DNA of 64,000 bases from Parasphingopyxis algicola. GTDB lineage: Bacteria > Pseudomonadota > Alphaproteobacteria > Sphingomonadales > Sphingomonadaceae. Shown piece by piece: positions 1-64,000 of the stretch. Every line of letters begins with the position of its first letter. Positions within the stretch are counted from its first letter, which is position 1. Under the pieces are notes generated by a model. The model did not search any database. It was not told the DNA's origin and worked only from the letters and a program-made list of their open reading frames with translations. The position numbers and the translations under genes were made by a program. The stretch lies in NCBI RefSeq assembly GCF_013378075.1, contig NZ_CP051131.1:1860001-1924000 (forward strand), in the 5' to 3' direction.

Positions 1-698
1 TCGACAGCGACAAGATATATGACTTCACCATCGGCTTCGGCACGGAGACGGACACGCTCGATGCCGAGGGCGAGGTCACCGAGCGCTCGGGCAACCGCCC
101 TTCCCTGGCCGAGCTCGAAGCGGTTCTGCCGCAATTCACCGGTCCGATAGAACAAATCCCGCCCAAATATTCCGCGCTCAAGATCAATGGCAAACCAGCC
201 TATGCCCGCGCCCGGGCCGGAGAGGATGTCGAGATGAAAACCCGAGCGGTGACGGTACACAGTTTGGTCTGCTCCGGCCTTCGCCGGAGCACAGTGGATG
301 AAATCATCCTTACCGCCCATGTCTCCAAGGGCACTTATATCCGATCCCTGGCGCGCGATATCGCGCGCGCCTTGAATACGGTCGGGCATGTCACTATGTT
401 GCGCCGCAGCAAGGCCGGACCCTTTACGCTGAAAAGCGCGATTTCGCTGGACAAACTGGACGAACTCGCTAAGAGCCGCTGCCTTGAACAGGCACTCTTG
501 CCATTGGCGGCAGGGCTGGACGACATCCCGGCTCTTTCCGTCGCTCCCGATCAGGCAAGGCAGCTCCGCATGGGGCAGCGGGTGATCGGGGTTTCCGCCA
601 CTGCCGGGCTTTATCTTGCAACCGACCAGTCTGTTCCGGTTGCCCTCGTCGAATGCGACGGGATCGAGCTGAAGGTGGTGCGCGGGTTCAATCTCTAA
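1..698 (+). CDS. truB: tRNA pseudouridine(55) synthase TruB, 5'-truncated by window edge
   Basis: The reading frame is open from base 3 and runs to TAA at 696-698, giving 231 visible residues of a protein that is usually about 300 long. TruB converts U55 of the T-loop of tRNAs to pseudouridine. Two family signatures are visible: [19 protein letters not shown] near the start, and [12 protein letters not shown] in the middle. The catalytic-Asp motif lies in the missing N-terminal part, outside the window. The gene sits 130 bp upstream of rpsO and on the same strand, the usual truB-rpsO-pnp order of bacteria. An internal ATG at 234 is not the start, because the frame and the homologous sequence continue upstream of it. 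Confidence 0.95.
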
Positions 699-739
699 CG
701 GGCTTTCCGGATTGGCCGGACGCTCGTGGAACAACTCCC

Positions 740-812
740 GAGCTGCCCGTTTACGGGATTGCTCGCACAAAGACACCGAGCTTCCTGTTTACAGGGCTGC
801 TCGCACAAAGAC
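740..812 (+). repeat. Tandem 35-bp hairpin repeat in the rpsO leader
   Basis: Two copies of a 35-bp unit, 740-774 and 778-812, have a 38-bp period and end just before the rpsO Shine-Dalgarno sequence. Each copy contains a small hairpin: 746-757 (CCCG/CGGG) and 784-795 (CCTG/CAGG), with the same UUUA loop. The stem differs between copies at both partners of one pair (C-G in the first, T-A in the second), so pairing is kept. The repeat is non-coding here, although the frame is open across it. RpsO (S15) commonly autoregulates its own mRNA through leader structure, so a regulatory role is plausible but is inference. Confidence 0.7.
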
Positions 813-828
813 TGAAAGGAATGAAACG

Positions 829-1098
829 ATGTCGATTACCGCCGAACGCAAGGCCGAAGTAATCAAGGAACACTCCCGCGAAGAGGGCGATACCGGTTCT
901 CCCGAGGTCCAGGTGGCTATCCTGACCGAACGGATCACCAACCTGACCGACCATTTCAAGGGTCACCACAAGGACCATCATTCGCGTCGCGGGCTGCTGA
1001 TGCTGGTCAACAAACGCCGCAACTTGCTCAGCTATCTGCGCAACGTGGATGAGGGTCGCTATCAGGACCTCATCAAGAAGCTCGGCCTTCGTAAATAA
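829..1098 (+). CDS. rpsO: 30S ribosomal protein S15
   Basis: This 89-residue protein begins [15 protein letters not shown] and is full length for S15, which binds 16S rRNA early in assembly of the 30S platform. Typical signatures are [17 protein letters not shown] and the basic [15 protein letters not shown] segment that contacts rRNA. The start at 829 is preceded by AAAGGA at 815-820. The longer open frame from 712 runs through the leader repeats and is not expected to be translated. A strong intrinsic terminator follows at once. Confidence 0.98.
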
Positions 1099-1105
1099 TC
1101 TGGAG

Positions 1106-1131
1106 AACGGCTCCGTCTTCGGGGCCGTTTT
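1106..1131 (+). terminator. Intrinsic terminator after rpsO
   Basis: Bases 1108-1115 pair with 1120-1127 (8-bp GC-rich stem with one T-G wobble, loop TCTT). The stem is extended by AA/TT and followed by four T. It ends the truB-rpsO transcript before pnp, so pnp may have its own promoter in the 1132-1260 interval or depend on read-through. Confidence 0.85.
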
Positions 1132-1276
1132 CGCATTTGGACCGCGGGCAATCCGGCACGCGGCCATATCAAAGGGAAGCGCGAAAGCTTCCAGACCGCG
1201 CAGGGCCGGTACTGCCCCTGCAAAGAAACGCCGAACCGCATAGGGCGGTCGGCGCGAAGAAAGTGAAGAAGAAAAG

Positions 1277-3547
1277 ATGTTTGACGTAAAGAAAGTCGAA
1301 ACGGAATGGGGCGGCCAGAAGCTGACCCTCGAAACGGGCCGCGTGGCCCGTCAGGCCGACGGCGCGGTGCTCGCGCAGCTCGGCGACACGGTGGTGCTGT
1401 GCGCAGTCACGGCCGCTAAATCGGTGCGCGAAGGGCAGGATTTCTTCCCGCTGACCGTGCATTATCAGGAAAAATATTCGGCCGCCGGACGCATTCCGGG
1501 CGGCTTCTTCAAGCGCGAGGGCCGTTCCACGGAAAAGGAAACGCTGACCTGCCGTCTTATCGACCGCCCGGTCCGTCCGCTTTTCCCCGAAGGCTTTTAC
1601 AACGAGATCAACGTGATCGCGCAGGTTCTCTCCTATGACGGCGAGAACGAGCCGGACATCCTTGCGATGGTCGCCGCCTCGGCCGCGCTGACAATCTCCG
1701 GCCTGCCGTTCATGGGCCCGATCGCCGCCGCGCGCGTCGGTTACAAGGATGGCGAGTACCAGCTCAACCCGAGCATGGACGAAGTTGCCGAGGGCGAGCT
1801 CGATCTCGTGGTCGCCGGTACGCAGAATGCCGTTCTGATGGTGGAATCGGAAGCGAAAGAGCTTCCCGAAGACGTCATGCTCGGCGCCGTCATGTTCGCG
1901 CATGAGGAATCCAAGCCGGTGATCGATGCGATCATCTCGCTCGCGGAGCAGGCCGCGAAGGAACCCTGGGAACTGGCCCAGCCGGAAGACCAGGACGGCA
2001 TGAAGCAGCAGCTTCGCGATCTCGTCCGCGACGATATCGCCGCCGCCTACAAGCTGACCGACAAGTCGGAACGCTCGGACGCGCTGAATGCTGCCCGCGA
2101 CAAGGCGAAGGAAGCCTTTGCCGAGGAAGACGGCCAGACGCAGATGACGGCCGGCAAGGTGGTCAAGAAGCTCGAGGCCGAAATCGTTCGCGGCGCGATC
2201 ATCAAGGACGGTAGCCGCATCGATGGCCGCAAGCTCGACGAGGTTCGCCCGATCGAAGCGATGGTCCATTTCCTCCCGCGCACGCATGGATCGGCCCTGT
2301 TCACCCGCGGCGAAACGCAGGCGATCGTGACGACGACGCTCGGTACCAAGGACGCCGAGCAGATGATCGACGGCCTCAACGGCCTCTCCTATTCGCCGTT
2401 CATGCTCCACTATAACTTCCCGCCCTATTCGGTCGGCGAAGTGGGCCGCTTCGGCTTTACCAGCCGCCGCGAGACCGGTCATGGCAAGCTCGCCTGGCGC
2501 GCGCTCCATCCGGTGCTGCCCGATGCGGAGGAATTTCCGTATACGATCCGCGTCCTGTCCGACATCACCGAGTCCAACGGCTCGTCCTCGATGGCGACCG
2601 TCTGCGGCGGCAGCCTCGCGATGATGGATGCCGGTGTGCCGCTCAAGCGGCCGGTGTCCGGTATCGCCATGGGCCTGATCCTCGAAGGCGATGATTTCGC
2701 CGTTCTCTCCGACATTCTTGGTGACGAGGATCATCTCGGCGACATGGACTTCAAGGTCGCGGGTACCGAGAAGGGCATCACCTCGCTCCAGATGGACATC
2801 AAGATCGCCGGTATCACCGAAGAGATCATGAAAACCGCTCTGGAACAGGCCAATGGCGGCCGCGCTCATATCCTGGGCGAGATGTCCAAGGCTCTCGACA
2901 CCACGCGCACCGAGCTTTCGGACTTCGCGCCGCGGATCGAGACGATGCAGATCGACAAGGAAAAGATCCGCGACGTTATCGGTACGGGCGGCAAGGTGAT
3001 CCGCGAGATCGTCGCCGAAACGGGCGCCAAGGTCGATATCGACGACGAAGGCGTGATCAAGCTGTCGTCTTCGGACGTCAACGAGATCGAAGCCGCGCGC
3101 AAGTGGATCGAAGGCATTGTCGAGGAACCGGAAGTCGGCAAGGTTTACGACGGCAAGGTCGTCAACATCGTCGATTTCGGCGCGTTCGTGAATTTCATGG
3201 GACAGAAGGACGGCCTCGTCCATGTCTCGGAAATCAAGAATGAGCGCGTCGAGAAGGTGTCGGACGAGCTCGAGGAAGGCCAGGAAGTCAAGGTCAAGGT
3301 CCTCGAGATCGATGGCCGCGGCAAGGTCCGCCTGTCGATGCGCGTCGTCGACCAGGAAACCGGCGAAGAGCTAGAAGACACCCGTCCCCCGCGCGAACCG
3401 CGCGGTGACAAGGGTGGCCGTGGCGGACGCGGCGGTGGAGGCGGCCGTGGCCGTGGCCCACGCCGGGACCGCGGCGACCGAAACGAGGACAAGGGCGGCA
3501 AGGAAGCCGAAGCCGGCGAACTGCCCGAGTTCATCACCAAGGACTAA
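1277..3547 (+). CDS. pnp: Polyribonucleotide nucleotidyltransferase (PNPase)
   Basis: This 756-residue protein is a complete PNPase, the 3'-to-5' phosphorolytic exoribonuclease of RNA turnover and the degradosome. Order of domains: RNase PH-like domain 1 (about 12-145, with FFKREGR), alpha-helical linker, RNase PH-like domain 2 (about 325-460, with the [14 protein letters not shown] region), KH domain (about 555-610, [12 protein letters not shown]) and S1 domain (about 620-690, [13 protein letters not shown]). The last 50 residues are rich in Gly and Arg, a common RNA-binding tail in this group. A purine-rich stretch (GAAGAAAAG) precedes the ATG. The gene is followed by an intrinsic terminator. 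Confidence 0.98.
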
Positions 3548-3569
3548 TCCGCCGAATCACCGGCAAAGG

Positions 3570-3598
3570 AAAAGGGGCTCGCTCGCGGGCCCCTTTTT
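3570..3598 (+). terminator. Intrinsic terminator after pnp
   Basis: GGGGCTCG at 3574-3581 pairs with CGGGCCCC at 3586-3593 around the loop CTCG. The stem is extended by AAAA/TTTT and ends in five T. It lies 23 bp after the pnp stop codon. Confidence 0.92.
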
Positions 3599-3756
3599 CA
3601 TTGGCGAAACAGGCTCGTACGGTTGAAAGCATAACGATTTCAAAACTATGTCCGGCGTATCGCGGCCCCGTTTCCGGAATTCCCGGGAAAATGCTAGTTA
3701 CGAGTTCATTCCGCCCGTCCTCCCGACCGGGATTGGGCTTCTGATATCCGGGGTTT

Positions 3757-4473
3757 GTGGTGCAGGAATTCTACGCGGCAATGCGCGTTGCCGATGATCC
3801 GGACATATTGTGGGACGCGTTCGTCACCTTCTTCGAAACGCGTGGGATCACGCGTCTTTGTGCCATTCATATTCCACCCGCCGGCGTATCCGCCGGCGGA
3901 GCCAGAACGGTCCGGACAAAAGGCTATCCCGAGGAATGGACGCAGCGATATATCGAGGGCGAGCTTTACAAGCGCGACCCGATACCGCTGCACGCCCGCA
4001 ATCATCCGACACCGTTTCGCTGGTCGGATATCGGCAAGATGCGCAAGCTGGAACCGGAGGAGCAGGCTGTGCTCGACGAATTCCGGCGTTTGGACGTTGG
4101 CGACGGTATCGCCATCCCGGTATTCGGACCGCGCGGGCGCCACGGCTATATCGGGATCGCCCTCGACACCGAAGATACCGCCATTGGCGAGGAAGACTTG
4201 CATGAATTCCAGATCGTCGCGCAAATCGCCTATCAGCGATATTGCGAACTGTTGGCCGCCGACGATTGCGTGGATATATCTCTGTCCCGCCGGGAAACAG
4301 AGATCCTCGAATGGGTCGCGCGCGGCAAGAGCAACAGCTCGATCGCCAAGATTCTCGGTATCTCGGGAAACACCGTCGATACGCATCTGCGCCGAATCTA
4401 CGACAAGCTCGATGTTTCGGACCGCACGACAGCGGCCATTCGCGGGATTGGATGCGGCCTGATAAATCCCTGA
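3757..4473 (+). CDS. LuxR-family quorum-sensing-type regulator (LuxR solo)
   Basis: This 238-residue protein has an N-terminal autoinducer-binding-type domain (about 10-165) and a C-terminal LuxR helix-turn-helix (about 170-235, LSRRETEILEWVARGKSN then SGNTVDTHLRRIYDKL). The ligand-pocket positions conserved in acyl-homoserine-lactone receptors appear to be present: W61, Y65, D74-P75 and W89. No luxI-type synthase is seen nearby, so it is called a solo; whether it binds AHLs or another ligand is unknown. The start is GTG at 3757; an ATG at 3781 is a possible alternative. A perfect palindrome lies just after its stop codon, before the next gene on the same strand. Confidence 0.9.
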   Translation: MVQEFYAAMRVADDPDILWDAFVTFFETRGITRLCAIHIPPAGVSAGGARTVRTKGYPEEWTQRYIEGELYKRDPIPLHARNHPTPFRWSDIGKMRKLEPEEQAVLDEFRRLDVGDGIAIPVFGPRGRHGYIGIALDTEDTAIGEEDLHEFQIVAQIAYQRYCELLAADDCVDISLSRRETEILEWVARGKSNSSIAKILGISGNTVDTHLRRIYDKLDVSDRTTAAIRGIGCGLINP

Positions 4474-4493
4474 AATCAATACGGGACATAATT

Positions 4494-4511
4494 GTCACGT
4501 AGCTACGTGAC
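4494..4511. promoter_or_regulatory. Perfect 18-bp palindrome, candidate operator of the LuxR solo
   Basis: The sequence GTCACGTAGCTACGTGAC is a perfect dyad with no spacer, 20 bp after the luxR stop codon. Its length and symmetry resemble lux boxes. A weak -10-like TATAGG lies at 4533-4538; if a transcript starts near 4545, the dyad centre would be near -42, the usual place for LuxR-type activation. Function and target are inferred. Confidence 0.55.
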
Positions 4512-4536
4512 GTGCGACGGCGACATTGCTTCTATA

Positions 4537-4569
4537 GGGAGCCGCCAAAGGAACCGGTTGGCGGCTCCC
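4537..4569. repeat. Perfect 12-bp inverted repeat
   Basis: GGGAGCCGCCAA at 4537-4548 pairs perfectly with 4558-4569 around a 9-nt loop. It is followed by a run of C, not T, so it is not a standard intrinsic terminator. It could be the 3' end of the luxR transcript or a structured 5' leader of the next gene. Confidence 0.6.
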
Positions 4570-4706
4570 CCCCAATCGCCGTGAATCGGTTCCGCCGAAT
4601 TTACACATTTGACGCGTGTCGCTGCTTTGGCGGTCCTATCCCGGTCCTTCGCGACCGAAAAGAGATTCAAGACCGCCGTTTTGTCGACGCGCACAGGAAA
4701 TATTCG

Positions 4707-5114
4707 ATGGACGAACATACATATCGGCCGCATAGCGCGGCCAGCGAAGACCTGTCGGTCGTCAAGAGCGAGGCGCGCCGAACATCGCCGGGCGACCTCG
4801 CCAATTTCATTTGCAACATGAACAAGTTGCGCGACATCTATATCGACAGCAGCCTGTTCCGGAACCCGGCCTGGGACGTATTTCTGACGATCTACATCAA
4901 GAGGCGGGAAAGCCTGCGAGTGACCCTGGCATCCCTGAGCGCCGGCAATCGCCTCTCCGAGGCGGAGTGCATGAAGGCGATCGAGGATCTGAGCGATGCC
5001 GGACTGGTCCGGGTCGAGGATGGCGTGGCAGGCCCGGGGCCCAAAGCCATCGATCTGACCGGCCAGGGCCTGCAGCGTATGGAAGCCTTTCTGAGCAGCG
5101 CCGAACGCCGCTGA
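4707..5114 (+). CDS. Small winged-helix (MarR-like) protein
   Basis: The chosen product has 135 residues, from ATG 4707 with AGGAAA just upstream. The open frame extends to 4512, but that part covers the palindrome/hairpin region and looks non-coding. The segment WDVFLTIYIKRRESLRVTLASLSAGNRLSEAECMKAIEDLSDAGLVRVED has the spacing of a MarR-type wing (helix, recognition helix, beta-hairpin), and a short N-terminal extension is probably disordered. It is likely a DNA-binding regulator, but targets cannot be given. It lies downstream of the LuxR solo in the same direction with the candidate operator in between, so it may be the solo's target. Confidence 0.65.
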   Translation: MDEHTYRPHSAASEDLSVVKSEARRTSPGDLANFICNMNKLRDIYIDSSLFRNPAWDVFLTIYIKRRESLRVTLASLSAGNRLSEAECMKAIEDLSDAGLVRVEDGVAGPGPKAIDLTGQGLQRMEAFLSSAERR

Positions 5115-5204
5115 ACGCAGTCCGGCTCGGTCGCGCGGTTCAGAGAAGGTTCAATCGACACCGGCCATAGACGATCGTTCGAATGGAGGGTGCCGAGGAT
5201 CGTT

Positions 5205-5879
5205 ATGGCTTCAATCCGCATCATGAAGATATCACTGCTTTTCGGCGCGGCCGCAGCGCTTTCGGGCTGTGCGATCTATGACGGTTACGGCACCGGCTAT
5301 TATGGCGACCGCTACGCTGGCGGTGCCTATCCCGACGAATGTTACGACAAGCAAGGCTATCTGTACGCCGATTGCGAGGACGCCGGCTACATCGCGCGCA
5401 ACGGCTTCGGCTATGGCAGCATATTCTACCATAACCGCTACGGCCCCTATGGCTGGTATGACGGTTTCTATTATCCCGGCTATTCCTATTACATCTATGA
5501 CCGCCGCGGACATCGCCATCGCTGGGGCGACCGGCATCGCAGCCATTGGGAAGGCAGACGCCACGCGAGAGGCGGCCATGACGGGCGGCAGGGTTACCGC
5601 AGGAACCGCGATGGCGCGAATCGCGATCAGCGCCGGCGCGGGCGGGAAGGCCGGCGCGATCGCGGCCAGGCGGGCTATCGAGGTCCCTACCCTCCTGTGG
5701 TCAACAATCGCCGCAATGACGCCGGAAGTGGCGGCGGACGCCGGGGACCGCCAAGCGCCAGACCGACCGCGCCGCGCAATGCCGCTCCCGCGCGGCAGCC
5801 CAACACGCGTTCCACCAACAACAGCACTCGCCAGCTCCAGAGAATGCGCAACGGGCCAAGGGAAACGCATCCCGAATAG
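5205..5879 (+). CDS. Tyr/Gly-rich then Arg-rich lipoprotein of unknown function
   Basis: The ATG at 5205 has GAGGA five bases upstream and gives 224 residues. The N-terminus is a lipoprotein signal (hydrophobic LLFGAAAALSGC, lipidated Cys22). Residues 25-110 are rich in Tyr, Gly and Asp with a few Cys (for example DECYDKQGYLYADCEDAGY). The remaining half is low-complexity, rich in Arg, Gly, His and Asn. I recognise no enzymatic domain. The high Arg content suggests binding to an anionic partner such as lipopolysaccharide or exopolysaccharide, but this is a guess. Confidence 0.7.
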   Translation: MASIRIMKISLLFGAAAALSGCAIYDGYGTGYYGDRYAGGAYPDECYDKQGYLYADCEDAGYIARNGFGYGSIFYHNRYGPYGWYDGFYYPGYSYYIYDRRGHRHRWGDRHRSHWEGRRHARGGHDGRQGYRRNRDGANRDQRRRGREGRRDRGQAGYRGPYPPVVNNRRNDAGSGGGRRGPPSARPTAPRNAAPARQPNTRSTNNSTRQLQRMRNGPRETHPE

Positions 5880-5984
5880 TCGGCAAAGATGAACGGAAAC
5901 CGGTGATTCCGGTCACAGCCGATTCATCTCCGCTCATCGATACTCAGCCTCGTTCCACCGACAGGAACGATGAGGAGAAAATCG

Positions 5985-6221
5985 ATGTATCACGACCAGA
6001 ACGCCCTTGCCCCGGCCCGGTTGGGATATCGCATCGTCTATCGTGCGAACGAAACCAACCATTGCCCCGGTTGCGGCCGCTCGCACTGGATCGTCGGACG
6101 GATGAGCGCGGAATGCGCCTTTTGCGCGACCGCGCTTCCTCTGGAAAACGGCCTCACCACCGGGACCGGCCTGTTCCGCAGCCGCGGCAAGACCGACGCA
6201 TTTGCGCCGCTCGCGGCATGA
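5985..6221 (+). CDS. Small zinc-ribbon protein
   Basis: This 78-residue protein begins MYHDQNALAPARLGYR, with GAGGAGAA upstream of ATG 5985. Two CxxC pairs, CPGC and CAFC, are separated by about 20 residues (with His between), the pattern of a zinc ribbon. Function is unknown. It has no membrane segment and no operon partner beyond the protease gene that follows at 57 bp. Confidence 0.7.
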   Translation: MYHDQNALAPARLGYRIVYRANETNHCPGCGRSHWIVGRMSAECAFCATALPLENGLTTGTGLFRSRGKTDAFAPLAA

Positions 6222-6277
6222 TCCGACCTTGCTAGGCCGGAAAGGCCTGCTTAACCTCCGGGCGCTATATTCGGCGC

Positions 6278-6802
6278 ATGGACAAGCTGCTCCCGATTGC
6301 CGGCATCGTGATGCTCGCACTCGCCTTTCTCGGCGGGGAACGCAGCGCCGAACCGGTACCGGTCGAATTGGCGTCCGCCGATATCGGATCAAATACCGAC
6401 GATACGCAGCCTGATCAGCAGCGAGCCGGCAACGGTTCCGCGCATTTCACGACCCGCCGTGCAGCCGACGGACACTTCTATGCCGATGTGCGCATCAACG
6501 GCGCGACCAGCCGGATGCTGATCGACACCGGCGCGAGCAGCGTCATCCTGTCGCGCGCCGATGCGCAGCGCGCCGGGATTCAGGCGCGGCCCGGGGAATT
6601 CACGGCGAGGGCGCAAACCGCCGGCGGCCAAATCGCGCTGAAGCCCGTCACGATAGATCGGATCGCGCTGGGACCAGTCGACAGCCGGAACGTCCGCGCC
6701 ATGGTCGCTGAAACCAACCTGCCCGTCTCCCTGCTCGGCCAGAGCTTTCTGGAACGTGTCGGGACGGTCGAGATCCGCGCCGACGAGCTGACTCTCCGCT
6801 AG
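6278..6802 (+). CDS. Membrane-anchored retropepsin-like aspartic protease (clan AA)
   Basis: The protein has 174 residues. An N-terminal hydrophobic segment (LLPIAGIVMLALAFLGG) anchors or exports it. After a polar linker comes a retropepsin-like fold from about residue 57, with the catalytic motif MLIDTGASSVILS and the hydrophobic-hydrophobic-Gly element LLGQSFLERV near the end. Bacterial members of this family are single-lobed and act as dimers, with periplasmic orientation. Substrate is unknown. Its stop codon overlaps the stop codon of the convergent SleB-like gene by 4 bp. Confidence 0.85.
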   Translation: MDKLLPIAGIVMLALAFLGGERSAEPVPVELASADIGSNTDDTQPDQQRAGNGSAHFTTRRAADGHFYADVRINGATSRMLIDTGASSVILSRADAQRAGIQARPGEFTARAQTAGGQIALKPVTIDRIALGPVDSRNVRAMVAETNLPVSLLGQSFLERVGTVEIRADELTLR

Positions 6803-7941
6803 CCGCCGATCCAGCGCCCGCTGTCGCGATATTCGGGCCGTATCCGCGAGTCCGGCAGCGCGTTCTCGATCGGCCGGCTGCCGGGAAGATTGTCAGGCTC
6901 ACGCGAAAGACCGGAATTGGCGATAGTGTCGAGCGCAACCGGAGCCGGCGGCAACCCGTCCTCGACCTGCGCCTCGGTCTCCGCCGGCCCCGCCGACGCG
7001 ACATCCCGGGTCCGCGGCCGCCATGGCCGGGGCGCCGGCTCGCGGCCGGAGTAGCGAACGGTGAAGGCACCCGGGCCGCCGGCGGATCCACGTAATCGGT
7101 GAAAGAGATGTCGGCCGATCATGTTGGTCATCGTCAGTCGCCGCCCCCAATAGGGCCAGATATCGAGCGTGTGATAATGGGTCGCATAGCCGACCTCGCT
7201 GAATGCGCGCCCGTCGATCGCTTCGCGGGCATAGCGCTGGGCCCGCGCCCAGATACTCGCCACCGGTCGCCTGGCCAGCGCGCCGTCGCAGGTGAAGGTG
7301 AACTGGCAGCCAGTGCTGCGCTCGCTGCCCTCATAAACCACGCCGCAGATACTGTTCGCATAGCTCGGGTGGCGAACGCGGTTCAGCACGACCTGAGCGA
7401 CGGCGCGTTGTCCCGCTTCCGGCTCGGTACCGGCCTCGTAATAGATGGCCTGGGTCATGCATTGCAGCGCGCGCTCCCGATCGGTGCTGCTGGCGGCCCG
7501 AAACACCATGCCTGCGGGCACCGGTCCCTCATAGCCGGAATGCGTTGCGAGCTCGGCCTCGATCGCTGCCCGAATCGCTTCCTGCTCCGCCTCGGTGAGG
7601 GCGAGCGGCAAGCCGGACCCGTCATCGCTCCGCCCCACCAATTCGGCAAAAGGCGTCGCTTCGGGGAGGCGGACGGTCAATCCGGTCTCGGGCGTTGCGA
7701 GTCCGGCTGCGCTCAACGTCACCAGTCCGATCAGCGCTAGCAGCGCCGCAGCCAAGCCGGAGATCGCCGGGCGCGACCGGCGCGTGGAAACCGAAAGGAC
7801 CCGACGCAATACGAGATGGTCTGCAGCCAATTCTTCCGGCCGGATCAGCGATGCCGATTCCGTCTCAGCGGACCATATCGGCGCCTCTTTCGCCCAAGGC
7901 CCCTGCATCCAGCGGGGCAAAGATATGTCGGCATCCGCCAC
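6799..7941 (-). CDS. SleB-family cell wall hydrolase
   Basis: The protein has 380 residues. A cytoplasmic N-terminus of about 55 residues is followed by one membrane span (about 58-80, LAAALLALIGLVTLSAAGLA) and then a periplasmic Hydrolase_2 (SleB-like) domain at about 165-280. The signature IYYEAGTEPEAGQRAVAQV contains the presumed catalytic Glu; CQFTFTCDG and YATHYHT are further family blocks. In spore formers SleB is a lytic transglycosylase; in alphaproteobacteria such proteins remodel peptidoglycan. The C-terminal 80 residues are Pro-rich and probably disordered. Confidence 0.88.
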   Translation of the reverse strand: MADADISLPRWMQGPWAKEAPIWSAETESASLIRPEELAADHLVLRRVLSVSTRRSRPAISGLAAALLALIGLVTLSAAGLATPETGLTVRLPEATPFAELVGRSDDGSGLPLALTEAEQEAIRAAIEAELATHSGYEGPVPAGMVFRAASSTDRERALQCMTQAIYYEAGTEPEAGQRAVAQVVLNRVRHPSYANSICGVVYEGSERSTGCQFTFTCDGALARRPVASIWARAQRYAREAIDGRAFSEVGYATHYHTLDIWPYWGRRLTMTNMIGRHLFHRLRGSAGGPGAFTVRYSGREPAPRPWRPRTRDVASAGPAETEAQVEDGLPPAPVALDTIANSGLSREPDNLPGSRPIENALPDSRIRPEYRDSGRWIGG

Positions 7942-8048
7942 TGCGTTGCCCCTCTATCCGAAAAACTGCAGCTTTCCGGCTAGGCAACTTTTAGGGTAAA
8001 GTAACAATAATAGATGGTTAACCGGCCGTCCCGGTCCGGCAAAGATGC

Positions 8049-8951
8049 TTAACCGTCCGCCGCCCGCCGGATCGGCAGGTTGACGTTGCAGACGTCGACG
8101 GCGCCTGCTGGCCGGACAAACCAGCCGGTCCGGTTCGCTCGCGCATTCACATAGGCACGGAACGCCTCGGTATCGCTCCGCATGACTTCGAAACGCGGCT
8201 GTTCGGCCTCGGGCAGCTGGCTGGCGAGTCGCACCGAAACGATAGGCACACGCTGGGCTTCCTCTTCGTAGAAACCGAGAGGGCCGGTGCCGCGCGGCAG
8301 GCTGGAGAGATGCTCGATACCTTCGACGACCCTGCCGACCAGCGCGATATTGCGGTCGAGATGGCGCGGCGCGTGGCCGATCACCGTATAGAGTTCGGCC
8401 CCGGTCCCGGTATCGGGATCGTCGCCGCGACCGACGCCGACCATACCGTAGCAATGGACGAGCGTTCCGCTGCGCCGGCCATCTTCCCGCGGGCCATGCC
8501 CGACAGGCCAGCCGGCGAGATAACCGGAAATCGGTTCGTAATTGTTCTGCTGAACCGAGGAAAAAGCCGAGAGCCAGACCTCTTCCATGGGAAATTCATA
8601 TTCTGCAGGCGGTTCGGTCTCCACGCCTTCGGGCAGCGGCTTCGCGCCACTCGCATCGCCCCATTGGACCACGTAATTGTCCTGCACCCGGTTGATGCTG
8701 ATCCCGTCATACCAGCCTTCCCCGGCCAGCCTACGGATATTGGCAACATGGATCGGCGCGAAACTCGGCGCGAGTTCGATGAATATCTCCGACCCGCTTT
8801 CCAGGGTCATCACCAACAGATTGTGCGACGCAATCGGCCGCCAATCCTCGGCCGTCGTCGCGGCGACGATCCCGGCCGGGGATTGAGGAGTTTCCGGGGT
8901 CTGCGCGGCAAGCAGAAGCGGCGCGGCGGCGAGCAGGAAGAGCTTGTTCAT
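8049..8951 (-). CDS. Exported cyclophilin-type peptidyl-prolyl isomerase
   Basis: This 300-residue protein has a signal peptide (MNKLFLLAAAPLLLAAQ) and a divergent cyclophilin domain. Recognisable blocks are SEIFIELAPSFAPIHVANIR, WYDGISINRVQDNYVVQWGD (the HR...QGGD region of classical cyclophilins, with His replaced by Asn) and the later NIALVGRVVEG, equivalent to the VFGKVVEG block. It would help fold periplasmic or outer-membrane proteins. A second, shorter cyclophilin is at 53165-53674. Confidence 0.85.
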   Translation of the reverse strand: MNKLFLLAAAPLLLAAQTPETPQSPAGIVAATTAEDWRPIASHNLLVMTLESGSEIFIELAPSFAPIHVANIRRLAGEGWYDGISINRVQDNYVVQWGDASGAKPLPEGVETEPPAEYEFPMEEVWLSAFSSVQQNNYEPISGYLAGWPVGHGPREDGRRSGTLVHCYGMVGVGRGDDPDTGTGAELYTVIGHAPRHLDRNIALVGRVVEGIEHLSSLPRGTGPLGFYEEEAQRVPIVSVRLASQLPEAEQPRFEVMRSDTEAFRAYVNARANRTGWFVRPAGAVDVCNVNLPIRRAADG

Positions 8952-9028
8952 GGGCGCCTTTTGCCATGCTGATGCCCCTTGCGCCAGCGCCGCGCTCGCT
9001 CTAGGTGCAACCGCTTGCCAGGATATGC

Positions 9029-9119
9029 GGAGCGGTGGCCGAGTGGTCGAAGGCGCACGCCTGGAAAGTGTGTATAGGGTAACCCCCTATCGTGGGTTCG
9101 AATCCCACCCGCTCCGCCA
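9029..9119 (+). tRNA. tRNA-Ser(GGA)
   Basis: Acceptor strands GGAGCGG (9029-9035) and CCGCTCC (9109-9115) pair perfectly, followed by discriminator G and encoded CCA. The anticodon loop CTGGAAA gives anticodon GGA at 9063-9065. A long variable arm (ATAGGG/CCCTAT type) marks a class II tRNA, as expected for serine. The T-arm contains GGTTCGAATCC. The 3' 23 bp are duplicated at 13742-13764, so this gene is an integration site. Confidence 0.97.
9097..9119 (+). repeat. Attachment-site copy L (within tRNA-Ser 3' end)
   Basis: These 23 bp, from the T-loop to CCA, are identical to 13742-13764. Direct duplication of a tRNA 3' end is the usual trace of integration by a tyrosine recombinase. Confidence 0.85.
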
Positions 9120-9428
9120 AAAATTATATAATAAAATCAACAGCTTAATGGAATGAAATAATTTGCTGCTTATGCCAACTCGCCGGTGAATCACCCCGAT
9201 ATGGCAGGTCACCGGCTCGGATTAATTGCAGCTATTTTGCTGTGCCGAACGTAATCGCCTTTTTATCAGGCTTGCTCCTGCTCCATCGTATATCAGCTTT
9301 GCCCCCAGAAGCGACAAACAGGAACAGAAATCGGAGATAGTGAGAGCCATTTGGCTCCCGATTTGGCCCAATCGAGAGATTTTCTGACCATATCGTTGAG
9401 GCGACCTGCTAAAGATCACCTCATCGAT
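9120..9428. other. Non-coding segment between tRNA-Ser and the kinase gene
   Basis: It begins with an A+T-rich stretch and holds an 8-bp inverted repeat GCCGGTGA/TCACCGGC (9182-9189 and 9209-9216), without a T-run. The kinase frame is open back to a TTG at 9351. No gene is recognised on either strand. Confidence 0.6.
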
Positions 9429-10487
9429 ATGTTGATCGCAAAGCCTCCTATAACGTCACAGCCCTCTTGGTATTTTTGGTCGCTCTATCTGTTAGGCTGG
9501 CTGGTATTTGCCGCCGCGTTTGCCGGCATGCACATCATGGCCGGCACGCATTCTATCGTGTCGGCCTTATCGTTCGGTTTTCTCGTAGCTGTGCCGGCTG
9601 GGCTTCTCGGTATTCTTGTCATCCAACTGACCTACCGCCTCGCCGAAGCGCAGTTTCGTCCGCTCGGTTTGGTTTTCATACATACGCTGACCATGGTCCT
9701 TTATCCGGCGCTTTGGATACTGGTCATGTGGTCCACCCGCATGATGACGGCCTTGGCGGTTGCCGGAAAGGCCGCCTTCTTCATGCCCCCGGCGCACGCC
9801 GTGCATTGGCACTATTTGGCGGGTGTGTTGATCTATCTTCTGCTCGTCGCCCTGTGCCACGCGATGATGTCTGCCGATGCTCGCAAGAGAACCGAAATCG
9901 AGGCCGAGGTGCGAACGACGCTGGCGAAGTTCGACCCCCATTTTCTGTTCAATACCCTGAACGCCATCCGCCACCTGCTGCGCACCGATACCGACCTGGC
10001 GGAAGACGCGCATCGGCAGCTCGCAATCCTGCTGCGCGAAACCGTAAAGGCCGATGCCGACAGGTCGCATTCGCTGAAACGTGAACTGGAATTGTGCCGG
10101 ATTTATCTGCAATTACAGAAGATGCGGCTTGGCAACCGTTTGACTGTTAAGGAACAGATTGACGACGATACACTCGACTGCGAGATCCCGGCGCTGATCC
10201 TGCAGCCGCTTATCGAAAACGCCATCGGCCACGGTATCGAACCAATGGAGGCGGGCGGGACGATCGAGATCGCAGCCAACCGGCTGGGCATGCAATTGGA
10301 AGTTCGGCTGACCAATGAGATGCCGCCAAGCGAACAAGAAAGCGGCCATGGTGCGGCATCTTTCGGCCTCGAATATGTAAAAACCCGGCTCCGCCAATTC
10401 GATCCTTCGGCAAACTGGCGTTTTGAGGCAGCGGAAGGCCGCTATCTTGCCGTGATAATGCTGCCAGCATGGGGAGCCGACGACTAA
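9429..10487 (+). CDS. LytS/YehU-type sensor histidine kinase
   Basis: From ATG 9429 the product has 352 residues; an upstream in-frame TTG at 9351 is a possible alternative, and neither has a strong ribosome-binding site. Four hydrophobic spans are visible (about 15-38, 45-68, 80-102 and 128-146), followed by a His_kinase domain with the signature FDPHFLFNTLNAIRHLL (phosphoacceptor H171) and the ATP-binding N-box LILQPLIENAIGHGIEP. This architecture pairs with LytTR response regulators. The stop codon overlaps the start of the next gene (TAATG), so the two are translationally coupled. The signal sensed is unknown. Confidence 0.9.
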   Translation: MLIAKPPITSQPSWYFWSLYLLGWLVFAAAFAGMHIMAGTHSIVSALSFGFLVAVPAGLLGILVIQLTYRLAEAQFRPLGLVFIHTLTMVLYPALWILVMWSTRMMTALAVAGKAAFFMPPAHAVHWHYLAGVLIYLLLVALCHAMMSADARKRTEIEAEVRTTLAKFDPHFLFNTLNAIRHLLRTDTDLAEDAHRQLAILLRETVKADADRSHSLKRELELCRIYLQLQKMRLGNRLTVKEQIDDDTLDCEIPALILQPLIENAIGHGIEPMEAGGTIEIAANRLGMQLEVRLTNEMPPSEQESGHGAASFGLEYVKTRLRQFDPSANWRFEAAEGRYLAVIMLPAWGADD

Positions 10488-11251
10488 TGCCGGCGATCCC
10501 CAGCCTTATTCTCGAAGACGAACCGCTTGCCGCTGGCGCCCTGAAATCCATGCTTACCGAACTCGCTGGCGATTGGCTAAACATTGCGGGCATCGCCGGC
10601 TCGGCAAATGATGCTTTTGCAATGATCGAACGCGAACGCCCGCGGCTTATCTTCGTCGATATTCGCCTGCCGGGTATGTCAGGTCTCGATTTCGTGCGTC
10701 AGATCGATCCCCGGATAGGCGTGGTCTTCACCACGGCCCATGACGAACACGCTATCGCCGCCTTCGAGCTCGGCGCCATCGATTATGTGCTCAAGCCGAT
10801 CGAACCTGAGAGGCTCGAAATAACACTGGGGCGGATCGCAGAGGGGTGCGAGATGGCCAGCGCCGGCGAGGCGAGCAAACGGATTGCCGCCGTCGCCGAC
10901 GATCAGCAAGCCCTGGAGACCTTTTATGTTCGGACCGGTCAGCGGATCATACCCGTATCCATCACGGAAGTGATGCGGATCGCGGCGCGCGACGGTTATG
11001 CGTGTCTCCAGACCGGAGATGGGCGCGAACATTGCCTCGATATCAGCCTGAGCTATTTGGCGTCGCGGCTTGAGCCCGCCGGCTTTCTGAAGCTTAATCG
11101 GGCATGCCTCGGAAATCCGGTACATATCGTCAGGTTCGAACGCCATCCCGACAAACGTCTTCGCACCGTGTTTACGGACCAAAAAGTCGTCATTGCGAGC
11201 CGTTCCGCCTCGCGTAAATTAAGAACCCGAGTTCGCGGTCAGTTCGGATAG
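10487..11251 (+). CDS. LytTR-family response regulator
   Basis: This 254-residue protein starts MPAIPSLILEDEP, with GGGGAG upstream. An N-terminal receiver domain (about 5-120) shows the acidic pocket E10-D11, phosphoacceptor D58 (LIFVDIRLPGMSG) and the lysine in YVLKPIEP. A C-terminal LytTR DNA-binding domain (about 150-250) has VTEVMRIAARDGYACLQTGDG-like and FLKLNRACLGNPVHI blocks. It is coupled to the kinase gene by a TAATG overlap. Likely targets are the two exported-protein genes that follow, but no direct repeat typical of LytTR sites stands out. Confidence 0.92.
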   Translation: MPAIPSLILEDEPLAAGALKSMLTELAGDWLNIAGIAGSANDAFAMIERERPRLIFVDIRLPGMSGLDFVRQIDPRIGVVFTTAHDEHAIAAFELGAIDYVLKPIEPERLEITLGRIAEGCEMASAGEASKRIAAVADDQQALETFYVRTGQRIIPVSITEVMRIAARDGYACLQTGDGREHCLDISLSYLASRLEPAGFLKLNRACLGNPVHIVRFERHPDKRLRTVFTDQKVVIASRSASRKLRTRVRGQFG

Positions 11252-11330
11252 ACGGCCGCGCGGTCGCCATTGAACAGCCTGGAGGGACCGTTCACGACCA
11301 GACTGCTTCAGCGGCTTCACGCGTTCCGCT

Positions 11331-11359
11331 TGTCTCTACCCGGCTTTCGAGTGGAGACA
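11331..11359 (+). promoter_or_regulatory. Hairpin that masks the Shine-Dalgarno of the next gene
   Basis: TGTCTCTAC at 11331-11339 pairs with GTGGAGACA at 11351-11359 (9 bp, one G-T wobble). The 3' arm contains GGAG at 11353-11356, the only ribosome-binding site for the ATG at 11364. In the folded form the site would be hidden, suggesting translational control. Confidence 0.45.
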
Positions 11360-11363
11360 GTTC

Positions 11364-12275
11364 ATGTCCTTAATTCCAAAAATGTGTGGTCCAATGGCAT
11401 CGGTGCCGCTCCGATGGGTCGTACTTGCCGCGATTCTCGTCCCGATATCTGCGTCCGCAACTGCACAGAGCACGGAGCCCGACTGTCAATGCGCCGGTGT
11501 TCTGTCACTGGTGGACGCCGCCGATGCCGCCGTTGCCGAGCTGTTCGAGGCCCGTGCCGCAGGTATCATTAGAAGCGGGAGTGACCAGGTGGAGCTGGTC
11601 GGCAAATATCGCGCGCTGATCGACTTCAATCCCGATCCGCCGCCGTCCGATCCTTTCGAGCATGCTGCGCTTGGCGAGCTCAACTTTCTGACCTTCCGGC
11701 CACGCGAGGCCGACCTTTTGTTTGCCGCGTTGCTCGATCGCGATGATCTGATCGGCAGGTTGGCTTGGCAACGCGCCATGCAGATACGGCGGCAGGCCTT
11801 CGAACGTCCCGACGAAGTCCGGACGATGATGCGAGACTATCAGGCGAGATTTGCGCCGAACGAAGCAGATATGTTCGGCGTGACCCAGCAGGTCGTGGGG
11901 TTTGCGGGGGGGCACTTCGCGTCCGGCGAAACAGACGAGGCCATAGACCTTATCGTGGATCACATTACCGCGACTCCGGCAACGGCACCGTTTCGAGCGT
12001 TCTCGATCTACCGGTTCTTTCCGGAAGAGATCGCGGCAAGCGGACGGGAAAGTGAAGTGAAGTCGGTCTTGGCATCAAAGCTGGTTACGTTACGCTCGCT
12101 TCGCCGGGATTGGGACATACAGTCCCGCAACGCCGACGAGGAACTCGCGCTGCGGGCTTCGGCCCCAGAATGGTATTGGACACAGCAACGTGTCGCGCCC
12201 GGCCAAACCCTGCGCGCGGCGCGGGTGGAGCAACTCGATCAACTCATCGAACAATTGTCCGATTATGTCGAATAG
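11364..12275 (+). CDS. Exported protein of unknown function
   Basis: This 303-residue protein has a signal peptide (VPLRWVVLAAILVPISASATAQS). The mature part is mostly helical, with a Cys pair near its start (CQCAG) and no motif I recognise. Helix-rich blocks such as HAALGELNFLTFRPREADLLFAALLDRDDLIGRLA suggest a TPR-like fold, but this is not certain. A GGAG site 7 bp upstream supports the ATG at 11364. It follows the LytTR pair and overlaps the start of the next gene by 11 bp, so it probably belongs to one transcript with it. Confidence 0.7.
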   Translation: MSLIPKMCGPMASVPLRWVVLAAILVPISASATAQSTEPDCQCAGVLSLVDAADAAVAELFEARAAGIIRSGSDQVELVGKYRALIDFNPDPPPSDPFEHAALGELNFLTFRPREADLLFAALLDRDDLIGRLAWQRAMQIRRQAFERPDEVRTMMRDYQARFAPNEADMFGVTQQVVGFAGGHFASGETDEAIDLIVDHITATPATAPFRAFSIYRFFPEEIAASGRESEVKSVLASKLVTLRSLRRDWDIQSRNADEELALRASAPEWYWTQQRVAPGQTLRAARVEQLDQLIEQLSDYVE

Positions 12276-13179
12276 TCGCACGGCAATCGGCATGCAGAGC
12301 CGCGGTTCAATCGCCGCCGCTTCGACCAAGGCTCCGGCGGATCGGGTATCATCCATCGGATACCAAAACCGACGACATGGTTGGCGTTGCGTTGTCCCGC
12401 TTCTGACCATGACCATCTCTCTTCTTTCGCCAATCGCACCTGCGCATGCCGAGGCAACCTGCGAGCCGGATGTCCAGAACGCGGTAGAGGAGCCGGGCCG
12501 GATCGAGACGAACAGCAACCGCGACGAGGGCAGAAGACCATGCGAAGTGCTGAGCTTTTTTGGTGTCGAACCCGGCGCTGTTCATCTGGAACTGCTCGCG
12601 GCCCAAGGATATTATACCGAGATACTCAGTGTCCTGGTCGGGCGCGAAGGCCGGGTCTATCATCACAACAACGCCCTGGTTTTGCAGCTTACGCCGCCGG
12701 ACCAACTCGTCCCGATACGAAACCGGATCGAGAGCGGTGAACTTTCCAATGCGGAATGGATCGAAGGCGAACTGGAGGCGCTCCCGTTCGCCAACGGAAG
12801 CGTCGACAGCATTTCGGCCATACTCAGCCTGCATGATTATTACTGGATGTCGCGCCGACCCGAATCGTCCGGCTTTGCCGAACTGTTCCGCATCCTGCGG
12901 CCCGGTGGCCGGCTGCTTGTCGTTGATCATTCGGCGCAACCGGAAACGACGGTATCAGCTGCCGTCGACCAAAACGGGATCCATCGGATCGACCAGCGCT
13001 ATTTGACCGAAAGGCTTTTGGATGTCGGGTTCGTGTTTGAAGCAGAATCGGATATCCTGCGCAATCCGGCCGATGATCGGAGTAAGCCATTTTTCGATCG
13101 CTCCATGTGGCGTGATCGCACCGACAGGTTCGTGATGATCTTTGGCAAGCCGGGGGAACAAACCTCGGATGAAGACTAA
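12265..13179 (+). CDS. Exported class I methyltransferase-like protein
   Basis: From ATG 12265 the product has 304 residues; ATG 12292 is an alternative. A long polar N-terminus containing RRHGWR precedes a hydrophobic core and AHA cleavage site (VVPLLTMTISLLSPIAPAHA), so the protein is probably exported, perhaps by Tat. The mature part has a Rossmann methyltransferase layout: VHLELLAAQGYYTEILSVLVG (motif I region), LPFANGSVDSISAILSLHDYY and LFRILRPGGRLLVVDHS. The Gly-rich SAM loop of motif I is degenerate (LLAAQG instead of GxGxG). Whether it still binds SAM is doubtful. Confidence 0.75.
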   Translation: MSNSRTAIGMQSRGSIAAASTKAPADRVSSIGYQNRRHGWRCVVPLLTMTISLLSPIAPAHAEATCEPDVQNAVEEPGRIETNSNRDEGRRPCEVLSFFGVEPGAVHLELLAAQGYYTEILSVLVGREGRVYHHNNALVLQLTPPDQLVPIRNRIESGELSNAEWIEGELEALPFANGSVDSISAILSLHDYYWMSRRPESSGFAELFRILRPGGRLLVVDHSAQPETTVSAAVDQNGIHRIDQRYLTERLLDVGFVFEAESDILRNPADDRSKPFFDRSMWRDRTDRFVMIFGKPGEQTSDED

Positions 13180-14345
13180 GGCTTCACCGGCCTGTCAACA
13201 TCCATTCGCGTGAACCTGATTTGATCGATTTTGGTGAAGCGTTCCAAGAACTGGGGCGTGCCTGCTTGGTTCTATCTCGACGGTCCTTTTTGCTGTTTGA
13301 CGCCTGGAAGCGGACAGTCCGCCGCCGGCCCCCGTCCTCGCCATATGACGGGCCTGAAGGAAGGTCTGCTTTGAGGAAATCGCTGAATTGAGATGAACGT
13401 CTCAAATTGGTCGAAAGCGGTCTGGGACCAAGATATCGGCTCAATGGCAGCTATTCGCGCCACCTCATTCCGAAGCAGCCCTTCCGCTTCCGGCCAGAAT
13501 CAAACATTAATGGTCGATCACCGTTTGGGTCATGAGTTTCGATTGACTGATGTCAAACTGTCTGCTGGCAAGCCGTATCCGCGGGATACTCGTCACAAAC
13601 TTCATGTGCTTGAGTAATGATCAAAGCGCTGGGTGGCCGGGAGAAGCGATTTTCAAACAAAATTTTCTTATGGTATTTTTCATGGCACTCTGGGAAAGTC
13701 ATCAAAGAAAACCTTAATAAAGTAAACTCTTAGACGACTATTTCGAATCCCACCCGCTCCGCCACTCGAAAAATATACCTTTTTGTCAGCGCCTTACGAG
13801 ATTGGCTATTCCGCATAACTTTGCGGATTTTGCTTTCTCCTAGGAAGTTACGTCGGCAGACATGCATTGCCGCTGCTAAAAGTATGGGGAAGAATGTGGA
13901 AAGGGATTTTGACGAGTGTCTATTGTTTTGCCGCGGCTTTCAAACCACCCGGTTCCTTTCGACAAATTCGGTTCGAGGCCGCGAAGGTATTGCTCTGTCA
14001 GAAGCGTGCGCAAACGGTGCGCAAGCCTATCGGGGTATCTCTATTCCAAATTTCCGAATCTGTTTCAGCTCTACGGCCCGAATACCGATGCCGGTCGGAA
14101 GGGAAAGGTAGAGGTTACTAATCCCGCCTTCCGCAAGTGTCAGGAAGAGTTCCGCAAGTGCACCGCAAACGTTGATATCTGGTAAGGACAAGGAGGGGTT
14201 TACCCCCAACATTTTCCGTGCCGACATAGTTCGGCCCGCGTTATAATTCTGTCGTACGGTCAGCAGTTTCGGGTGGAAGACAGCCGGTTCCCAACGTTCA
14301 AGGCACAATAGGGATTTCTTACTTTTTTCAGTCTATAAGACCGGT
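13180..14345. other. Long stretch without recognisable genes, containing the island's right end
   Basis: Several short open frames occur on both strands (for example 13393-13617 and 13821-14111) but none shows a domain, a ribosome-binding site or codon bias like its neighbours. Bases 13640-13745 are A+T-rich. The tRNA-Ser fragment lies at 13742-13764. A short direct repeat, TTCCGCAAGTG, occurs twice near 14131-14161. The interval may hold decayed genes or the promoter of the kinase gene at 14346. Confidence 0.6.
13742..13764 (+). repeat. Attachment-site copy R (tRNA-Ser 3' fragment)
   Basis: These 23 bp are identical to 9097-9119 of tRNA-Ser. The rest of the tRNA is absent here, so this is a fragment and not a second gene. 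Confidence 0.85.
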
Positions 14346-16568
14346 ATGGCAACCGATGACTTGCCTTCGGATATCGATTCCATGCGCAAGGCGCTCGCGC
14401 TTGCCGAACGTCGATTGGCGCGCAGCGAGGCAGCGCGTATCGAGGCGGAGTCGATCCTGGACAGCAAGAGCCGGTCGCTCGTGGCGATGGGCGATCAACT
14501 GAAGCAGCAGGAAGCGGACCTGCTCAAACAGGTCGATCGGGACACGCAGATGCTGGTCAGTGCACAAAAACTGGCGCAGGTGGCGACCCTCCATGTGGAT
14601 GCAGATGGCCGTTTCGTCGGCTCCGAGAATCTCGCAGATATCGTCGGTTCGCGTATTCCAATCACCAATCTACAGCAGATGATTGCCATGATCCATCCGC
14701 TCGAGCCGGCGGAAACGATGGCCGTTCTGATGGACACCCTAAAGGGCGGGCTGATCGACAAGCCCAGCGAACGGGATGTGCGGTTTCTCGATCATTTCGG
14801 GGAATCGCGCTGGCTGCGCTGGTCGATTACGGAGCATGTCGAAGATTACGGGTTCGGCTATTCGGCGGTCGGATCTGTTCGCAATATCACGGCCGACCGA
14901 AAGGCGGAGCGGGAGCAGCGGACGTTGCGCGCCTTGGGCGAGCGGCGGCTCAAACAGCTTCGCAAGGCGTCTTTCGATCTGGAGGAAGCACGGAAAAAAG
15001 CGGTCGACGCAGATCGATCCAAATCGCGCTTCCTGGCGATGATGAGCCACGATATCCGTACGCCGATGAACGCGCTGCTCGCCACGCTCGAGTTGCTCAG
15101 CGTCTCCGAAGTCGATGCCGATCAGCGAGAGAAGCTGGAACTGGCGCTGGGTAGCGCCGATCAGCTTTTGCAGCTGTTGGCCGATATCATCGAACTGGCG
15201 CGGTCCGAAGGTTGGAAGATCATTCTGGACGAGAGCGATCTCGATCTTGAGGCATTCATGCGTTCGACCGTTCGCGCCTGGCAGCCTCTGGCACGCAAAA
15301 AGGGCCAAACGGTAACGCTCGCCATGGATCCGGATCTGCCCGAGGCGATTATCTCCGACAGGACGCGGCTAAGGCAGGTGCTCGACAATTTTATCAGCAA
15401 CGCGATCAAATATACCGGCGCCGGATGGATTACGGTCAGCGCCGAGCGCTTGGACGGCGAGCTGCAAATCTCGGTATCGGATACCGGCGAGGGCATTCCG
15501 GAAGCTGAGCATGAGCGCCTTTTCGAAGAACTGGAACGGCTTGATCTGCCAGAAGGGGAAAGGCCGCAGGGAACCGGGCTGGGCCTGTCAATTTGCCGCC
15601 GTATCGCGGACGCCATGGACGGAACGATCGGCGTTAACAGCAAACCGGGCGAGGGCAGTCAGTTCTGGATGCGCATTCCCCTGAAAACTGGATCGAAGGA
15701 TCGGGTGATCGTCCGCGAAGTCTTCGACGGAAAAGGCGATACAGCCACCATTGCCGGCCGGCCGCTCAACCTCCTGGTTGCGGAAGATGTCGAAGCCAAC
15801 CGGATCGTCATGGCGTCGATGCTCGACAAGTTAAATTGCACCTATGAAATGGCATCCAACGGCCTCGAAGTGCTGTCCTTGCTGCCGAAAGGCAATTTCG
15901 ATGCGATCTTAATGGATGTTTCCATGCCGCAGATGGACGGAATGGAGGCAACGCGACACATTCGGCGCAACGCCGGAGGCAAGCGGATTCTCATTTATGG
16001 CGTCACCGCCTTTGCCGCCCGGGATGAGCGGCTCGCCATTCTGGATTCCGGCATGGACGGCTTGTTGATCAAGCCGGTCAGCCTGGCGTCGCTTCACAAC
16101 CTGTTGCTCCAAATCGTACAGACCATCGAGCCGGCGACCGTGCATAAGCCGCCGCCAGAGAATATGGACAACGGCACCGATATCGGGACAGCCATTCGGT
16201 CGATCGACAGCGGCAAACTGGAGGAGCAGCTGTTGTCGGTTCCCGAGGAGCAAAGAGGCACGCTCGGCGATGCGATCCAACAAGACCTGACGAACTGGTA
16301 CGAGCGGTTCGGTGACGCATGGCGACAGGGCGATGACGGGGCCCTGTCTCGTGCGCATCATGCGTTGAAGGGCATCTGTCGCGGTTTCGGCGCTGAATTG
16401 CTGTTGGATACGCTCGACAGGGTGAAGGCTGGCGAGTCCGATACACTGGACGAGGCGAATGCTGTGCACGCGGACACGATTACCGCCATAGGCGCAATCG
16501 TGGATGGTCACCGGCAGAATGATGCGGCAAATTCAAAAGAGCAACAATCGGAGGCAAGTAGCGGATGA
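14346..16568 (+). CDS. Hybrid histidine kinase with receiver and Hpt domains (H-NOX partner)
   Basis: This 740-residue soluble protein contains: a coiled coil (about 10-70); a PAS-like region (about 75-185); HisKA (phosphoacceptor H235 in MMSHDIRTPMN); HATPase_c (N-box DNFISNAIKYT, G-boxes DTGEGIP and GTGLGLSICRR); a receiver (about 475-590, acidic pair E480-D481, D524 in ILMDVSMPQMDG, K in LIKPVS); and a C-terminal Hpt domain (H672 in HHALKGICRGFGAE). It has no membrane span. The next gene, overlapping by ATGA, encodes an H-NOX protein. In known systems H-NOX with bound NO inhibits such a kinase, so this is probably an NO-responsive phosphorelay. The output regulator is not adjacent. Confidence 0.93.
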   Translation: MATDDLPSDIDSMRKALALAERRLARSEAARIEAESILDSKSRSLVAMGDQLKQQEADLLKQVDRDTQMLVSAQKLAQVATLHVDADGRFVGSENLADIVGSRIPITNLQQMIAMIHPLEPAETMAVLMDTLKGGLIDKPSERDVRFLDHFGESRWLRWSITEHVEDYGFGYSAVGSVRNITADRKAEREQRTLRALGERRLKQLRKASFDLEEARKKAVDADRSKSRFLAMMSHDIRTPMNALLATLELLSVSEVDADQREKLELALGSADQLLQLLADIIELARSEGWKIILDESDLDLEAFMRSTVRAWQPLARKKGQTVTLAMDPDLPEAIISDRTRLRQVLDNFISNAIKYTGAGWITVSAERLDGELQISVSDTGEGIPEAEHERLFEELERLDLPEGERPQGTGLGLSICRRIADAMDGTIGVNSKPGEGSQFWMRIPLKTGSKDRVIVREVFDGKGDTATIAGRPLNLLVAEDVEANRIVMASMLDKLNCTYEMASNGLEVLSLLPKGNFDAILMDVSMPQMDGMEATRHIRRNAGGKRILIYGVTAFAARDERLAILDSGMDGLLIKPVSLASLHNLLLQIVQTIEPATVHKPPPENMDNGTDIGTAIRSIDSGKLEEQLLSVPEEQRGTLGDAIQQDLTNWYERFGDAWRQGDDGALSRAHHALKGICRGFGAELLLDTLDRVKAGESDTLDEANAVHADTITAIGAIVDGHRQNDAANSKEQQSEASSG

Positions 16569-17092
16569 AGGGCGTGATTTTTTCGGAGCTGATACGCTTC
16601 ATGGAGCAGGCGAAGTCGGCGGAGTTTGCCGACTCCGTGATTACGGGCGCGAATTTGCCGAATGACGGTGCCTATACCAGCGTCGGCAACTATCCTTCGG
16701 ATCAGGCCCTGACCCTGGTCGGCGAGGCATCGGCCCAGTCGGGCATCGAAGCTGCCGAATTGTGTCGTCTTTTCGGCCATTATCTCTATGGCCGCTTCAT
16801 GATCCTCTACCCGCACATCATGGAAAATTACCAGACGGCCGACGCGCTCTTGCTGCATGTGGGGAGTCATATCCATGCGGAAGTCTGCACGCTGTATCCC
16901 GATGCCCGCCCGCCGATTGTCGAAACATCGGTGAAAGACGATCGGGTGGTCATGCGATACCAGTCCCATCGTCCGATGGCGGCTATTGCCTTTGGGCTCG
17001 TTCAGGGGTGCATGGAAGAGTTCGGCGACAGGCGAACGCTGGAATGGGATATCGCGGACAACGGCAAATCGGCGACCTTTACTATACACTAG
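16565..17092 (+). CDS. H-NOX haem-binding NO/O2 sensor protein
   Basis: This 175-residue stand-alone H-NOX (haem NO-binding) protein begins MKGVIFSELIRFMEQ, typical of the family. The proximal haem ligand is probably H104 in SHIHAEVCTLYPDARPP, and the propionate-binding YxSxR motif is Y132-Q-S134-H-R136. Its ATG overlaps the stop of the hybrid kinase (ATGA), implying coupled translation. In facultative anaerobes and aerobes such proteins bind NO and signal to the partner kinase to alter biofilm or motility. The exopolysaccharide locus lies next to it on the opposite strand. Confidence 0.93.
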   Translation: MKGVIFSELIRFMEQAKSAEFADSVITGANLPNDGAYTSVGNYPSDQALTLVGEASAQSGIEAAELCRLFGHYLYGRFMILYPHIMENYQTADALLLHVGSHIHAEVCTLYPDARPPIVETSVKDDRVVMRYQSHRPMAAIAFGLVQGCMEEFGDRRTLEWDIADNGKSATFTIH

Positions 17093-17106
17093 CCGCCGAT
17101 TTGCCG
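17062..17106. terminator. Perfect 13-bp inverted repeat across the H-NOX stop codon
   Basis: CGGCAAATCGGCG at 17062-17074 pairs perfectly with 17094-17106 around a 19-nt loop that contains the TAG stop. It lies between convergent genes and may terminate transcription in both directions, though no T-run follows. Confidence 0.5.
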
Positions 17107-17128
17107 CGCCGGATATGTCCTTCCCAAT

Positions 17129-18571
17129 TCAATAGGCGCCCCGGCCGCTGACCACGGCGGGTATCGTTTTCGTGAGCAGCCAGATGTCGCGCAGAAGCGT
17201 GCGCGAGCTCAGATATTCAACGTCTAGCTCGACCTGCTTGTCGAATGGAATGTTCGCTCGACCCGAAACCTGCCAGGTGCAGGTGATGCCGGGCCGGCCC
17301 GACAGTCGTTTCCAGCTATCGTTCTTGTAAGACTGTACTTCGGCCGGCAGCGCTGGCCTCGGCCCGACGAGCGACATATCGCCGGCAACGACATTGTAGA
17401 TCTGCGGAAGCTCGTCGAGAGAAAATCGGCGTAGCCATTTTCCAACCCGCGTTATCCGGGGATCGTTGCGCATCTTGAAGCAAACGGAATCGCGCTCCGA
17501 TTGATCGAGAAGCGCGGCCCGGCGTGCCTCAGCGTCCACCGCCATAGAACGGAATTTGAGCATCTTGAACGGTTTCCCGTTTTTCCCGATCCGCGTTTGC
17601 GAGAAGAAAGCGGAGCCGCCATCCTCCGCCTTGATGAGCAAGGCGATGGCAGCCATGATCGGCGCAAGCATCGCCAGCGCGAGCGAGCCTATTGTCACGT
17701 CGATCGCCCGCTTTGCCCCATCGCCCGCCTGCGCGGCGATTCCGCGCCGAGCGATAGCGTGGCGAGCTGCGTGCCAGAGGAAGACCGGGTTGCCGGCGAG
17801 ATATCGGCCGGCCAGCCGCCGCGGTTCCCGAATGAAACGCCAGACCCATTCCATCCCACCGCGCCGCATAGCCTCGGGCGCGCGCGGAATGCGGCCCGAA
17901 TAATAGTCGAACAGACCGCCGACGCCGGACACAACCGGTGCGCTCAAAGCTTCGCGATACTGGGCGATCCATTTCTCTTGCCGTGGAACGCCGAGGCCGA
18001 CCAGCACTATGGCCGGCCGGGATCGATTGATCATGTCGATCACATCGGGCATCGCGCTTTCGTCATGATAGCCATGTTTGCATCCGGCGATGTGCAGCAT
18101 CGGATAGCGTTCGAGCATTTCTTCGGCGGCCGCCGCGGCGACGCCGGGCGCCCCACCCAACAGGAAGATCGGCAACCCGTGCTCTGCGGCGCTTTCGCAC
18201 AGTTCGGGGAAAACGTCGGTGCCGTTCAGATTGTCGCCCAGGCCGACGCCGGACCATTTTGCGGCGAGTGCCAGACCCGAACCGTCCGGCAAAATCAGAT
18301 CGCTGCGTTTCAAAATTCGCGCATAGTGGCTGTCCCTGTGCGCGACATTGATGCAGTGCGCATTGACGAAATTGACGGTCCGGCGCTGTCCGGAAGCAGC
18401 GGCCTCGATGATTGCGTCCACCGCCTCGGCCCGCGTCGCGTTCAGCAGCGGAAGTCCGAATAGCGTCGATGCGCCGCATTGCATCAGCGAAGCGTCCAGC
18501 TCGCTGCTGATCTTTGCCATGGCCTCGGTATCCAAGGGCTGGGCATTTCGAAAGTCGTTTGTCGTGAACAT
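17129..18571 (-). CDS. WecG/TagA-type glycosyltransferase fused to a polyprenyl-phosphate sugar-1-phosphate transferase
   Basis: From ATG 18571 (GGAG six bases upstream; a GTG at 18583 is less likely) the product has 480 residues. The first part (about 35-275) is a WecG/TagA/CpsF glycosyltransferase: VNFVNAHCINVAHRD, DLILPDGSGLA and VLVGLGVPRQEKWIA. The second part (about 285-480) is a bacterial sugar transferase of the PglC/WcaJ type: KRAIDVTIGSLALAML (membrane segment), FKMLKFRSM, LRRFSLDELPQIYNVV, GDMSLVGPRPALP. One polypeptide thus carries both the lipid-linked first step and the next glycosyl transfer of exopolysaccharide synthesis. A sigma-54 promoter lies 35 bp upstream. Confidence 0.93.
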   Translation of the reverse strand: MFTTNDFRNAQPLDTEAMAKISSELDASLMQCGASTLFGLPLLNATRAEAVDAIIEAAASGQRRTVNFVNAHCINVAHRDSHYARILKRSDLILPDGSGLALAAKWSGVGLGDNLNGTDVFPELCESAAEHGLPIFLLGGAPGVAAAAAEEMLERYPMLHIAGCKHGYHDESAMPDVIDMINRSRPAIVLVGLGVPRQEKWIAQYREALSAPVVSGVGGLFDYYSGRIPRAPEAMRRGGMEWVWRFIREPRRLAGRYLAGNPVFLWHAARHAIARRGIAAQAGDGAKRAIDVTIGSLALAMLAPIMAAIALLIKAEDGGSAFFSQTRIGKNGKPFKMLKFRSMAVDAEARRAALLDQSERDSVCFKMRNDPRITRVGKWLRRFSLDELPQIYNVVAGDMSLVGPRPALPAEVQSYKNDSWKRLSGRPGITCTWQVSGRANIPFDKQVELDVEYLSSRTLLRDIWLLTKTIPAVVSGRGAY

Positions 18572-18605
18572 GTATATCTCCACACTGATGTTGTGCGGAC
18601 CTTAA

Positions 18606-18621
18606 TGCAGGACCCGTGCCA
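18606..18621 (-). promoter_or_regulatory. Sigma-54 promoter of the WecG-sugar transferase fusion
   Basis: On the minus strand the sequence reads TGGCAC-GGGTC-CTGCA, matching the -24 box fully and the -12 box except for one base. A transcript would begin about 12 bp further on and run into the gene at 18571. Confidence 0.75.
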
Positions 18622-18727
18622 GAAGAGCGTGGCCTAGGATTTCTGCCGTATGAGGCAAGATTGTTGTGCTGCGATCGCATCGGCCGTGCGAGCAAAGCGC
18701 TAAGTGTCTCGCATATCGCGATGACGG

Positions 18728-18747
18728 CGTTTGCAATTTGCAAAACG
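18728..18747. promoter_or_regulatory. Candidate enhancer (activator-binding) site between two sigma-54 promoters
   Basis: The 15-bp dyad TTTGCAA-T-TTGCAAA (18730-18744) sits about 115 bp from the -24 box of the leftward promoter and about 72 bp from that of the rightward promoter. Related TTGCAAA sites occur upstream of the other two sigma-54 promoters of this locus. The binding protein is inferred to be the NtrC-type regulator at 27102. Confidence 0.5.
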
Positions 18748-18807
18748 GGTCTGATCGGTCGGCCAGACATTTCTCGTAATCCTTGGAAATCCGGGCTTTC
18801 CTAACTT

Positions 18808-18823
18808 TGGCACGGCGTTTGCT
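18808..18823 (+). promoter_or_regulatory. Sigma-54 promoter of the wzx operon
   Basis: TGGCAC-GGCGT-TTGCT matches the sigma-54 consensus at every conserved position. The predicted start of transcription is near 18833-18834, immediately before the ATG at 18835. Confidence 0.82.
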
Positions 18824-18834
18824 CAGATGGTGGC

Positions 18835-20145
18835 ATGTTTATTGGAACCATCATCGGGTTGGCGAGAAAGCGCTTGAACAGGATCGTACAAGGTGACGAT
18901 CGCCTGCTCCTCGGCGGCTTTACAGCCTATGTTTCGGCCGAGCTCATTGTTCGGATCGTGCGTGTCGCCGCCATTTTGGTGATCGCGCGGCAGGTCGACG
19001 CCCTGATTCTTGGCGTTGCGGCCCTGGCGCTGACGCTATTCGAACTCGTTCGCGTGCTGGCCAATGCCGGCATCGGCCAGAAGATCATCGCCGCACAAGA
19101 GGTCGACCTGCCAGCCATCTGCAATACGGCATACCGGCTGTTCTGGATCTGGTGCGGGATTGTCGCCCTCGTTCAAGCGGCAGTTGCTGCAATGATGGCA
19201 TTTATGTTCGGTCAATCGGCCGTCGCTGCAATGCTTGCGCTTTTGTGCGGCGTTTACGCCATCATGCCCTTCGGCCTCGTTCAGGTTTTCCTCCTGATGC
19301 GCGCGGGCAAGCTTCAAACGACGGCGCGTATCACGGCGAGCCAGACCATTGCCGATCATATTCTGACGGCGCTTCTCGTGCTGATCTGGCCGTCGGCCTG
19401 GGCAGTCGTCTTGCCGAAGCTGCTGACCGCGCCAGTCTGGCTGCTGATGGTGCGCCGCGCCTGCCATTGGCGGCGCGACAGCACCGCAGGACACGCGCCG
19501 GTCGCCTCGTTCGCAGCGTTCGGCACCGGTGTGCTGATCACCGAGATCGGCACCGCCGCGCGGATCCAGCTCGACAAGCTTATTATCGGCGCGCTGCTCG
19601 GCGTCGAAGCGCTTGGCCTCTACTATTTCGCGTTCAATGCCGGTCTCGGCATCACCGGCTCGCTGACCTCCGCCTATGGCACCGTACTCTACCCCTTCCT
19701 GTGCCGGGCAAAGGATCGGCTGGAAGGGGCCGCGCGCTATCGCCGGGGTATCATGTTCGGCGGAGCGATCCTTGTGCCGCTTATCCTGCTCCAGGTCGTG
19801 CTGGCGGATTTATACGTGCCGATCATATTCGGTGCTCACTGGTCATCTGCTGCTCCGCTGGTGTCGCTGCTCGGCCTTGCCGCGCTGGCGATGTTGGGGT
19901 CGACGCTGGCAACGACATGGCTGCGCGCCACCGGCCGGACCGGCCGCGACGCGGCCGCCAACTTCCTGGCCGGGACTTTCGCGCTGGGCGGACTCGCGCT
20001 GGGCGCCGGCCACGGCATCGACACTGCCGCGCTCGGCTATGTGGCCGGTCTCTCCATAATCCTGATTCCCTTCTTCGCCTGGATCGCTTTGCACGCGGCC
20101 AGGACTGTTTCCCTCCCCATATCGCCAAAGGAGTATTCCATATGA
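18835..20145 (+). CDS. Wzx-type polysaccharide flippase
   Basis: This 436-residue protein has about 12 hydrophobic helices and fits the MATE/oligosaccharide-flippase superfamily (Wzx/RfbX). Such proteins move undecaprenyl-linked repeat units across the inner membrane. ATG 18835 is the only in-frame ATG near the beginning; no Shine-Dalgarno is seen and the predicted sigma-54 start is one or two bases upstream, so the mRNA may be leaderless. The stop codon overlaps the start of the following glycosyltransferase (ATGA). Three transferases follow in the same direction. Confidence 0.87.
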   Translation: MFIGTIIGLARKRLNRIVQGDDRLLLGGFTAYVSAELIVRIVRVAAILVIARQVDALILGVAALALTLFELVRVLANAGIGQKIIAAQEVDLPAICNTAYRLFWIWCGIVALVQAAVAAMMAFMFGQSAVAAMLALLCGVYAIMPFGLVQVFLLMRAGKLQTTARITASQTIADHILTALLVLIWPSAWAVVLPKLLTAPVWLLMVRRACHWRRDSTAGHAPVASFAAFGTGVLITEIGTAARIQLDKLIIGALLGVEALGLYYFAFNAGLGITGSLTSAYGTVLYPFLCRAKDRLEGAARYRRGIMFGGAILVPLILLQVVLADLYVPIIFGAHWSSAAPLVSLLGLAALAMLGSTLATTWLRATGRTGRDAAANFLAGTFALGGLALGAGHGIDTAALGYVAGLSIILIPFFAWIALHAARTVSLPISPKEYSI

Positions 20146-21071
20146 GCGAGCCACTTTTCTCGGTCATCATCCCTGTCTTCAATGCCGAAGAGACTCTCGA
20201 TCGGACGGTCCGGAGCGTGCTCGACCAGACGATCGGCGATTTCGAGCTCCTGCTGATCGACGACGGTTCGACCGACGCCAGCATCAAAAAGATGCTGAGA
20301 TTTGCATCCGAGGATCAACGGATCCGCGTCGTCTCTCAAGAAAATCGTGGCGCGGCAGCCGCGCGAAACCTGGGCATCGAAATGGCCAGGGGTGCTTTGA
20401 TCGCTTTTCTCGATGCCGACGACATCTGGGCCTCGACCAAATTGGAGTGTCACGCCACTGTGCATCACCGGGACATGATGGTGGCCGTCAGCTGCGCAAA
20501 GGTCGCCTTTATCGGGCCCGAGACCAGAAATCTGGACGATGCCGATGCGGTGTCGGGCATAGCGTTCGGATCGCTGAAGCTTCCCGATCTGGTCGCGGAA
20601 AATCCGACATGCACGACTTCTAACCTCGTCGTCAGCCGCGAATGTTTCGACACGGTAGGCGGGTTCAAGGAGGACCTGCACCATGCCGAGGATCAGGAAT
20701 GGCTGATGCGTGCCGCCGTCGCGGGCTATCTGATCAGGAGCATCGATGATCTTCTTGTCGGATATCGCGCTAGCGCCGGCGGTCTTTCAGCGGATCTCGA
20801 CAGCATGCACAGGGGCTGGCGCAGCGTCGTCGACGGATATCGCCGTTCGGTCGACGTCAACGCGGCCGAGGCCGTCTATTGCCGGTATCTGGCCCGGCGC
20901 GCGCTTCGCATGGGGGCCGGAGCAAAATCCACCTGGCGCTATGTCGGTATCGCGTTCCGCCGCGATGTGTCCGCCTTTTTTGGCGACCGGAGGCGTGGCG
21001 CGCTCATCTTGCTGGGCGCACTCGCCAGCCTGTTTCTACCCCGCACGTTCCAAAGAAAATTGTTTTCCTGA
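20142..21071 (+). CDS. Glycosyltransferase family 2
   Basis: This 309-residue protein starts at ATG 20142 with AAAGGAG upstream. It has the GT-A fold blocks FSVIIPVFNAEETLDRTVRS, LLLIDDGSTDAS, NRGAAAARNLGIEMA and the metal-binding FLDADDIW (DxD). HHAEDQEWLMRAA carries the acidic ED motif of the acceptor site. It adds one sugar of the exopolysaccharide repeat unit. It resembles the next gene, suggesting an old duplication. Confidence 0.92.
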   Translation: MSEPLFSVIIPVFNAEETLDRTVRSVLDQTIGDFELLLIDDGSTDASIKKMLRFASEDQRIRVVSQENRGAAAARNLGIEMARGALIAFLDADDIWASTKLECHATVHHRDMMVAVSCAKVAFIGPETRNLDDADAVSGIAFGSLKLPDLVAENPTCTTSNLVVSRECFDTVGGFKEDLHHAEDQEWLMRAAVAGYLIRSIDDLLVGYRASAGGLSADLDSMHRGWRSVVDGYRRSVDVNAAEAVYCRYLARRALRMGAGAKSTWRYVGIAFRRDVSAFFGDRRRGALILLGALASLFLPRTFQRKLFS

Positions 21072-21082
21072 AGGAGGATAAG

Positions 21083-22078
21083 ATGACACAGCGTCCAGCA
21101 ATGTCGGTCGTGATGCCGATGTACAATGTCGAACGCTATATCGGCGAGGCGATCCAGTCGGTTCTCGATCAGGATTTCGAAGATTTCGAGTTGATCATCG
21201 TCGATGACGCCAGTCTCGATGGCAGCAACGGGATCTGCCACAGCTTCAAGGATCCGCGCATCAGGGTGATTGCCCAGCGCAATCGCGGCCTTGCCGGCGC
21301 GCGCAACACAGGAGTCGCCGCTGCGAGAGGGCGCTTTATCGCCTTGCTCGATTCCGACGATCGCTGGGTTCCTTCGAAGCTGGGCCTGCATTTCATCCAT
21401 TTGACGGCAAATCCCGATGTGGATGTCAGCTATTCGGGGTCGCGCTTCATCAATGAAGCAGGCCTCCCCCTAGCGTTGGCAATGCGGCCGAAACTCGAAG
21501 ACGTGACCGCGAAGGATATCGTGACACGCAATCCCGTCGGCAACGGATCCGCGCCGGTTATCAGAAAGTCCGCGCTCGACAGGGTCGCGTTCCGGCATCC
21601 CGCGGAGCCGGAGCGCACCTGCTGGTTCGACGAGAGTTTTCGGCAGTCCGAAGATATCGAAATGTGGCTCCGCATGGCGGTCGGTGCCGGATGCCGGTTC
21701 GAGGGTATATCCGGTCTGCTGACCGAATATCGCGTTGCGAGCGGCGGTCTTTCGGCCAATATCGCGCGGCAATATGAAAGCTGGTGCCGCATGATCGACA
21801 AGACGGCCGGATATGCTCCCGGTTTCATCCGGAAACACCGGGCCGCCGCAGAAGCCTATCAGCTCCGGTATCTCGCTCGTCGCTCGGTGCAGCTCGGCGA
21901 CGGCGCGTTTGCACTGGCCCTCGTGCGTCAATCCCTGGCAAGAAACGCCCGGATTCTGTTTCAGGAACCGGGCAAGACGCTGTCGACCGCCTTGGCGGCG
22001 GCCGCAGCGCGTTGGCTCCCCTCGCGCGCCTTCGATGCCGTAGCGCAATGGCGGCTGGGCGCCGGGCTCAAGACATGA
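21083..22078 (+). CDS. Glycosyltransferase family 2
   Basis: This 331-residue protein starts at ATG 21083 with a strong AAGGAGG site. Motifs: MSVVMPMYNVERYIGEAIQS, LIIVDDASLDGS, NRGLAGARNTGVAAARG, LLDSDDRW and QSEDIEMWLRMA. It is the second of two related GT2 enzymes in the operon. Its stop codon overlaps the start of the GT4 gene (ATGA). Confidence 0.92.
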   Translation: MTQRPAMSVVMPMYNVERYIGEAIQSVLDQDFEDFELIIVDDASLDGSNGICHSFKDPRIRVIAQRNRGLAGARNTGVAAARGRFIALLDSDDRWVPSKLGLHFIHLTANPDVDVSYSGSRFINEAGLPLALAMRPKLEDVTAKDIVTRNPVGNGSAPVIRKSALDRVAFRHPAEPERTCWFDESFRQSEDIEMWLRMAVGAGCRFEGISGLLTEYRVASGGLSANIARQYESWCRMIDKTAGYAPGFIRKHRAAAEAYQLRYLARRSVQLGDGAFALALVRQSLARNARILFQEPGKTLSTALAAAAARWLPSRAFDAVAQWRLGAGLKT

Positions 22079-23142
22079 GGCAGCTTGCGGCGGCGCATCT
22101 GCTTGAGGACGTTTCGTTCGGCGGCGTGGTGAAGTCACTCAGCATCTTCGACCGACCCGAACTTGCCACGCGCATTCGCAACGAGATGATCGAAGTCAAT
22201 CCAGCCGGGGTGCGCGCACCGCGGCTGGATGCGGATATTATCATCACCCATTTCACGCCGCGCTGGCGGACGCTTCCGTTTCTCCACGCTCTGCGATTGC
22301 GCAATCGCAAGGCCTTTCTCGTGCATGTCGAGCATAGCTACACACGCGCGTTCGAGGAGCTGCACGTCGACAGCGTCAGGCGCTTTCGTGCAATGCTGCG
22401 CGGATCCTATGCCGCATTCGACGAGGTCGTGGCCGTTTCGCATGGCCAAGCCGACTGGCTTCGCGTGGCACGACTTGTTCCCCATGAAAAGCTGCTCGTG
22501 ATTCCGCCCTGGAGCGATCACGGCGATCTGCGCGCCATGCCGTTGGCATGCCATTCCGGCAATCGTCCGATCGTGATCGGGGCGTATGGCCGGTTCGACG
22601 CGATCAAGGGCTTCGATGTGTTGATCGATGCCGTGAGACGGCTCGACCCGACCAGATTTTCCTTGCTGCTTGGTGGCTTCGGCCCGGAAGAGGATGAGTT
22701 GAAGCACCGGGCGAGCCTCATGCCGAACATGGAATTTGCCGGCAAGGTAACCAATCATCGGGATTTCCTGGGCCGATGTGACATCGTGGCGATACCCTCA
22801 CGACGCGAAGCCTTTGGCCAGGTGGCCATGGAAGCGAAACTTGCTGGTCGCCCGATCATCGCAGCGCAGGTCGATGGTTTGCCGGAGCAAGTTGGGAAGG
22901 CCGGAATAACCGTCGATTGCAGCTCGGCGGAGACGCTGGCGGCAGCGCTTGCTCAGCTACCCAAGCTGCCGCTGGATAAGATGGCTGAAGCCGCGAGGGC
23001 GAGCGTAGCTGACGCGGAAATCACGCGCCTATTGGCCTGGCAGCGCCTTTTTGGCCGGGCGGCGCGCTATTGCCGCGCTTCGCAATCTGTCGAAGCGCGT
23101 GCCGCGGCGCCGATCAGAACGAGCGCCGGCCAGATCAGATAG
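22075..23142 (+). CDS. Glycosyltransferase family 4
   Basis: This 355-residue protein starts at ATG 22075, overlapping the stop of the previous gene. It is a GT-B enzyme: an N-terminal acceptor domain, and a C-terminal donor-nucleotide domain with GAYGRFDAIKGFDVLIDAV, FAGKVTNHRDFLGRCDIVAIPSRREAFGQV and the nucleotide-sugar-binding Glu region. It is the last gene of the rightward operon. Its 3' 76 bp overlap the 3' end of the polymerase gene on the other strand. Confidence 0.92.
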   Translation: MRQLAAAHLLEDVSFGGVVKSLSIFDRPELATRIRNEMIEVNPAGVRAPRLDADIIITHFTPRWRTLPFLHALRLRNRKAFLVHVEHSYTRAFEELHVDSVRRFRAMLRGSYAAFDEVVAVSHGQADWLRVARLVPHEKLLVIPPWSDHGDLRAMPLACHSGNRPIVIGAYGRFDAIKGFDVLIDAVRRLDPTRFSLLLGGFGPEEDELKHRASLMPNMEFAGKVTNHRDFLGRCDIVAIPSRREAFGQVAMEAKLAGRPIIAAQVDGLPEQVGKAGITVDCSSAETLAAALAQLPKLPLDKMAEAARASVADAEITRLLAWQRLFGRAARYCRASQSVEARAAAPIRTSAGQIR

Positions 23143-24347
23143 CTCATAATTTCCAGATTCTCCCCGAAGCTGTAGAGGAACAGCAGCAGGATCATCGACA
23201 GGCCGACGCGGCCGGTCGCATGATGCCAGGCGGCGTGCAGCAACACGACAAAGCTGAACAGCATCGGTATCGCGAGAGCCGCAAAACCGAGCGCGCCTTT
23301 GACGAACAACAGCCCGTACCAGCTGTGATGGCTGCCGATCGGCATATATTCCACGAGATGCGGTCCGTTCTCGACGATCCCGTGCCCGAACCAGGGCGCT
23401 TCATTCTGCCATCGTTCGACGGCAATCCGGCCGAGGATTTCGCGGACGCGCGTCGATCCGGCCCGAGCGCGATCGAAGCTGTCGATCAGCTCCGTCAGAT
23501 GGTCGATGATCGCTGGGGCCATGAGCCCGGCGAAGACCGCTGCGGGCGCTGACAGAAACCAGATTGCGGGTCTGTTCATCCGCGCCAGCAGATGGGCGGC
23601 CGGCCACAACATCAGTAAGGCAATTAGGGCGACCCGAGATTGGGACAGCACGGCCACGGCAAGCCCGGCGGCCAAGCCTATGTAGCGCCATCTCCGATGC
23701 TTCTCTTCGAGCGCGCACAGGACGTAGATCACCCCGACCATGCCCGCCGCCGGCGACCAGGGGGCGAAAAATTGCCATCGCGGCAGACCCGAGCCGGGTT
23801 CGAACGTGTATAGCGTGACGGAGAAGAACTCGGGGCCCGATCCGCCGAGAATTCTGAGCGGCGAGACATAGAGTTCGCCCGGCAATCCGACATAGGGCGC
23901 CGCCAGAAAAATGGGGAGGATGAGGAGTGTTTGCAGGCCAAGTCGGCACACGGCGCGATAGATCGTTTCGGGCCGGATCTTCAGGACGGCGCCGGCCAGC
24001 GGGAACAGCGCCAGCAATGCCCAGCCCTTGGCCCAGCCGATCGACGATTTTATCGTTTGGACGGTGCCGAGATCGTTCAGCGCGTGTCCGATCAGCAAGA
24101 TGGCGAGCATCGCCGCCATCGAAGCGAGCCAAACGACAACCAAAGACGGGACGGGATCCGGCCGCATGCGCATCGGCAATGCCGGTGCAAAATAGAGATT
24201 GCGGACGGCCAGCGCGGCCAGGCACCAGCCAAGCGCTGGGCCGACGAGGTACAGCGCCCCGGCGATCCAGAACAGCCAAGTGCTCTGGATTGTGATCGAG
24301 ATCAGCCGCTCGGCAGGATTTTCCGGATGACCTGCTGACGCGACCAT
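23067..24347 (-). CDS. Wzy-like polysaccharide polymerase / O-antigen ligase family
   Basis: This 426-residue protein has about 11 hydrophobic segments. A long periplasmic loop (about residues 265-340) holds ARAGSTRVREILGR and WFGHGIVENGP, then SHHSWYGLLFVKGALG, resembling the O-antigen ligase/Wzy superfamily. It would polymerise the lipid-linked repeats outside the inner membrane. Its start overlaps the end of the Wzz-like gene by 46 bp on the same strand, and no ribosome-binding site is evident, so it depends on coupling. Family assignment is by topology, so ligase versus polymerase is not separable. Confidence 0.8.
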   Translation of the reverse strand: MVASAGHPENPAERLISITIQSTWLFWIAGALYLVGPALGWCLAALAVRNLYFAPALPMRMRPDPVPSLVVVWLASMAAMLAILLIGHALNDLGTVQTIKSSIGWAKGWALLALFPLAGAVLKIRPETIYRAVCRLGLQTLLILPIFLAAPYVGLPGELYVSPLRILGGSGPEFFSVTLYTFEPGSGLPRWQFFAPWSPAAGMVGVIYVLCALEEKHRRWRYIGLAAGLAVAVLSQSRVALIALLMLWPAAHLLARMNRPAIWFLSAPAAVFAGLMAPAIIDHLTELIDSFDRARAGSTRVREILGRIAVERWQNEAPWFGHGIVENGPHLVEYMPIGSHHSWYGLLFVKGALGFAALAIPMLFSFVVLLHAAWHHATGRVGLSMILLLFLYSFGENLEIMSYLIWPALVLIGAAARASTDCEARQ

Positions 24348-25723
24348 AACAGTATGAACCCGATGAGAGTGAGAAATGTCGCCAGCAGACCGCCGCCCAG
24401 CACGAAGAGAAGTTTGGGGGAGCTCGGCCGGCTCGGCAGGGACGGCTCTTCTAGCGTCTGGACCAGCGGATAGGAAGCAAAGGGGTCGGATTGATTTGTA
24501 TCCAGCTGAGCGAGCGCGGAGGAGAAGACCGCTTCGGCAACCCGCAGATCGCGCGTTAGATCCGCCAGCTCGGACGCCTTTTCGACCAGCTGCGCCGACG
24601 TCGCCGATTGTTCTTGCAGCTGCGCGCGGATCTCCGCCAACGCCGCCGACTCCCCGGCGGCCTCGCTGTCGGCGAGCAGCGTCGATTGCATGAGACCGGC
24701 GCGAACATCGGACACCGCGAGATCGGCAAACCGCATGATCTGGGTTCCGCTCAAGCCGGTCAGGGCCCGTCCGCGCTGACTCAGCGATTCGCGCAGGGAA
24801 TCGGTCTCGGCGGTAAGCTCCTCAATCGTGGAGTGTCGGGAGCCTAGGGTTCCCGACGCTTCGGCACGCTGGGCCGTCAGGTTCGCATAACGATCCAGCA
24901 GCGTCTGAAATTCGGGATCGGCGCCCAGGAGCATCGCGCGCCTCGCATCGCCGCGCGATATCTGCAGCGACGATGCCAGCCGGCTCGTGGCGGCCTGTGT
25001 CCGTCGTGTGGCCGTGCGTGCATCGCGTTCCCGATCGCGCAGCGCATCGAAGGCGGCAACCCTACCGTTGAACTGATCCATGGAAACAAGCCCGGTCTCT
25101 CCCTGGAACTGCAGGAGAGCTCGCTGGGCCTCGCGGACCTTGGCTTCCAGCCCGTCGAGGCGAGACCGGTCGGCCTCTTCCCGCCGCTCCGCCTCGTCTG
25201 CACGAAGACGCGCCAATTCGACCAGAAAGGCTTCCCGAAGCGCGGTCGCGCGGCGTCGAGCATGTTCGCGGGTGTCGCCCGCGACGTTGACCCCGATCAG
25301 GTTCGTCTGGTCGACCAACCGTATGGTCGGCCTCGGAAAATCGCCTTCGTCCTCGTCGGCGATATCCGCCGCTCTGTCCAATACCACATCGGACATCAGC
25401 AAGCGCTTGTAGTTCTCAGTCGGGCTCAGCGAAGAGCTGGAAAATGCTGAGGACGAAGCCGTCGACGCCTGACCGATCGTTTCCAGGTTGATCGACGATC
25501 CAACGCCGGATCCCGGCAGGATGAGTGTCGTTCGGCTCGAATAGCTGGTCGGCGCCACAATCAGATAGAGTATGACCAGCAGCCAGATGACACCGATCGA
25601 GGGCAGCGCGGTCTTCAGGTAGCGTTGGGTCCGCCCGGGAAAAGGCAGCCCGTTCTGGGCGACCCACAGGATCCGATTGAAAAGCCCCTGTTCCGGGTTC
25701 GCTCTGACATGTTCCATTCTCAT
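24302..25723 (-). CDS. Wzz-like chain-length / polysaccharide co-polymerase protein
   Basis: From ATG 25723 the product has 473 residues. The architecture is of a polysaccharide co-polymerase: an N-terminal membrane span (PSIGVIWLLVILYLIV), a large coiled-coil periplasmic domain (about 130-420, rich in Arg, Glu and Ala) and a C-terminal span (LLFVLGGGLLATFLTLIGFILLW) preceded by a Pro-rich segment (PSLPSRPSSPK). There is no Walker-type tyrosine kinase domain, unlike Wzc. The start codon shares a base with the Wza stop (TGATG), so it is translationally coupled. Confidence 0.87.
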   Translation of the reverse strand: MRMEHVRANPEQGLFNRILWVAQNGLPFPGRTQRYLKTALPSIGVIWLLVILYLIVAPTSYSSRTTLILPGSGVGSSINLETIGQASTASSSAFSSSSLSPTENYKRLLMSDVVLDRAADIADEDEGDFPRPTIRLVDQTNLIGVNVAGDTREHARRRATALREAFLVELARLRADEAERREEADRSRLDGLEAKVREAQRALLQFQGETGLVSMDQFNGRVAAFDALRDRERDARTATRRTQAATSRLASSLQISRGDARRAMLLGADPEFQTLLDRYANLTAQRAEASGTLGSRHSTIEELTAETDSLRESLSQRGRALTGLSGTQIMRFADLAVSDVRAGLMQSTLLADSEAAGESAALAEIRAQLQEQSATSAQLVEKASELADLTRDLRVAEAVFSSALAQLDTNQSDPFASYPLVQTLEEPSLPSRPSSPKLLFVLGGGLLATFLTLIGFILLWSRQQVIRKILPSG

Positions 25724-26919
25724 CAGTCGATCGCCCCGCTCAAGATCGCGGCCGGCGTGACGGCGTTGACCGCGCCGGTTACGAGCGAGATCGCATCGGC
25801 GAAGTTCATCATCCGGCTGTCGTAGCAAGCCAGCGCATCGCCGGGCATCAGATAGGGATCGACGGAATCGCGATCTGCTCCGCGGACCAGCTCCTCGACT
25901 TCACGCTCGATGACGACGCTCCGGCCGTTCATCGGATTGCGCGAAATCAGCACCGCTCGCCGACGGGCGTTCATCGCCGAACCGCCGATGCAGTTCATCG
26001 CGACCAGGCCCTGAAGCATGCGCGTGCCATAAGGGAGGTTCAGCGTTTCGGTGCCGATACCGGCCCCCGCATTGTTGTTGGCCGGCCGTGAGAGGTTCGA
26101 CATGTGCACCCGGATACCCGGCGCGGTGAGCGGCGAGGGGCGCACGATATCGGCGCGGAAACAGCCCGTGCTGGGAACGATGATCCGGTCACCGGCCGTC
26201 ACGCCGAGATCGAGCCGCTGCGTCCCGTCGATCATGCCGCTCATATCGAGGATGGTCTGGCGATCGTCGCGGATAACGATGATCCGCGAGATGTCGGCAT
26301 CGGGGCGGACACCGCCAGCGGCGCGCAAGGCGGTCGATACGGTGCGCCCGCTATTGGCGTCGCCGGACACTTCGCCCTCGCGCTGACCGACGCGATCTTC
26401 CGCCCGGCGCTCGCCGACGCGAACGGAGCCGGAAAGAAACACGGCACCGGTCACCGAAATCGGAACCCCACCGCTCTCGATCAGCCGCAGATCGACAGCC
26501 CTTGAAAGCGGCCGGACCAGACTGGCCGCGATCAAGGACTGCCTGAGTGCGCCGGCAACAACCCTTTCGGTCTTGCCGGCGGCGGGAACACTTGGAACGC
26601 CCGGGAGATTGATGTTGCCGTTTGAATCGACGACATAGATGCCGCTGAGCGTGTCTTCGTCACCCAGAACGGCCACGCGGACCCGATCTCCGGGAGCAAA
26701 CCGGAGCGCCCCGTCCACCATATCGGCAGGAGATACGGTAGCGCGGCCAGTCGGGAGGGCGTGGTCACGTGCTTCGCAGGCTGCGGCGCCATATTCGCTA
26801 TGTTGCGGCATCCAGGCGCTGCCGGACAGGTTTTCCGGTGCAGGGCCCACGGCGCAACCGGTGGCAAGCAGCCCCAAAAGACAGGTGGTCGTTCGCCAAG
26901 CAAACACTGATTGAAGCAT
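25723..26919 (-). CDS. Wza-like outer-membrane polysaccharide export lipoprotein
   Basis: From ATG 26919 (AAGGA upstream) the product has 398 residues. It begins with a lipoprotein signal ending LLGLLATGC (Cys21). A Poly_export domain follows (about 75-165: RFAPGDRVRVAVLGDEDTLSGIYVVDSNGNINLPGVPSV), then SLBB-like parts, including VSTALRAAGGVRPDADISRIIVIRD and LDLGVTAGDRIIVPS. It would form the outer-membrane export channel. It heads the leftward wza-wzz-wzy operon and has a sigma-54 promoter about 26 bp from the predicted start of transcription to the ATG. Confidence 0.92.
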   Translation of the reverse strand: MLQSVFAWRTTTCLLGLLATGCAVGPAPENLSGSAWMPQHSEYGAAACEARDHALPTGRATVSPADMVDGALRFAPGDRVRVAVLGDEDTLSGIYVVDSNGNINLPGVPSVPAAGKTERVVAGALRQSLIAASLVRPLSRAVDLRLIESGGVPISVTGAVFLSGSVRVGERRAEDRVGQREGEVSGDANSGRTVSTALRAAGGVRPDADISRIIVIRDDRQTILDMSGMIDGTQRLDLGVTAGDRIIVPSTGCFRADIVRPSPLTAPGIRVHMSNLSRPANNNAGAGIGTETLNLPYGTRMLQGLVAMNCIGGSAMNARRRAVLISRNPMNGRSVVIEREVEELVRGADRDSVDPYLMPGDALACYDSRMMNFADAISLVTGAVNAVTPAAILSGAID

Positions 26920-26954
26920 ATCTGGTCCTTCGTCATCTGTTCGGACCAAGACGT

Positions 26955-26970
26955 TTCAAGAACCGTGCCA
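26955..26970 (-). promoter_or_regulatory. Sigma-54 promoter of the wza-wzz-wzy operon
   Basis: The minus strand reads TGGCAC-GGTTC-TTGAA: a perfect -24 box and a -12 box with one mismatch. It is divergent from the NtrC-type regulator gene. Confidence 0.75.
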
Positions 26971-26987
26971 AAAACTAATACTTTGTA

Positions 26988-27062
26988 TTTCAACGATTTA
27001 AAAAATATAACCATGCGAAATCTTAGCATTATGCAAAGACAGCTGTGCGATATTGCAAATCG
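26988..27062. promoter_or_regulatory. IHF-like site and candidate enhancer upstream of wza
   Basis: Bases 26988-27000 match the IHF consensus WATCAANNNNTTR at all but one position. About 50 bp further upstream lies CGATATTGCAAATCG (27048-27062), an imperfect dyad with the TTGCAAA core shared with the other sigma-54 promoters. The order promoter, IHF site, enhancer is the classical arrangement. The enhancer is only about 85 bp from the -24 box. Confidence 0.45.
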
Positions 27063-27101
27063 GGAAGGCTGGATGCGGGCGCAAGTCGTAGAGGAAATCA
27101 C

Positions 27102-28523
27102 GTGACCGAACAGACGATGCGCATATTGATCGTCGAAGATACGCAGTCGCTGGCGCTATCCTATGCAGGCACGCTGGAAAAGTCGGGTTATGTCGCCGAG
27201 ATCGCGGACTCGATTGCCGACGCATCCGAGAAACTTGCTGCCGGAGAGCATTTTCCCGTCCTGTTGCTAGATCTGCAGCTGCCCGATGGTGACGGTCTAG
27301 ATCTCCTTAGGGCTTTTCCGAAGCTTGCCGAGGAAGCCAGCATCATCGTTGTAACAGCCGACGGATCCATCAACCGGGCGGTCGAGGCCATGCAACGCGG
27401 CGCCTATGATTTCATCGTCAAGCCACTGGCGCCTGAAAGACTGCTGACCTCCATTCGCAACGCCCTCGAACGCACGGAGCTGAAGACGGAGATCAAGACC
27501 GTCAAGCGCCGTGGGGACCGGAGAAGTTTTCACGGATTCATCGGTAAATCGCCGGCGATGCAGGCGGTGTACCGGGCGATCGAGAATGTCGCCAATTCGA
27601 ACGCCACGGTCTTCATCACCGGCGAAAGCGGCACCGGCAAGGAAGTCGCGGCGGAAGCCATTCATGCGGAAAGCCAGCGCCGCCGCGGCGCCTTCGTCGC
27701 GATCAACTGCGGCGCGATACCCGAAAACCTGCTCGAATCGGAACTGTTCGGCCATGTGAAAGGCGCCTTTACCGGCGCCGTCGAGAATCGCGTTGGCGCC
27801 GCCAGGGAAGCCGATGGTGGAACGCTGTTTCTCGACGAGATCGGGGAGATGGACCTCAAGCTTCAGGTGAAGCTGTTGCGGTTTCTGCAGACCAGTCTGA
27901 TCCAGCGCGTCGGCACCAGCCGGACCGAAGCCGTCGATGTCCGCGTTATCTGCGCGACAAACCGGGATCCGGTCGCCGAAGTCGCAGCCGGCCGATTCCG
28001 GGAGGATCTCTTTTATCGCCTCGCCGTCATTCCGCTCGAACTGCCAGCGCTGCGCGACCGCGGAGAAGATATCGGATTGCTCGCGCAGTCCTTTCTGGCG
28101 CAAATGGCGGAGGAAGAGGGGAAATCGTTCGATCCGCTGGCGCCGGATGCGTTGCAGCTCCTCCAGTCGTCGGCCTTCCCCGGCAATGTGCGCGAACTGC
28201 AGAATGTTATCCGCCGGGCGGTGATCATGAACCCCGGCCCGACAGTTGCGGCACGCGAGATCGCCTCTCATCTGGAACAGGGACAGGCCGTGACGACCGG
28301 CGTACAGTCGCGAACCCAAGTGGCATCCGACACAGGCGCCGATGTGACCGACGATCTCACGCTCTCCCTGGAGGGCATGACCTTGGACGAGGTCAATCGG
28401 CTGGCAATCGAATCCGCCATACAGCGGGCCGGCGGAAGCTTGCCGGCGGCGGCCAAGGCGCTCGGCGTCAGCCCCTCCACGCTCTACCGCAAAAGAGAAA
28501 AGTGGCTTTCAAAAACCGGTTAG
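27102..28523 (+). CDS. NtrC-family sigma-54-dependent response regulator
   Basis: From GTG 27102 (GAGG upstream; ATG 27117 is possible) the product has 473 residues. A receiver domain (about 6-120, D57 in [12 protein letters not shown]) is followed by an AAA+ sigma-54 activation domain (about 145-385): Walker A GESGTGKE, the sigma-54-contacting GAFTGA loop in [14 protein letters not shown], Walker [14 protein letters not shown] and [11 protein letters not shown] Fis-type helix-turn-helix ends the protein ([19 protein letters not shown]). It resembles the response regulators that control exopolysaccharide loci (PrsR-like). No partner histidine kinase is adjacent. It probably activates the four sigma-54 promoters described here. 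Confidence 0.94.
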
Positions 28524-28560
28524 CCGCCGTGCAATTGTCCGGCACGCATGCCGCGAATGG

Positions 28561-29307
28561 CTAGGCGGTCCTCAGCAGGTGCAGAAATGCGCGCACGTCC
28601 TCGAGCATCGTCGCCACCTGGAACATGAAGAGGAAGAACGCCGGGTAGAACAGCGGAACCGCCGTGAACGACCAGCCAATGGGGATCCGGACGAGCGCCG
28701 TCCTGCCGAGCAGCCAGGTGCCAACCAGCGTGAAGCCGACGCCGATCGCAGCGCCCACGGCAAGATCGCTCAGATAATGCAGCCCGAGATAGAGCCGCGG
28801 AAACATGATGAAGACGAGCGTGTAGAGCAACGCGACGGCGCCGATGCGCCAGGAAATCAGCCACAGCCCGGCTACCAGCGCGAAAAACAGGACCGCATGG
28901 TCGCTGGGGAACGAGCTTTCGGCCAGCATTTCGGGTGCCAGAACCATGAGGCTCTCCGGAGCCTGAAAAGCGAGATCCGGATTGAGAAATGGCCGCAAGC
29001 GAAACGGGAGACTGTTGGAGAGCAACCGCGCAAAGACCTCGCCGATGGCCGCCGAAAGCAGACTGCACAGTATGATCGCGCGGTTTCGCCGCTGCTGCCC
29101 GTCATCGCCGCGGCCGGCGGCGCTCGGCTGCCACAACCATGTGAAGCACAAGAGAGCCGCCAAAACTCCGCCCTTGGCGAGGTGGCTGGAGGAAAGCGTG
29201 AGAATAAGCGCGTCAAAGAAAGGCCAGGCGCCCATCATCTGGCCCAGATACTCGGTCAGCGTGCGATCGATATAAGCGGCCGCGTCCATAATGATCGGGA
29301 AAGGCAT
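28561..29307 (-). CDS. PAP2-superfamily membrane phosphatase
   Basis: From ATG 29307 (GGAG eight bases upstream; ATG 29331 would be nearly leaderless) the product has 248 residues with about six membrane spans. The three phosphatase signatures are visible: PFRLRP, SFPSDHAV and PRLYLGLHYLSD, containing the catalytic His pair. Enzymes of this type dephosphorylate undecaprenyl pyrophosphate or phosphatidic acid, and here it may recycle the polyprenyl carrier of exopolysaccharide synthesis. A sigma-54 promoter lies upstream and ties it to the same regulon. Confidence 0.88.
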   Translation of the reverse strand: MPFPIIMDAAAYIDRTLTEYLGQMMGAWPFFDALILTLSSSHLAKGGVLAALLCFTWLWQPSAAGRGDDGQQRRNRAIILCSLLSAAIGEVFARLLSNSLPFRLRPFLNPDLAFQAPESLMVLAPEMLAESSFPSDHAVLFFALVAGLWLISWRIGAVALLYTLVFIMFPRLYLGLHYLSDLAVGAAIGVGFTLVGTWLLGRTALVRIPIGWSFTAVPLFYPAFFLFMFQVATMLEDVRAFLHLLRTA

Positions 29308-29343
29308 CGTGTCAGCTCCGTTGGTTGTCATGCAGACAGGACA

Positions 29344-29359
29344 ACCAAGAAGCGTGCCA
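29344..29359 (-). promoter_or_regulatory. Sigma-54 promoter of the PAP2 gene
   Basis: The minus strand reads TGGCAC-GCTTC-TTGGT, a perfect -24 box with a partly matching -12 box. Predicted transcription start is about 25 bp before ATG 29307. Confidence 0.68.
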
Positions 29360-29377
29360 GAATCAGTGCTCTTTAAA

Positions 29378-29432
29378 ATTCAACGACTTAGTTCGAGTGA
29401 ACGGCATTATCTTCGCGATTTGCAAAAAATCG
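29378..29432. promoter_or_regulatory. IHF-like site and candidate enhancer upstream of the PAP2 gene
   Basis: Bases 29378-29390 match the IHF consensus at all but one position and lie at almost the same distance from the -24 box as in the wza promoter. CGATTTGCAAAAAATCG at 29416-29432 contains the shared TTGCAAA core within a dyad. A GCATTAT heptamer precedes the enhancer in both promoters (29404-29410 and 27026-27032). Confidence 0.45.
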
Positions 29433-29554
29433 GAACGGCCGATTGCGAGTCGCCACGACCGGACATGACTTCATCGCAGCCGACGTTGGCAATGCATTCT
29501 CCAAGGTGCTATCTCTCACAAGATCATTACAGTGATGATCAGGTCTTACCGTTG

Positions 29555-30184
29555 ATGGCCAGCAGTAAAGCGAAACCCCAGCGGCGATTCTCGCCGGAAG
29601 TCAGGCGTTCGATGATCCTGGACGCGGCGGCCGACATGGTCGAGCGCGAGGGCATCTGGCAACTGACCATGGAACGTGTCGCAAAGCATGCCGAGGTCAG
29701 CAAATCGCTGATCTACAAGTATTTCGACAATATCCATGAAATTCTCAGGGAATTGCTGGAACGGGAGCTCGGCACTCTGCGCAGCACACAGTTCGCCGCC
29801 GCAGAAGCCGCCGAAACCTTCGAGGAACTCGTCCGGGGCATAACCAAAACCTATCTCGGGAATATTGCAAAGAAGGGCCTGTTGATCGAAAGGCTCCAGG
29901 CCGATCCGGCGATATCGGAAACCGGAGATCCAACCGATTTCGATCGCGAAGCGTCGGTCGAGTATCTCGCGAAGATCGTGAACCGGAATTTCGATATCCC
30001 GATGGCGACGGCCCGGGCAGTGACCGATATTTCCTTCGGCGTGCCGTCCGCTGCCGGATCGTACCTGTTGCGTCACAACGTCGACATGGAAGAGCTGGAA
30101 GAGATCACCGTTTCCATGATCATCGGTTCAATCAACGGGATCCGCGACGATTACATGATCCGCAAGCGTAAGCTGAAACGATAG
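29555..30184 (+). CDS. TetR-family transcriptional regulator
   Basis: The product from ATG 29555 has 209 residues; the frame is open upstream but without coding features. An N-terminal helix-turn-helix (about 18-65) shows MILDAAADMVEREGIWQLTMERVAKHAEVSKSLIYKYFDN, typical of TetR. The C-terminal ligand domain is generic. It is convergent with a TonB receptor gene and might control that gene or the VOC/SDR/PQQ group; no operator can be assigned with certainty. The start has no strong ribosome-binding site. Confidence 0.88.
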   Translation: MASSKAKPQRRFSPEVRRSMILDAAADMVEREGIWQLTMERVAKHAEVSKSLIYKYFDNIHEILRELLERELGTLRSTQFAAAEAAETFEELVRGITKTYLGNIAKKGLLIERLQADPAISETGDPTDFDREASVEYLAKIVNRNFDIPMATARAVTDISFGVPSAAGSYLLRHNVDMEELEEITVSMIIGSINGIRDDYMIRKRKLKR

Positions 30185-30204
30185 ATTCTTCGCGCCGGTA
30201 CACC

Positions 30205-30244
30205 AAAAAAAGGCCGGCCGACGCCAATGCGTCAGGCCGGCCTT
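30205..30244 (-). terminator. Terminator between tetR and TonB receptor genes
   Basis: GGCCGGCC at 30212-30219 and at 30235-30242, with an inner GACGC/GCGTC stem, form a long hairpin. For the minus strand it is followed by a run of T (30205-30211 read as A on the plus strand), so it mainly ends the TonB receptor transcript. Confidence 0.88.
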
Positions 30245-30266
30245 GCCATGGGAGAGAGGCGAAGGA

Positions 30267-32702
30267 TCAGAAGCGGATCGTCGCTTCGATGCCGTAGGTG
30301 CGCGGTTCGAGGATAACGACTTCCCTGAACCGCCCGACCAGCCGTCCGGCAGGCAGGACCCGGGTGATGTCGTCATTGTCGAACAGGTTCTTCACATAGC
30401 CGCGAATTTCCCATCGGCCGTCATTCGACGCCAGCAGCAGCTTGACGTCCGTCTGGCTGTAACCGTCGAATTCGTCGACGGGCTTGTTGAATATCGACGA
30501 GGTAAATGCGCTCTGCTGATAATGGTCGATCCGCGGCGTGAGCGTCCAGTCGCCGAGCGGTATCTCGTACTGCGCGCCGATCGCCAATGTATAGTCGGGC
30601 GAGAATGGCAGTTCGTTGCCGTTGAGATCCTGCAGTACGCCGGCCGGGGTAATCTCGGCGACAACCGCGCCCGGCGCGGTGGCGAACGGATCGGTTTCGT
30701 CGATCGACTTGAAGTCCACCACTTCGGTGTTGAGATAGGCGATGCTGCCGTCCAGCCGCAAACGATCGGTCGGCCGGACGACGAATTCGGCCTCGACGCC
30801 GAAGACCTCGGCATCGGTGTTGACGGTCAGCGCCGCCGACCGGGACGTTTGGCCGATCTGCAAATCCTCGTAATCGTAGTAGAAAGCCGAAACATTGGCG
30901 CTGAACGTGCCGTCGCTTGTCGTACCCCTGAGCCCCACTTCCAGCGCGTTCAGGAATTCCGGATCGAAGCCCGCCGTTTCCACGCCGACCTGGCCAGGGT
31001 TGATGCCGCCGGCCTTGTAGCCGCGCGACAGGCTGACATAGCCGAGAACGTCGGTCGACAATCGGTGATCGAGCACCAGCCGGCCGGTCACCACGCCTCT
31101 TTCGAACTCGCCGAAGGTGAAGGGAGGCGCACTGCCATCTGGCTGCGGATTGAAGAAGATCTGCCGGGTCTGGATCGTCTTGTCGTCATGCGAATAGCGC
31201 AGGCCACCGGTCAGGCGGGTGTCGTCGGACAGATCGAAATAGACCTCGCCGAAAAAGCCGAAGGATTCGGTCGTCACCGGATCGGACTCGATCAGTACGG
31301 CATCGAAAATATCGCTGAGCCCGAGCTGTTGCTGGCGGGCGGCGATCGTTACATGTGTGAAATCGGCCGATGACGAGCTGCGCCGGTCGAAATAGTTACC
31401 GCCGATCATGAAGTTCGCCGGCCCCGCGAAATCGGAGGCAAGGCGCACTTCCTGGAAATACTGCCGCGCCTCGCTCATGTCCCGGCGGCCCGCGAGGATC
31501 GCATTGGTGGTGATCGGATTGCCATTGGCGAAGAAATCGAACGTGACCGGTGTCGTCAGACCCAGCGACGGCACGAAACGGTCGAAGTCCTTGAACGCTT
31601 CGCGCTCGATTTCCTGGTAGCCGGTCAGCGAGGTCAGGGTGAGGTCGCCGAAGTCATGGCTGATTTCGAGCGAGGCATTCCACTCCTCGACATAATAGGT
31701 CGGGTCGACATCCTCGTTGAGCAGCCGGGTGTCGGACGGGTTGACGCTGTCGGCGTAGAAATTGACCGCGGCTGGCCCGAAGCCGGTGGCGATGGTTCCC
31801 GTGACAGCGCCGAGGGTATTGTACAGCGTGTTGCGCGAATCGGGCACGCCGAAACCGACTTCCAGCGGCGAGCAGCCCAGTGCCAGATCCGGCTCGCATA
31901 ACACCTTCGTCCGCGGGAGACGCCGGTCATCTTCCCGAAAATAGGAGATTATCAGGTCCGCCCGGGTATCGCCGACCTCCAGCCGGGTGCTGCTGCGAAT
32001 TCCGAACATCTCGCGGTCATCGACATCCGTGCCGGTAAACAAGTTCGTCGCATAGCCATCGCGGTCGAGATAGAAGCCCGCGACGCGCGTGGAGAAACCG
32101 TCGGCCAGCGGCAAATTGACGGCGCCGCGAAGATCGAAGGAATTGAAGTTGCCGTAGCCGGCGGTGACATAGCCTTCGAACTCGTCGGTGGCCCTTTGCG
32201 TGATGATATTGAGAACGCCGGCCGTGGTATTGCGGCCATAGAGCGTGCCCTGCGGTCCGCGCAGCACCTCGATCCGCTCGATATCGTAATATTCGGCTTC
32301 GGTGGCCGCGGAACCGATATAGACCCCGTTGACATGATAGCCGAGGCCGGATTCCGACGTTGCCGAGATCGCCAGGTTGCCGACGCCGCGCAGCGACGCG
32401 CCGAACGTGTCGAGCGTGAGATTGGGCACCGAGAAACTCAGATCGACGGCATCGTCGATCACCTTGTTGTCGATGTCCGCGCTGCTGAACGCCGAAATGG
32501 CGATCGGCACGTCCTGAATATCCTCCGACCGCTTCTGGGCGGTCACGATGATCACATTGGCGTCTTGAGGCGCGAGCGATGATTCGGCTGTTTCGTCCGC
32601 ACCGGCCTGTGCCGCTGCAGGCGCCGCATAACCGGCCAACGACAACGCACCCGTGCCGCCAAGCAAGGCAATTTTCGCGATTTTCGTTCCGATGATAACC
32701 AT
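30267..32702 (-). CDS. TonB-dependent outer-membrane receptor 1
   Basis: From ATG 32702 (GGGAGGG upstream) the product has 811 residues. It has a signal peptide, a TonB-box-like VIIVTAQKR, a plug domain (about 55-170; SVPNLTLDTFGASLRGVGN, IERIEVLRGPQGTLYGRNTTAGVLNIIT) and a 22-strand barrel ending in the aromatic terminal residue (IEATIRF). The sequence type is that of sphingomonad receptors for catabolic substrates, not a clear siderophore receptor. The ligand is unknown. The gene is divergent from the VOC gene. Confidence 0.93.
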   Translation of the reverse strand: MVIIGTKIAKIALLGGTGALSLAGYAAPAAAQAGADETAESSLAPQDANVIIVTAQKRSEDIQDVPIAISAFSSADIDNKVIDDAVDLSFSVPNLTLDTFGASLRGVGNLAISATSESGLGYHVNGVYIGSAATEAEYYDIERIEVLRGPQGTLYGRNTTAGVLNIITQRATDEFEGYVTAGYGNFNSFDLRGAVNLPLADGFSTRVAGFYLDRDGYATNLFTGTDVDDREMFGIRSSTRLEVGDTRADLIISYFREDDRRLPRTKVLCEPDLALGCSPLEVGFGVPDSRNTLYNTLGAVTGTIATGFGPAAVNFYADSVNPSDTRLLNEDVDPTYYVEEWNASLEISHDFGDLTLTSLTGYQEIEREAFKDFDRFVPSLGLTTPVTFDFFANGNPITTNAILAGRRDMSEARQYFQEVRLASDFAGPANFMIGGNYFDRRSSSSADFTHVTIAARQQQLGLSDIFDAVLIESDPVTTESFGFFGEVYFDLSDDTRLTGGLRYSHDDKTIQTRQIFFNPQPDGSAPPFTFGEFERGVVTGRLVLDHRLSTDVLGYVSLSRGYKAGGINPGQVGVETAGFDPEFLNALEVGLRGTTSDGTFSANVSAFYYDYEDLQIGQTSRSAALTVNTDAEVFGVEAEFVVRPTDRLRLDGSIAYLNTEVVDFKSIDETDPFATAPGAVVAEITPAGVLQDLNGNELPFSPDYTLAIGAQYEIPLGDWTLTPRIDHYQQSAFTSSIFNKPVDEFDGYSQTDVKLLLASNDGRWEIRGYVKNLFDNDDITRVLPAGRLVGRFREVVILEPRTYGIEATIRF

Positions 32703-32723
32703 AATCCCTCCCAAAGGTTTAGT

Positions 32724-32799
32724 GGACTTTTTGTCCTTTTAACCGGGCCTATAGACTCAGAATCCGAACTTGAAAAGCTTTTAATTTGACTATAAGTCC
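32724..32799. promoter_or_regulatory. Palindromes upstream of TonB receptor 1
   Basis: GGAC-TTTTT-GTCC at 32724-32736 and GAC-TATAA-GTC at 32788-32798 are two dyads of the same spacing (GAC-N5-GTC) in the divergent TonB1/VOC interval. Extra TAGACT half-sites lie near 32752 and 32805. They may be binding sites for a repressor such as the nearby TetR protein. Confidence 0.45.
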
Positions 32800-32908
32800 A
32801 TTTCTAGACTATGTGCGATCAACCGGGCCGGGGCGTAGCGGGTTTTCGCTGGACGTTACCGGCCCGGTGCGGCGAACGTGAGCAGCTCAAACAGCGCGAG
32901 GTAGAAGA

Positions 32909-33967
32909 GTGAAGATAATCAGGAATGCCATCGCCCTCCTATCGGGCGTCGTCCTCGCCGGATGCGGAATGCTCGGCGGACAGCCCGAACCGTGGGAGCC
33001 CGACCCGATCATTCGCGGCGTCAGCTATATCGGCGTGACCGTCGACGATGTGGACGCGGCCGAGGCCTATTACAGGGATGCGGTGTCCGCCGAAACGCTC
33101 GGCGACAGCGTTCTCGAGGCCGGCAACACCCTTGCAGGCCTGTTCGCGGACGGAGATGCCGCCGCGCAGACGCGCCTTGTCCGGAGAACCAACGCGCAGC
33201 TGCGCCTGATGGCGTTCGCGGAGCGCTCGCCCGAGGGCGCGGCGACATCCGCAGTGCCGGTTCAAGGGCCCGGCATCGCCCATGTCTGCTTCCAGGTGGC
33301 CAGAGAGACGAACGTCTATGCGCGCATCCTTGCGGCGGGCGCGAACCCCATCGGACATGAAGAGCTGGTCCAGCTCAACGACGAGAACCCGGTCCATTAC
33401 GGCTATGTGAGGGATCCGTACGGGATCATCACCGAGATCGAGGAAGTCGATCTTGCCGCGCTCAACCTGCCCGAGCCGCCAAGAAACGAATATCGCGTGC
33501 GGCACGTTTCGCTCGCCACCCCCGATCTCGATCGCATGATCGATTTCTATTCGGCCTTTCTCGGCGGACAGGAGCCTCGGCACGTCGGCTGGCTCCGGGC
33601 CGTTTCGGGCGATACCGTGGACATGGTGTCCGGTCTGGAAGGCAGCGAGATCGAAATGGCGTGGTTTCAGCTGCGCAATCTCGAGATCGAGATTTTCCAG
33701 TATCACAGCCATCCCACCGAGCGCCCGGCCGAGCCGCGGCCGCTCGATGCGCCCGGCTACAACATGATCGTGTTCGATGTTTCGGACGTCGAAGCGGCGC
33801 GCCAGCGCCTTATCGATGCGGGCGGCGAAATCGTGACCGAGGCCGGCCCACTCGACGGCGGCGAAATCATCTTCGGCCGCGATCCGGACGGCAATCTGAT
33901 CGGTCTGCAGACGCTATCGGCAAGTTCGGTCTTCTCGGCAGAGAATTTCCCAGACAACGGTATTTAG
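32909..33967 (+). CDS. Two-domain VOC-family lipoprotein
   Basis: This 352-residue protein begins MKIIRNAIALLSGVVLAGC, a clear lipoprotein signal with Cys19, followed by a linker. Two vicinal-oxygen-chelate domains follow (about 36-180 and 200-340). Each keeps His and Glu residues at metal-ligand positions, for example GIAHVCFQV, IITEIEE, VRHVSLATPD and GRDPDGNLIGLQ. VOC proteins include glyoxalases, extradiol dioxygenases and isomerases, so the reaction cannot be named. A periplasmic or membrane-anchored VOC protein is unusual. It is 8 bp from the SDR gene and in the same direction. Confidence 0.8.
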   Translation: MKIIRNAIALLSGVVLAGCGMLGGQPEPWEPDPIIRGVSYIGVTVDDVDAAEAYYRDAVSAETLGDSVLEAGNTLAGLFADGDAAAQTRLVRRTNAQLRLMAFAERSPEGAATSAVPVQGPGIAHVCFQVARETNVYARILAAGANPIGHEELVQLNDENPVHYGYVRDPYGIITEIEEVDLAALNLPEPPRNEYRVRHVSLATPDLDRMIDFYSAFLGGQEPRHVGWLRAVSGDTVDMVSGLEGSEIEMAWFQLRNLEIEIFQYHSHPTERPAEPRPLDAPGYNMIVFDVSDVEAARQRLIDAGGEIVTEAGPLDGGEIIFGRDPDGNLIGLQTLSASSVFSAENFPDNGI

Positions 33968-33975
33968 GAATTAGG

Positions 33976-34734
33976 ATGTTCGATTTGACGGACAAGGTCG
34001 CCCTCGTAACCGGCGGCAATGGTGGACTGGGCCTGGCCTATGGCAGGGGCTTGGTGAAATGCGGCGCCAAGGTCGCGATCTGGGGTCGCAATCCCGAGAA
34101 GAATGCCGTCGCCGCCAAGGAGCTGCGCGCAATGGGCGGCGACGTCGAGGCGTTTGCCTGCGACGTGACGGACGAGGCCCGGATCGACGAAGCGTTCGCG
34201 CAAACGATATCGCGCTTCAGCAAGGTCGACAGCTGCTTCGCCAATGCCGGCGGCGCTGGTTTCCGCGGCATGTCGCACCTGACGAGCCGCGAGACATGGC
34301 TCGAAGCGATCGACCTCAACCTGATGAGCGTAGTGCAGACCTGGAAACCCGTCACCGACCATTTGCTCGCGCGCAAGGAAGGCGGCCGGCTCGTCGTTAC
34401 GTCCTCCGTCGCCGCTCTCATGGGCACGGGGGGAGCTGCCGGCTATTCGACCACCAAGGCGGCTGTTCTGGGCCTTGTGCAGGCGCTCGCCGTCGAACTC
34501 GGCCAGGCGGGAGTTCGGGTCAATGCGATCCTCCCCGGCTTCATCGAAACCGAGATGTCGACGGACACCAGCCAGGAATTCCAGGATGCATGCCGCCGCC
34601 GCTCGGTCATCGGACGCATCGGCGAGCTTGAGGATATGGAGGGCATCGCGGTGTTCCTCGCCTCTGAACATAGCGATTTCATGACCGGTCAAAGCATCGT
34701 ACTCGATGGCGGTCATACGATCTTTCCCATGTAA
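33976..34734 (+). CDS. SDR-family oxidoreductase
   Basis: This 252-residue protein starts at ATG 33976 with TTAGGA upstream. It is a classical short-chain dehydrogenase: cofactor loop TGGNGGLGLAYGRG, NAGG, catalytic Ser-Tyr-Lys (SSVAAL and YSTTKAA), and PGFIETEM after it. The substrate is unknown. It lies between the VOC gene and the PQQ dehydrogenase. Confidence 0.93.
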   Translation: MFDLTDKVALVTGGNGGLGLAYGRGLVKCGAKVAIWGRNPEKNAVAAKELRAMGGDVEAFACDVTDEARIDEAFAQTISRFSKVDSCFANAGGAGFRGMSHLTSRETWLEAIDLNLMSVVQTWKPVTDHLLARKEGGRLVVTSSVAALMGTGGAAGYSTTKAAVLGLVQALAVELGQAGVRVNAILPGFIETEMSTDTSQEFQDACRRRSVIGRIGELEDMEGIAVFLASEHSDFMTGQSIVLDGGHTIFPM

Positions 34735-34796
34735 CCGATGACGATGGACGGCCTGTACCCTGTCGATCGTTATCCGAAACAAGGCGGCGCCGGCAT

Positions 34797-37271
34797 ATGA
34801 TCTTTTCCAAAATCACGCATTGGATTTACATCGTCCTGCTGCTGCTGATCGGCTTGCTGCTGGCGGTCCCGGGCGGATTTCTCGTCTATCTCGGCGGCAG
34901 CCCCTATTATGTCCTGGCGGGGCTCGCGACGATCGCGGTTGCCGTGCTGATGATGCGGCGCATGCCGCTCGCGATGGCGGTTTATGGCGGCATTCTGGCC
35001 CTCACCATCATCTGGTCCCTGTTCGAAGCGCGCCTCGATTTCCTCGCTCTGCTGCCGCGCATCGCGGCCTGGCTCGTGCTCGGCCTCTGGTTTCTGACCC
35101 CCTGGTACCGCCAATCGCTCGTACGCGGCGAAGCGGACGGCGAAACCGGCAGCGAAACCGCGCAGCCCAATCGCTGGCTGATCGGCGGCCCCAGCCTTGC
35201 GGCCGTCGTCCTGCTGCTGGTCGCGAGCCTGCAAGGCTATGTCCGGAACGGCACCGGTACGGTCCGCTCCGAAGATCCCGCGCAACTGGCCACCGACTGG
35301 CGCCACTATGGCAACACGCCCGGCGGCACGCGCTTTGCCGCGATCGAGCAGATCAATACCGATACGGTCGGCAATCTCCGGGAGATCTGGCGGTATCGCA
35401 CCGGTGTGGAAGAGGATTTCAAGGCGACGCCGCTTGCGATCGGCGATCGGCTTTATCTCTGCGCCGCGCGCAACGTGATGATCGCGCTCGATGCGGAAAC
35501 CGGCGAAGAGCTGTGGCGGCACACGCCCGACATCACGCCGCCCGACGATCACCAATATGCGATCACCTGCCGCGGGGTGAGCTATCACGAAGCGCCGGAC
35601 GGCTATGAGGGCCAGTGCCCGACGCGGATCGTCACCGCCACCGTCGATGCCAGCCTGATCGCGGTCGACGCCGAAACCGGCGCGCCATGCGAAGATTTTG
35701 GCGTGAACGGCATCGTCGATCTGCGCGAAGGCATGGGCGAGCATTTGCCGCGGGAATATTACCACACCTCGCCGCCGCTGGTCGCGGGCGACAATCTCGT
35801 CGTCGGCGGTCTTGTGCTCGATTCCCAGGATCTCGGCCTGCCGTCCGGCGTCGTGCGCGCCTTCGATGCGATGAGCGGCGAACTCGCCTGGGCCTGGGAC
35901 GTCGGCAATCCGGACAATCGCGGCGCGCCCGCCGAAGGCGAAATCTATACGCCCGGTACGCCCAATGTCTGGTCGCTGATGAGCTACGATCCGGAACTCG
36001 ACCTGATCTACGCGCCCACCGGCAATGCCAATCCCGACTATTTCGGCGGTGCGCGCCGGCCGTTCGACGACGAATGGTCCTCCGCCGTCGTTGCCATCGA
36101 CGCGAGTAGCGGCGAAACGCGCTGGCGGTTCCAGACCGTGCATCACGACATATGGGACTATGACGTGCCCGCGCAGCCCGTGCTGGTCGACGTGACCCGC
36201 GACGGCGAGCGGATCCCGTCGGTCGTGATCCCGACCAAGATGGGCGAGCTCTTCCTGCTCGACCGGCGCGACGGAACGCCGGTCTTCCCGATCGAAGAGC
36301 GCCCAGTTCCGCAGGATCCGGAGATCGGCGAGTATCTCTCGCCCACCCAGCCATTCTCGCCGCTGCCCAATTTCCATCCCTATCGGCACGAGCGCGACAT
36401 GTGGGCCCTGACCCCGATCGACCAGATGGTCTGCCGGATCGAATATCGCATGATGCGCTATGAAGGGATGTACACGCCGCCGACGCGCGGCGGCACGCTG
36501 ATCGCGCCGGGCAATTTCGGCGGTTTCAACTGGGGCAGCGTTTCGGTCGATGCCGATAACGGCCTGCTGGTCGCGGCCCCGATGCTGCTCGCGCACCGGC
36601 TGCTGCTGATCACGCCCGAACAGATCGCGGAAGCCGGGCCGCGCGGCGCATTGTTGCTGGGCGAGCAGCATCCGGCTGTGCGGATGGACGAAAACGCGCC
36701 GATACCGGAGCCACGCGAACCCGCCGCCGACGATCCCTACGACCATGTGCGGATCCGGTATTTCGGTCTTCCGATACCGTTCATGTCGCGCCTCGGCACG
36801 ATGGTGCCCTGTTTCGAGCCGCCCTGGTCCCGCATCGCGGTGATCGATCTCAACACAAGGGAGCTGCTGTGGAGCCGCCCGGTCGGCAGCATGCGCGATT
36901 CCGGACCGTTCAACATGCGGCTCGGCCTGCCCTTCCAGATCGGCACCGCGGTCCGCGCGGGCACGCTGACGACGCGCGGCGGGCTGACCTTCATCAGTTC
37001 GACCATGGACAGGACCGTGCGCGCCTTCGATCTGCGCACCGGTGAGGTGCGATGGTCGGCCGAATTGCCGGGCCATGGCCAGGCGACGCCGATGTCATAC
37101 ATCTCCGAACGCTCCGGCCGCCAGACCCTGCTCGTCACCGTGCCCAATCCGAGTTGGCGCTATCCGAGGGATCCGGCGACGGGCGAGTATCTCGATTCGC
37201 AGAGCATCCGCGATGGCGAGGGCGGATATGTGATCGCCTATGCGCTGGATGATGATGAAGAATCGAGATAA
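34797..37271 (+). CDS. Membrane-bound PQQ-dependent dehydrogenase (glucose/quinate/shikimate type)
   Basis: This 824-residue protein has five N-terminal membrane spans (about residues 7-145) and a periplasmic eight-bladed beta-propeller from about 168 (DWRHYGNTPGGTRFA, INTDTVGNLREIWRYRTG, ITCRGVSYHE, TNWG-type FNWGSVSVD). This architecture is that of quinoprotein glucose, quinate or shikimate dehydrogenases, which pass electrons to ubiquinone in the membrane. Substrate is not readable; it may act on an alcohol or polyol intermediate. No pqq biosynthesis genes are in the window. The start at 34797 gives the full membrane domain. Confidence 0.92.
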   Translation: MIFSKITHWIYIVLLLLIGLLLAVPGGFLVYLGGSPYYVLAGLATIAVAVLMMRRMPLAMAVYGGILALTIIWSLFEARLDFLALLPRIAAWLVLGLWFLTPWYRQSLVRGEADGETGSETAQPNRWLIGGPSLAAVVLLLVASLQGYVRNGTGTVRSEDPAQLATDWRHYGNTPGGTRFAAIEQINTDTVGNLREIWRYRTGVEEDFKATPLAIGDRLYLCAARNVMIALDAETGEELWRHTPDITPPDDHQYAITCRGVSYHEAPDGYEGQCPTRIVTATVDASLIAVDAETGAPCEDFGVNGIVDLREGMGEHLPREYYHTSPPLVAGDNLVVGGLVLDSQDLGLPSGVVRAFDAMSGELAWAWDVGNPDNRGAPAEGEIYTPGTPNVWSLMSYDPELDLIYAPTGNANPDYFGGARRPFDDEWSSAVVAIDASSGETRWRFQTVHHDIWDYDVPAQPVLVDVTRDGERIPSVVIPTKMGELFLLDRRDGTPVFPIEERPVPQDPEIGEYLSPTQPFSPLPNFHPYRHERDMWALTPIDQMVCRIEYRMMRYEGMYTPPTRGGTLIAPGNFGGFNWGSVSVDADNGLLVAAPMLLAHRLLLITPEQIAEAGPRGALLLGEQHPAVRMDENAPIPEPREPAADDPYDHVRIRYFGLPIPFMSRLGTMVPCFEPPWSRIAVIDLNTRELLWSRPVGSMRDSGPFNMRLGLPFQIGTAVRAGTLTTRGGLTFISSTMDRTVRAFDLRTGEVRWSAELPGHGQATPMSYISERSGRQTLLVTVPNPSWRYPRDPATGEYLDSQSIRDGEGGYVIAYALDDDEESR

Positions 37272-37703
37272 GCGAACTTTGGATCAGCTGGTGTCCGGCT
37301 TTCAACGTCGCTTGCAAAACTGCTCCAGAACATCCGCGTAAGAAAAGTTCGAAGCGACGGAGGCGAATCTCCCCAAGCTGGAGCGACCCCGAGACGAGAT
37401 CGAAAACCTCACGCCGCTTTCAATGCAGTTGGGCTCTGTGCCAGCGTCTGAGAACAGATGCTTGTTGACACAAATCGTCGGACACCGGCTCCGCCATTCG
37501 TTGGAAATAGTCATCCATCAACGACCTGCATTTGTCCGCTCTGCATGGCCCAGCGGCTTTACGGCGTAGGGAAGAGTGTCGGACAACCGAAAAACCGGAC
37601 GATTCGATGCGGAATCGCACGGTGTCCAGCGAACGCAGCGACGCGCGGATCGACCGCAAAACCCTTAGCTCCAAACTGTTCCCGCGCGATCCCGCCTCCG
37701 ATC
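37272..37703. other. Gap without recognisable gene
   Basis: Short open frames exist (for example 37302-37514 on the minus strand) but none has a domain, a signal or a ribosome-binding site. It separates the rightward PQQ gene from the leftward ferredoxin-P450 operon and may hold the operon's 3' end. I see no convincing terminator. Confidence 0.55.
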
Positions 37704-38021
37704 TCACCCCTCCGGCGGCGCGACCGTACACCGCAGGCCCGCCAGATCAGCGGACAGCTCGATCTGGCAGCTCAACCGGCTTTCGGCGCGGGAATGGAGC
37801 TGGTCGTCGAGCAGATCTGCTTCCTCGCCCGACCTTCGTCCAACCCGTTCGAGCCAAGCCGGATCGATATAGACATGGCAGGTCAAGCAGGACATATGCC
37901 CGCCGCACACGGCCTCGACATCGATATTGTTTTCGCGCAGCGCCCACATCAGCGGCTCGCCCTCGCCCGCGTCGATAGGATGTTCCACGCCTTCGCGGTC
38001 GACGGCAGTGATCGTCACCAT
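37704..38021 (-). CDS. 2Fe-2S ferredoxin (P450 electron donor)
   Basis: This 105-residue adrenodoxin-type ferredoxin has the cluster motif CGGHMSCLTC (C39, C45, C48) and the fourth Cys in SRLSCQI (C84). It follows the P450 gene by 25 bp in the same direction, so it is probably the redox partner of a class I P450. No ferredoxin reductase is visible in the window. Confidence 0.93.
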   Translation of the reverse strand: MVTITAVDREGVEHPIDAGEGEPLMWALRENNIDVEAVCGGHMSCLTCHVYIDPAWLERVGRRSGEEADLLDDQLHSRAESRLSCQIELSADLAGLRCTVAPPEG

Positions 38022-38046
38022 GGTCGCGCCTCACTGCCGGCCCGTT

Positions 38047-39300
38047 TCAACGAACCAGCCTTATCGGACAGGTTTCGAGACCGTAGTTCAGCAAGCCGCC
38101 AGTCTGACGCGCCCGCGGCGCGGAACCCGGCTCGACGGCGCTGTAGCGATCGAGAATGCCGTTCAGCATCTGCGTTGCCTCGTTGCGGGCGATGCCCGAG
38201 CCCATGCAATGATGGACGCCATGGCTGAAGGTCAGGTGCCGGCCGATATTGGAACGCTTGAGGATGAAGTCGTTCGGCTGCTCCCAGATTTCGGGATCGC
38301 GATTGCCGGAGGCGAAGAAGATCGCCACCCAATCGCCTTCGCGGACCTTGGTGCCGCCGATCTCGGTATCCTGGATGCAGACGCGGTGCAGCCGCTGGAT
38401 CGGCCCGTCGCGCCTCAAGCTTTCCTCGATGAACGGCCGCACGAGCGAGCGGTCTTCTTTGAGTTCATCGAAGAAATGCGGCTCTTCGACCAGCGTGTCA
38501 ATCAGATTGCCGAGCAGATAACCGGTCGTCTCCGCTCCCGCGACGACGAGCGTCACGCAGAATCGGATCACTTCTTCCTTCGTCAGCATATTGCCGTCGG
38601 CCTCGGCCTGGATGAAGGCCGACATCAAATCGTCCGGCACGTCCTTGCCGGCATCGATATCGGCATAACGCTGGCCGACCGCGTCCTGATAATAGTTCCA
38701 CAGCTCGATATTGCACTGATTGCGCTCTTCGGTGGTGAAATCGGACGTCACCATGAAAGCGTTGGCCCAGCGACGGAGCAGCACATAATCCTCTTCCGGT
38801 GTGCCGATCAGTTTGGTCATCACCAGCGCCGGAAGGTCGGGCGCGAGATTGGCCATGAAATCGACCTCGCCTTCCTCCTCCTTGTCGAGCAGCCGGTCGA
38901 CGGCGCCCTGCATCCACGGGGTGATATCGGCCTCGACCCGCTTCGGTTTGAAGGCGATCTGCGCGATCTTGCGCAATTCGGCATGGCGCGGATCGTCATG
39001 ATTGACGAGCATCAGCGTCGGCGCTTCCGATTCCTCCTGCATGATATCGCGCGAGGAAAATATTTTTGGGTTGCGGCAGACCTGGATGATATCGTGATAT
39101 TTGAGCACCACCCAGGCCGGATAGGGCTTGTCCTGGCCCGGCACCGTACCGGGCGGATAGTCTTCGAGGCCGAACTGGATCGGCTTGTCGCGGAGCGCGT
39201 CGTAATAAGGATAGGGGTTGGCTATGACTTGCGGCGAATAGAGATCCTTCGCCTCGAAATCGTCGAGATCGGAAGCAACTGTCGCGCTGGCCATGGTCAT
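38047..39300 (-). CDS. Cytochrome P450 monooxygenase
   Basis: This 417-residue soluble bacterial P450 keeps the four key features: I-helix VVAGAETTGY, the ESLR motif, the PERF-like region and the haem-binding loop FSHGVHHCMGSG with the thiolate Cys. It hydroxylates an unknown, probably hydrophobic substrate and is served by the adjacent ferredoxin. It follows the aldehyde dehydrogenase gene by 20 bp. The combination suggests stepwise oxidation of an alkyl or terpenoid side chain, which is inference. Confidence 0.95.
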   Translation of the reverse strand: MTMASATVASDLDDFEAKDLYSPQVIANPYPYYDALRDKPIQFGLEDYPPGTVPGQDKPYPAWVVLKYHDIIQVCRNPKIFSSRDIMQEESEAPTLMLVNHDDPRHAELRKIAQIAFKPKRVEADITPWMQGAVDRLLDKEEEGEVDFMANLAPDLPALVMTKLIGTPEEDYVLLRRWANAFMVTSDFTTEERNQCNIELWNYYQDAVGQRYADIDAGKDVPDDLMSAFIQAEADGNMLTKEEVIRFCVTLVVAGAETTGYLLGNLIDTLVEEPHFFDELKEDRSLVRPFIEESLRRDGPIQRLHRVCIQDTEIGGTKVREGDWVAIFFASGNRDPEIWEQPNDFILKRSNIGRHLTFSHGVHHCMGSGIARNEATQMLNGILDRYSAVEPGSAPRARQTGGLLNYGLETCPIRLVR

Positions 39301-39320
39301 GGAATCCTCTGTCTGAAAAA

Positions 39321-40799
39321 CTATCCGTGTTTGAGCAGGAAGCGCGAGAAGCGCTCGAACGTGCGCCCATAGGGCGGCCTGAGCGCACCGCCGATGTCGA
39401 ACGGGCTTTGCCGGTAGATGGCGCGCGCATGGCTGAACTGCCTGAAGCCGTCGAAACCGTGATACGCGCCCATGCCGCTCGCGCCGACGCCGCCGAAGGG
39501 CAGCGTGTCGATCGTATAGTGCATGATAACGTCGTTGATCGTGACGCCGCCCGACTGGGTATGTTCGAGTACGGCGCGGATCTCGCCATCGTCGGACCCG
39601 AAATAATAGATGGCGAGCGGGCGCGGCTGCCGCGCCATATAGGCGAAGACATCGTCCAGATCGCGATAGCTCTGGACGGGCAGGATGGGCCCGAAAATCT
39701 CCTCCTGCATCACCTCCATCTTCTCATTCGGCTTGAGAATCAGCGTAAGCGGAACGAGATTGTCGGCGCCCTCGCCGAGCCAGTCGAAGCTGACTATCTC
39801 CGCGCCCTGTGCTTGCGCGTCGACAACATAGCCGCGCAGCCGCTCGGCATGACGATCGTTGACGATCGAAACGAAGTCGGCCGCCTTCCGATCCTCGGGA
39901 GCGGACTTGCGCACAGCATCCCTCAACGCCGCCACGAAATCATCGATCGCCTCTTCGGGAACGAAGACATGATCGGGCGCGAGGCAGATCTGGCCGGCAT
40001 TGAGCATCTTGCCGAAAATCACCCGTTCGGCCGCGAGCCGCATATTGGCGCGCTTGCCGATGAGCACGGGCGACTTGCCGCCGAGTTCGAGCGTCACGGG
40101 CGTGAGATTGTCGGCGGCCGCGCGCATGACATGCTTCGCCACGGCCTCGCCGCCGGTATAGAGGAGATGATCGAAGGGGAGCGCGGTGAAGGCGCGGGCG
40201 ACATCGGGCCCGCCATTGACGATGGAGACCTCGCTTTCGTCATAGGCGGCGGCGACCAGTTCCTCGATGAGCCGAGCGCAAGCCGGCGTGGCCTCGGAAG
40301 GCTTGATCATCGCCCGGTTGCCGGCCGCCAATATACCGGCAAGCGGCGCAAAACTGAGGTTGAAGGGAAAATTCCAAGGGCTGATGCAGCCAACGACGCC
40401 GAGTGGCTGGTAGCGCACTTCGGCGCGCGCGCCGGCCAGCCGGAAGAGCGCGTCGACGGGCCGCTTTTCGAATTTCATCCATCGCCCGACCTGCTTGATC
40501 GCTTCCTTGACCGGCTTAGCCGTCGTCACGACCTCGACGAAGAAACTCTGCTGGGGCGAGCGATAGCCGAAATCGGCCATCGCCGCATCGACAATGCGCT
40601 GTTCATTGCCGATGAGCAGATCGAGCAATCGTCGCAGCCTGTCCTTTCGGACCGACGCCGACGGATAGGTTTCGGCGAGAAAGGCGGCACGCTGGGCAGC
40701 GAACAGCTGCTCCATACCATCGGCGTTTTTGCCACGGTCCGGATCGATCGACGCGGAAGCGGATTGTGCCAGATCCAACAATGCTCTCCTTGCAGCCAT
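39321..40799 (-). CDS. Aldehyde dehydrogenase (coniferyl-aldehyde-type)
   Basis: From ATG 40799 the product has 492 residues; the frame extends to 40817 and a TTG just downstream of a GGAGAG is another candidate. Key blocks: GCISPWNFPFNL, the general base in TLELGGKSP, the nucleophile in NAGQICLAPDH and EEIFGPILPV. The GQxCLAPD signature is typical of coniferyl-aldehyde dehydrogenases. It heads the leftward operon with the P450 and ferredoxin and is divergent from a marR gene. Confidence 0.93.
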   Translation of the reverse strand: MAARRALLDLAQSASASIDPDRGKNADGMEQLFAAQRAAFLAETYPSASVRKDRLRRLLDLLIGNEQRIVDAAMADFGYRSPQQSFFVEVVTTAKPVKEAIKQVGRWMKFEKRPVDALFRLAGARAEVRYQPLGVVGCISPWNFPFNLSFAPLAGILAAGNRAMIKPSEATPACARLIEELVAAAYDESEVSIVNGGPDVARAFTALPFDHLLYTGGEAVAKHVMRAAADNLTPVTLELGGKSPVLIGKRANMRLAAERVIFGKMLNAGQICLAPDHVFVPEEAIDDFVAALRDAVRKSAPEDRKAADFVSIVNDRHAERLRGYVVDAQAQGAEIVSFDWLGEGADNLVPLTLILKPNEKMEVMQEEIFGPILPVQSYRDLDDVFAYMARQPRPLAIYYFGSDDGEIRAVLEHTQSGGVTINDVIMHYTIDTLPFGGVGASGMGAYHGFDGFRQFSHARAIYRQSPFDIGGALRPPYGRTFERFSRFLLKHG

Positions 40800-40882
40800 G
40801 CCGGGTGGATGGACCACGGACCGGGCGCCTGATTATTCTGGAGAAATATGCTAGCTCAAAGACAATATGAGTCAATAGAAAA

Positions 40883-40898
40883 TATGTCTTATAGACAT
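40883..40898. promoter_or_regulatory. Candidate MarR operator between ALDH and marR genes
   Basis: TATGTC-TTATA-GACAT contains a perfect dyad ATGTCT-TAT-AGACAT. It lies about midway between the divergent starts at 40799 and 40984. AGACA half-sites flank it. The same TATGTC-N5-GACA arrangement recurs in the promoter of TonB receptor 2. Confidence 0.6.
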
Positions 40899-40983
40899 TG
40901 TTTCAATTGCTGTCTGTTCCGCTATGCTCACCGGATGGGGCTGCAAAGATTGCTCGCCCAAGAGAAAGCCTGGAAAGGGAATG

Positions 40984-41502
40984 ATGACAAAGGCCAAAGA
41001 CCCCGCACTTGCCTATCTCGATCTGTTTTTTCCCATCCATTATATCGTCGGCATGCAGATCGAGGACACGCTGCGCAGCGGGGTGCTGACCCGGCAGCAG
41101 GCCTGCATACTCTGGACGATCCGCGTTCAGGGACAGAACGGCCAGATGATGCGCCGCAAAGACATCGAGAAAGCGATGGCTTCCTGGTACGAGGTTACGA
41201 GTTCGGCGATTTCGAAGTCGCTACGAGCGTTGACCAAGCCGCCGCTGGATCTTCTCCAGATTTCCGAAGATCCGCGCAGCGGCCGCGAGAAGCTCGTGCA
41301 GTTGACGCCGCGCGGACGAAAATTCGTCGAGGGAATGATCCGCAACGGCGCCGCGCTGATGGACATCATGATCGATCGGCTGACCGATGAGGAAATCGCG
41401 AGCGGCATCCATTTCCTGACCCGCGTTACCGAAGTGTATCAGGACATCCGGGAAGAACATGGCGATCGCATCAACGAGGTCGCGGCGCAGACCGCAGCCT
41501 GA
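40984..41502 (+). CDS. MarR-family transcriptional regulator
   Basis: From ATG 40984 the product has 172 residues; GGAAAGGGA precedes it and ATG 40981 is equally possible. A winged helix is seen: RQQACILWTIRVQ, MRRKDIEKAMASWYEVTSSAISKSLRALTK (recognition helix) and ISEDPRSGREKLVQLTPRGRKF (the wing DxRxxREKxVxLTxxG). It is divergent from the aldehyde dehydrogenase-P450 operon and probably regulates it in response to a substrate. Confidence 0.92.
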   Translation: MTKAKDPALAYLDLFFPIHYIVGMQIEDTLRSGVLTRQQACILWTIRVQGQNGQMMRRKDIEKAMASWYEVTSSAISKSLRALTKPPLDLLQISEDPRSGREKLVQLTPRGRKFVEGMIRNGAALMDIMIDRLTDEEIASGIHFLTRVTEVYQDIREEHGDRINEVAAQTAA

Positions 41503-41522
41503 CGCTTACCGGGGCGAGAGCG

Positions 41523-41939
41523 TCAACGCTCCGGCGTCTCGACTTCGGCGCACACGAAAGCCGCCTTGGCGCTGTCCTGAAAATCGCGAAAGCGGATCAC
41601 CTTGCCGCCGGCGACATCGATCACATGCACATAATCGGAATCGTAAACCCGCCCATTGGCGTTGAGTTCGAGCGTCAGATGGCCGACCACGGCGACCTTG
41701 TCGCCATCGGCGATGAACTCTTCCTGCCGGAAGTCCTTGATGACGACGTCATTGGCTACATGGCCGAAAAAGATGCGGCATTTCTCCTTGCCACGGAAAA
41801 ATCCGGCAAAGGGGATGACGGCGGGGCCATAATATTCGATCGTGCACTCCTCGGAGAGCACGTCGAACAGCGCGTCGAAATCGCCGCCATGGATCGCGCC
41901 ATAGAAGCGGTCGGCAACGGCGCGTGCATCTTCACTCAT
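41523..41939 (-). CDS. NTF2-like (SnoaL-type) protein
   Basis: This 138-residue protein starts at ATG 41939 with GGAGGA upstream. It has the cone-shaped alpha+beta fold signature of the NTF2 superfamily: VADRFYGAIHGGDFDALFDVLSEEC, FAGFFRGKEKCRIFF and HVIDVAGGKVIRFRDFQD. Members include ketosteroid isomerases and hydratases as well as non-enzymes. It may be expressed with TonB receptor 2, 28 bp upstream on the same strand. Confidence 0.88.
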   Translation of the reverse strand: MSEDARAVADRFYGAIHGGDFDALFDVLSEECTIEYYGPAVIPFAGFFRGKEKCRIFFGHVANDVVIKDFRQEEFIADGDKVAVVGHLTLELNANGRVYDSDYVHVIDVAGGKVIRFRDFQDSAKAAFVCAEVETPER

Positions 41940-41967
41940 CTTCGTCCTCCTTGCGATTGACAGCCGT

Positions 41968-44412
41968 TCAGAACCGGGCGCGGAATTCGACGCCATAAGT
42001 GCGTGGCGGCCCGAGCGGTCCAACGAACTCGGCGCCATAGACCGTGCCGGTCAGGATCTGGTTCGAGAAATAGACCTCGTCGGTCAGATTGTTGCCGAAC
42101 AGCGCGATACTGTAGCGTTCGTCTGCCGTGGTGAAGGCGATGCGCGCGTTGAGGAGGCCGTAGCTATCTTCGGACGCCGCATCGATGTTGAACACGGTGA
42201 AGAAGATCTTGCTCTGCCAGCCATAATCGGCGCGCAGGGTTAGATCACCCGCCGTGCCGACCGGGATGTCGGCTTGGGCGCCGATGTTGAACTTCCACTC
42301 CGGGGCGCGCGGGAGGCGCAGCCCGGAAAGGTCGCGCAACACCGAGCCCGGCGGCTGGGTCAGTGGCGCCGGGCGCAGCGGCTCGGTCAGCTCGCCTTCG
42401 GTGAATTCGGCATCGACATAGGTCAGGCTGCCGTCGATCTGGAAATAGTCGCTGAGACTGGCGACGGCTTCCATCTCGATGCCGGTGACTCGCGCCTCGC
42501 CGACATTGCGGATGATCGGCTGGTTGCCGATAGAATCCTGCGCCTGGAGGTTCGTATAGTCATAGCGGAAACCGGCCAGGTTGAAGAGCAGCCGATCGTC
42601 GAACAGCTGGGATTTGAGGCCTATCTCATAGGACCAGATGGTTTCCGGTTCGAACGGCGTGCGCTGGCTGGAGCCGATATTGTAGCCGCCGCTCTTGAAG
42701 CCGCGCTGGACCGTCGCGTAAAGTAGTACATCCGGCGTGACCTGCCAGTCCAGCCCGATCTTCGGCGTGAAGGCGTCAAAGGTTTCGGGGCCGTCGACGG
42801 GCGCGACGACGAAGCCGAACGGATCGGGCATCACATTGTCGCGATCATCGCTGATCGCATTCGGGAAGAGCGCGGCATTGGGCGCGAAGCGCGCCGGCTG
42901 GCCGCCCGGCGTGGCCGACAGGAAGACAAGATCGAAATTCTGGAAGCCGTCTCGGCGCTCCCAGCTATAGCGGCCGCCAAGATGCAGGGTCAGCGTGTCG
43001 GTAATCTCGTAGGACGTATCGAGATAGATGGCGAACGCCTCGGTTTCCTGACTGCCGTTCAGGTGCAGTTCGCAGCATAAATTGGTGTCGGGAATGACGA
43101 TCGGGAAGATCGGGATGGCCCCGGCATCCTGCAGATCCTGCAGGCCCTGGCGCAATATCGGCTCCCAGAAATCGCCGAAGATATCGTTGGTAATGTCATT
43201 CTCTTCCTCGAAATAATAGCCGCCCACTATCCACTGAAACCGCCGGTTTTCAGGTGAGGTCAGTTGGACGTCGATGCTCCATTGCTGATGATCCTCGGCC
43301 CGCCGGTAGATGTTGACGAACTGATCGGACAGATCGAACTCGTTCTGGAAATCGGGGTTGCTGTCGCGATAGCTGCCGATCAGCGAGAGCGTGTAATCGC
43401 CGAGCGCCCATTCGAGATCGCCGGTGATGCCCCAGATTTCGGTGTCGTTGAAATATTCGGCATCGGCGAAGATATCGCGCGAGCGCGCCTCGGTAATCCG
43501 CCCCTGATTCTTCAGCGCAAAATAGGCGAGCGTCTGGCTGCCCTCGCGCGTCGCAAGCCAGTTCGGCACCTCCTCCTGATAGCCGAGGCTCGCGAAATGG
43601 AAGACGTTCGCCGTGTCATCGGCGCGATAGTAATCGCCGGTCAGCGTGAATATCGCATCGGGACCGATATCCGCCTGAAGGGTAAGCCGCATCGCGATAT
43701 CGTCCCGCCCTTCGACGCGGCGCGTGGGGTTGGGTTCGCTCGCCGGCAGATTGCCACGCGGCAGGAAGACGGTCGTATAGCCGTCATGGTTTTCCAGATT
43801 GACCGCCGCGCGCGCGCGGAAACCGTCGGAAAGCGGGCCGCTGACCGCTCCGAAAAAGCCGGTGCGATCATAGTTGCCGAGGATGAAACGGCCCTCGGCC
43901 TCGAATTCGTCGGTCGGCTCGCGCGTAATGATGTTGACCGCCCCGGCCGTCGCGTTGCGACCGTAGAGCGTGCCCTGTGGGCCGCGCAGCACCTCGAGCC
44001 GCTCGACATCGAAAAAGGCCGGACCGATCGCGGCGGCGCGCGAAAGATAGACGCCGTTGAGATAGGTTGCGGTCGAGCTGTCATTGCCGGCGATGATGAC
44101 GGGCGTGCCGATACCACGGATGAAGATCGACGTATCGCCCTGATAGGTCGATATCTGGACACCCGGCGTGAGCGCCGCGATCTGGTCGACCGATTGGATC
44201 GAGCGCGTCTCGAGCGCGTCGTCGGTAAAGGCCGAGACGGAGAGCGCCGTACTCTGCAAATCCTCCTCGCGCCGGCTGGCAGTGACGACGATCGGCGTCC
44301 CGGAAGATGGCTCGGCCACCGCCGAACCATCGGCGCCTTGTGCATTGGCAGGACTGACAAGACCCATGACCACAGCGGCCCAAGATACGCAAGCATAGTG
44401 GTACCGCACCAT
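41968..44412 (-). CDS. TonB-dependent outer-membrane receptor 2
   Basis: From ATG 44412 (GGAGGAG upstream) the product has 814 residues. Signal peptide with ANA cleavage, TonB-box-like IVVTASRR, plug (LEVLRGPQGTLYGRNATAGAVNIIT) and barrel ending VEFRARF. Related to receptor 1 in type but only moderately similar. The ligand is unknown; the adjacent NTF2-like gene and the shared operator with the marR region suggest a link to the P450 pathway. Confidence 0.93.
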   Translation of the reverse strand: MVRYHYACVSWAAVVMGLVSPANAQGADGSAVAEPSSGTPIVVTASRREEDLQSTALSVSAFTDDALETRSIQSVDQIAALTPGVQISTYQGDTSIFIRGIGTPVIIAGNDSSTATYLNGVYLSRAAAIGPAFFDVERLEVLRGPQGTLYGRNATAGAVNIITREPTDEFEAEGRFILGNYDRTGFFGAVSGPLSDGFRARAAVNLENHDGYTTVFLPRGNLPASEPNPTRRVEGRDDIAMRLTLQADIGPDAIFTLTGDYYRADDTANVFHFASLGYQEEVPNWLATREGSQTLAYFALKNQGRITEARSRDIFADAEYFNDTEIWGITGDLEWALGDYTLSLIGSYRDSNPDFQNEFDLSDQFVNIYRRAEDHQQWSIDVQLTSPENRRFQWIVGGYYFEEENDITNDIFGDFWEPILRQGLQDLQDAGAIPIFPIVIPDTNLCCELHLNGSQETEAFAIYLDTSYEITDTLTLHLGGRYSWERRDGFQNFDLVFLSATPGGQPARFAPNAALFPNAISDDRDNVMPDPFGFVVAPVDGPETFDAFTPKIGLDWQVTPDVLLYATVQRGFKSGGYNIGSSQRTPFEPETIWSYEIGLKSQLFDDRLLFNLAGFRYDYTNLQAQDSIGNQPIIRNVGEARVTGIEMEAVASLSDYFQIDGSLTYVDAEFTEGELTEPLRPAPLTQPPGSVLRDLSGLRLPRAPEWKFNIGAQADIPVGTAGDLTLRADYGWQSKIFFTVFNIDAASEDSYGLLNARIAFTTADERYSIALFGNNLTDEVYFSNQILTGTVYGAEFVGPLGPPRTYGVEFRARF

Positions 44413-44437
44413 CGCAGCATCTCCTCCCAAGATTTAT

Positions 44438-44481
44438 TATGTCGTTGCGACACTATTATTTGACGACATATTTAGTGTCAA
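44438..44481 (-). promoter_or_regulatory. Promoter with interleaved dyads upstream of TonB receptor 2
   Basis: On the minus strand a -35 box TTGACA (44476-44481) and a weak -10 box TAATAG (44453-44458) are 17 bp apart. The region contains TATGTC-N5-GACA (44438-44452), plus longer inverted repeats TATGTCGT/ACGACATA (44438-44445, 44463-44470) and GACACTA/TAGTGTC (44449-44455, 44473-44479). Repressor binding would block the promoter. Confidence 0.55.
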
Positions 44482-44540
44482 GACATGATGGGTTGGTCAT
44501 CTCAGGATGGGCAGGGCTGTCTGTGTTGAGAGACGTCCCT

Positions 44541-47500
44541 CTAGGCCACCGCCATCAGGCTGGCGTTGCCGCCCGCCGCGGTGGTGTCGATGGACAGGGC
44601 GATTTCCTCGAGCAGCCAGTCGGTCCGATATCCGCCTTTGCCGATGCCGAGCTGGACGATCGGGATCGGTCCGTCCTGGGCCGCCACGGCCTTGAGCCGG
44701 GGACGGATGTCCTTGCCCGTATCCTCGATCAGGATCTGGGCGAAAGGCCGCTCTGCCTGCCAGTCCGGTGTCCATTGCAGGCGCTGGGCGACCGATGCGG
44801 GGAGATTGGCGGCGAGCGCGCGGGTCGCGTCGTCGTCTGGCAGGAACGGCAGATTGCCTGTCGCGAAGATGGCAAGCAGCTGGTCACGCAATCCTTCCGC
44901 GGTCGCGGGGAGCAGCAGGACGCGGCCGCGCGGATAGACGCCATAGAGATTCTGCTCGCCGACCGGACCGGGGAGTTCGACGAAGGAATCCAGCCGCGGC
45001 GCCTTGTGACCATATGGCGCCGGCGCATCTTCGGTCAGCCGAACGAACCGGGCCAATTCCTCATAATCGGGATCGAGAACCGGTCCGCGTTCGATCGTCG
45101 TGCTGCGGGCCGCATTCCTGACCAGGCGCCCGATGTAGAGCGGTCCGCCAGCCTTCGGCCCGGTGCCCGACAGGTCGCGCCCGCCAAAGGGTTGCACGCC
45201 GACGATTGCGCCGATGACGTTGCGGTTGATATAGATATTGCCGGCCTGGGCGTGCGCGGTAACCTCGGCGATGGTCTCGTCGATGCGGCTGTGAAGGCCG
45301 AAAGTAAGGCCATATCCGGTCGAATTGATCTGCCCCATGACCTTGCCGAGATCGGTGCGGGCATAGCGCAGCACGTGCAGGACCGGACCGAAGACTTCGC
45401 GGCCCAGCTGACCGATATCCTCGATCTCGACAATTGTCGGGGGAACGAATGTGCCCGGCTTGGTATCTTCGCCCAGCCTCAGCCGCTCCACTGCGTGGCC
45501 CGCTTCGCGCATCCGATCGACATGGGTCTCGATCGTCTTGCGCGCCGACCGGGTAATCACGGGGCCGACATCGACGCGCAGTTCGTCTGTAGGACCGACG
45601 CTGAGTTCGGCCATCGCGCCCTTGAGCATCGACAACAGCTCGTCGGCGATATCGTCCTGCACGCACAGGATGCGCAATGCCGAACAGCGCTGGCCGGCAC
45701 TGTCGAAGGCCGAGGCGACGACGTCGCGCACGACCTGCTCCGGCAGGGCGGATGAATCGACGACCATCGCGTTTTGCCCGCCGGTCTCCGCGATCAATCG
45801 CAGGGGCGATCCGTCGGGCAAGGTGCGTTCGGCCAATTGCCGCTGGATCAGCTTGGCGACCTCGGTCGATCCGGTGAAGATCACGCCGCAGATCTCGGGC
45901 GCGCCGACCAGCGCCGCGCCGATCGCGCCGTCGCCGGGCAACAGCTGCAGCACCTCTTCGGGAATGCCCGCTTCGTGCAGGATGCCGACGGCCTGCGCGG
46001 CGATCAGTGGCGTTTCCTCGGCGGGCTTGGCGAGCACGGTGTTGCCGGCGACCAGCGCCGCCGCGACTTCGCCGGTAAAAATCGCGAGCGGGAAGTTCCA
46101 GGGGCTGATGCAGACCATCGGCCCGAGCGGTTCGACATCCGCATCGAAGGTCGCGCGGACCTGCTCGGCGTAATAGCGCAGGAAATCGACCGCTTCGCGC
46201 ACCTCGGCAATGGCGTTGGGCAGGGACTTGCCCGCTTCGCGCATGATCAGGCCGAGCAGCGGCTCCATACGCTGCTCGAGCAGATCGGCCGCTCTTTCCA
46301 GGGCACCGGCTCGCTGCTCGACCGGGGACTGCGCCCACGCGCCAAATGCGTCGGCCGCCTTGCGCGCGGCGTAGGCGGCGTCCTCCGGCAATGCCCAGAC
46401 CACTTGGCCGACAACGTCCCGCTGATCGCCAGGGTTCGTTACGTCTGCGGGCGCGCGGGCGATTGCACGCCCGGCAATTATCGGTTCCGCGCGCCAATCG
46501 ACCGAGACGCTTTCGCGCAGTTTTCGCGAAAGCGTGGCGAGAACCGTTTCGTCGCTGAGATCGAGCCCGCACGCGTTGCGCCGATCGGGATAGAGGTCGG
46601 CCGGGAGCGCGATCAGCGGATGCGGAGATCCGAGGGGAACGATCCGTTCCGCCTCTTCCACCGGATCGGCGACAAGATCGTCGAGCGGGACACCCTCGTC
46701 CCAGATCCGGTTGACGAAAGAGGAATTCGCGCCGTTCTCCAGCAGACGGCGAACGAGATAGGCGAGCAGCGTCTCATGGCTTCCGACCGGCGCATAGATG
46801 CGGCAGGGGCGGTGCAGCTTGTCCGGTCCGACGACCTCTTCATACAGCTCTTCGCCCATGCCGTGCAGGCATTGAAACTCGTAATCGCCGACCGCGAATT
46901 CATCTCCAGCAAGGCGATAGATCGTCGCCAGCGTCTGCGCATTATGCGTCGCGAATTGCGGGAACAAGACGTCGCGCGCGGCGAGCAGTTTTCGCGCGCA
47001 GGCAAGATAGGACACATCGGTATGGACCTTGCGCGTGAAAACCGCGAAATCGGCAAGCCCGTCCACCTGCGTACGCTTGATCTCGCTATCCCAATAGGCG
47101 CCCTTGACCAGCCGGACCATGATCCGGTGGCCCGAACGCTTTGCCAGATCGACGATCCAGTCGATGACGAAGGGGCAGCGCTTGCCATAGGCCTGCGCGA
47201 CGAAGCCCAGCCCGTCCCATCCCACCAGCGCATTGTCCAGCGCCAGCGCTTCGAGAATGTCGAGCGACAGCTCAAGCCGGTCGGCCTCTTCGGCATCGAT
47301 GTTGAAGCCGATATCGTAGCGCCTCGCGAGCAGGGCCAGTTCGCGCACGCGCGGCAGCAACTCGGCCATCACGCGGCCTGCCTGCGCGCGCGCATAGCGC
47401 GGATGGAGCGCGGACAGCTTGATCGAAATGCCCGGCCCCGCATAGACGCCGCGACCGTCCGATGCCTTGCCGATAGCGTGAAGGGCACGCTCGTAATCGC

Positions 47501-48188
47501 CAAAGTAACGCTCGGCATCCGCCATCGTCATCGCAGCCTCGCCCAGCATGTCGTAGCTGTAGGTGAAACCCGCCGCTTCGTTTCGGCTTGCCCGTCCGAG
47601 CGCCTCGTCGATCGTCTGGCCGGTGACGAACTGTTCGCCCATCATCTGCATCGCCATGTTGACGCCGCTCCGGATCACGGGCTCGCCCGAGCGCTTGATG
47701 AGACCCGACAGCGAAGCGCCCAGCCCGCGTTCGTTGATCGGCGCGACGAGCTTGCCGGAAACCACCAGTCCCCAGGTCGCAGCGTTGACGAAAATCGAGC
47801 GTCCGTCGCCAAGGTGCGAGCGCCAGTCGCCAGTGGCTATCTTGTCACGGATCAGCGCGTCGCGGGTGGCCTTGTCGGGTATGCGGAGCAAGGCTTCGGC
47901 CAGGCACATCAGCGCCACGCCCTCCTGGCTCGAGAGCGAATATTCCTTGACCAGGCCGTCCACGCCGCCGCGCTGCCTCTTTTGCCGGAGACGGTTGACC
48001 AGCATGCGCGCCGTCTCCGCGACCGCGGCGCGATCCCCCTCCGGAACACGCGCCGTCTCGAGCAGCGGACGGACGGCTTCGGGCTCGGGCAACCGGTAAG
48101 CAGCGGTAATCGCGCGGCGCAACGGCGTCGGAAGCGAAATCGACGGCGCGAAATCCGCGAACGGGCGCGTTTCGGGTGCGTGGTACAC
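44541..48188 (-). CDS. putA: Bifunctional proline dehydrogenase / L-glutamate-gamma-semialdehyde dehydrogenase
   Basis: This 1215-residue PutA oxidises proline to glutamate in two steps. The FAD-dependent PRODH barrel is at about 150-460 (NIDAEEADRLELSLDILE, RIMVRLVKGAYWDSEIKR) and the NAD-dependent aldehyde dehydrogenase domain at about 560-1010 (ISPWNFPLAIF, ETGGQNAMVVD, nucleophile in GQRCSALR), followed by a C-terminal domain. The N-terminal ribbon-helix-helix of trifunctional PutA is absent, so it should not repress its own gene. Translation appears to begin with GTG at 48188. It is the last gene after HyuA, HyuB and the MDR gene on the same strand. Confidence 0.97.
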   Translation of the reverse strand: MYHAPETRPFADFAPSISLPTPLRRAITAAYRLPEPEAVRPLLETARVPEGDRAAVAETARMLVNRLRQKRQRGGVDGLVKEYSLSSQEGVALMCLAEALLRIPDKATRDALIRDKIATGDWRSHLGDGRSIFVNAATWGLVVSGKLVAPINERGLGASLSGLIKRSGEPVIRSGVNMAMQMMGEQFVTGQTIDEALGRASRNEAAGFTYSYDMLGEAAMTMADAERYFGDYERALHAIGKASDGRGVYAGPGISIKLSALHPRYARAQAGRVMAELLPRVRELALLARRYDIGFNIDAEEADRLELSLDILEALALDNALVGWDGLGFVAQAYGKRCPFVIDWIVDLAKRSGHRIMVRLVKGAYWDSEIKRTQVDGLADFAVFTRKVHTDVSYLACARKLLAARDVLFPQFATHNAQTLATIYRLAGDEFAVGDYEFQCLHGMGEELYEEVVGPDKLHRPCRIYAPVGSHETLLAYLVRRLLENGANSSFVNRIWDEGVPLDDLVADPVEEAERIVPLGSPHPLIALPADLYPDRRNACGLDLSDETVLATLSRKLRESVSVDWRAEPIIAGRAIARAPADVTNPGDQRDVVGQVVWALPEDAAYAARKAADAFGAWAQSPVEQRAGALERAADLLEQRMEPLLGLIMREAGKSLPNAIAEVREAVDFLRYYAEQVRATFDADVEPLGPMVCISPWNFPLAIFTGEVAAALVAGNTVLAKPAEETPLIAAQAVGILHEAGIPEEVLQLLPGDGAIGAALVGAPEICGVIFTGSTEVAKLIQRQLAERTLPDGSPLRLIAETGGQNAMVVDSSALPEQVVRDVVASAFDSAGQRCSALRILCVQDDIADELLSMLKGAMAELSVGPTDELRVDVGPVITRSARKTIETHVDRMREAGHAVERLRLGEDTKPGTFVPPTIVEIEDIGQLGREVFGPVLHVLRYARTDLGKVMGQINSTGYGLTFGLHSRIDETIAEVTAHAQAGNIYINRNVIGAIVGVQPFGGRDLSGTGPKAGGPLYIGRLVRNAARSTTIERGPVLDPDYEELARFVRLTEDAPAPYGHKAPRLDSFVELPGPVGEQNLYGVYPRGRVLLLPATAEGLRDQLLAIFATGNLPFLPDDDATRALAANLPASVAQRLQWTPDWQAERPFAQILIEDTGKDIRPRLKAVAAQDGPIPIVQLGIGKGGYRTDWLLEEIALSIDTTAAGGNASLMAVA

Positions 48189-48305
48189 GGCGGATCCGAT
48201 CGGAAATGATTGCTGTTTGGTGAGGCTTCGCAGGATGTGGGCAGCAGGGGAGCGCAGTCAATTTGCCGCGTTACCTGTTGCCCACCTCCGGAAGAGACCG
48301 CCGGT

Positions 48306-49301
48306 TCAGCCGCTCGCCCGCACTACGATCTTGCCGATCTGTTCGCCGCCGAGCATGTATCGATAGGCGTCGACAGCGTTCTCCATCGTGAAGACCTGAT
48401 CATTGATCCGGGGCTTGAAGCGCCCGTCCTTCAACCGCTCGAGAATATAGGCCATGCCCCGCTCCAGCCGCTCGGCATGCCGGACTTCGTTGAACATCGA
48501 ATAGGGGTGCATGATCGCGTTCTTACGCACCATTTTGACGACGTCGATCTTGGTCGGTTCGTCGTCAAGCAGGCCGTAGAGAATGATCCGCGCATCTTCC
48601 GCGAGTGCGTCAAGATAGCGATCGTACAGGGAACCGCCCACGGCATCGTAGATCACCCGCACGCCCTTGCCGCCGCTGATCTCCATGATGCGGCCGGCCA
48701 CATCTTCCTTGTCGGTGGCGATGACATGATGCGCGCCGGCCGACAGGATCGCATCCGATTTGCTGCCGGACCGGGTGGTGGCGATAACGGATGCGCCGGC
48801 ATCCCGGGCGATTTCAATCGCGCCCAGTCCGGCGCTCGAACTGGCGGCGGTGACGAGCACGAAATCTCCCTCGCGCGCCTCGCCGATCTCCACGATCGGA
48901 TAATAGGCTGTGAGATACTGCATCCAGATCGACGTTGCCTCGATCGCCGATAGCTCGTCGGGCCACGGCGCGAGGAAATCCTGATGTGCGACTGCCTGCT
49001 CGCCATGAACGCCATAGCGGGCATTGGCGAAGGGAATCGTCGAGACCTTGTCCCCCACAGCGAAATCATCGACGCCCTCGCCGACTGCCGCAATGGTCCC
49101 GGACGCTTCCGAGCCAAGGCGTGAAGGCATGTTGGGGAACGTGTAGTGCAAACCCTGGAAGAACAAGATATCCGCGCGATTGAGCGCGAAGGCGGCAACG
49201 TCGAGCAGGACCTCCCCTTCCTGCAAGGCCGGCGCTTCCCATTCTTCGATCTTCAGGACCTCTGGTCCACCAAGCTCATGAAATTGAACGATCTTTGGCA
49301 T
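48306..49301 (-). CDS. Quinone oxidoreductase-like MDR protein
   Basis: From ATG 49301 (GGGAGAG upstream) the product has 331 residues of the medium-chain dehydrogenase/reductase type: LGSEASGTIAAVGEGV, a Rossmann NADPH site VLVTAASSSAGLGAIEIAR and GKVRV-like C-terminal blocks. The catalytic and structural zinc ligands of alcohol dehydrogenases are absent, so it fits the zeta-crystallin/quinone reductase group. It lies between HyuB and putA. Confidence 0.88.
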   Translation of the reverse strand: MPKIVQFHELGGPEVLKIEEWEAPALQEGEVLLDVAAFALNRADILFFQGLHYTFPNMPSRLGSEASGTIAAVGEGVDDFAVGDKVSTIPFANARYGVHGEQAVAHQDFLAPWPDELSAIEATSIWMQYLTAYYPIVEIGEAREGDFVLVTAASSSAGLGAIEIARDAGASVIATTRSGSKSDAILSAGAHHVIATDKEDVAGRIMEISGGKGVRVIYDAVGGSLYDRYLDALAEDARIILYGLLDDEPTKIDVVKMVRKNAIMHPYSMFNEVRHAERLERGMAYILERLKDGRFKPRINDQVFTMENAVDAYRYMLGGEQIGKIVVRASG

Positions 49302-49447
49302 ATCCACTCTCCCATTTTTCGAAATATTGGATTTGACGACCTGGCTCACGTACGGACGTTAATGGCGCCGACAAGAGCAGCGATGGCCTGCAATGGTCAG
49401 CCGGCCATACGGGTGAACGGGCGCGCCGCCCCGCCTTCCGACTTTTT

Positions 49448-51094
49448 CTAACTGACAAAACCATCGGCGCGGTCTCTCTCAAGCCGATCTGCGCTTCGCC
49501 GAGCGGGGTCGCCGAAGCCGCCACCGCCGCCGGTCGCAACACGCACCACGCTGCCGGCCTTGAGGGCTATGGCGTTGGCTTTCAGCAAGTCGTCGCGCAC
49601 GCTGCCATCGGGAGCGACGATCTCCACCTTGGGACCGAGCCCTGCCTCGCCGCCGGACAACCCCCAGGGCCGCGTGACGGATCGCTCGAACCACAAGGAC
49701 AGGCTGGTGTCCCCATCGAGGTGATATTCGCGATAGCTGCCATTGCCGCCGCGGAATTCGCCTTGTCCGCCGCTGCCCTTCCGAATGCCGTACTTCGCGA
49801 TCCGCATCGGATAGCGATGCTCGAACACCTCGATCGGATAGTCGCGGAAGCTGCCATTGACGTTGTTGATCAGGCAATCCTGCCCGTCCTCGCCGTCCCA
49901 TGCGCCCCAGCCGCCGCAATTGGCCTCGACCGCCACGAAAAAGGCATCCTCGTTACGGGCGTCCTTCCCGCTGAAAATCGTGACCATGGAATCGCCATAA
50001 TGCGCGGCGGCAGCCCGCTCGGGCATGGCCGGCGCGAGCGCGCGCACCACCATGTCAATGAGGAGGCCGAGCGAGGAGAAATACCAGGAACAGGCGGCCG
50101 GTTCCTGCGCGTGGAATATGCTCCCCTCGGGCGCAATCACCTCGAGCGCCTGGAAGGTACCGCCATCGACGGGCCGTTCGGGATTGACCAGCAGCTTGAA
50201 GGCGACACGGAGGGCGGAAACCGTCTGGGTGAAGCCGCAATTGACCGCGCCGACCGTCTGCTCGGCCGATCCGGTCAGGTCCATCTCCATCGTCTCGCCG
50301 GCGACGCGGACGGTCAGCCTGACCGGCACCGGCTCGTCCGAAATCCCGTCGCTGTCGAGCGAGCCCTCGGCGGTGTACTCGCCATCGGGGATCGCCGCGA
50401 TCGCCTCCCGTTCCAGCGCCGACGATTGCGTGAAGATATCGTCGCGGGCGGCTTTCACGGTATCGTAGCCGAAGCGGTCGATCAGCCCCCGCATCCGTTT
50501 TTCGCCGGTCCGCCCCGCCGCAATCTGCGCATGAAGGTCGCCGATCAGCGCGTCGCCGAAACGGCTGTTCGCGCGCATGAAATTGAGAATGTCCTGTTGC
50601 GCTTCGCCGCAACGGTAAACCTTGGTCGGCGGCCAGCGCATGCCTTCCTGGTAGATCTCGAAGGCATCGGTGGGCGATCCGGCATCCTTCGCCCCGACAT
50701 CCAGCCAATGTGCGCGCGACGTGGCGAAACCGATCCTCCGGCCTTCCCGGAAAATCGGCATGATCACGGTGATATCGTTGAGATGCGTACCGGCGATGTA
50801 GGAATCGTTCAGGAGGATAACGTCGCCCTCCTCGTAATAATCCCAGCCCTTCATCTCGGCGATGATCTGCACGCAGAGCGAGAGATTGCCGAGGAACAAT
50901 GGCAGGCCGAGCGACTGACCGAGCACATCGCCATTCTCGTCGAGCAGGCCGACCGCGCAGTCCTTGCCCTCGTAGATGATCGGCGTGAACGCGCTGCGGA
51001 TCAGAGAGGCGTTCATGTCTTCCGCGATCGCGTTGAAGGCGTTGCGGATGATCTCGGTCGTGACCGGGTTGGTATGCGGGCTGCTGGTCGTCAT
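49448..51094 (-). CDS. Hydantoinase B / oxoprolinase family subunit
   Basis: This 548-residue HyuB-type subunit starts at ATG 51094, overlapping the HyuA stop by 4 bp. Typical blocks: TTEIIRNAFNAIAEDMNASLIRSAFTPII, GDVILLNDSYIAGTHLNDIT, RAHWLDVGAKDAGS and GGGGGFGDP near the end. With HyuA it forms ATP-dependent hydantoinase, 5-oxoprolinase or acetone/acetophenone carboxylase-like enzymes; the specific reaction is not determinable. Confidence 0.93.
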   Translation of the reverse strand: MTTSSPHTNPVTTEIIRNAFNAIAEDMNASLIRSAFTPIIYEGKDCAVGLLDENGDVLGQSLGLPLFLGNLSLCVQIIAEMKGWDYYEEGDVILLNDSYIAGTHLNDITVIMPIFREGRRIGFATSRAHWLDVGAKDAGSPTDAFEIYQEGMRWPPTKVYRCGEAQQDILNFMRANSRFGDALIGDLHAQIAAGRTGEKRMRGLIDRFGYDTVKAARDDIFTQSSALEREAIAAIPDGEYTAEGSLDSDGISDEPVPVRLTVRVAGETMEMDLTGSAEQTVGAVNCGFTQTVSALRVAFKLLVNPERPVDGGTFQALEVIAPEGSIFHAQEPAACSWYFSSLGLLIDMVVRALAPAMPERAAAAHYGDSMVTIFSGKDARNEDAFFVAVEANCGGWGAWDGEDGQDCLINNVNGSFRDYPIEVFEHRYPMRIAKYGIRKGSGGQGEFRGGNGSYREYHLDGDTSLSLWFERSVTRPWGLSGGEAGLGPKVEIVAPDGSVRDDLLKANAIALKAGSVVRVATGGGGGFGDPARRSADRLERDRADGFVS

Positions 51095-53112
51095 GCGCTC
51101 TCTCCTGCGGCGATGAGCATGTTTCCGAACGTGTCGATCGTGATGGTGTAGCCGGGCGGCACGACGGTGGTTGCGCTTTCTTCCTCGATGATGGCCGGGC
51201 TCGACATCGATTGGTCCGGCGCCAGGCGATCGCGTTTCACGATCGGTGTTGCGTGATTGGTGCCGTCGAAGATCACATCGCGTGTGCCGACCTGCGGCTC
51301 GCCCGGCGTCGGCTCGAATGCCGCCCCGTCATCGCCGTGCTCGAAACTGCCGGTGGCAGCGAGACGGATACTGATGATCTCGGTCTCGGATTCTGGCTGC
51401 GAGTGGCCATATCGCCGTTCGTAGAGCCAATGAAAAAGCTCGAGCACGGCAGCGACGGACGCGCCGCGCTCGATCGGAACATTGATCGAATATTCCTGAC
51501 CCTGATAGCGCAGGTCGACCGAGCGCGCGAAGGCCATCGCCTCTTCCGGCACATTCTCCTCGCGCAGCTTCTCGCGTCCCTGCTCTTCAAGCGCGGCGAA
51601 TTCCGCGTCGAGCTTCGCTTCATCAAGGGCGCTCATCACGCCGATATGGCTGGCCATGAGATCGTGCCGAATATCGCTTTGCAGCATGCCCCAGGCCGAG
51701 AATGTGCCCGGGAAACGCGGGATCAGCACTCTTTTCATGTCGAGCTCACGCGCAAGTTCCACCGCGTGCATCGGACCGGCTCCGCCGAACGCGACGAGCG
51801 TGAAATCGCGGGGATCGATGCCCTGGCCCACGGTGATGGTACGCATCGCGTCGGCCATCTTGGCGTTGCTGACGGCAAGTATCCCTTCTGCAAGCTCGCG
51901 GTCGGACAGACCGATCTGCGCGCCAAGCTCGGCCAAAGCGCTGCCCGTGGCTCCGCTGTCGAGCTTCATCTTGCCGTCGAGCAGCGAATCGTCGCCGAGG
52001 CGGCCCAGGAACAGGTTCGCGTCGGTGACGGTCGGTTGCGTCCCGCCGCGCGAATAGCATACCGGCCCGGGATAGGAGCCTGAGCTCTTCGGCCCCACGC
52101 GCAGACCGCCGGCTTCAACCCATGCGATCGAGCCGCCGCCCGCACCGACCGTGTCGATGCTGACGATCGACATCAGCAGCGGCAGCCCCTCGAGCACGGT
52201 TTCAGAAGTCATCTCTGGCTGGCCATCGACCACCAGGCTGAGATCGAACGACGTTCCGCCCATATCGACGCACAGCAGATTGTCGATGCCGGTGCGCCGC
52301 GCCAGCTCGCAGCCGCCGATACTGCCACCGACAGGACCCGACATCAGCGTCGCGATGGGCCGCTCGGTTGCCAGGCGATCGGTCATCACGCCGCCGCTCG
52401 AACCCATCACATGGACGGTCTTGTTCATGCCGGACTCGGCCAGCTCGGCCTTGAGCGTGCGCAGGTACAGCTCGACGACCGGTGCGACATAGGCGTCCAT
52501 CACGGTCGAGGAGGCCCGCTCCACTTCGCGCCATTCGGGCGCGACCTGGTGCGAGAGCGAGACCGATATATCGGGCAGCGCCGCCTTGAGGATCTCGCGC
52601 GCCCGCAATTCGTGGGCGGGGTTGGTATAAGCATGGAGGAAGCAGATCGCGATGGCTTCGAAGCCTTCGGACTTCGCCTTCTCGATGATCGGCGCGAAAT
52701 CCTCTTCGGACAGGGCGGTAACGACCGAGCCGTCCCAGGCCAGCCGCTCGCGCACTTCATGAACGTTGCGCCGCGGCACGAGCTGCTCGGGCTTGCGGTA
52801 ATGGAGCTTGTAAAGCTCTTCGCGGTGGCCGCGCGCGATCGTATAAGTGTCGCTGATGCCGCCGGTCATGACCAGCATCGTCTTGGCGCCGCGCCGTTCG
52901 AGAAACGCGTTCAGCCCGACGGTGGTGCCGTGGACGAAGAAATCGATCTCCGAAGGATCGCCGACCAGCTGGCCGATGCCCTGCAAAACGCCGAGCGCGG
53001 GGTTTTCCTTCGTCGTGGGAACCTTGCCGATGCGCACCGCGCCGGCATCGTCCTCCACCACGATATCCGTGAAGGTCCCGCCGATATCCGCCGACACTTT
53101 GTACTTCGCCAT
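51091..53112 (-). CDS. Hydantoinase A / oxoprolinase family subunit
   Basis: From ATG 53112 the product has 673 residues. The ATP-grasping actin-like fold is marked by SADIGGTFTDIVVED, and NLLCVDMGGTSFDLSL, GAGGGSIAWVEAGGLRVGP and LVAFGGAGPMHA are standard HyuA blocks. The stop overlaps the start of HyuB, so the subunits are coupled. It is the first gene of a leftward HyuA-HyuB-MDR-PutA group. If the reaction is 5-oxoprolinase, it would feed glutamate, as PutA does; this is inference. Confidence 0.94.
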   Translation of the reverse strand: MAKYKVSADIGGTFTDIVVEDDAGAVRIGKVPTTKENPALGVLQGIGQLVGDPSEIDFFVHGTTVGLNAFLERRGAKTMLVMTGGISDTYTIARGHREELYKLHYRKPEQLVPRRNVHEVRERLAWDGSVVTALSEEDFAPIIEKAKSEGFEAIAICFLHAYTNPAHELRAREILKAALPDISVSLSHQVAPEWREVERASSTVMDAYVAPVVELYLRTLKAELAESGMNKTVHVMGSSGGVMTDRLATERPIATLMSGPVGGSIGGCELARRTGIDNLLCVDMGGTSFDLSLVVDGQPEMTSETVLEGLPLLMSIVSIDTVGAGGGSIAWVEAGGLRVGPKSSGSYPGPVCYSRGGTQPTVTDANLFLGRLGDDSLLDGKMKLDSGATGSALAELGAQIGLSDRELAEGILAVSNAKMADAMRTITVGQGIDPRDFTLVAFGGAGPMHAVELARELDMKRVLIPRFPGTFSAWGMLQSDIRHDLMASHIGVMSALDEAKLDAEFAALEEQGREKLREENVPEEAMAFARSVDLRYQGQEYSINVPIERGASVAAVLELFHWLYERRYGHSQPESETEIISIRLAATGSFEHGDDGAAFEPTPGEPQVGTRDVIFDGTNHATPIVKRDRLAPDQSMSSPAIIEEESATTVVPPGYTITIDTFGNMLIAAGESA

Positions 53113-53164
53113 CCTGTCAATCCCGTTCTGTCGGTGCCGCAACACCGGATCGTTTCCATGCTCT

Positions 53165-53674
53165 TCAGTGGAGCTCGATGGGTACCGTCTCGCGCAGAAA
53201 ATCCTCGCTTTCCGCCTGCGCGAAAACGCGCTCCAGGGTTTCGAACCCGGCTGTCACCCGGCCGAACACGGCGAAACCCGCGCCGTCGTCATGGCGCTTG
53301 CCCCCGGAATCGAGCTCCGGCTCGTCGCGCATGCAGATGAAGCAGCTCGGATAGGCTTCCCCCTTGCCGTAGCGCGCTGCTGATACGGCCCAGCGTATAT
53401 GTCTGAGACCGGTCCTATCCGTGCCTTCATGCGCAATCCGATCGAGCGGTCCCGTGCCGTCATATTCCAGACCGAACTGGATCACCTCGATCGGCACCGA
53501 TGCGTGCAGGGACGAGTTCGCCTGGGTCACGATGCGAAAAATGCTCGCGTCGACGAAATCCGGCGTGGCGAAGGCGCGCGCGAAATAAGCGCTGGTTTCG
53601 GGCGCAGCCTCGAAGTCAAACCGGACGGTGAACGCGCCGTATCTGCACGTGAAACTGTAGCTTTCCCTTGCCAT
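53165..53674 (-). CDS. Divergent cyclophilin-like peptidyl-prolyl isomerase
   Basis: This 169-residue protein starts at ATG 53674. Cyclophilin-type blocks are GAFTVRFDFEAAPETSAYFARAF, ASIFRIVTQAN and GFAVFGRVTAGFETLERVF. The catalytic His-Arg pair of classical enzymes is changed to FR, so activity may be low. No signal peptide is seen. It lies between TonB receptor 3 and HyuA. Confidence 0.8.
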   Translation of the reverse strand: MARESYSFTCRYGAFTVRFDFEAAPETSAYFARAFATPDFVDASIFRIVTQANSSLHASVPIEVIQFGLEYDGTGPLDRIAHEGTDRTGLRHIRWAVSAARYGKGEAYPSCFICMRDEPELDSGGKRHDDGAGFAVFGRVTAGFETLERVFAQAESEDFLRETVPIELH

Positions 53675-53744
53675 GGCTCGCTCGCCGGATGGGCGGCTCG
53701 GCCACGAGGATCGCCCGACCGTCGCAGCATAGCCGCCGCACCCA

Positions 53745-56009
53745 TCAGAAGTTGAACCGCAGTTCAGCGCGGAAGGCATGGGGCTGGCCGGCATGGGCAA
53801 AGCCGCCGGTCACGAACTCCGAATTATAGACTTCATCGAAGATATTCGTGCCAGAAATCGTGAAGCTCCAGCGTCCGTCCAGATCCTCGATTCCGACCCG
53901 GGCGTTGACCAGCTGGATCGCCGATCGGGCCGTGCTGTTTTCCGGGTCCCAGAACTGGCGACCGCGATTTTCGAAATCGCCGCGGATGAAAAAGCCGAGC
54001 GAGTTCGAAATGTCGGTCCGGTACTGGATACCGGCATTGATCGTGTTGCTCGCGATATAGGGCGCCTCGTTTCCAACCAGCGCCGGATTGACGCTATACT
54101 GTTCGATATCGCTGTCCGTGAAGCTGACGCCGAGATAGGCGGTCAGGCCGTCGGCCAGCTCCGCCGAGCCTTCGAACTCGACGCCGAGGATGTCGATTTC
54201 GTCGATCGGCACGAGTACCTGTGCGCTGACCGCCCCGATGAAGACGAAATAGGGCGCATTGCTGAGGTCGGTTTTGTAGACCGCGCCGCTGATCGTGGTC
54301 CCTCTGCCCAGTTCGGCCCGGAAACCGGCTTCGATGGTTTCCGTTTCCTCCTGATCGATTACGTCGGTAACGCCGCTCACGCCCGCGCCGGCGGCGATTG
54401 CGCCGACACCGTTCTGGTTGAACTGACCGCTGCGGAAGCCCTTGCCCCAGGACGCGTAGAGCGTTGTCGAATTGCTCGGCTGATAGCGCAGCGTGACCTT
54501 GGGCTGGAACAGGTCGAACGTCGCGCGATTGGTGGCGCCGGGCTGTCCGATCGCCGCGGTGACATTGCCCGCCCCGTCATAGAGCCCCTGATCGGGATCG
54601 ACATTCTGCACGCGCCGGTCGCGATCGTAGCGGCCGGCAACCGACAGCTCCAGGGAGTCGGACAGATCATAGGCGAGATTGAAGAACAGCGCCCATGCCT
54701 CGTTGTCATTGTCATCGGCGATGAAACTGGTGAGCGGGTTCGACGGGTTGAGCACCGGCTCGCGGCGGATCCGCACAATCCCCTGCTCGAGATCGTTCAT
54801 GATCGACGATGAAACGAACCGGTTGGTGTCCAGATAATAGCCCCCGACCATCCAGCGGAAAGGCTGGTTCGATTTGGAGGTCAGGCGGACCTCCTGGCTG
54901 AAGGTCTCGATATCGAAGAATTGGGATTGGGTCCCGTCGAAGAACGGAAAAGCCGGCGAGGGCGTGATAGTACTCGCGGCCGAATAGGGGAACTGGTCGC
55001 TCGCGGTGCTCTGCGTGATCCTGTCATAGGCGGAGATGAATTTTAGATCCCCGAAGCCCAGATCGATGTTCACGCGCAGCGAAAGCTGGTCGATATCGCG
55101 ATCGTCGAGTCCTAGATTGTTGGCGAAAAAATCGCGTTGCACCAGATCGGCGTCGTTGATCGTAAAATCGAACGCGGTCGACAGGCCCGACGCCGGATCG
55201 ATGATCGCCGGCTGGTAGGAGAAGTTGAGCGAGCCCGCATCGGTCCGCACTATCGAACCGCGCAGGTCGATCGTCACCGTGTCGGACGGAAGGAAGCGCA
55301 GATGGCCGCGCAATGCGATATCTTCGAGATAGTCGGCTTCTTCGTCCAGGAATACATTGTCGAGAAAGCCCTCGCGATCGAGATATTTTCCCGAGACCCG
55401 GAACAACACCTGGTCTTCGACGATCGGGCCGGACAGCGAAACCTCGGCGCCATATTCCCCACCGGTACCGGCATGGAGATTGACATAGCCCTCGAAATCG
55501 TTGGTCGGCATCCGGGTGTTGATGAGGATCGCGCCGCCGGTGGCGTTGCGACCATAGAGCGCTCCCTGCGGCCCGCGCAGAACCTCGACGCTTTCAAGGT
55601 CGAACAGCGGCTGGTCGAAGCTGCGCGAATTGACCTGTAGCACGTCGTCGACCACCACCGCGACCGGCGGTTCGCCGTTGCGGGTCTGGGACAGGCCGCG
55701 AATGGAAATGAAGTTCGTTCCCGCATCCTGGGAGTTCGAGAAGGTAACGCCCGGCGTCAGCGCAATGAAATCGTCCACCCGCTGGATATTGGCATCCTCG
55801 AGCGCCTGCGCGTCGAAGACGGTCTCCGAGATCGGCACGTCAAGCAGGGATTCATCGCGACCACGAGCGGTCACGATTATGACGTTGGTGCCCACATCTT
55901 CTTCGGTGGTTGCGGCGTCCGCTTCTTGGGCATGGGCCGGCGCCATCATCAAAGTACCGCTTATGCCCAAAGCGGTCGTGGCAAGTGTCGCGCGCAGGAA
56001 TTTTCTCAT
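53745..56009 (-). CDS. TonB-dependent outer-membrane receptor 3
   Basis: From ATG 56009 the product has 754 residues. Signal peptide ending AHAQEA, TonB-box-like VIIVTARGRD, plug with VEVLRGPQGALYGRNATGGAILINT and a barrel ending in FRAELRFNF. The ligand is unknown. It follows the MalT-like activator gene on the same strand and is the likely target of that regulator. Confidence 0.93.
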   Translation of the reverse strand: MRKFLRATLATTALGISGTLMMAPAHAQEADAATTEEDVGTNVIIVTARGRDESLLDVPISETVFDAQALEDANIQRVDDFIALTPGVTFSNSQDAGTNFISIRGLSQTRNGEPPVAVVVDDVLQVNSRSFDQPLFDLESVEVLRGPQGALYGRNATGGAILINTRMPTNDFEGYVNLHAGTGGEYGAEVSLSGPIVEDQVLFRVSGKYLDREGFLDNVFLDEEADYLEDIALRGHLRFLPSDTVTIDLRGSIVRTDAGSLNFSYQPAIIDPASGLSTAFDFTINDADLVQRDFFANNLGLDDRDIDQLSLRVNIDLGFGDLKFISAYDRITQSTASDQFPYSAASTITPSPAFPFFDGTQSQFFDIETFSQEVRLTSKSNQPFRWMVGGYYLDTNRFVSSSIMNDLEQGIVRIRREPVLNPSNPLTSFIADDNDNEAWALFFNLAYDLSDSLELSVAGRYDRDRRVQNVDPDQGLYDGAGNVTAAIGQPGATNRATFDLFQPKVTLRYQPSNSTTLYASWGKGFRSGQFNQNGVGAIAAGAGVSGVTDVIDQEETETIEAGFRAELGRGTTISGAVYKTDLSNAPYFVFIGAVSAQVLVPIDEIDILGVEFEGSAELADGLTAYLGVSFTDSDIEQYSVNPALVGNEAPYIASNTINAGIQYRTDISNSLGFFIRGDFENRGRQFWDPENSTARSAIQLVNARVGIEDLDGRWSFTISGTNIFDEVYNSEFVTGGFAHAGQPHAFRAELRFNF

Positions 56010-56125
56010 TTTTGGCACCCCCAAAGGTTCTCGATTTATTGCCTCCACGATAGCACCGGATATGTTTGCCGGGCGGCAACAATCGGGTGGCTCGATCGGC
56101 GAGAAGAGGGGGGCGGTCTCCCAAG

Positions 56126-56160
56126 CCTACCCGAACAGGTAGGAGCGCCGCCTGTTCGGG
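56126..56160 (-). repeat. Two mutually exclusive hairpins between MalT-like gene and TonB receptor 3
   Basis: CCCGAACAGG (56130-56139) pairs perfectly with CCTGTTCGGG (56151-56160), 10 bp. Its left arm also takes part in a second perfect stem, CCTACC/GGTAGG (56126-56131, 56138-56143). No T-run follows on the minus strand. It may be a terminator of the activator gene or a leader switch for the receptor gene. Confidence 0.5.
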
Positions 56161-56170
56161 CCGGCCGGGA

Positions 56171-58855
56171 TCAATCGATGAGGTTGGTCTGCCGGGCGAC
56201 GGCAACGGCCTGCGTCCGCCGGTTCACCTCGAGCTTCGAGAAAATATTCTTGAGGTGGAATTTCACCGTATTCTCGGTCAATTCGAACCTGCGGGCAATT
56301 TCCTTGTTCGAACATCCCTGGGCCAGCTGTTCGAGAATTTCCTGCTCGCGTGCGCTCAGCAACTCGTTGCCGGATTGCGGGCGCATTTCTCGGCGCCGCT
56401 TCTGAACCTGCGACACGAAATTTCCGAGCAATACATTTTCCTGGTTCAGGCTCAGTTCGATCTTCCGCCCGCCGAGGATCGGCTTGAGCGGCTCGAGGCC
56501 GATGAACGGGCCGAGAATTCCTTGCGGTGCGGCAAGGACCAGGGCCTCCCGCAAGGCATCAATGCTCCGCTCGTTCTTGTCCAGTTGCCAGAGCAGCAAC
56601 GCCTCCGAAACGAGGAGCCGGATCTCGAAAAAGTTGGCCCCGCGCTCGCGTCCGTCGTGGATGCTTTGCCGCAGGGCGTTCGCCGCGATCGACGGCGACA
56701 TTTTGCGGGCGATCGCCAGGTTGGAAACGGCAATGAAATGATTCTGCCAGTCGCGCGCGGACGTCCTGAGATCGTGCGTCCTGACCCAGTTGCCGACGTC
56801 TTCCGCGAGTTTGGTGACTTCATGCGCATGCCCTCGAAGATACGCCCCGCGCATCTTGAGAATGATTGCCTGCCGCTCGAGCCTTGTGAGGCTACGGCGC
56901 TTTGCGAGCTCGAGCATGCGGTCGCAAAACTCGGCGGCGGTACCCAGATCGCCATGCTGTTCGCAGGCCGCCACCCCCGCGTCGAGACCGACGAGATAGA
57001 CCTCCGTCCAGCCGTCATTTTTCTCGATATGCGCCAGAACATTGGAGAATTCGTCGATCTCGGGCTTCTCGACCTCGCCGGCCCAGGTGCGAATCGCAAA
57101 ATCCACGACCTGCGCCATTCTCTTGAGTCCGCTATCAGAGCCGAAATTGTTCTCCGCCAGATCCAGGGCCTGCACGATGTTGGCCTTGGCGAGGTCGAGT
57201 TTTCCCAGATAGAGCGCGTGCGTGGCGGCGTGGATGTAGCAGTAATTCAGACCCAGGACCGATCCGCTGCGCCGCATCTCGCGAAAGGCGAGCTCGAGAT
57301 TGTCATGCGCGCGATCGAGTTCGCCCGACGAGAACAGCGCGATCACCGCCTCGCACAACAATGTGCCGCCCTCCAGCGGAGTCCATTCGTCAAGCTGGCT
57401 CGGCATGTCGCGCGCCGCGGTTCGCACGGTCCAGTCCCGGGTGTCCTCATACGCGCCGATCATTGATCCCACCAAGCGCCGGTCGCGCTCGTACGCGTCG
57501 GCCGAACCGGCCGCGCGTAGCGCCTCGGAGGCATCGAGAAGCCCTCGCGCTTCCTGATATTTTCCATCCTTGCAACACAGATAGGATTTGGCGATCATCA
57601 GCCGCGCGCTGCTGGAGATCAGATGTTCGGGCGCCAGCCTGAGCAAGGTCCGCATCACATTGATGCCCTCGGTCAGAATGATGGACCAGCCTCCAGCGTC
57701 GAGTATGAGGCGTTCGACCAGTGCATCGTCCTCTGCCAGCCGTGCGTATCGAACGGCGGCGATGAGCTGATTATTCGCCTCGAACCAGGCGCTGGCCGCG
57801 GCATAGAGTTCGATGACCCGGCCCGGCGCCTCGGCCAGCAGCGTTTCGCGCAGATATTCCGCAACCAGATGGTGCAGCCGGACCCATCCGCCCTGCACGT
57901 CGGTCGGAACAAGCAGCGCGCTGAAGCTCTCGAGCTCGCGCAACATTGCGAGGCTTTTGTTCGAACCGCAAACGGCATCGGCGAGCGATGCGTTGAATTG
58001 CTCGAGGACACTCATGCTGAGCAGGAATTCGCGCACATCGGGCGCGAGCGTATCGAGTACCTGCTTGGTGAGATAGGAGGCAATCAGCCCCGAAGAAATC
58101 CCCGATTGAAAGGCCGAGTCGGGTTGGGCCTGTTTCTGCACACGCGCCAGCTGGACCGCGACCGGCCAGCCCTCCGTAAGCTCGAAAATCTCCCGGGCGA
58201 CCGACTCTTCGATCTGCATCCCGAGCGCCGCGCTCGATTCCGTCTGCGTCAATCGCAGCTGTTCCGGTCCGATCTCGACGACATCGCCGGCAGCAACCAG
58301 GCTCGGCAATTCGATCGGAGGGGCCTGTCTGCTGTTGAGCACCAAGGTGAAGTTGGACGGAGCCTCGCGGATCATCTGGTCGAGCAGCGCATTGGTCTCG
58401 GGCGAAGCCGCCAGATGCATGTCGTCGAGGATCAGCACGCAGCGCTCGGGAAAATTGCCGATCCGGCGCATGAGGCTGCTCAGCACCACTTGCGGCCTGG
58501 AATCGGGAAAGCCGTTGCGTGCCGCCACCTCGAACTGGCCCAGTTCGGCGCCCGCGTCGGCCAAGGAAAGGGTGATGTAAGCGAGAAACTGCCCGGCTGC
58601 GCAATCGGCTTCGTCGAGGCTGAGCCATCCGATGATGTCGCCCTTGCCTTGCCGTGCATCGAACCACTGGCAGAGCAGCGTCGATTTGCCGAAGCCGGCC
58701 GGCGCGACCAGAAATATCGCCTTGGCGGACAGGCCTGCGTCGAGCCGCTCGATCAGGCGCGCGCGATCGACCAGGCTGATATTGGGTCGGCTGGGGGCGA
58801 ATTTGCTGGCAACGATCCAGCCGTCTTCGCCGCCCAATTCTTCCTCGTCAGCCAT
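56171..58855 (-). CDS. Large MalT-like (LAL) LuxR-family transcriptional activator
   Basis: This 894-residue protein has an N-terminal ATPase with Walker A APAGFGKST (about 51-59) and a Walker-B-like CVLILDDMH. A helical repeat region follows, and the C-terminal LuxR helix-turn-helix (LSAREQEILEQLAQGCSNKEIARRF, NTVKFHLKNIFSKLEVNRRTQ) ends the protein. Such regulators are activated by a small molecule and ATP. It lies upstream of TonB receptor 3 and downstream of the amidohydrolase gene, all on the minus strand. Confidence 0.92.
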   Translation of the reverse strand: MADEEELGGEDGWIVASKFAPSRPNISLVDRARLIERLDAGLSAKAIFLVAPAGFGKSTLLCQWFDARQGKGDIIGWLSLDEADCAAGQFLAYITLSLADAGAELGQFEVAARNGFPDSRPQVVLSSLMRRIGNFPERCVLILDDMHLAASPETNALLDQMIREAPSNFTLVLNSRQAPPIELPSLVAAGDVVEIGPEQLRLTQTESSAALGMQIEESVAREIFELTEGWPVAVQLARVQKQAQPDSAFQSGISSGLIASYLTKQVLDTLAPDVREFLLSMSVLEQFNASLADAVCGSNKSLAMLRELESFSALLVPTDVQGGWVRLHHLVAEYLRETLLAEAPGRVIELYAAASAWFEANNQLIAAVRYARLAEDDALVERLILDAGGWSIILTEGINVMRTLLRLAPEHLISSSARLMIAKSYLCCKDGKYQEARGLLDASEALRAAGSADAYERDRRLVGSMIGAYEDTRDWTVRTAARDMPSQLDEWTPLEGGTLLCEAVIALFSSGELDRAHDNLELAFREMRRSGSVLGLNYCYIHAATHALYLGKLDLAKANIVQALDLAENNFGSDSGLKRMAQVVDFAIRTWAGEVEKPEIDEFSNVLAHIEKNDGWTEVYLVGLDAGVAACEQHGDLGTAAEFCDRMLELAKRRSLTRLERQAIILKMRGAYLRGHAHEVTKLAEDVGNWVRTHDLRTSARDWQNHFIAVSNLAIARKMSPSIAANALRQSIHDGRERGANFFEIRLLVSEALLLWQLDKNERSIDALREALVLAAPQGILGPFIGLEPLKPILGGRKIELSLNQENVLLGNFVSQVQKRRREMRPQSGNELLSAREQEILEQLAQGCSNKEIARRFELTENTVKFHLKNIFSKLEVNRRTQAVAVARQTNLID

Positions 58856-58962
58856 AATTGCCCGTCCGCCTCAAAGCCCCGCCAACGGTTAGCGCGGGAT
58901 GCCAATGCGCGCCAGCACGACGGCGGGAGGCCTCAGCGGCCCAATTTTTGCGCGCTGGTCCT

Positions 58963-60192
58963 TCACAACCGGTTTTTGACGATCGCGCCCTGTTTGACGA
59001 TGACCGGCATATGCGCGCCCTGATCCTGCAGGACCGACAGATCTTCGAGCGGATTGTCATCGAGAAGAAGCAGATCGGCAATCGCGCCGGTTGCAATCAA
59101 CCCGAGCTCGTCCGTTTGCCTAAGTATTTCCGCGTTGATCCGGGTTGCAGAATGAAGAATCTGCGCCGGGCTCTCGACCTGCGAACGGACTAGGAATTCG
59201 CGCGACTGGTGATCGAAGCTGTCGCCGAGCAGATCGGTGCCAAGCCCCAATTTAACGCCAGCCTCGCGACAAATCCGGATCGATTCCAGCCCAGCATCGC
59301 GCACGCGCGCGAGCTTTGTCAGCATGGCCTCGCTCCAGCCGCTGTCTGCCGCAGACTCGGCGAGAACTTCGTAGGTGATCAGGGTCGGCACCAGATAGGC
59401 GCCCCTGTCGGCGGCGAGCGCCGCGGTCGCCTCGTCGATCATATTGCCGTGCTCGATCGTCCGCACACCGCATTCCAGCGCTACGCGGATGGCGTCGGCG
59501 CCATAGGCATGGGCCATCACATAGGTGCCGCGCCGTTGCGCTTCCTCCACGATCACGGCGATCTCTGACGGGCTGTACTGGTTGCGCTCAAGCGGGTCGT
59601 GCGGCGACGATGCGCCGCCCGACACCATGATCTTGATCTGGTCCGCGCCCTTGCGCAGTTCTTCGCGCACCGTGCGGCGGACATCGTCGATCCCGTCGGC
59701 GATGCGCGACGTGAAGGCCAGCGCATGCGCGCAATGACAAACGTCGCGATCGTCGGTCCGCGAGCGAAAGTCGCCATGCCCGCCAGTCTGACTCAGCGCC
59801 CGCCCGGCGATAAACAGGCGGGGCCCCTCGATCAGGCCGTCCTCGACCGCCTGCTTGATGCCCCAATCGGCGCCGGCCGCATCGCGGACCGTGGTGAAGC
59901 CGCGCTGCAGCATGCCTTCTAGGATACGGCTCGCCCGCGCACTCATGAGGGTGGGCGGCACCTCGCTCAGCCGGGCGAGATTGGTGTCGGCGAGAAAGGG
60001 ATGGACGTGGCAATCGATGAGCCCAGGCAAAAGGAAGCGCCCGTTAGCATCGATCTTTTCGATAGAATCGCCGTCGAGCCCCGATCCGATCTCCGCGATC
60101 CGTCCATCCCTTATCCTCAGATCGACAGGGTCGGAGATGGTCTCCGCTTCGGGATCGACGATCCGCGCATTGGCCAGCAGAATTTCGCTCAT
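58963..60192 (-). CDS. Metal-dependent amidohydrolase (dipeptidase/imidazolonepropionase-like)
   Basis: This 409-residue protein has the amidohydrolase barrel: metal site CHVHPF, the likely bridging Lys in QIKIMVSGG, His residues in VMAHAYGADAI and TIEHGNMID, and the Asp in GLGTDLLGD. No signal peptide is seen, so it acts in the cytoplasm. Related proteins hydrolyse proline dipeptides, imidazolonepropionate or other cyclic amides; the substrate is unknown. Its neighbours HyuA/HyuB and PutA fit a general amide or amino-acid-derived catabolism. Confidence 0.9.
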   Translation of the reverse strand: MSEILLANARIVDPEAETISDPVDLRIRDGRIAEIGSGLDGDSIEKIDANGRFLLPGLIDCHVHPFLADTNLARLSEVPPTLMSARASRILEGMLQRGFTTVRDAAGADWGIKQAVEDGLIEGPRLFIAGRALSQTGGHGDFRSRTDDRDVCHCAHALAFTSRIADGIDDVRRTVREELRKGADQIKIMVSGGASSPHDPLERNQYSPSEIAVIVEEAQRRGTYVMAHAYGADAIRVALECGVRTIEHGNMIDEATAALAADRGAYLVPTLITYEVLAESAADSGWSEAMLTKLARVRDAGLESIRICREAGVKLGLGTDLLGDSFDHQSREFLVRSQVESPAQILHSATRINAEILRQTDELGLIATGAIADLLLLDDNPLEDLSVLQDQGAHMPVIVKQGAIVKNRL

Positions 60193-60591
60193 GATATCAT
60201 CGCCGCATCGGTCCGCTATTCAAGATTTCGCACCTCCTACCCCGGCGCGGCGAATGCTTTCGCCGCAACCATTCTGTGACATCTTGCGCATTTTTCCGAC
60301 GAACGAAAGCTATCCATTCGGGTGGCATCCGGCCGAGCATTGGTCGAGTGCGACGTACCGCCACGGGTTTCTTCAGCCCCCCAGTCGGTTCTTTCGATCC
60401 TCTTGGACGGGAATCGTACGCGATGGCACCGCGTCAAACGCTTCGAGTCCGGTTCCAGCTGCGTTCCGACCGGGCCGCATGAAATCGATCGCGCAATGTC
60501 TGAAAACGCGGATAATCGCAAACCGCTTGCCGCTTCTCCCTGCACCTCCTAGTTTTTCCACACGCCACGTGACCGAGAACGGACGGAAAAC
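60193..60591. other. Gap between amidohydrolase and solute-binding protein genes
   Basis: It holds a perfect 8-bp hairpin, GCGGCGAA-TGCT-TTCGCCGC (60247-60266), about 55 bp upstream of the amidohydrolase start. No gene is recognised on either strand; the remaining open frames have no domain. Confidence 0.55.
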
Positions 60592-61386
60592 ATGACGAAA
60601 CTCCTGTCGCGCCTGCTGTTGATCCTGACGCTGGTCGTTCCAGCGGCCGCATCCGCCGAAGACTTCGCGACCATACGGGAACGGGGCGAGATCGTGGTCG
60701 GCGTTTCCGCTTTTGCGCCATGGACCTATCGCGACAATGACGGCGAGTTGGCGGGCCATGAAATCGACCTTGCGAACAGGATTGCAGCCGATCTCGGCGT
60801 GGCCGCGCGATTCGAGCTGTTCGAGTTCGATCGGGTTTTCGCAGCACTGGAGCGGGGCGATGTGGACATGGTGGCCGCCGGCGTCGCGATCTCGCCCGAA
60901 CGCGCGCAACGATTCTATTTTTCCAATCCCTATATGCAGTCGGGCATCAATCTTGCGGTGAATATGCAGGCCGTCAGCGCCGATAGCGGCGTCGGCGAAC
61001 TCGACACGCCGGAGACGACCATAGCCGTCGTGGAAGACAGCCTTGCCGAAGGCGTCGCCAACCGGACTTTCGAGCAGGCCAGCGTAACCAGCTTTCCGAC
61101 ACCGGAGGCTGCCGAGGCGGAAGTCCTTTCGGGCCGGGCGCAGGCCTATGTGGCAAGCGTGCCCGAAACGCGGATTTTCGCGCTGCGCTTTTCGCAGACC
61201 ATCGCCCTACCGCTCGACGAACCGCTGGTCGGGACGGTGGCAGGCTTCGTCGTCAGAAGCGGCGAGGATTCTCTCCTGCATTTCCTGAATGCCTGGATCC
61301 ATATTCGCGAAGCCGACGGTTTTCTCGAGGATCGCTACCGGCACTATTTCCACACGCTCGACTGGGCGGTCGGCTTGGCCAGATAG
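60592..61386 (+). CDS. Periplasmic solute-binding protein (family 3)
   Basis: This 264-residue protein has a signal peptide ending AAASAED and a bilobed amino-acid-type binding domain: GEIVVGVSAFAPWTYRDNDGELAGHEIDLANRIAADL, FERVFAALERGDVDMVAAGVAISPERAQ and FYFSNPYMQSGINL. There is no ABC permease or ATPase gene nearby, so it may feed a distant transporter or act in sensing. Ligand unknown. Confidence 0.9.
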   Translation: MTKLLSRLLLILTLVVPAAASAEDFATIRERGEIVVGVSAFAPWTYRDNDGELAGHEIDLANRIAADLGVAARFELFEFDRVFAALERGDVDMVAAGVAISPERAQRFYFSNPYMQSGINLAVNMQAVSADSGVGELDTPETTIAVVEDSLAEGVANRTFEQASVTSFPTPEAAEAEVLSGRAQAYVASVPETRIFALRFSQTIALPLDEPLVGTVAGFVVRSGEDSLLHFLNAWIHIREADGFLEDRYRHYFHTLDWAVGLAR

Positions 61387-61495
61387 CCATGCAGCCGGCC
61401 CGGCTGTCTGCGACGGCCGCCCATCGGCCATTGTGTCGATGCCACCGCCGGGTTTACTCCGGAAAGCCGTTCATCAGGACGAGCCCGGAGAATGC

Positions 61496-61738
61496 ATGCC
61501 CGACGATAGCGAATCCGCCAATGCCGCCTTTGCCCCGCTCCTGTTGCGCCGGGTAACCGTTGTTCGTGCGCTCAAGGTATCCGCAGTCATCGGAACGCTG
61601 CTGATCCTCATCAACCAGGGCGATATGCTGTGGGCGGGTGTGATGCCGCCCTATTGGAAGATCATCCTCACCTATCTCGTTCCCTATGGCGTCAGCAGCT
61701 ATTCGACCGCTGCGCTGCTCCACGAACGGGGAGAATGA
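61496..61738 (+). CDS. NrtS-like small membrane protein
   Basis: This 80-residue protein from ATG 61496 (GGAG upstream) has two membrane helices. ALKVSAVIGTLLILINQGDMLWAG and YWKIILTYLVPYGVSSYSTAAL match the NrtS domain, associated in some bacteria with nitrate/nitrite transport. No nitrate-assimilation genes are visible here, so the role is uncertain. Confidence 0.8.
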   Translation: MPDDSESANAAFAPLLLRRVTVVRALKVSAVIGTLLILINQGDMLWAGVMPPYWKIILTYLVPYGVSSYSTAALLHERGE

Positions 61739-61783
61739 TTGATCGGGACGGAGACGCTCAGCCGGCGGATTTCTCAACAGGGC

Positions 61784-63358
61784 TCAGTCGAACTTGTATT
61801 CGCGGAACACTTCATTGAAATGTTTGAGGAACAGTTCCGAGAAGATCGGCAGCGCACTCAGCACGCCCGCCCGGTCCATGCCGGGATGATATTCGCGGAT
61901 GCGGCTGGCCATCCTGTCGGCCTCGTCGCGATGCCCGGCCTGGTGGAAGGAAATCAGCGCGGCTCCGGCGACCACCAGGCTGTCATGGGGTAGTTGCATG
62001 GCTTTCGTCGACCATAGCGCGGCATCGTCAAACTCTTCCCTCGCGATATGGGAGGCGGCGCGGATCGCGTACATTGTGTGCAGCCAAGGGTCGAGCGGGC
62101 TCAGCGCGATCGCCTTATCGATATGTTCGATGGCGGGATCGGGATCGCCGGTCAGCGCGTGTATGCCGGCCAGGGCATTGTAGGCGGACGAATAGTTGGG
62201 ACAGAATTCGATCGCGCGATTGAACCATACCGCACCTTCCTGCGGGCTGCCCGAGAGCCATGCCGCACCACCCCGGACCAGATTCGCGAACGGATCCATT
62301 TCGTCATAGGCGATCGCCTTTTGGGCGGCGGCCGTCATCGCCGATCGCATGTCTTCCAAATCTCCGCGCGACCGCTGCATCATCTCCCACCAGATAATCT
62401 GGGCGAGGCCCGCATGGGCGCGGCCGAATTGCGGATCCAGTTCTATCGCGCGCCGGAAACACCGCTCGGCCTCCTCATAGTTCGGTTCGCCCAGCCGGAA
62501 CGTATGCGAAATGCCCAGATGATAGGCCTGCCAGGCGTTGAGCTCTTCGGGCACAGTCAAGCGCGCGCGGCGGGCTTCATAGGCGGGAATGTGAAAGTCC
62601 ACCGAAGAAACGACATTCGCGACGATGTGTTGCCGGACCTCGTGGATACCGCCCAGCTTGGTTTCCAGCTTGTCGGCCCAGACCACGCTGCCCCTCTGCG
62701 CATCCGCCAGCTCCACCATCAGCGAAATATGATCATCGATGATTTCGACGGCGCCCGAGAGATAGTAGCGCACGCCGAGCTTGGACCGCACATATTGCAG
62801 ATCGGGCTCGGTCGACGGGAACTGAAAGCTGGATCCGCGCGCGATAACGAACAGCCATCGAAGCTGCGACAATGCGCGAATGAGTTCTTCCGGCAAGGCA
62901 TCGGCCATGCGGTTGTCGGCCTCTGTCTTGCCGATGGTCCGAAACGGCAAAACCGCAATGGACGGGCGTTCACCGATAATGTCCTGTTGAACCGGGATCG
63001 TCTCGCTATCCTCGGGCGTACGGATCAGGACCGACGGCTTTTGGGTCTGTACGTCCCCGACAAAGCGGAATCCCTTGCCGTAAATGGTGCGGATGAATCG
63101 CTGGCGCCGCCCGTCATCGCCCAACAGCTTGCGCAACGCTTTGATCTGTGAAGAGAGGGCGGACTCGGACATGACCCGGCCGGCCCATAGGCTCTCGATG
63201 ATCTCGTCCTTGTCGAGCAATCGATGCCGATTCTCGATGAGCAGGATCAGCAGCGCCATGGGTTGTGGCTGAACGAATATCCGTTCGCCGTTGCGGCGCA
63301 GTTCGAAACGCTCGGTATCGAGCTCGAATTCGTCAAACTTGTATTGGCCGAATTTCAT
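61784..63358 (-). CDS. CadC-like winged-helix regulator with TPR repeats
   Basis: This 524-residue protein begins with an OmpR/CadC-type winged helix (about 8-100, with VQPQPMALLILLIENRHRLLDKDEIIESLWAGR, SALSSQIKALRKLLGDD and RTIYGKGFRFVG). A central domain resembles the TolB-like N-terminal region (SIAVLPFRTIG). The C-terminal half is TPR-like (for example EAERCFRRAIELDPQFGRAHAGLAQI). No membrane span separates the parts, unlike CadC. It probably senses a protein partner through the TPRs. No operon partner. Confidence 0.88.
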   Translation of the reverse strand: MKFGQYKFDEFELDTERFELRRNGERIFVQPQPMALLILLIENRHRLLDKDEIIESLWAGRVMSESALSSQIKALRKLLGDDGRRQRFIRTIYGKGFRFVGDVQTQKPSVLIRTPEDSETIPVQQDIIGERPSIAVLPFRTIGKTEADNRMADALPEELIRALSQLRWLFVIARGSSFQFPSTEPDLQYVRSKLGVRYYLSGAVEIIDDHISLMVELADAQRGSVVWADKLETKLGGIHEVRQHIVANVVSSVDFHIPAYEARRARLTVPEELNAWQAYHLGISHTFRLGEPNYEEAERCFRRAIELDPQFGRAHAGLAQIIWWEMMQRSRGDLEDMRSAMTAAAQKAIAYDEMDPFANLVRGGAAWLSGSPQEGAVWFNRAIEFCPNYSSAYNALAGIHALTGDPDPAIEHIDKAIALSPLDPWLHTMYAIRAASHIAREEFDDAALWSTKAMQLPHDSLVVAGAALISFHQAGHRDEADRMASRIREYHPGMDRAGVLSALPIFSELFLKHFNEVFREYKFD

Positions 63359-63511
63359 TATGGGATCGCGGAGGCGTTTCTGCAGAAGAATACAAACTAG
63401 CCCCTTATCGACAAATTTGGAAATTCGCGCTCGAATTTTCCCGATTCTATCCAGATTCTGCTCAATCTTGCCTCAAAAGAGCATGTTAAGCCGCGCTCGA
63501 GTTTGGAACCT

Positions 63512-63603
63512 GTGGGGCGTTGTGCCCCACCCCCCCACGGATTTGGGTCGCGCTCTCAGATTCCAAGCTCACCGATTTATCCGGCCGCCCGCCATTCGGG
63601 CGG
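63512..63603. repeat. Two hairpins before the PilZ-like gene
   Basis: GTGGGGC/GCCCCAC (63512-63518, 63524-63530) and CCGCCCG/CGGGCGG (63585-63591, 63597-63603) are perfect 7-bp stems with 5-nt loops. Neither has a T-run. They may be transcript ends or leader structure. Confidence 0.5.
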
Positions 63604-63613
63604 TGCTGTGCGC

Positions 63614-64000
63614 ATGATGCGCTGGGGGAGGAATGACAGAGTTGGACGCCCTGTGACCGCCCTGAACCCGCGAGGTCCCCGATTGGGGGAAGCGGGCGAT
63701 AGTCGTTCGACCACCCGCCATCGGCTGGTTTACCGCGTTGCGAAACTCATATTGGCCAATACCGAGCTGCTATGCATCGTTCGCAACGTGTCGGCCGAAG
63801 GGATCAACGTCGAGATATTCGGCGAACTCAACCTGCCCACTGACATCGAGATCGAGCTTGCTGGCGGAACAAGGATCGCCATCCGGAAGATATGGCAACG
63901 CGACCGTTCCTCGGGATTTCAGTTTCTCGCACCGATCGAGGTCGAGGACTTTCTGGACCCGCCGCAGACCTATCCGGACAAACGGGCGATACGGCTACGG
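63614..64000 (+). CDS. PilZ-like domain protein, truncated by the right window edge
   Basis: The frame is open from at least 63614 (ATG, ATG 63617 and GTG 63653 are possible starts; the true start is uncertain) and has no stop before the edge, giving up to 129 residues. HRLVYRVAKLILANTELLCIVRNVSAEGINVEIFG resembles a PilZ N-terminal segment (RxxxR then xNxSxxG), and TRIAIRKIWQRDRSSGFQFL continues the beta-barrel. PilZ domains often bind cyclic di-GMP, but the signature RxxxR is only partly visible. Confidence 0.7.
   Translation, partial: MMRWGRNDRVGRPVTALNPRGPRLGEAGDSRSTTRHRLVYRVAKLILANTELLCIVRNVSAEGINVEIFGELNLPTDIEIELAGGTRIAIRKIWQRDRSSGFQFLAPIEVEDFLDPPQTYPDKRAIRLR

Follow-up and report, generated by a model that had tools for sequence, protein, structure and literature searches.

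An H-NOX protein, a hybrid histidine kinase, a LuxO/SypG-type activator, and sigma-54-dependent exopolysaccharide operons probably form, judging by their sequences, a single nitric oxide (NO)-responsive cassette in Parasphingopyxis algicola that resembles the Vibrio fischeri syp system in its working. All of these genes lie in the window, by which we mean the whole 64-kb stretch of DNA that was analyzed. The sigma-54 regulon is strongly supported by sequence features, and we infer that NO controls the polysaccharide cassette.

Polysaccharide operons, sigma-54 promoters, and activator boxes

The following polysaccharide genes were assigned in the window.

17129..18583, minus strand, WecG/TagA/CpsF glycosyltransferase fused to a bacterial sugar transferase, the initiating enzyme (PF03808, 203 bits; PF02397, 211 bits)
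18835..20145, plus strand, Wzx-type flippase (PF13440, 111 bits)
20142..21071, plus strand, family 2 glycosyltransferase (enclosing ORF matches PF00535, 112 bits)
21032..22078 (approximate start), plus strand, family 2 glycosyltransferase (PF00535, 109 bits)
22075..23142 (approximate start), plus strand, GT4-type glycosyltransferase (PF13692, PF00534)
23067..24347, minus strand, Wzy-like polymerase candidate, by position only
24302..25828, minus strand, Wzz/EpsF-like chain-length protein (TIGR03017, 39 bits, weak and under cut-off)
25723..26919, minus strand, Wza-type outer-membrane export protein (PF02563, 43.5 bits; start read by eye)
28561..29331, minus strand, PAP2 phosphatase (PF01569, 49 bits)

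Among the parts of a Wzx/Wzy-type pathway, Wzx, Wza, and the initiating transferase were matched and Wzz weakly so; the Wzy candidate had no match in Pfam or NCBIfam. Undecaprenyl-diphosphatase models match the PAP2 protein only far under cut-off, and it plausibly recycles the undecaprenyl carrier. The probable start of the WecG fusion is an ATG near 18571, and an ATG at 29307 is a possible alternative start for the PAP2 gene.

Sigma-54 promoters and candidate activator boxes precede these genes.

18606..18622, minus strand, sigma-54 promoter of the WecG fusion (CTGGCACGGGTCCTGCA; pattern and matrix match)
18708..18722, no strand, weak second box (12.5 bits, window rank 4), 22 bp from the main box
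18730..18744, no strand, main box of the WecG/wzx intergenic region (TTTGCAATTTGCAAA), with an exact LuxO box inside it (TTGCAATTTGCAA)
18807..18823, plus strand, sigma-54 promoter of the wzx operon (TTGGCACGGCGTTTGCT; pattern and matrix match)
26955..26971, minus strand, sigma-54 promoter of wza-wzz-wzy (TTGGCACGGTTCTTGAA; pattern and matrix match)
27023..27037, no strand, wza box (TTAGCATTATGCAAA; window rank 2), centered 59 bp upstream of the wza promoter
29344..29360, minus strand, sigma-54 promoter of the PAP2 gene (CTGGCACGCTTCTTGGT; pattern and matrix match)
29412..29426, no strand, PAP2 box (TTCGCGATTTGCAAA; window rank 1, 24.9 bits), centered 59 bp upstream of the PAP2 promoter

A sequence-only reading of this DNA had proposed four promoters at these places, the wzx one as perfect, and matrix ranks, box pairing, and, for all but the PAP2 promoter, conservation bear it out. 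The wzx site is the sole exact TGGCAC-N5-TTGC in the window, and the four promoters take ranks 1 to 4 among all positions on both strands when scored with a sigma-54 matrix of round-number weights. The raw count of the TGGCAC-type pattern at up to one mismatch (8 observed vs. 4.13 expected in 64 kb, with 8 reached in 4 of 100 shuffles) is by itself weak evidence for promoters. A genome scan, of the kind that the same reading had suggested, found the fuller consensus YTGGCACGN4YTG 15 times in 3.67 Mb, with four occurrences inside a 10.75-kb segment where about 0.03 would be expected from the remaining 11 genome sites (Poisson P ~5e-8, for a region and pattern both picked post hoc). Pairs of a sigma-54 site and an upstream box number four in the window against a mean of 0.005 and a maximum of 1 in 200 dinucleotide shuffles. 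As sequence features, the four promoters are genuine. RpoN is encoded in single copy, at 2.015 Mb.

Every window promoter has an upstream palindrome resembling the published LuxO box, one palindrome being shared by two promoters. The main box, with its exact LuxO box at 18731, is common to the divergent wzx and WecG promoters, lying 70 bp from the former site and 115 bp from the latter, and no other place in the genome matches TTYGCAWWWTGCRAA exactly. At up to one mismatch the box occurs at four places genome-wide, three of them the window boxes. The box seed was picked after inspection of boxes in the window and relatives. With a matrix built from 74 boxes of 16 relatives, window excluded, the top three window matches (24.9, 22.4, and 21.8 bits) fall in exactly the three promoter-bearing intergenic regions; the rank-4 match also lies in such a region, under the 14-bit threshold used for box counts and pairs. 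Three boxes of 14 bits were reached in 12 of 200 shuffles, a strength of 21 bits was reached in 2 of 200, and the LuxO box at up to two mismatches is not enriched in the window (16 vs. 19.6 expected). Box number alone tells little; box position and strength are informative. The boxes at all four promoters resemble the LuxO box TTGCAWWWTGCAA, as that sequence is given in PMC10162802, and binding to them is predicted. Box-promoter distances are helically phased, with R 0.55 at 11 bp for all 134 and R 0.66 for the nearest box of 48 sites only.

Conservation in relatives

Absence of the promoters from relatives with the same genes, which the sequence-only reading had set as a refutation, was looked for, and they are present in nearly all. 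Outside the window, sites of at least 13.5 bits precede wza in 12 of 12 relatives, the WecG fusion in 9 of 11, wzx in 8 of 11, and H-NOX in 14 of 16, against 1 of 56 internal genes and 1.3% of 6800 random stretches. The misses, with genomes denoted by our G numbers, are G051 and G032 (12.7) for WecG, G051 (12.2), G023, and G128 for wzx, and G054 and G037 (12.8) for H-NOX. In the 16 training relatives (592 kb), 81 of 92 boxes sit 20 to 300 bp upstream of a sigma-54 site of at least 13.5 bits. Among 11 further cassettes outside the training set, scored for a site of at least 12 bits plus a box, the pair was recovered at wza in 11/11, wzx in 9/10, the WecG fusion in 9/10, and H-NOX in 9/11, against 0/52 internal genes, and 41 of 48 boxes in these 220 kb lay upstream of these promoters; relatives are non-independent samples, and several of the 11 share genera with the training set. 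All 12 genomes with a strong wzy match also have the regulator. The relatives' stretches contained no PAP2 homolog, and PAP2 is linked to the system in the window only.

Regulator, hybrid kinase, and H-NOX

Three window genes are the candidate signaling components.

14346..16568, plus strand, hybrid histidine kinase (HisKA with the His in MSHDIRTP, HATPase_c, REC, and an HPt-like C-terminus, AHHALKG)
16565..17092, plus strand, H-NOX (haem nitric oxide binding) protein (PF07700, 94 bits), predicted to bind NO
27102..28523, plus strand, sigma-54 activator and response regulator of the LuxO/SypG type (group I enhancer-binding protein; REC Asp, GAFTGA, Fis-type HTH)

The regulator (PF00072, 81 bits; PF00158, 237 bits; PF02954, 40 bits) is the sole sigma-54 activator in the window and has an intact GAFTGA, both as the sequence-only reading had said; the genome has five strong and three weak matches to such activators. 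Its phosphoacceptor Asp lies in LLDLQLPD in 13/13 aligned regulator sequences, 2 of the 13 having GSFTGA. The best family is LuxO (519 bits), followed by PEP_resp_reg (PrsR; 405 bits), and the best solved chain is 5ep0. With 519 bits against the 800-bit NCBIfam equivalog cut-off for Vibrio LuxO, its sequence is LuxO-type, not Vibrio LuxO proper.

The kinase matches Pfam HisKA, HATPase_c, and Response_reg above cut-off, and its His, ATP boxes, and REC Asp are intact. Its N-terminus had no Pfam match, PAS being present in several relatives, and the window kinase itself gave no Hpt family match; its C-terminus is called HPt-like because relatives matching Hpt align with it at AHHALKG. Of 14 aligned kinases (window included), 9 have degenerate or deleted ATPase motifs, and the kinase therefore cannot always be the phosphate source. 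The H-NOX gene overlaps the kinase gene by 4 bp, beside the cluster. A haem-ligating His and a YxSxR motif (YQSHR) align with the solved H-NOX chain 6ocv and are kept in 11/11 sequences (window plus 10 relatives).

The regulator occurs in 16 of 149 genomes of the family, all 16 of which encode H-NOX, itself found in 22 of the 149; in 13 of the 16 the H-NOX gene immediately precedes that of the regulator, in the same orientation. Six of the 149 have H-NOX without the regulator (G036, G050, G119, G125, G130, and G137), and cassette remnants are present in G130. In G003, G146, and G014 the loci are without polysaccharide genes, and kinase gene(s), H-NOX, and regulator form one same-strand string, which in G014 runs H-NOX, kinase, stand-alone HPt, regulator; the G097 contig stops short of any visible kinase. 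The sequence-only reading had described an exopolysaccharide regulon around an orphan NtrC-type regulator: the regulon and the NtrC-type activator stand, but the label of orphan is not supported, the regulator being linked genetically with H-NOX and the hybrid kinase, neither of which that reading had brought in. The window layout is unlike that of the relatives, H-NOX sitting with the kinase, 10 kb from the regulator and not 5′ of it. No sigma-54 promoter was found before the H-NOX or kinase gene of the window, whereas relatives mostly have one at H-NOX, and the usual feedback would thus be lost in the window.

Proposed circuit and comparison with Vibrio systems

The sequence itself shows the promoters and boxes, how these are paired and conserved, the linkage of the genes, and that the catalytic motifs are intact; from this we infer that the regulator binds the boxes, the kinase phosphorylates the regulator, and H-NOX controls the kinase. 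Phosphorylated regulator would bind the palindromic boxes in helical register with the promoters and open RpoN-polymerase at the WecG/sugar-transferase, wzx-glycosyltransferase, wza-wzz-wzy, and PAP2 promoters. The hybrid kinase would supply phosphate through its own His-Asp-His relay, gated by H-NOX on binding NO. By analogy with Vibrio HnoX-HahK and H-NOX-HqsK, NO most likely stops the kinase and turns polysaccharide synthesis off, a sign in which our confidence is about even.

Chance or composition, with TGGCAC-like strings arising from GC-rich DNA, is a scarcely credible origin for the promoters: the raw count would suit it, but the matrix ranks, box pairing, shuffles, conservation, and recovery in non-training cassettes argue against it. 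PrsR-type control, which the sequence-only reading had raised, fares little better. In exosortase (PEP-CTERM) systems, PrsR/PrsK includes an NtrC-type activator that controls exopolysaccharide through sigma-54; the window shares such an activator, adjoining polysaccharide genes, and PEP_resp_reg is its second-best family. As PrsR (TIGR02915), however, it falls under the 502.6-bit cut-off and 114 bits below its LuxO score, its boxes are LuxO-type, and a true PrsR (675 bits) is encoded at 2.64 Mb, 750 kb away. An exosortase is absent from the window (1.86 to 1.92 Mb), as had been noted, and the genome's single match is at 603 kb. Orphan control of this kind is thus very improbable.

H-NOX and the kinase might instead be mere neighbors of a regulon run by the regulator, with another output such as c-di-GMP. 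The 10-kb separation in the window and the six genomes with H-NOX alone would fit, but in 13 of 16 genomes the regulator immediately follows H-NOX on one strand, most have the same pairing of site and box in the H-NOX promoter region, kinase gene(s), H-NOX, and regulator form one string in G003, G146, and G014, and neither a GGDEF nor an EAL domain turned up in 20 window ORFs scanned; we consider this reading unlikely. Somewhat less unlikely, though still a minority view, is the proposed circuit with the opposite sign, NO activating, or with H-NOX sensing redox or oxygen. The sign is not readable from sequence, and excerpts on V. parahaemolyticus describe a kinase inhibited by every H-NOX form tested, the NO-bound form most; against this, the excerpted reports have the H-NOX/hybrid-kinase pairs of V. 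fischeri, V. harveyi, and V. parahaemolyticus inhibited by H-NOX with NO.

In the portions of the V. fischeri papers available, the polysaccharide genes of syp are arranged in four operons, each of which has its own sigma-54 promoter and sites for an enhancer-binding protein (PMC10804989); SypG sites overlap LuxO boxes, and the NO sensor HnoX with kinase HahK feeds SypG (PMC12369376, PMC10804989, PMC10162802). To that extent the window is alike, having four operons each with a sigma-54 promoter and activator box, a LuxO/SypG-type activator with LuxO-like boxes, and an H-NOX and kinase predicted to feed it. In the same excerpts hnoX-hahK forms an operon of its own, divergent from VF_A0070, with HahK signaling via SypF and LuxU, whereas here one alphaproteobacterial cassette combines the sensor, a kinase that itself carries an HPt-like domain, the regulator, and the polysaccharide genes. 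In most relatives the H-NOX-regulator operon also has a sigma-54 promoter. The syp locus has 18 syp genes, including SypA (STAS) and SypE; the 20 window ORFs scanned gave no STAS (SypA-type) domain, and we liken the cassette to syp in working only and do not class it as syp. For V. harveyi and V. parahaemolyticus an H-NOX-HqsK-LuxU-LuxO quorum-sensing branch is described (PMC6759604; see also PMC3759921), similar in its H-NOX, hybrid kinase, His-Asp-His relay, LuxO-type activator, and LuxO box; as described there, LuxO drives qrr small RNAs, whereas the boxes here precede polysaccharide operons, and no qrr was found in the window at the Rfam gathering threshold.

If our reading is true, one small alphaproteobacterial segment holds sensor, phosphorelay, sigma-54 activator, boxes, and polysaccharide genes, conserved well enough for the regulatory code to be read directly; for V. 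fischeri, the excerpts available describe a sigma-54 polysaccharide locus under NO control, with sensor and targets apart. The cassette would make H-NOX control of exopolysaccharide testable in a small environmental bacterium. More tentatively, and with the balance somewhat against it, sphingomonads may carry a compact, exchangeable NO-to-polysaccharide cassette, independent of or exchanged with Vibrio syp, in many members of which H-NOX would gate an ATPase-less His-Asp-His hub (DHp-REC-HPt, the catalytic domain degenerate or deleted) fed by a separate neighboring kinase, a switch on a phosphorelay node and not on an ATP-using enzyme. The cassette would also provide a natural gradation between intact kinases and ATPase-less relays, and a LuxO-type box common to different classes.

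A LuxO/SypG-type activator

The sequence-only reading had placed a single sigma-54 activator in the window, with its GAFTGA motif intact, and both points hold. This protein, the regulator, is one of five strong matches to sigma-54 activators in a genome with one RpoN match, and its phosphoacceptor and Fis-type HTH are intact. It belongs to a cassette that also comprises the exopolysaccharide genes (WecG fusion, wzx, glycosyltransferases, wzy, wzz and wza) and two further signalling genes:

27102..28523 (+), LuxO/SypG-type sigma-54 activator (the regulator)
14346..16568 (+), hybrid histidine kinase (the kinase)
16565..17092 (+), H-NOX

The regulator had been likened to PrsR, and here the family scores disagree. 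NCBIfam ranks LuxO first (519 bits, cut-off 800) and PrsR second (405 bits, cut-off 502.6), among solved chains the top match is 5ep0, named LuxO, at 380 bits against 317 for the runner-up, and the regulators of two relatives give the same family ranking. A PrsR identity is ruled out by a score below the model's cut-off and by a separate, true PrsR at 2.64 Mb (G000:C1:2641392; 675 bits with the PrsR model). Because LuxO leads both comparisons and PrsR lies elsewhere, the window regulator is, by sequence, LuxO/SypG-type and not PrsR. The genome's exosortase is also far from the window, at 603 kb (G000:C1:603498). In one relative (G128, locus L137) the C-terminal HTH at the end of the regulator gene appears frame-shifted in the alignment. 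A search of the window for a quorum-regulatory RNA brought a tRNA alone to threshold.

Sigma-54 promoters and their upstream boxes

Sigma-54 promoters depend on an activator site further upstream. The bare promoter pattern, at no more than one mismatch, has 8 matches in the window against 4.13 expected, a number reached by 4 of 100 shuffles; since this count and that of the LuxO box at up to two mismatches are near chance when taken alone, we relied instead on matrix scores, pairing and conservation. On a matrix with the consensus YTGGCACGN4TTGCW, whose weights are rounded and not fitted, the four sites claimed before the WecG fusion, the wzx operon, the wza-wzz-wzy operon and the PAP2 gene occupy ranks 1 to 4 among all window positions on both strands (20.7, 16.6, 16.6 and 15.3 bits), and they lie at the places claimed; rank 5 (14.5 bits) falls within the PAP2 gene. 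The stricter YTGGCACGN4YTG has 15 matches in the 3.67 Mb genome, four of them the claimed sites. The other 11, considered as positive controls, yielded no clear one, 9 of them overlapping an ORF of at least 130 codons on either strand.

The gap that separates the divergent genes for the WecG fusion and wzx contains TTTGCAATTTGCAAA, and within it an exact LuxO box, TTGCAATTTGCAA; the LuxO box TTGCAWWWTGCAA and the SypG motif that overlaps it are described in PMC10162802. We built a box matrix on 74 boxes found in 16 relatives, excluding the window; its seed TTYGCAWWWTGCRAA had been picked after the boxes of relatives and window had been viewed. The best three matches in the 64 kb, at 29412 (24.9 bits), 27023 (22.4) and 18730 (21.8), fall in three different intergenic regions, the ones that between them carry the four promoters, and a fourth (18708, 12.5 bits) lies 22 bp from the third; in relatives the boxes form arrays, often spaced by about 21-22 bp. 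At no more than one mismatch TTYGCAWWWTGCRAA occurs in four places genome-wide, three of them the window boxes and the other a lone distant box at 1520535, within long ORFs and with no strict sigma-54 match nearby; at up to two mismatches there are 42. The window holds four pairs of site and upstream box, against a mean of 0.005 and a maximum of 1 in 200 dinucleotide shuffles. Twelve of the 200 shuffles reach three boxes of 14 bits and two reach one box of 21 bits, so location and strength of the boxes count for more than their number. As a promoter and the highest-scoring box both stand before the PAP2 gene, this gene is probably part of the regulon in this genome, with undecaprenyl recycling a plausible role.

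In the stretch 18807-18837, the usual sigma-54 spacing would have transcription from the perfect wzx site begin on the first ATG of the gene, which would make the message either leaderless or dependent on a start codon further downstream.

Conservation and distribution of the cassette

The regulator has orthologues at 468 bits or more in 16 of the 149 family genomes, counting its own; the next match scores 329. Among the 15 others, ten share both the polysaccharide genes and their order with the window, and in an eleventh (G082) a 5.6 kb contig carries wza and wzz and a separate contig wzy; for G003, G097, G014 and G146 the stretch examined has no polysaccharide cassette and the genome no wzy. 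Aurantiacibacter marinus (L016) carries the cassette as well. Strong wzy matches occur in 12/149 family genomes, all 12 with the regulator, and two further matches score 19-20 bits. Across the order wzy is present in 19 of 296 genomes (own included), 18 of the same family and one of another, and in none of 384 class genomes apart from our own. The WecG fusion (17129-18583) is one protein joining a WecG/TagA/CpsF glycosyltransferase to a bacterial sugar transferase, and relatives match most of its length.

Absence of the promoters from relatives with the same genes had been named as grounds for rejecting them; they are retained in most (table, first values). Sites of at least 13.5 bits were sought from -160 to +30 of starts extrapolated from tblastn, with the window excluded; because relatives share ancestry, these counts are not independent events. 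Eleven cassettes found later through wzy, several from genera also in the training set, were kept out of the matrix and served as a test set.

Sigma-54 sites before cassette genes (relatives, at least 13.5 bits; test cassettes, 13.5 bits; test cassettes, at least 12 bits plus box)
wza: 12/12; 10/11; 11/11
WecG fusion: 9/11; 9/10; 9/10
wzx: 8/11; 8/10; 9/10
H-NOX: 14/16; 9/11; 9/11

Such sites precede the regulator in 1/16 relatives, the kinase in 0/13 and internal genes (wzy, wzz, three glycosyltransferases) in 1/56, and their rate in 6800 random stretches, taken across all 17 sequences, is 1.3%; in test cassettes, site and box together precede 0/52 internal genes. The misses among relatives are G051 and G032 (12.7 bits) for WecG, G051 (12.2), G128 and G023 for wzx, and G054 and G037 (12.8) for H-NOX; G128 has a 16.6-bit site close to the wzx start, beyond the tested range. 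The -12 element reads TTGAA, not TTGCA, in 13/24 wza and 15/22 wzx sites, 0/22 WecG-fusion and 0/28 H-NOX sites (best-site lists of window and relatives, and test cassettes), a consistent deviation at wza and wzx that may set promoter strength.

The 592 kb that formed the training set hold 92 boxes of 14 bits, 81 of which have a sigma-54 site 20-300 bp downstream, and 41 of 48 boxes in test cassettes lie upstream of wza, wzx, WecG or H-NOX promoters. Box-to-promoter distances are helically phased: in relatives R is 0.55 at 11 bp over the full set of 134 and 0.66 when each of 48 sites is represented by its nearest box, and in test cassettes it is 0.43 at 10.75 bp over 77 distances. As divergent promoters have boxes in common, these distances are not independent of one another. 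The contrast set gave three site-box pairs in total across 79 other loci, and 5/6 H-NOX loci lacking the regulator had none.

Outlying loci varied. The one test cassette from another family, G169 (L260), matches regulator, H-NOX and kinase, and its wza alone passes; a Rhizobiales-labelled MAG (L017) matches regulator, wza and WecG fusion, yet has no boxes. The sixth H-NOX locus lacking the regulator, G130 (L211, 9179-12576), matches H-NOX, regulator, wza and kinase in part and retains one sigma-54 site with three boxes, while wzx, wzy, wzz and the glycosyltransferases have no match there; the partial matches and the single pair make it look like a decayed cassette. In G146, three near-perfect sigma-54 sites without LuxO-type boxes lie about 10-12 kb past the regulator gene (35795, 37047 and 38364, contig offset 210000).

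H-NOX, the kinase and a proposed order of signalling

The regulator had been called an orphan, a description that fails on its company: each of the 16 genomes with the regulator also has H-NOX (PF07700), which 22 of the 149 family genomes carry in total, and in 13/16 it lies immediately 5' of the regulator on the same strand. G014 carries H-NOX, hybrid kinase, stand-alone HPt and regulator on one strand, G003 and G146 have one string of kinase genes, H-NOX and regulator, and in G020 and the window H-NOX is placed with the kinase. In the window the genes for the kinase and H-NOX share 4 bp and adjoin the WecG fusion. The kinase has its phospho-accepting His, ATP boxes, REC Asp and an HPt-like AHHALKG, and the H-NOX keeps the haem His and YxSxR, whose roles we take to be those usual in H-NOX. 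The window lacks the sigma-54 promoter found before H-NOX in 14/16 relatives and has none before the regulator; its sensor and regulator are probably without positive feedback of their own. Since the window H-NOX is closest to G023 (71%) and G068 (69%), as is the kinase (39% and 47%), but the nearest relatives of the regulator are in G097 and G003, H-NOX and kinase may share a history apart from the regulator.

Nine of the 14 aligned kinases (window included) have degenerate ATP-binding boxes or lack the catalytic domain, with DHp His, REC Asp and HPt His kept:

L181, L185, L187, L192: about 690 aa, ATPase degenerate or deleted
L196, L190, L183, L126, L135: 550-590 aa, ATPase degenerate or deleted

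Six neighbouring kinases of such proteins were scanned, five being HAMP-PAS-HisKA-HATPase and one PAS-HisKA-HATPase-REC-Hpt; L192 was in the alignment and outside the domain scan.

The window cassette matches a layout described in Vibrio. In V. fischeri, each of the four syp operons has its own sigma-54 promoter and SypG sites (PMC10804989), and HahK, inhibited by NO-sensing HnoX, promotes by way of SypF and LuxU a syp-dependent biofilm that requires SypG (PMC12369376); in V. parahaemolyticus, HqsK, inhibited by NO-H-NOX, hands phosphate to LuxU, and LuxU serves LuxO (PMC6759604). By analogy, the most likely order is that NO would act on H-NOX to turn the kinase off, leaving the regulator unphosphorylated and the polysaccharide operons off. 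Promoters, boxes and gene linkage are shown by the sequence itself; we infer the phosphotransfer, the NO binding and the sign of the effect. A literature search limited to open-licence papers, whose silence is therefore weak evidence, returned nothing on H-NOX in Erythrobacter or sphingomonads.

An inverted repeat seen by eye at 17059-17105 spans the end of the H-NOX gene and is probably a terminator, and some 3 kb separate the kinase gene from a LytTR-type two-component pair (9351-11251) located upstream of it.
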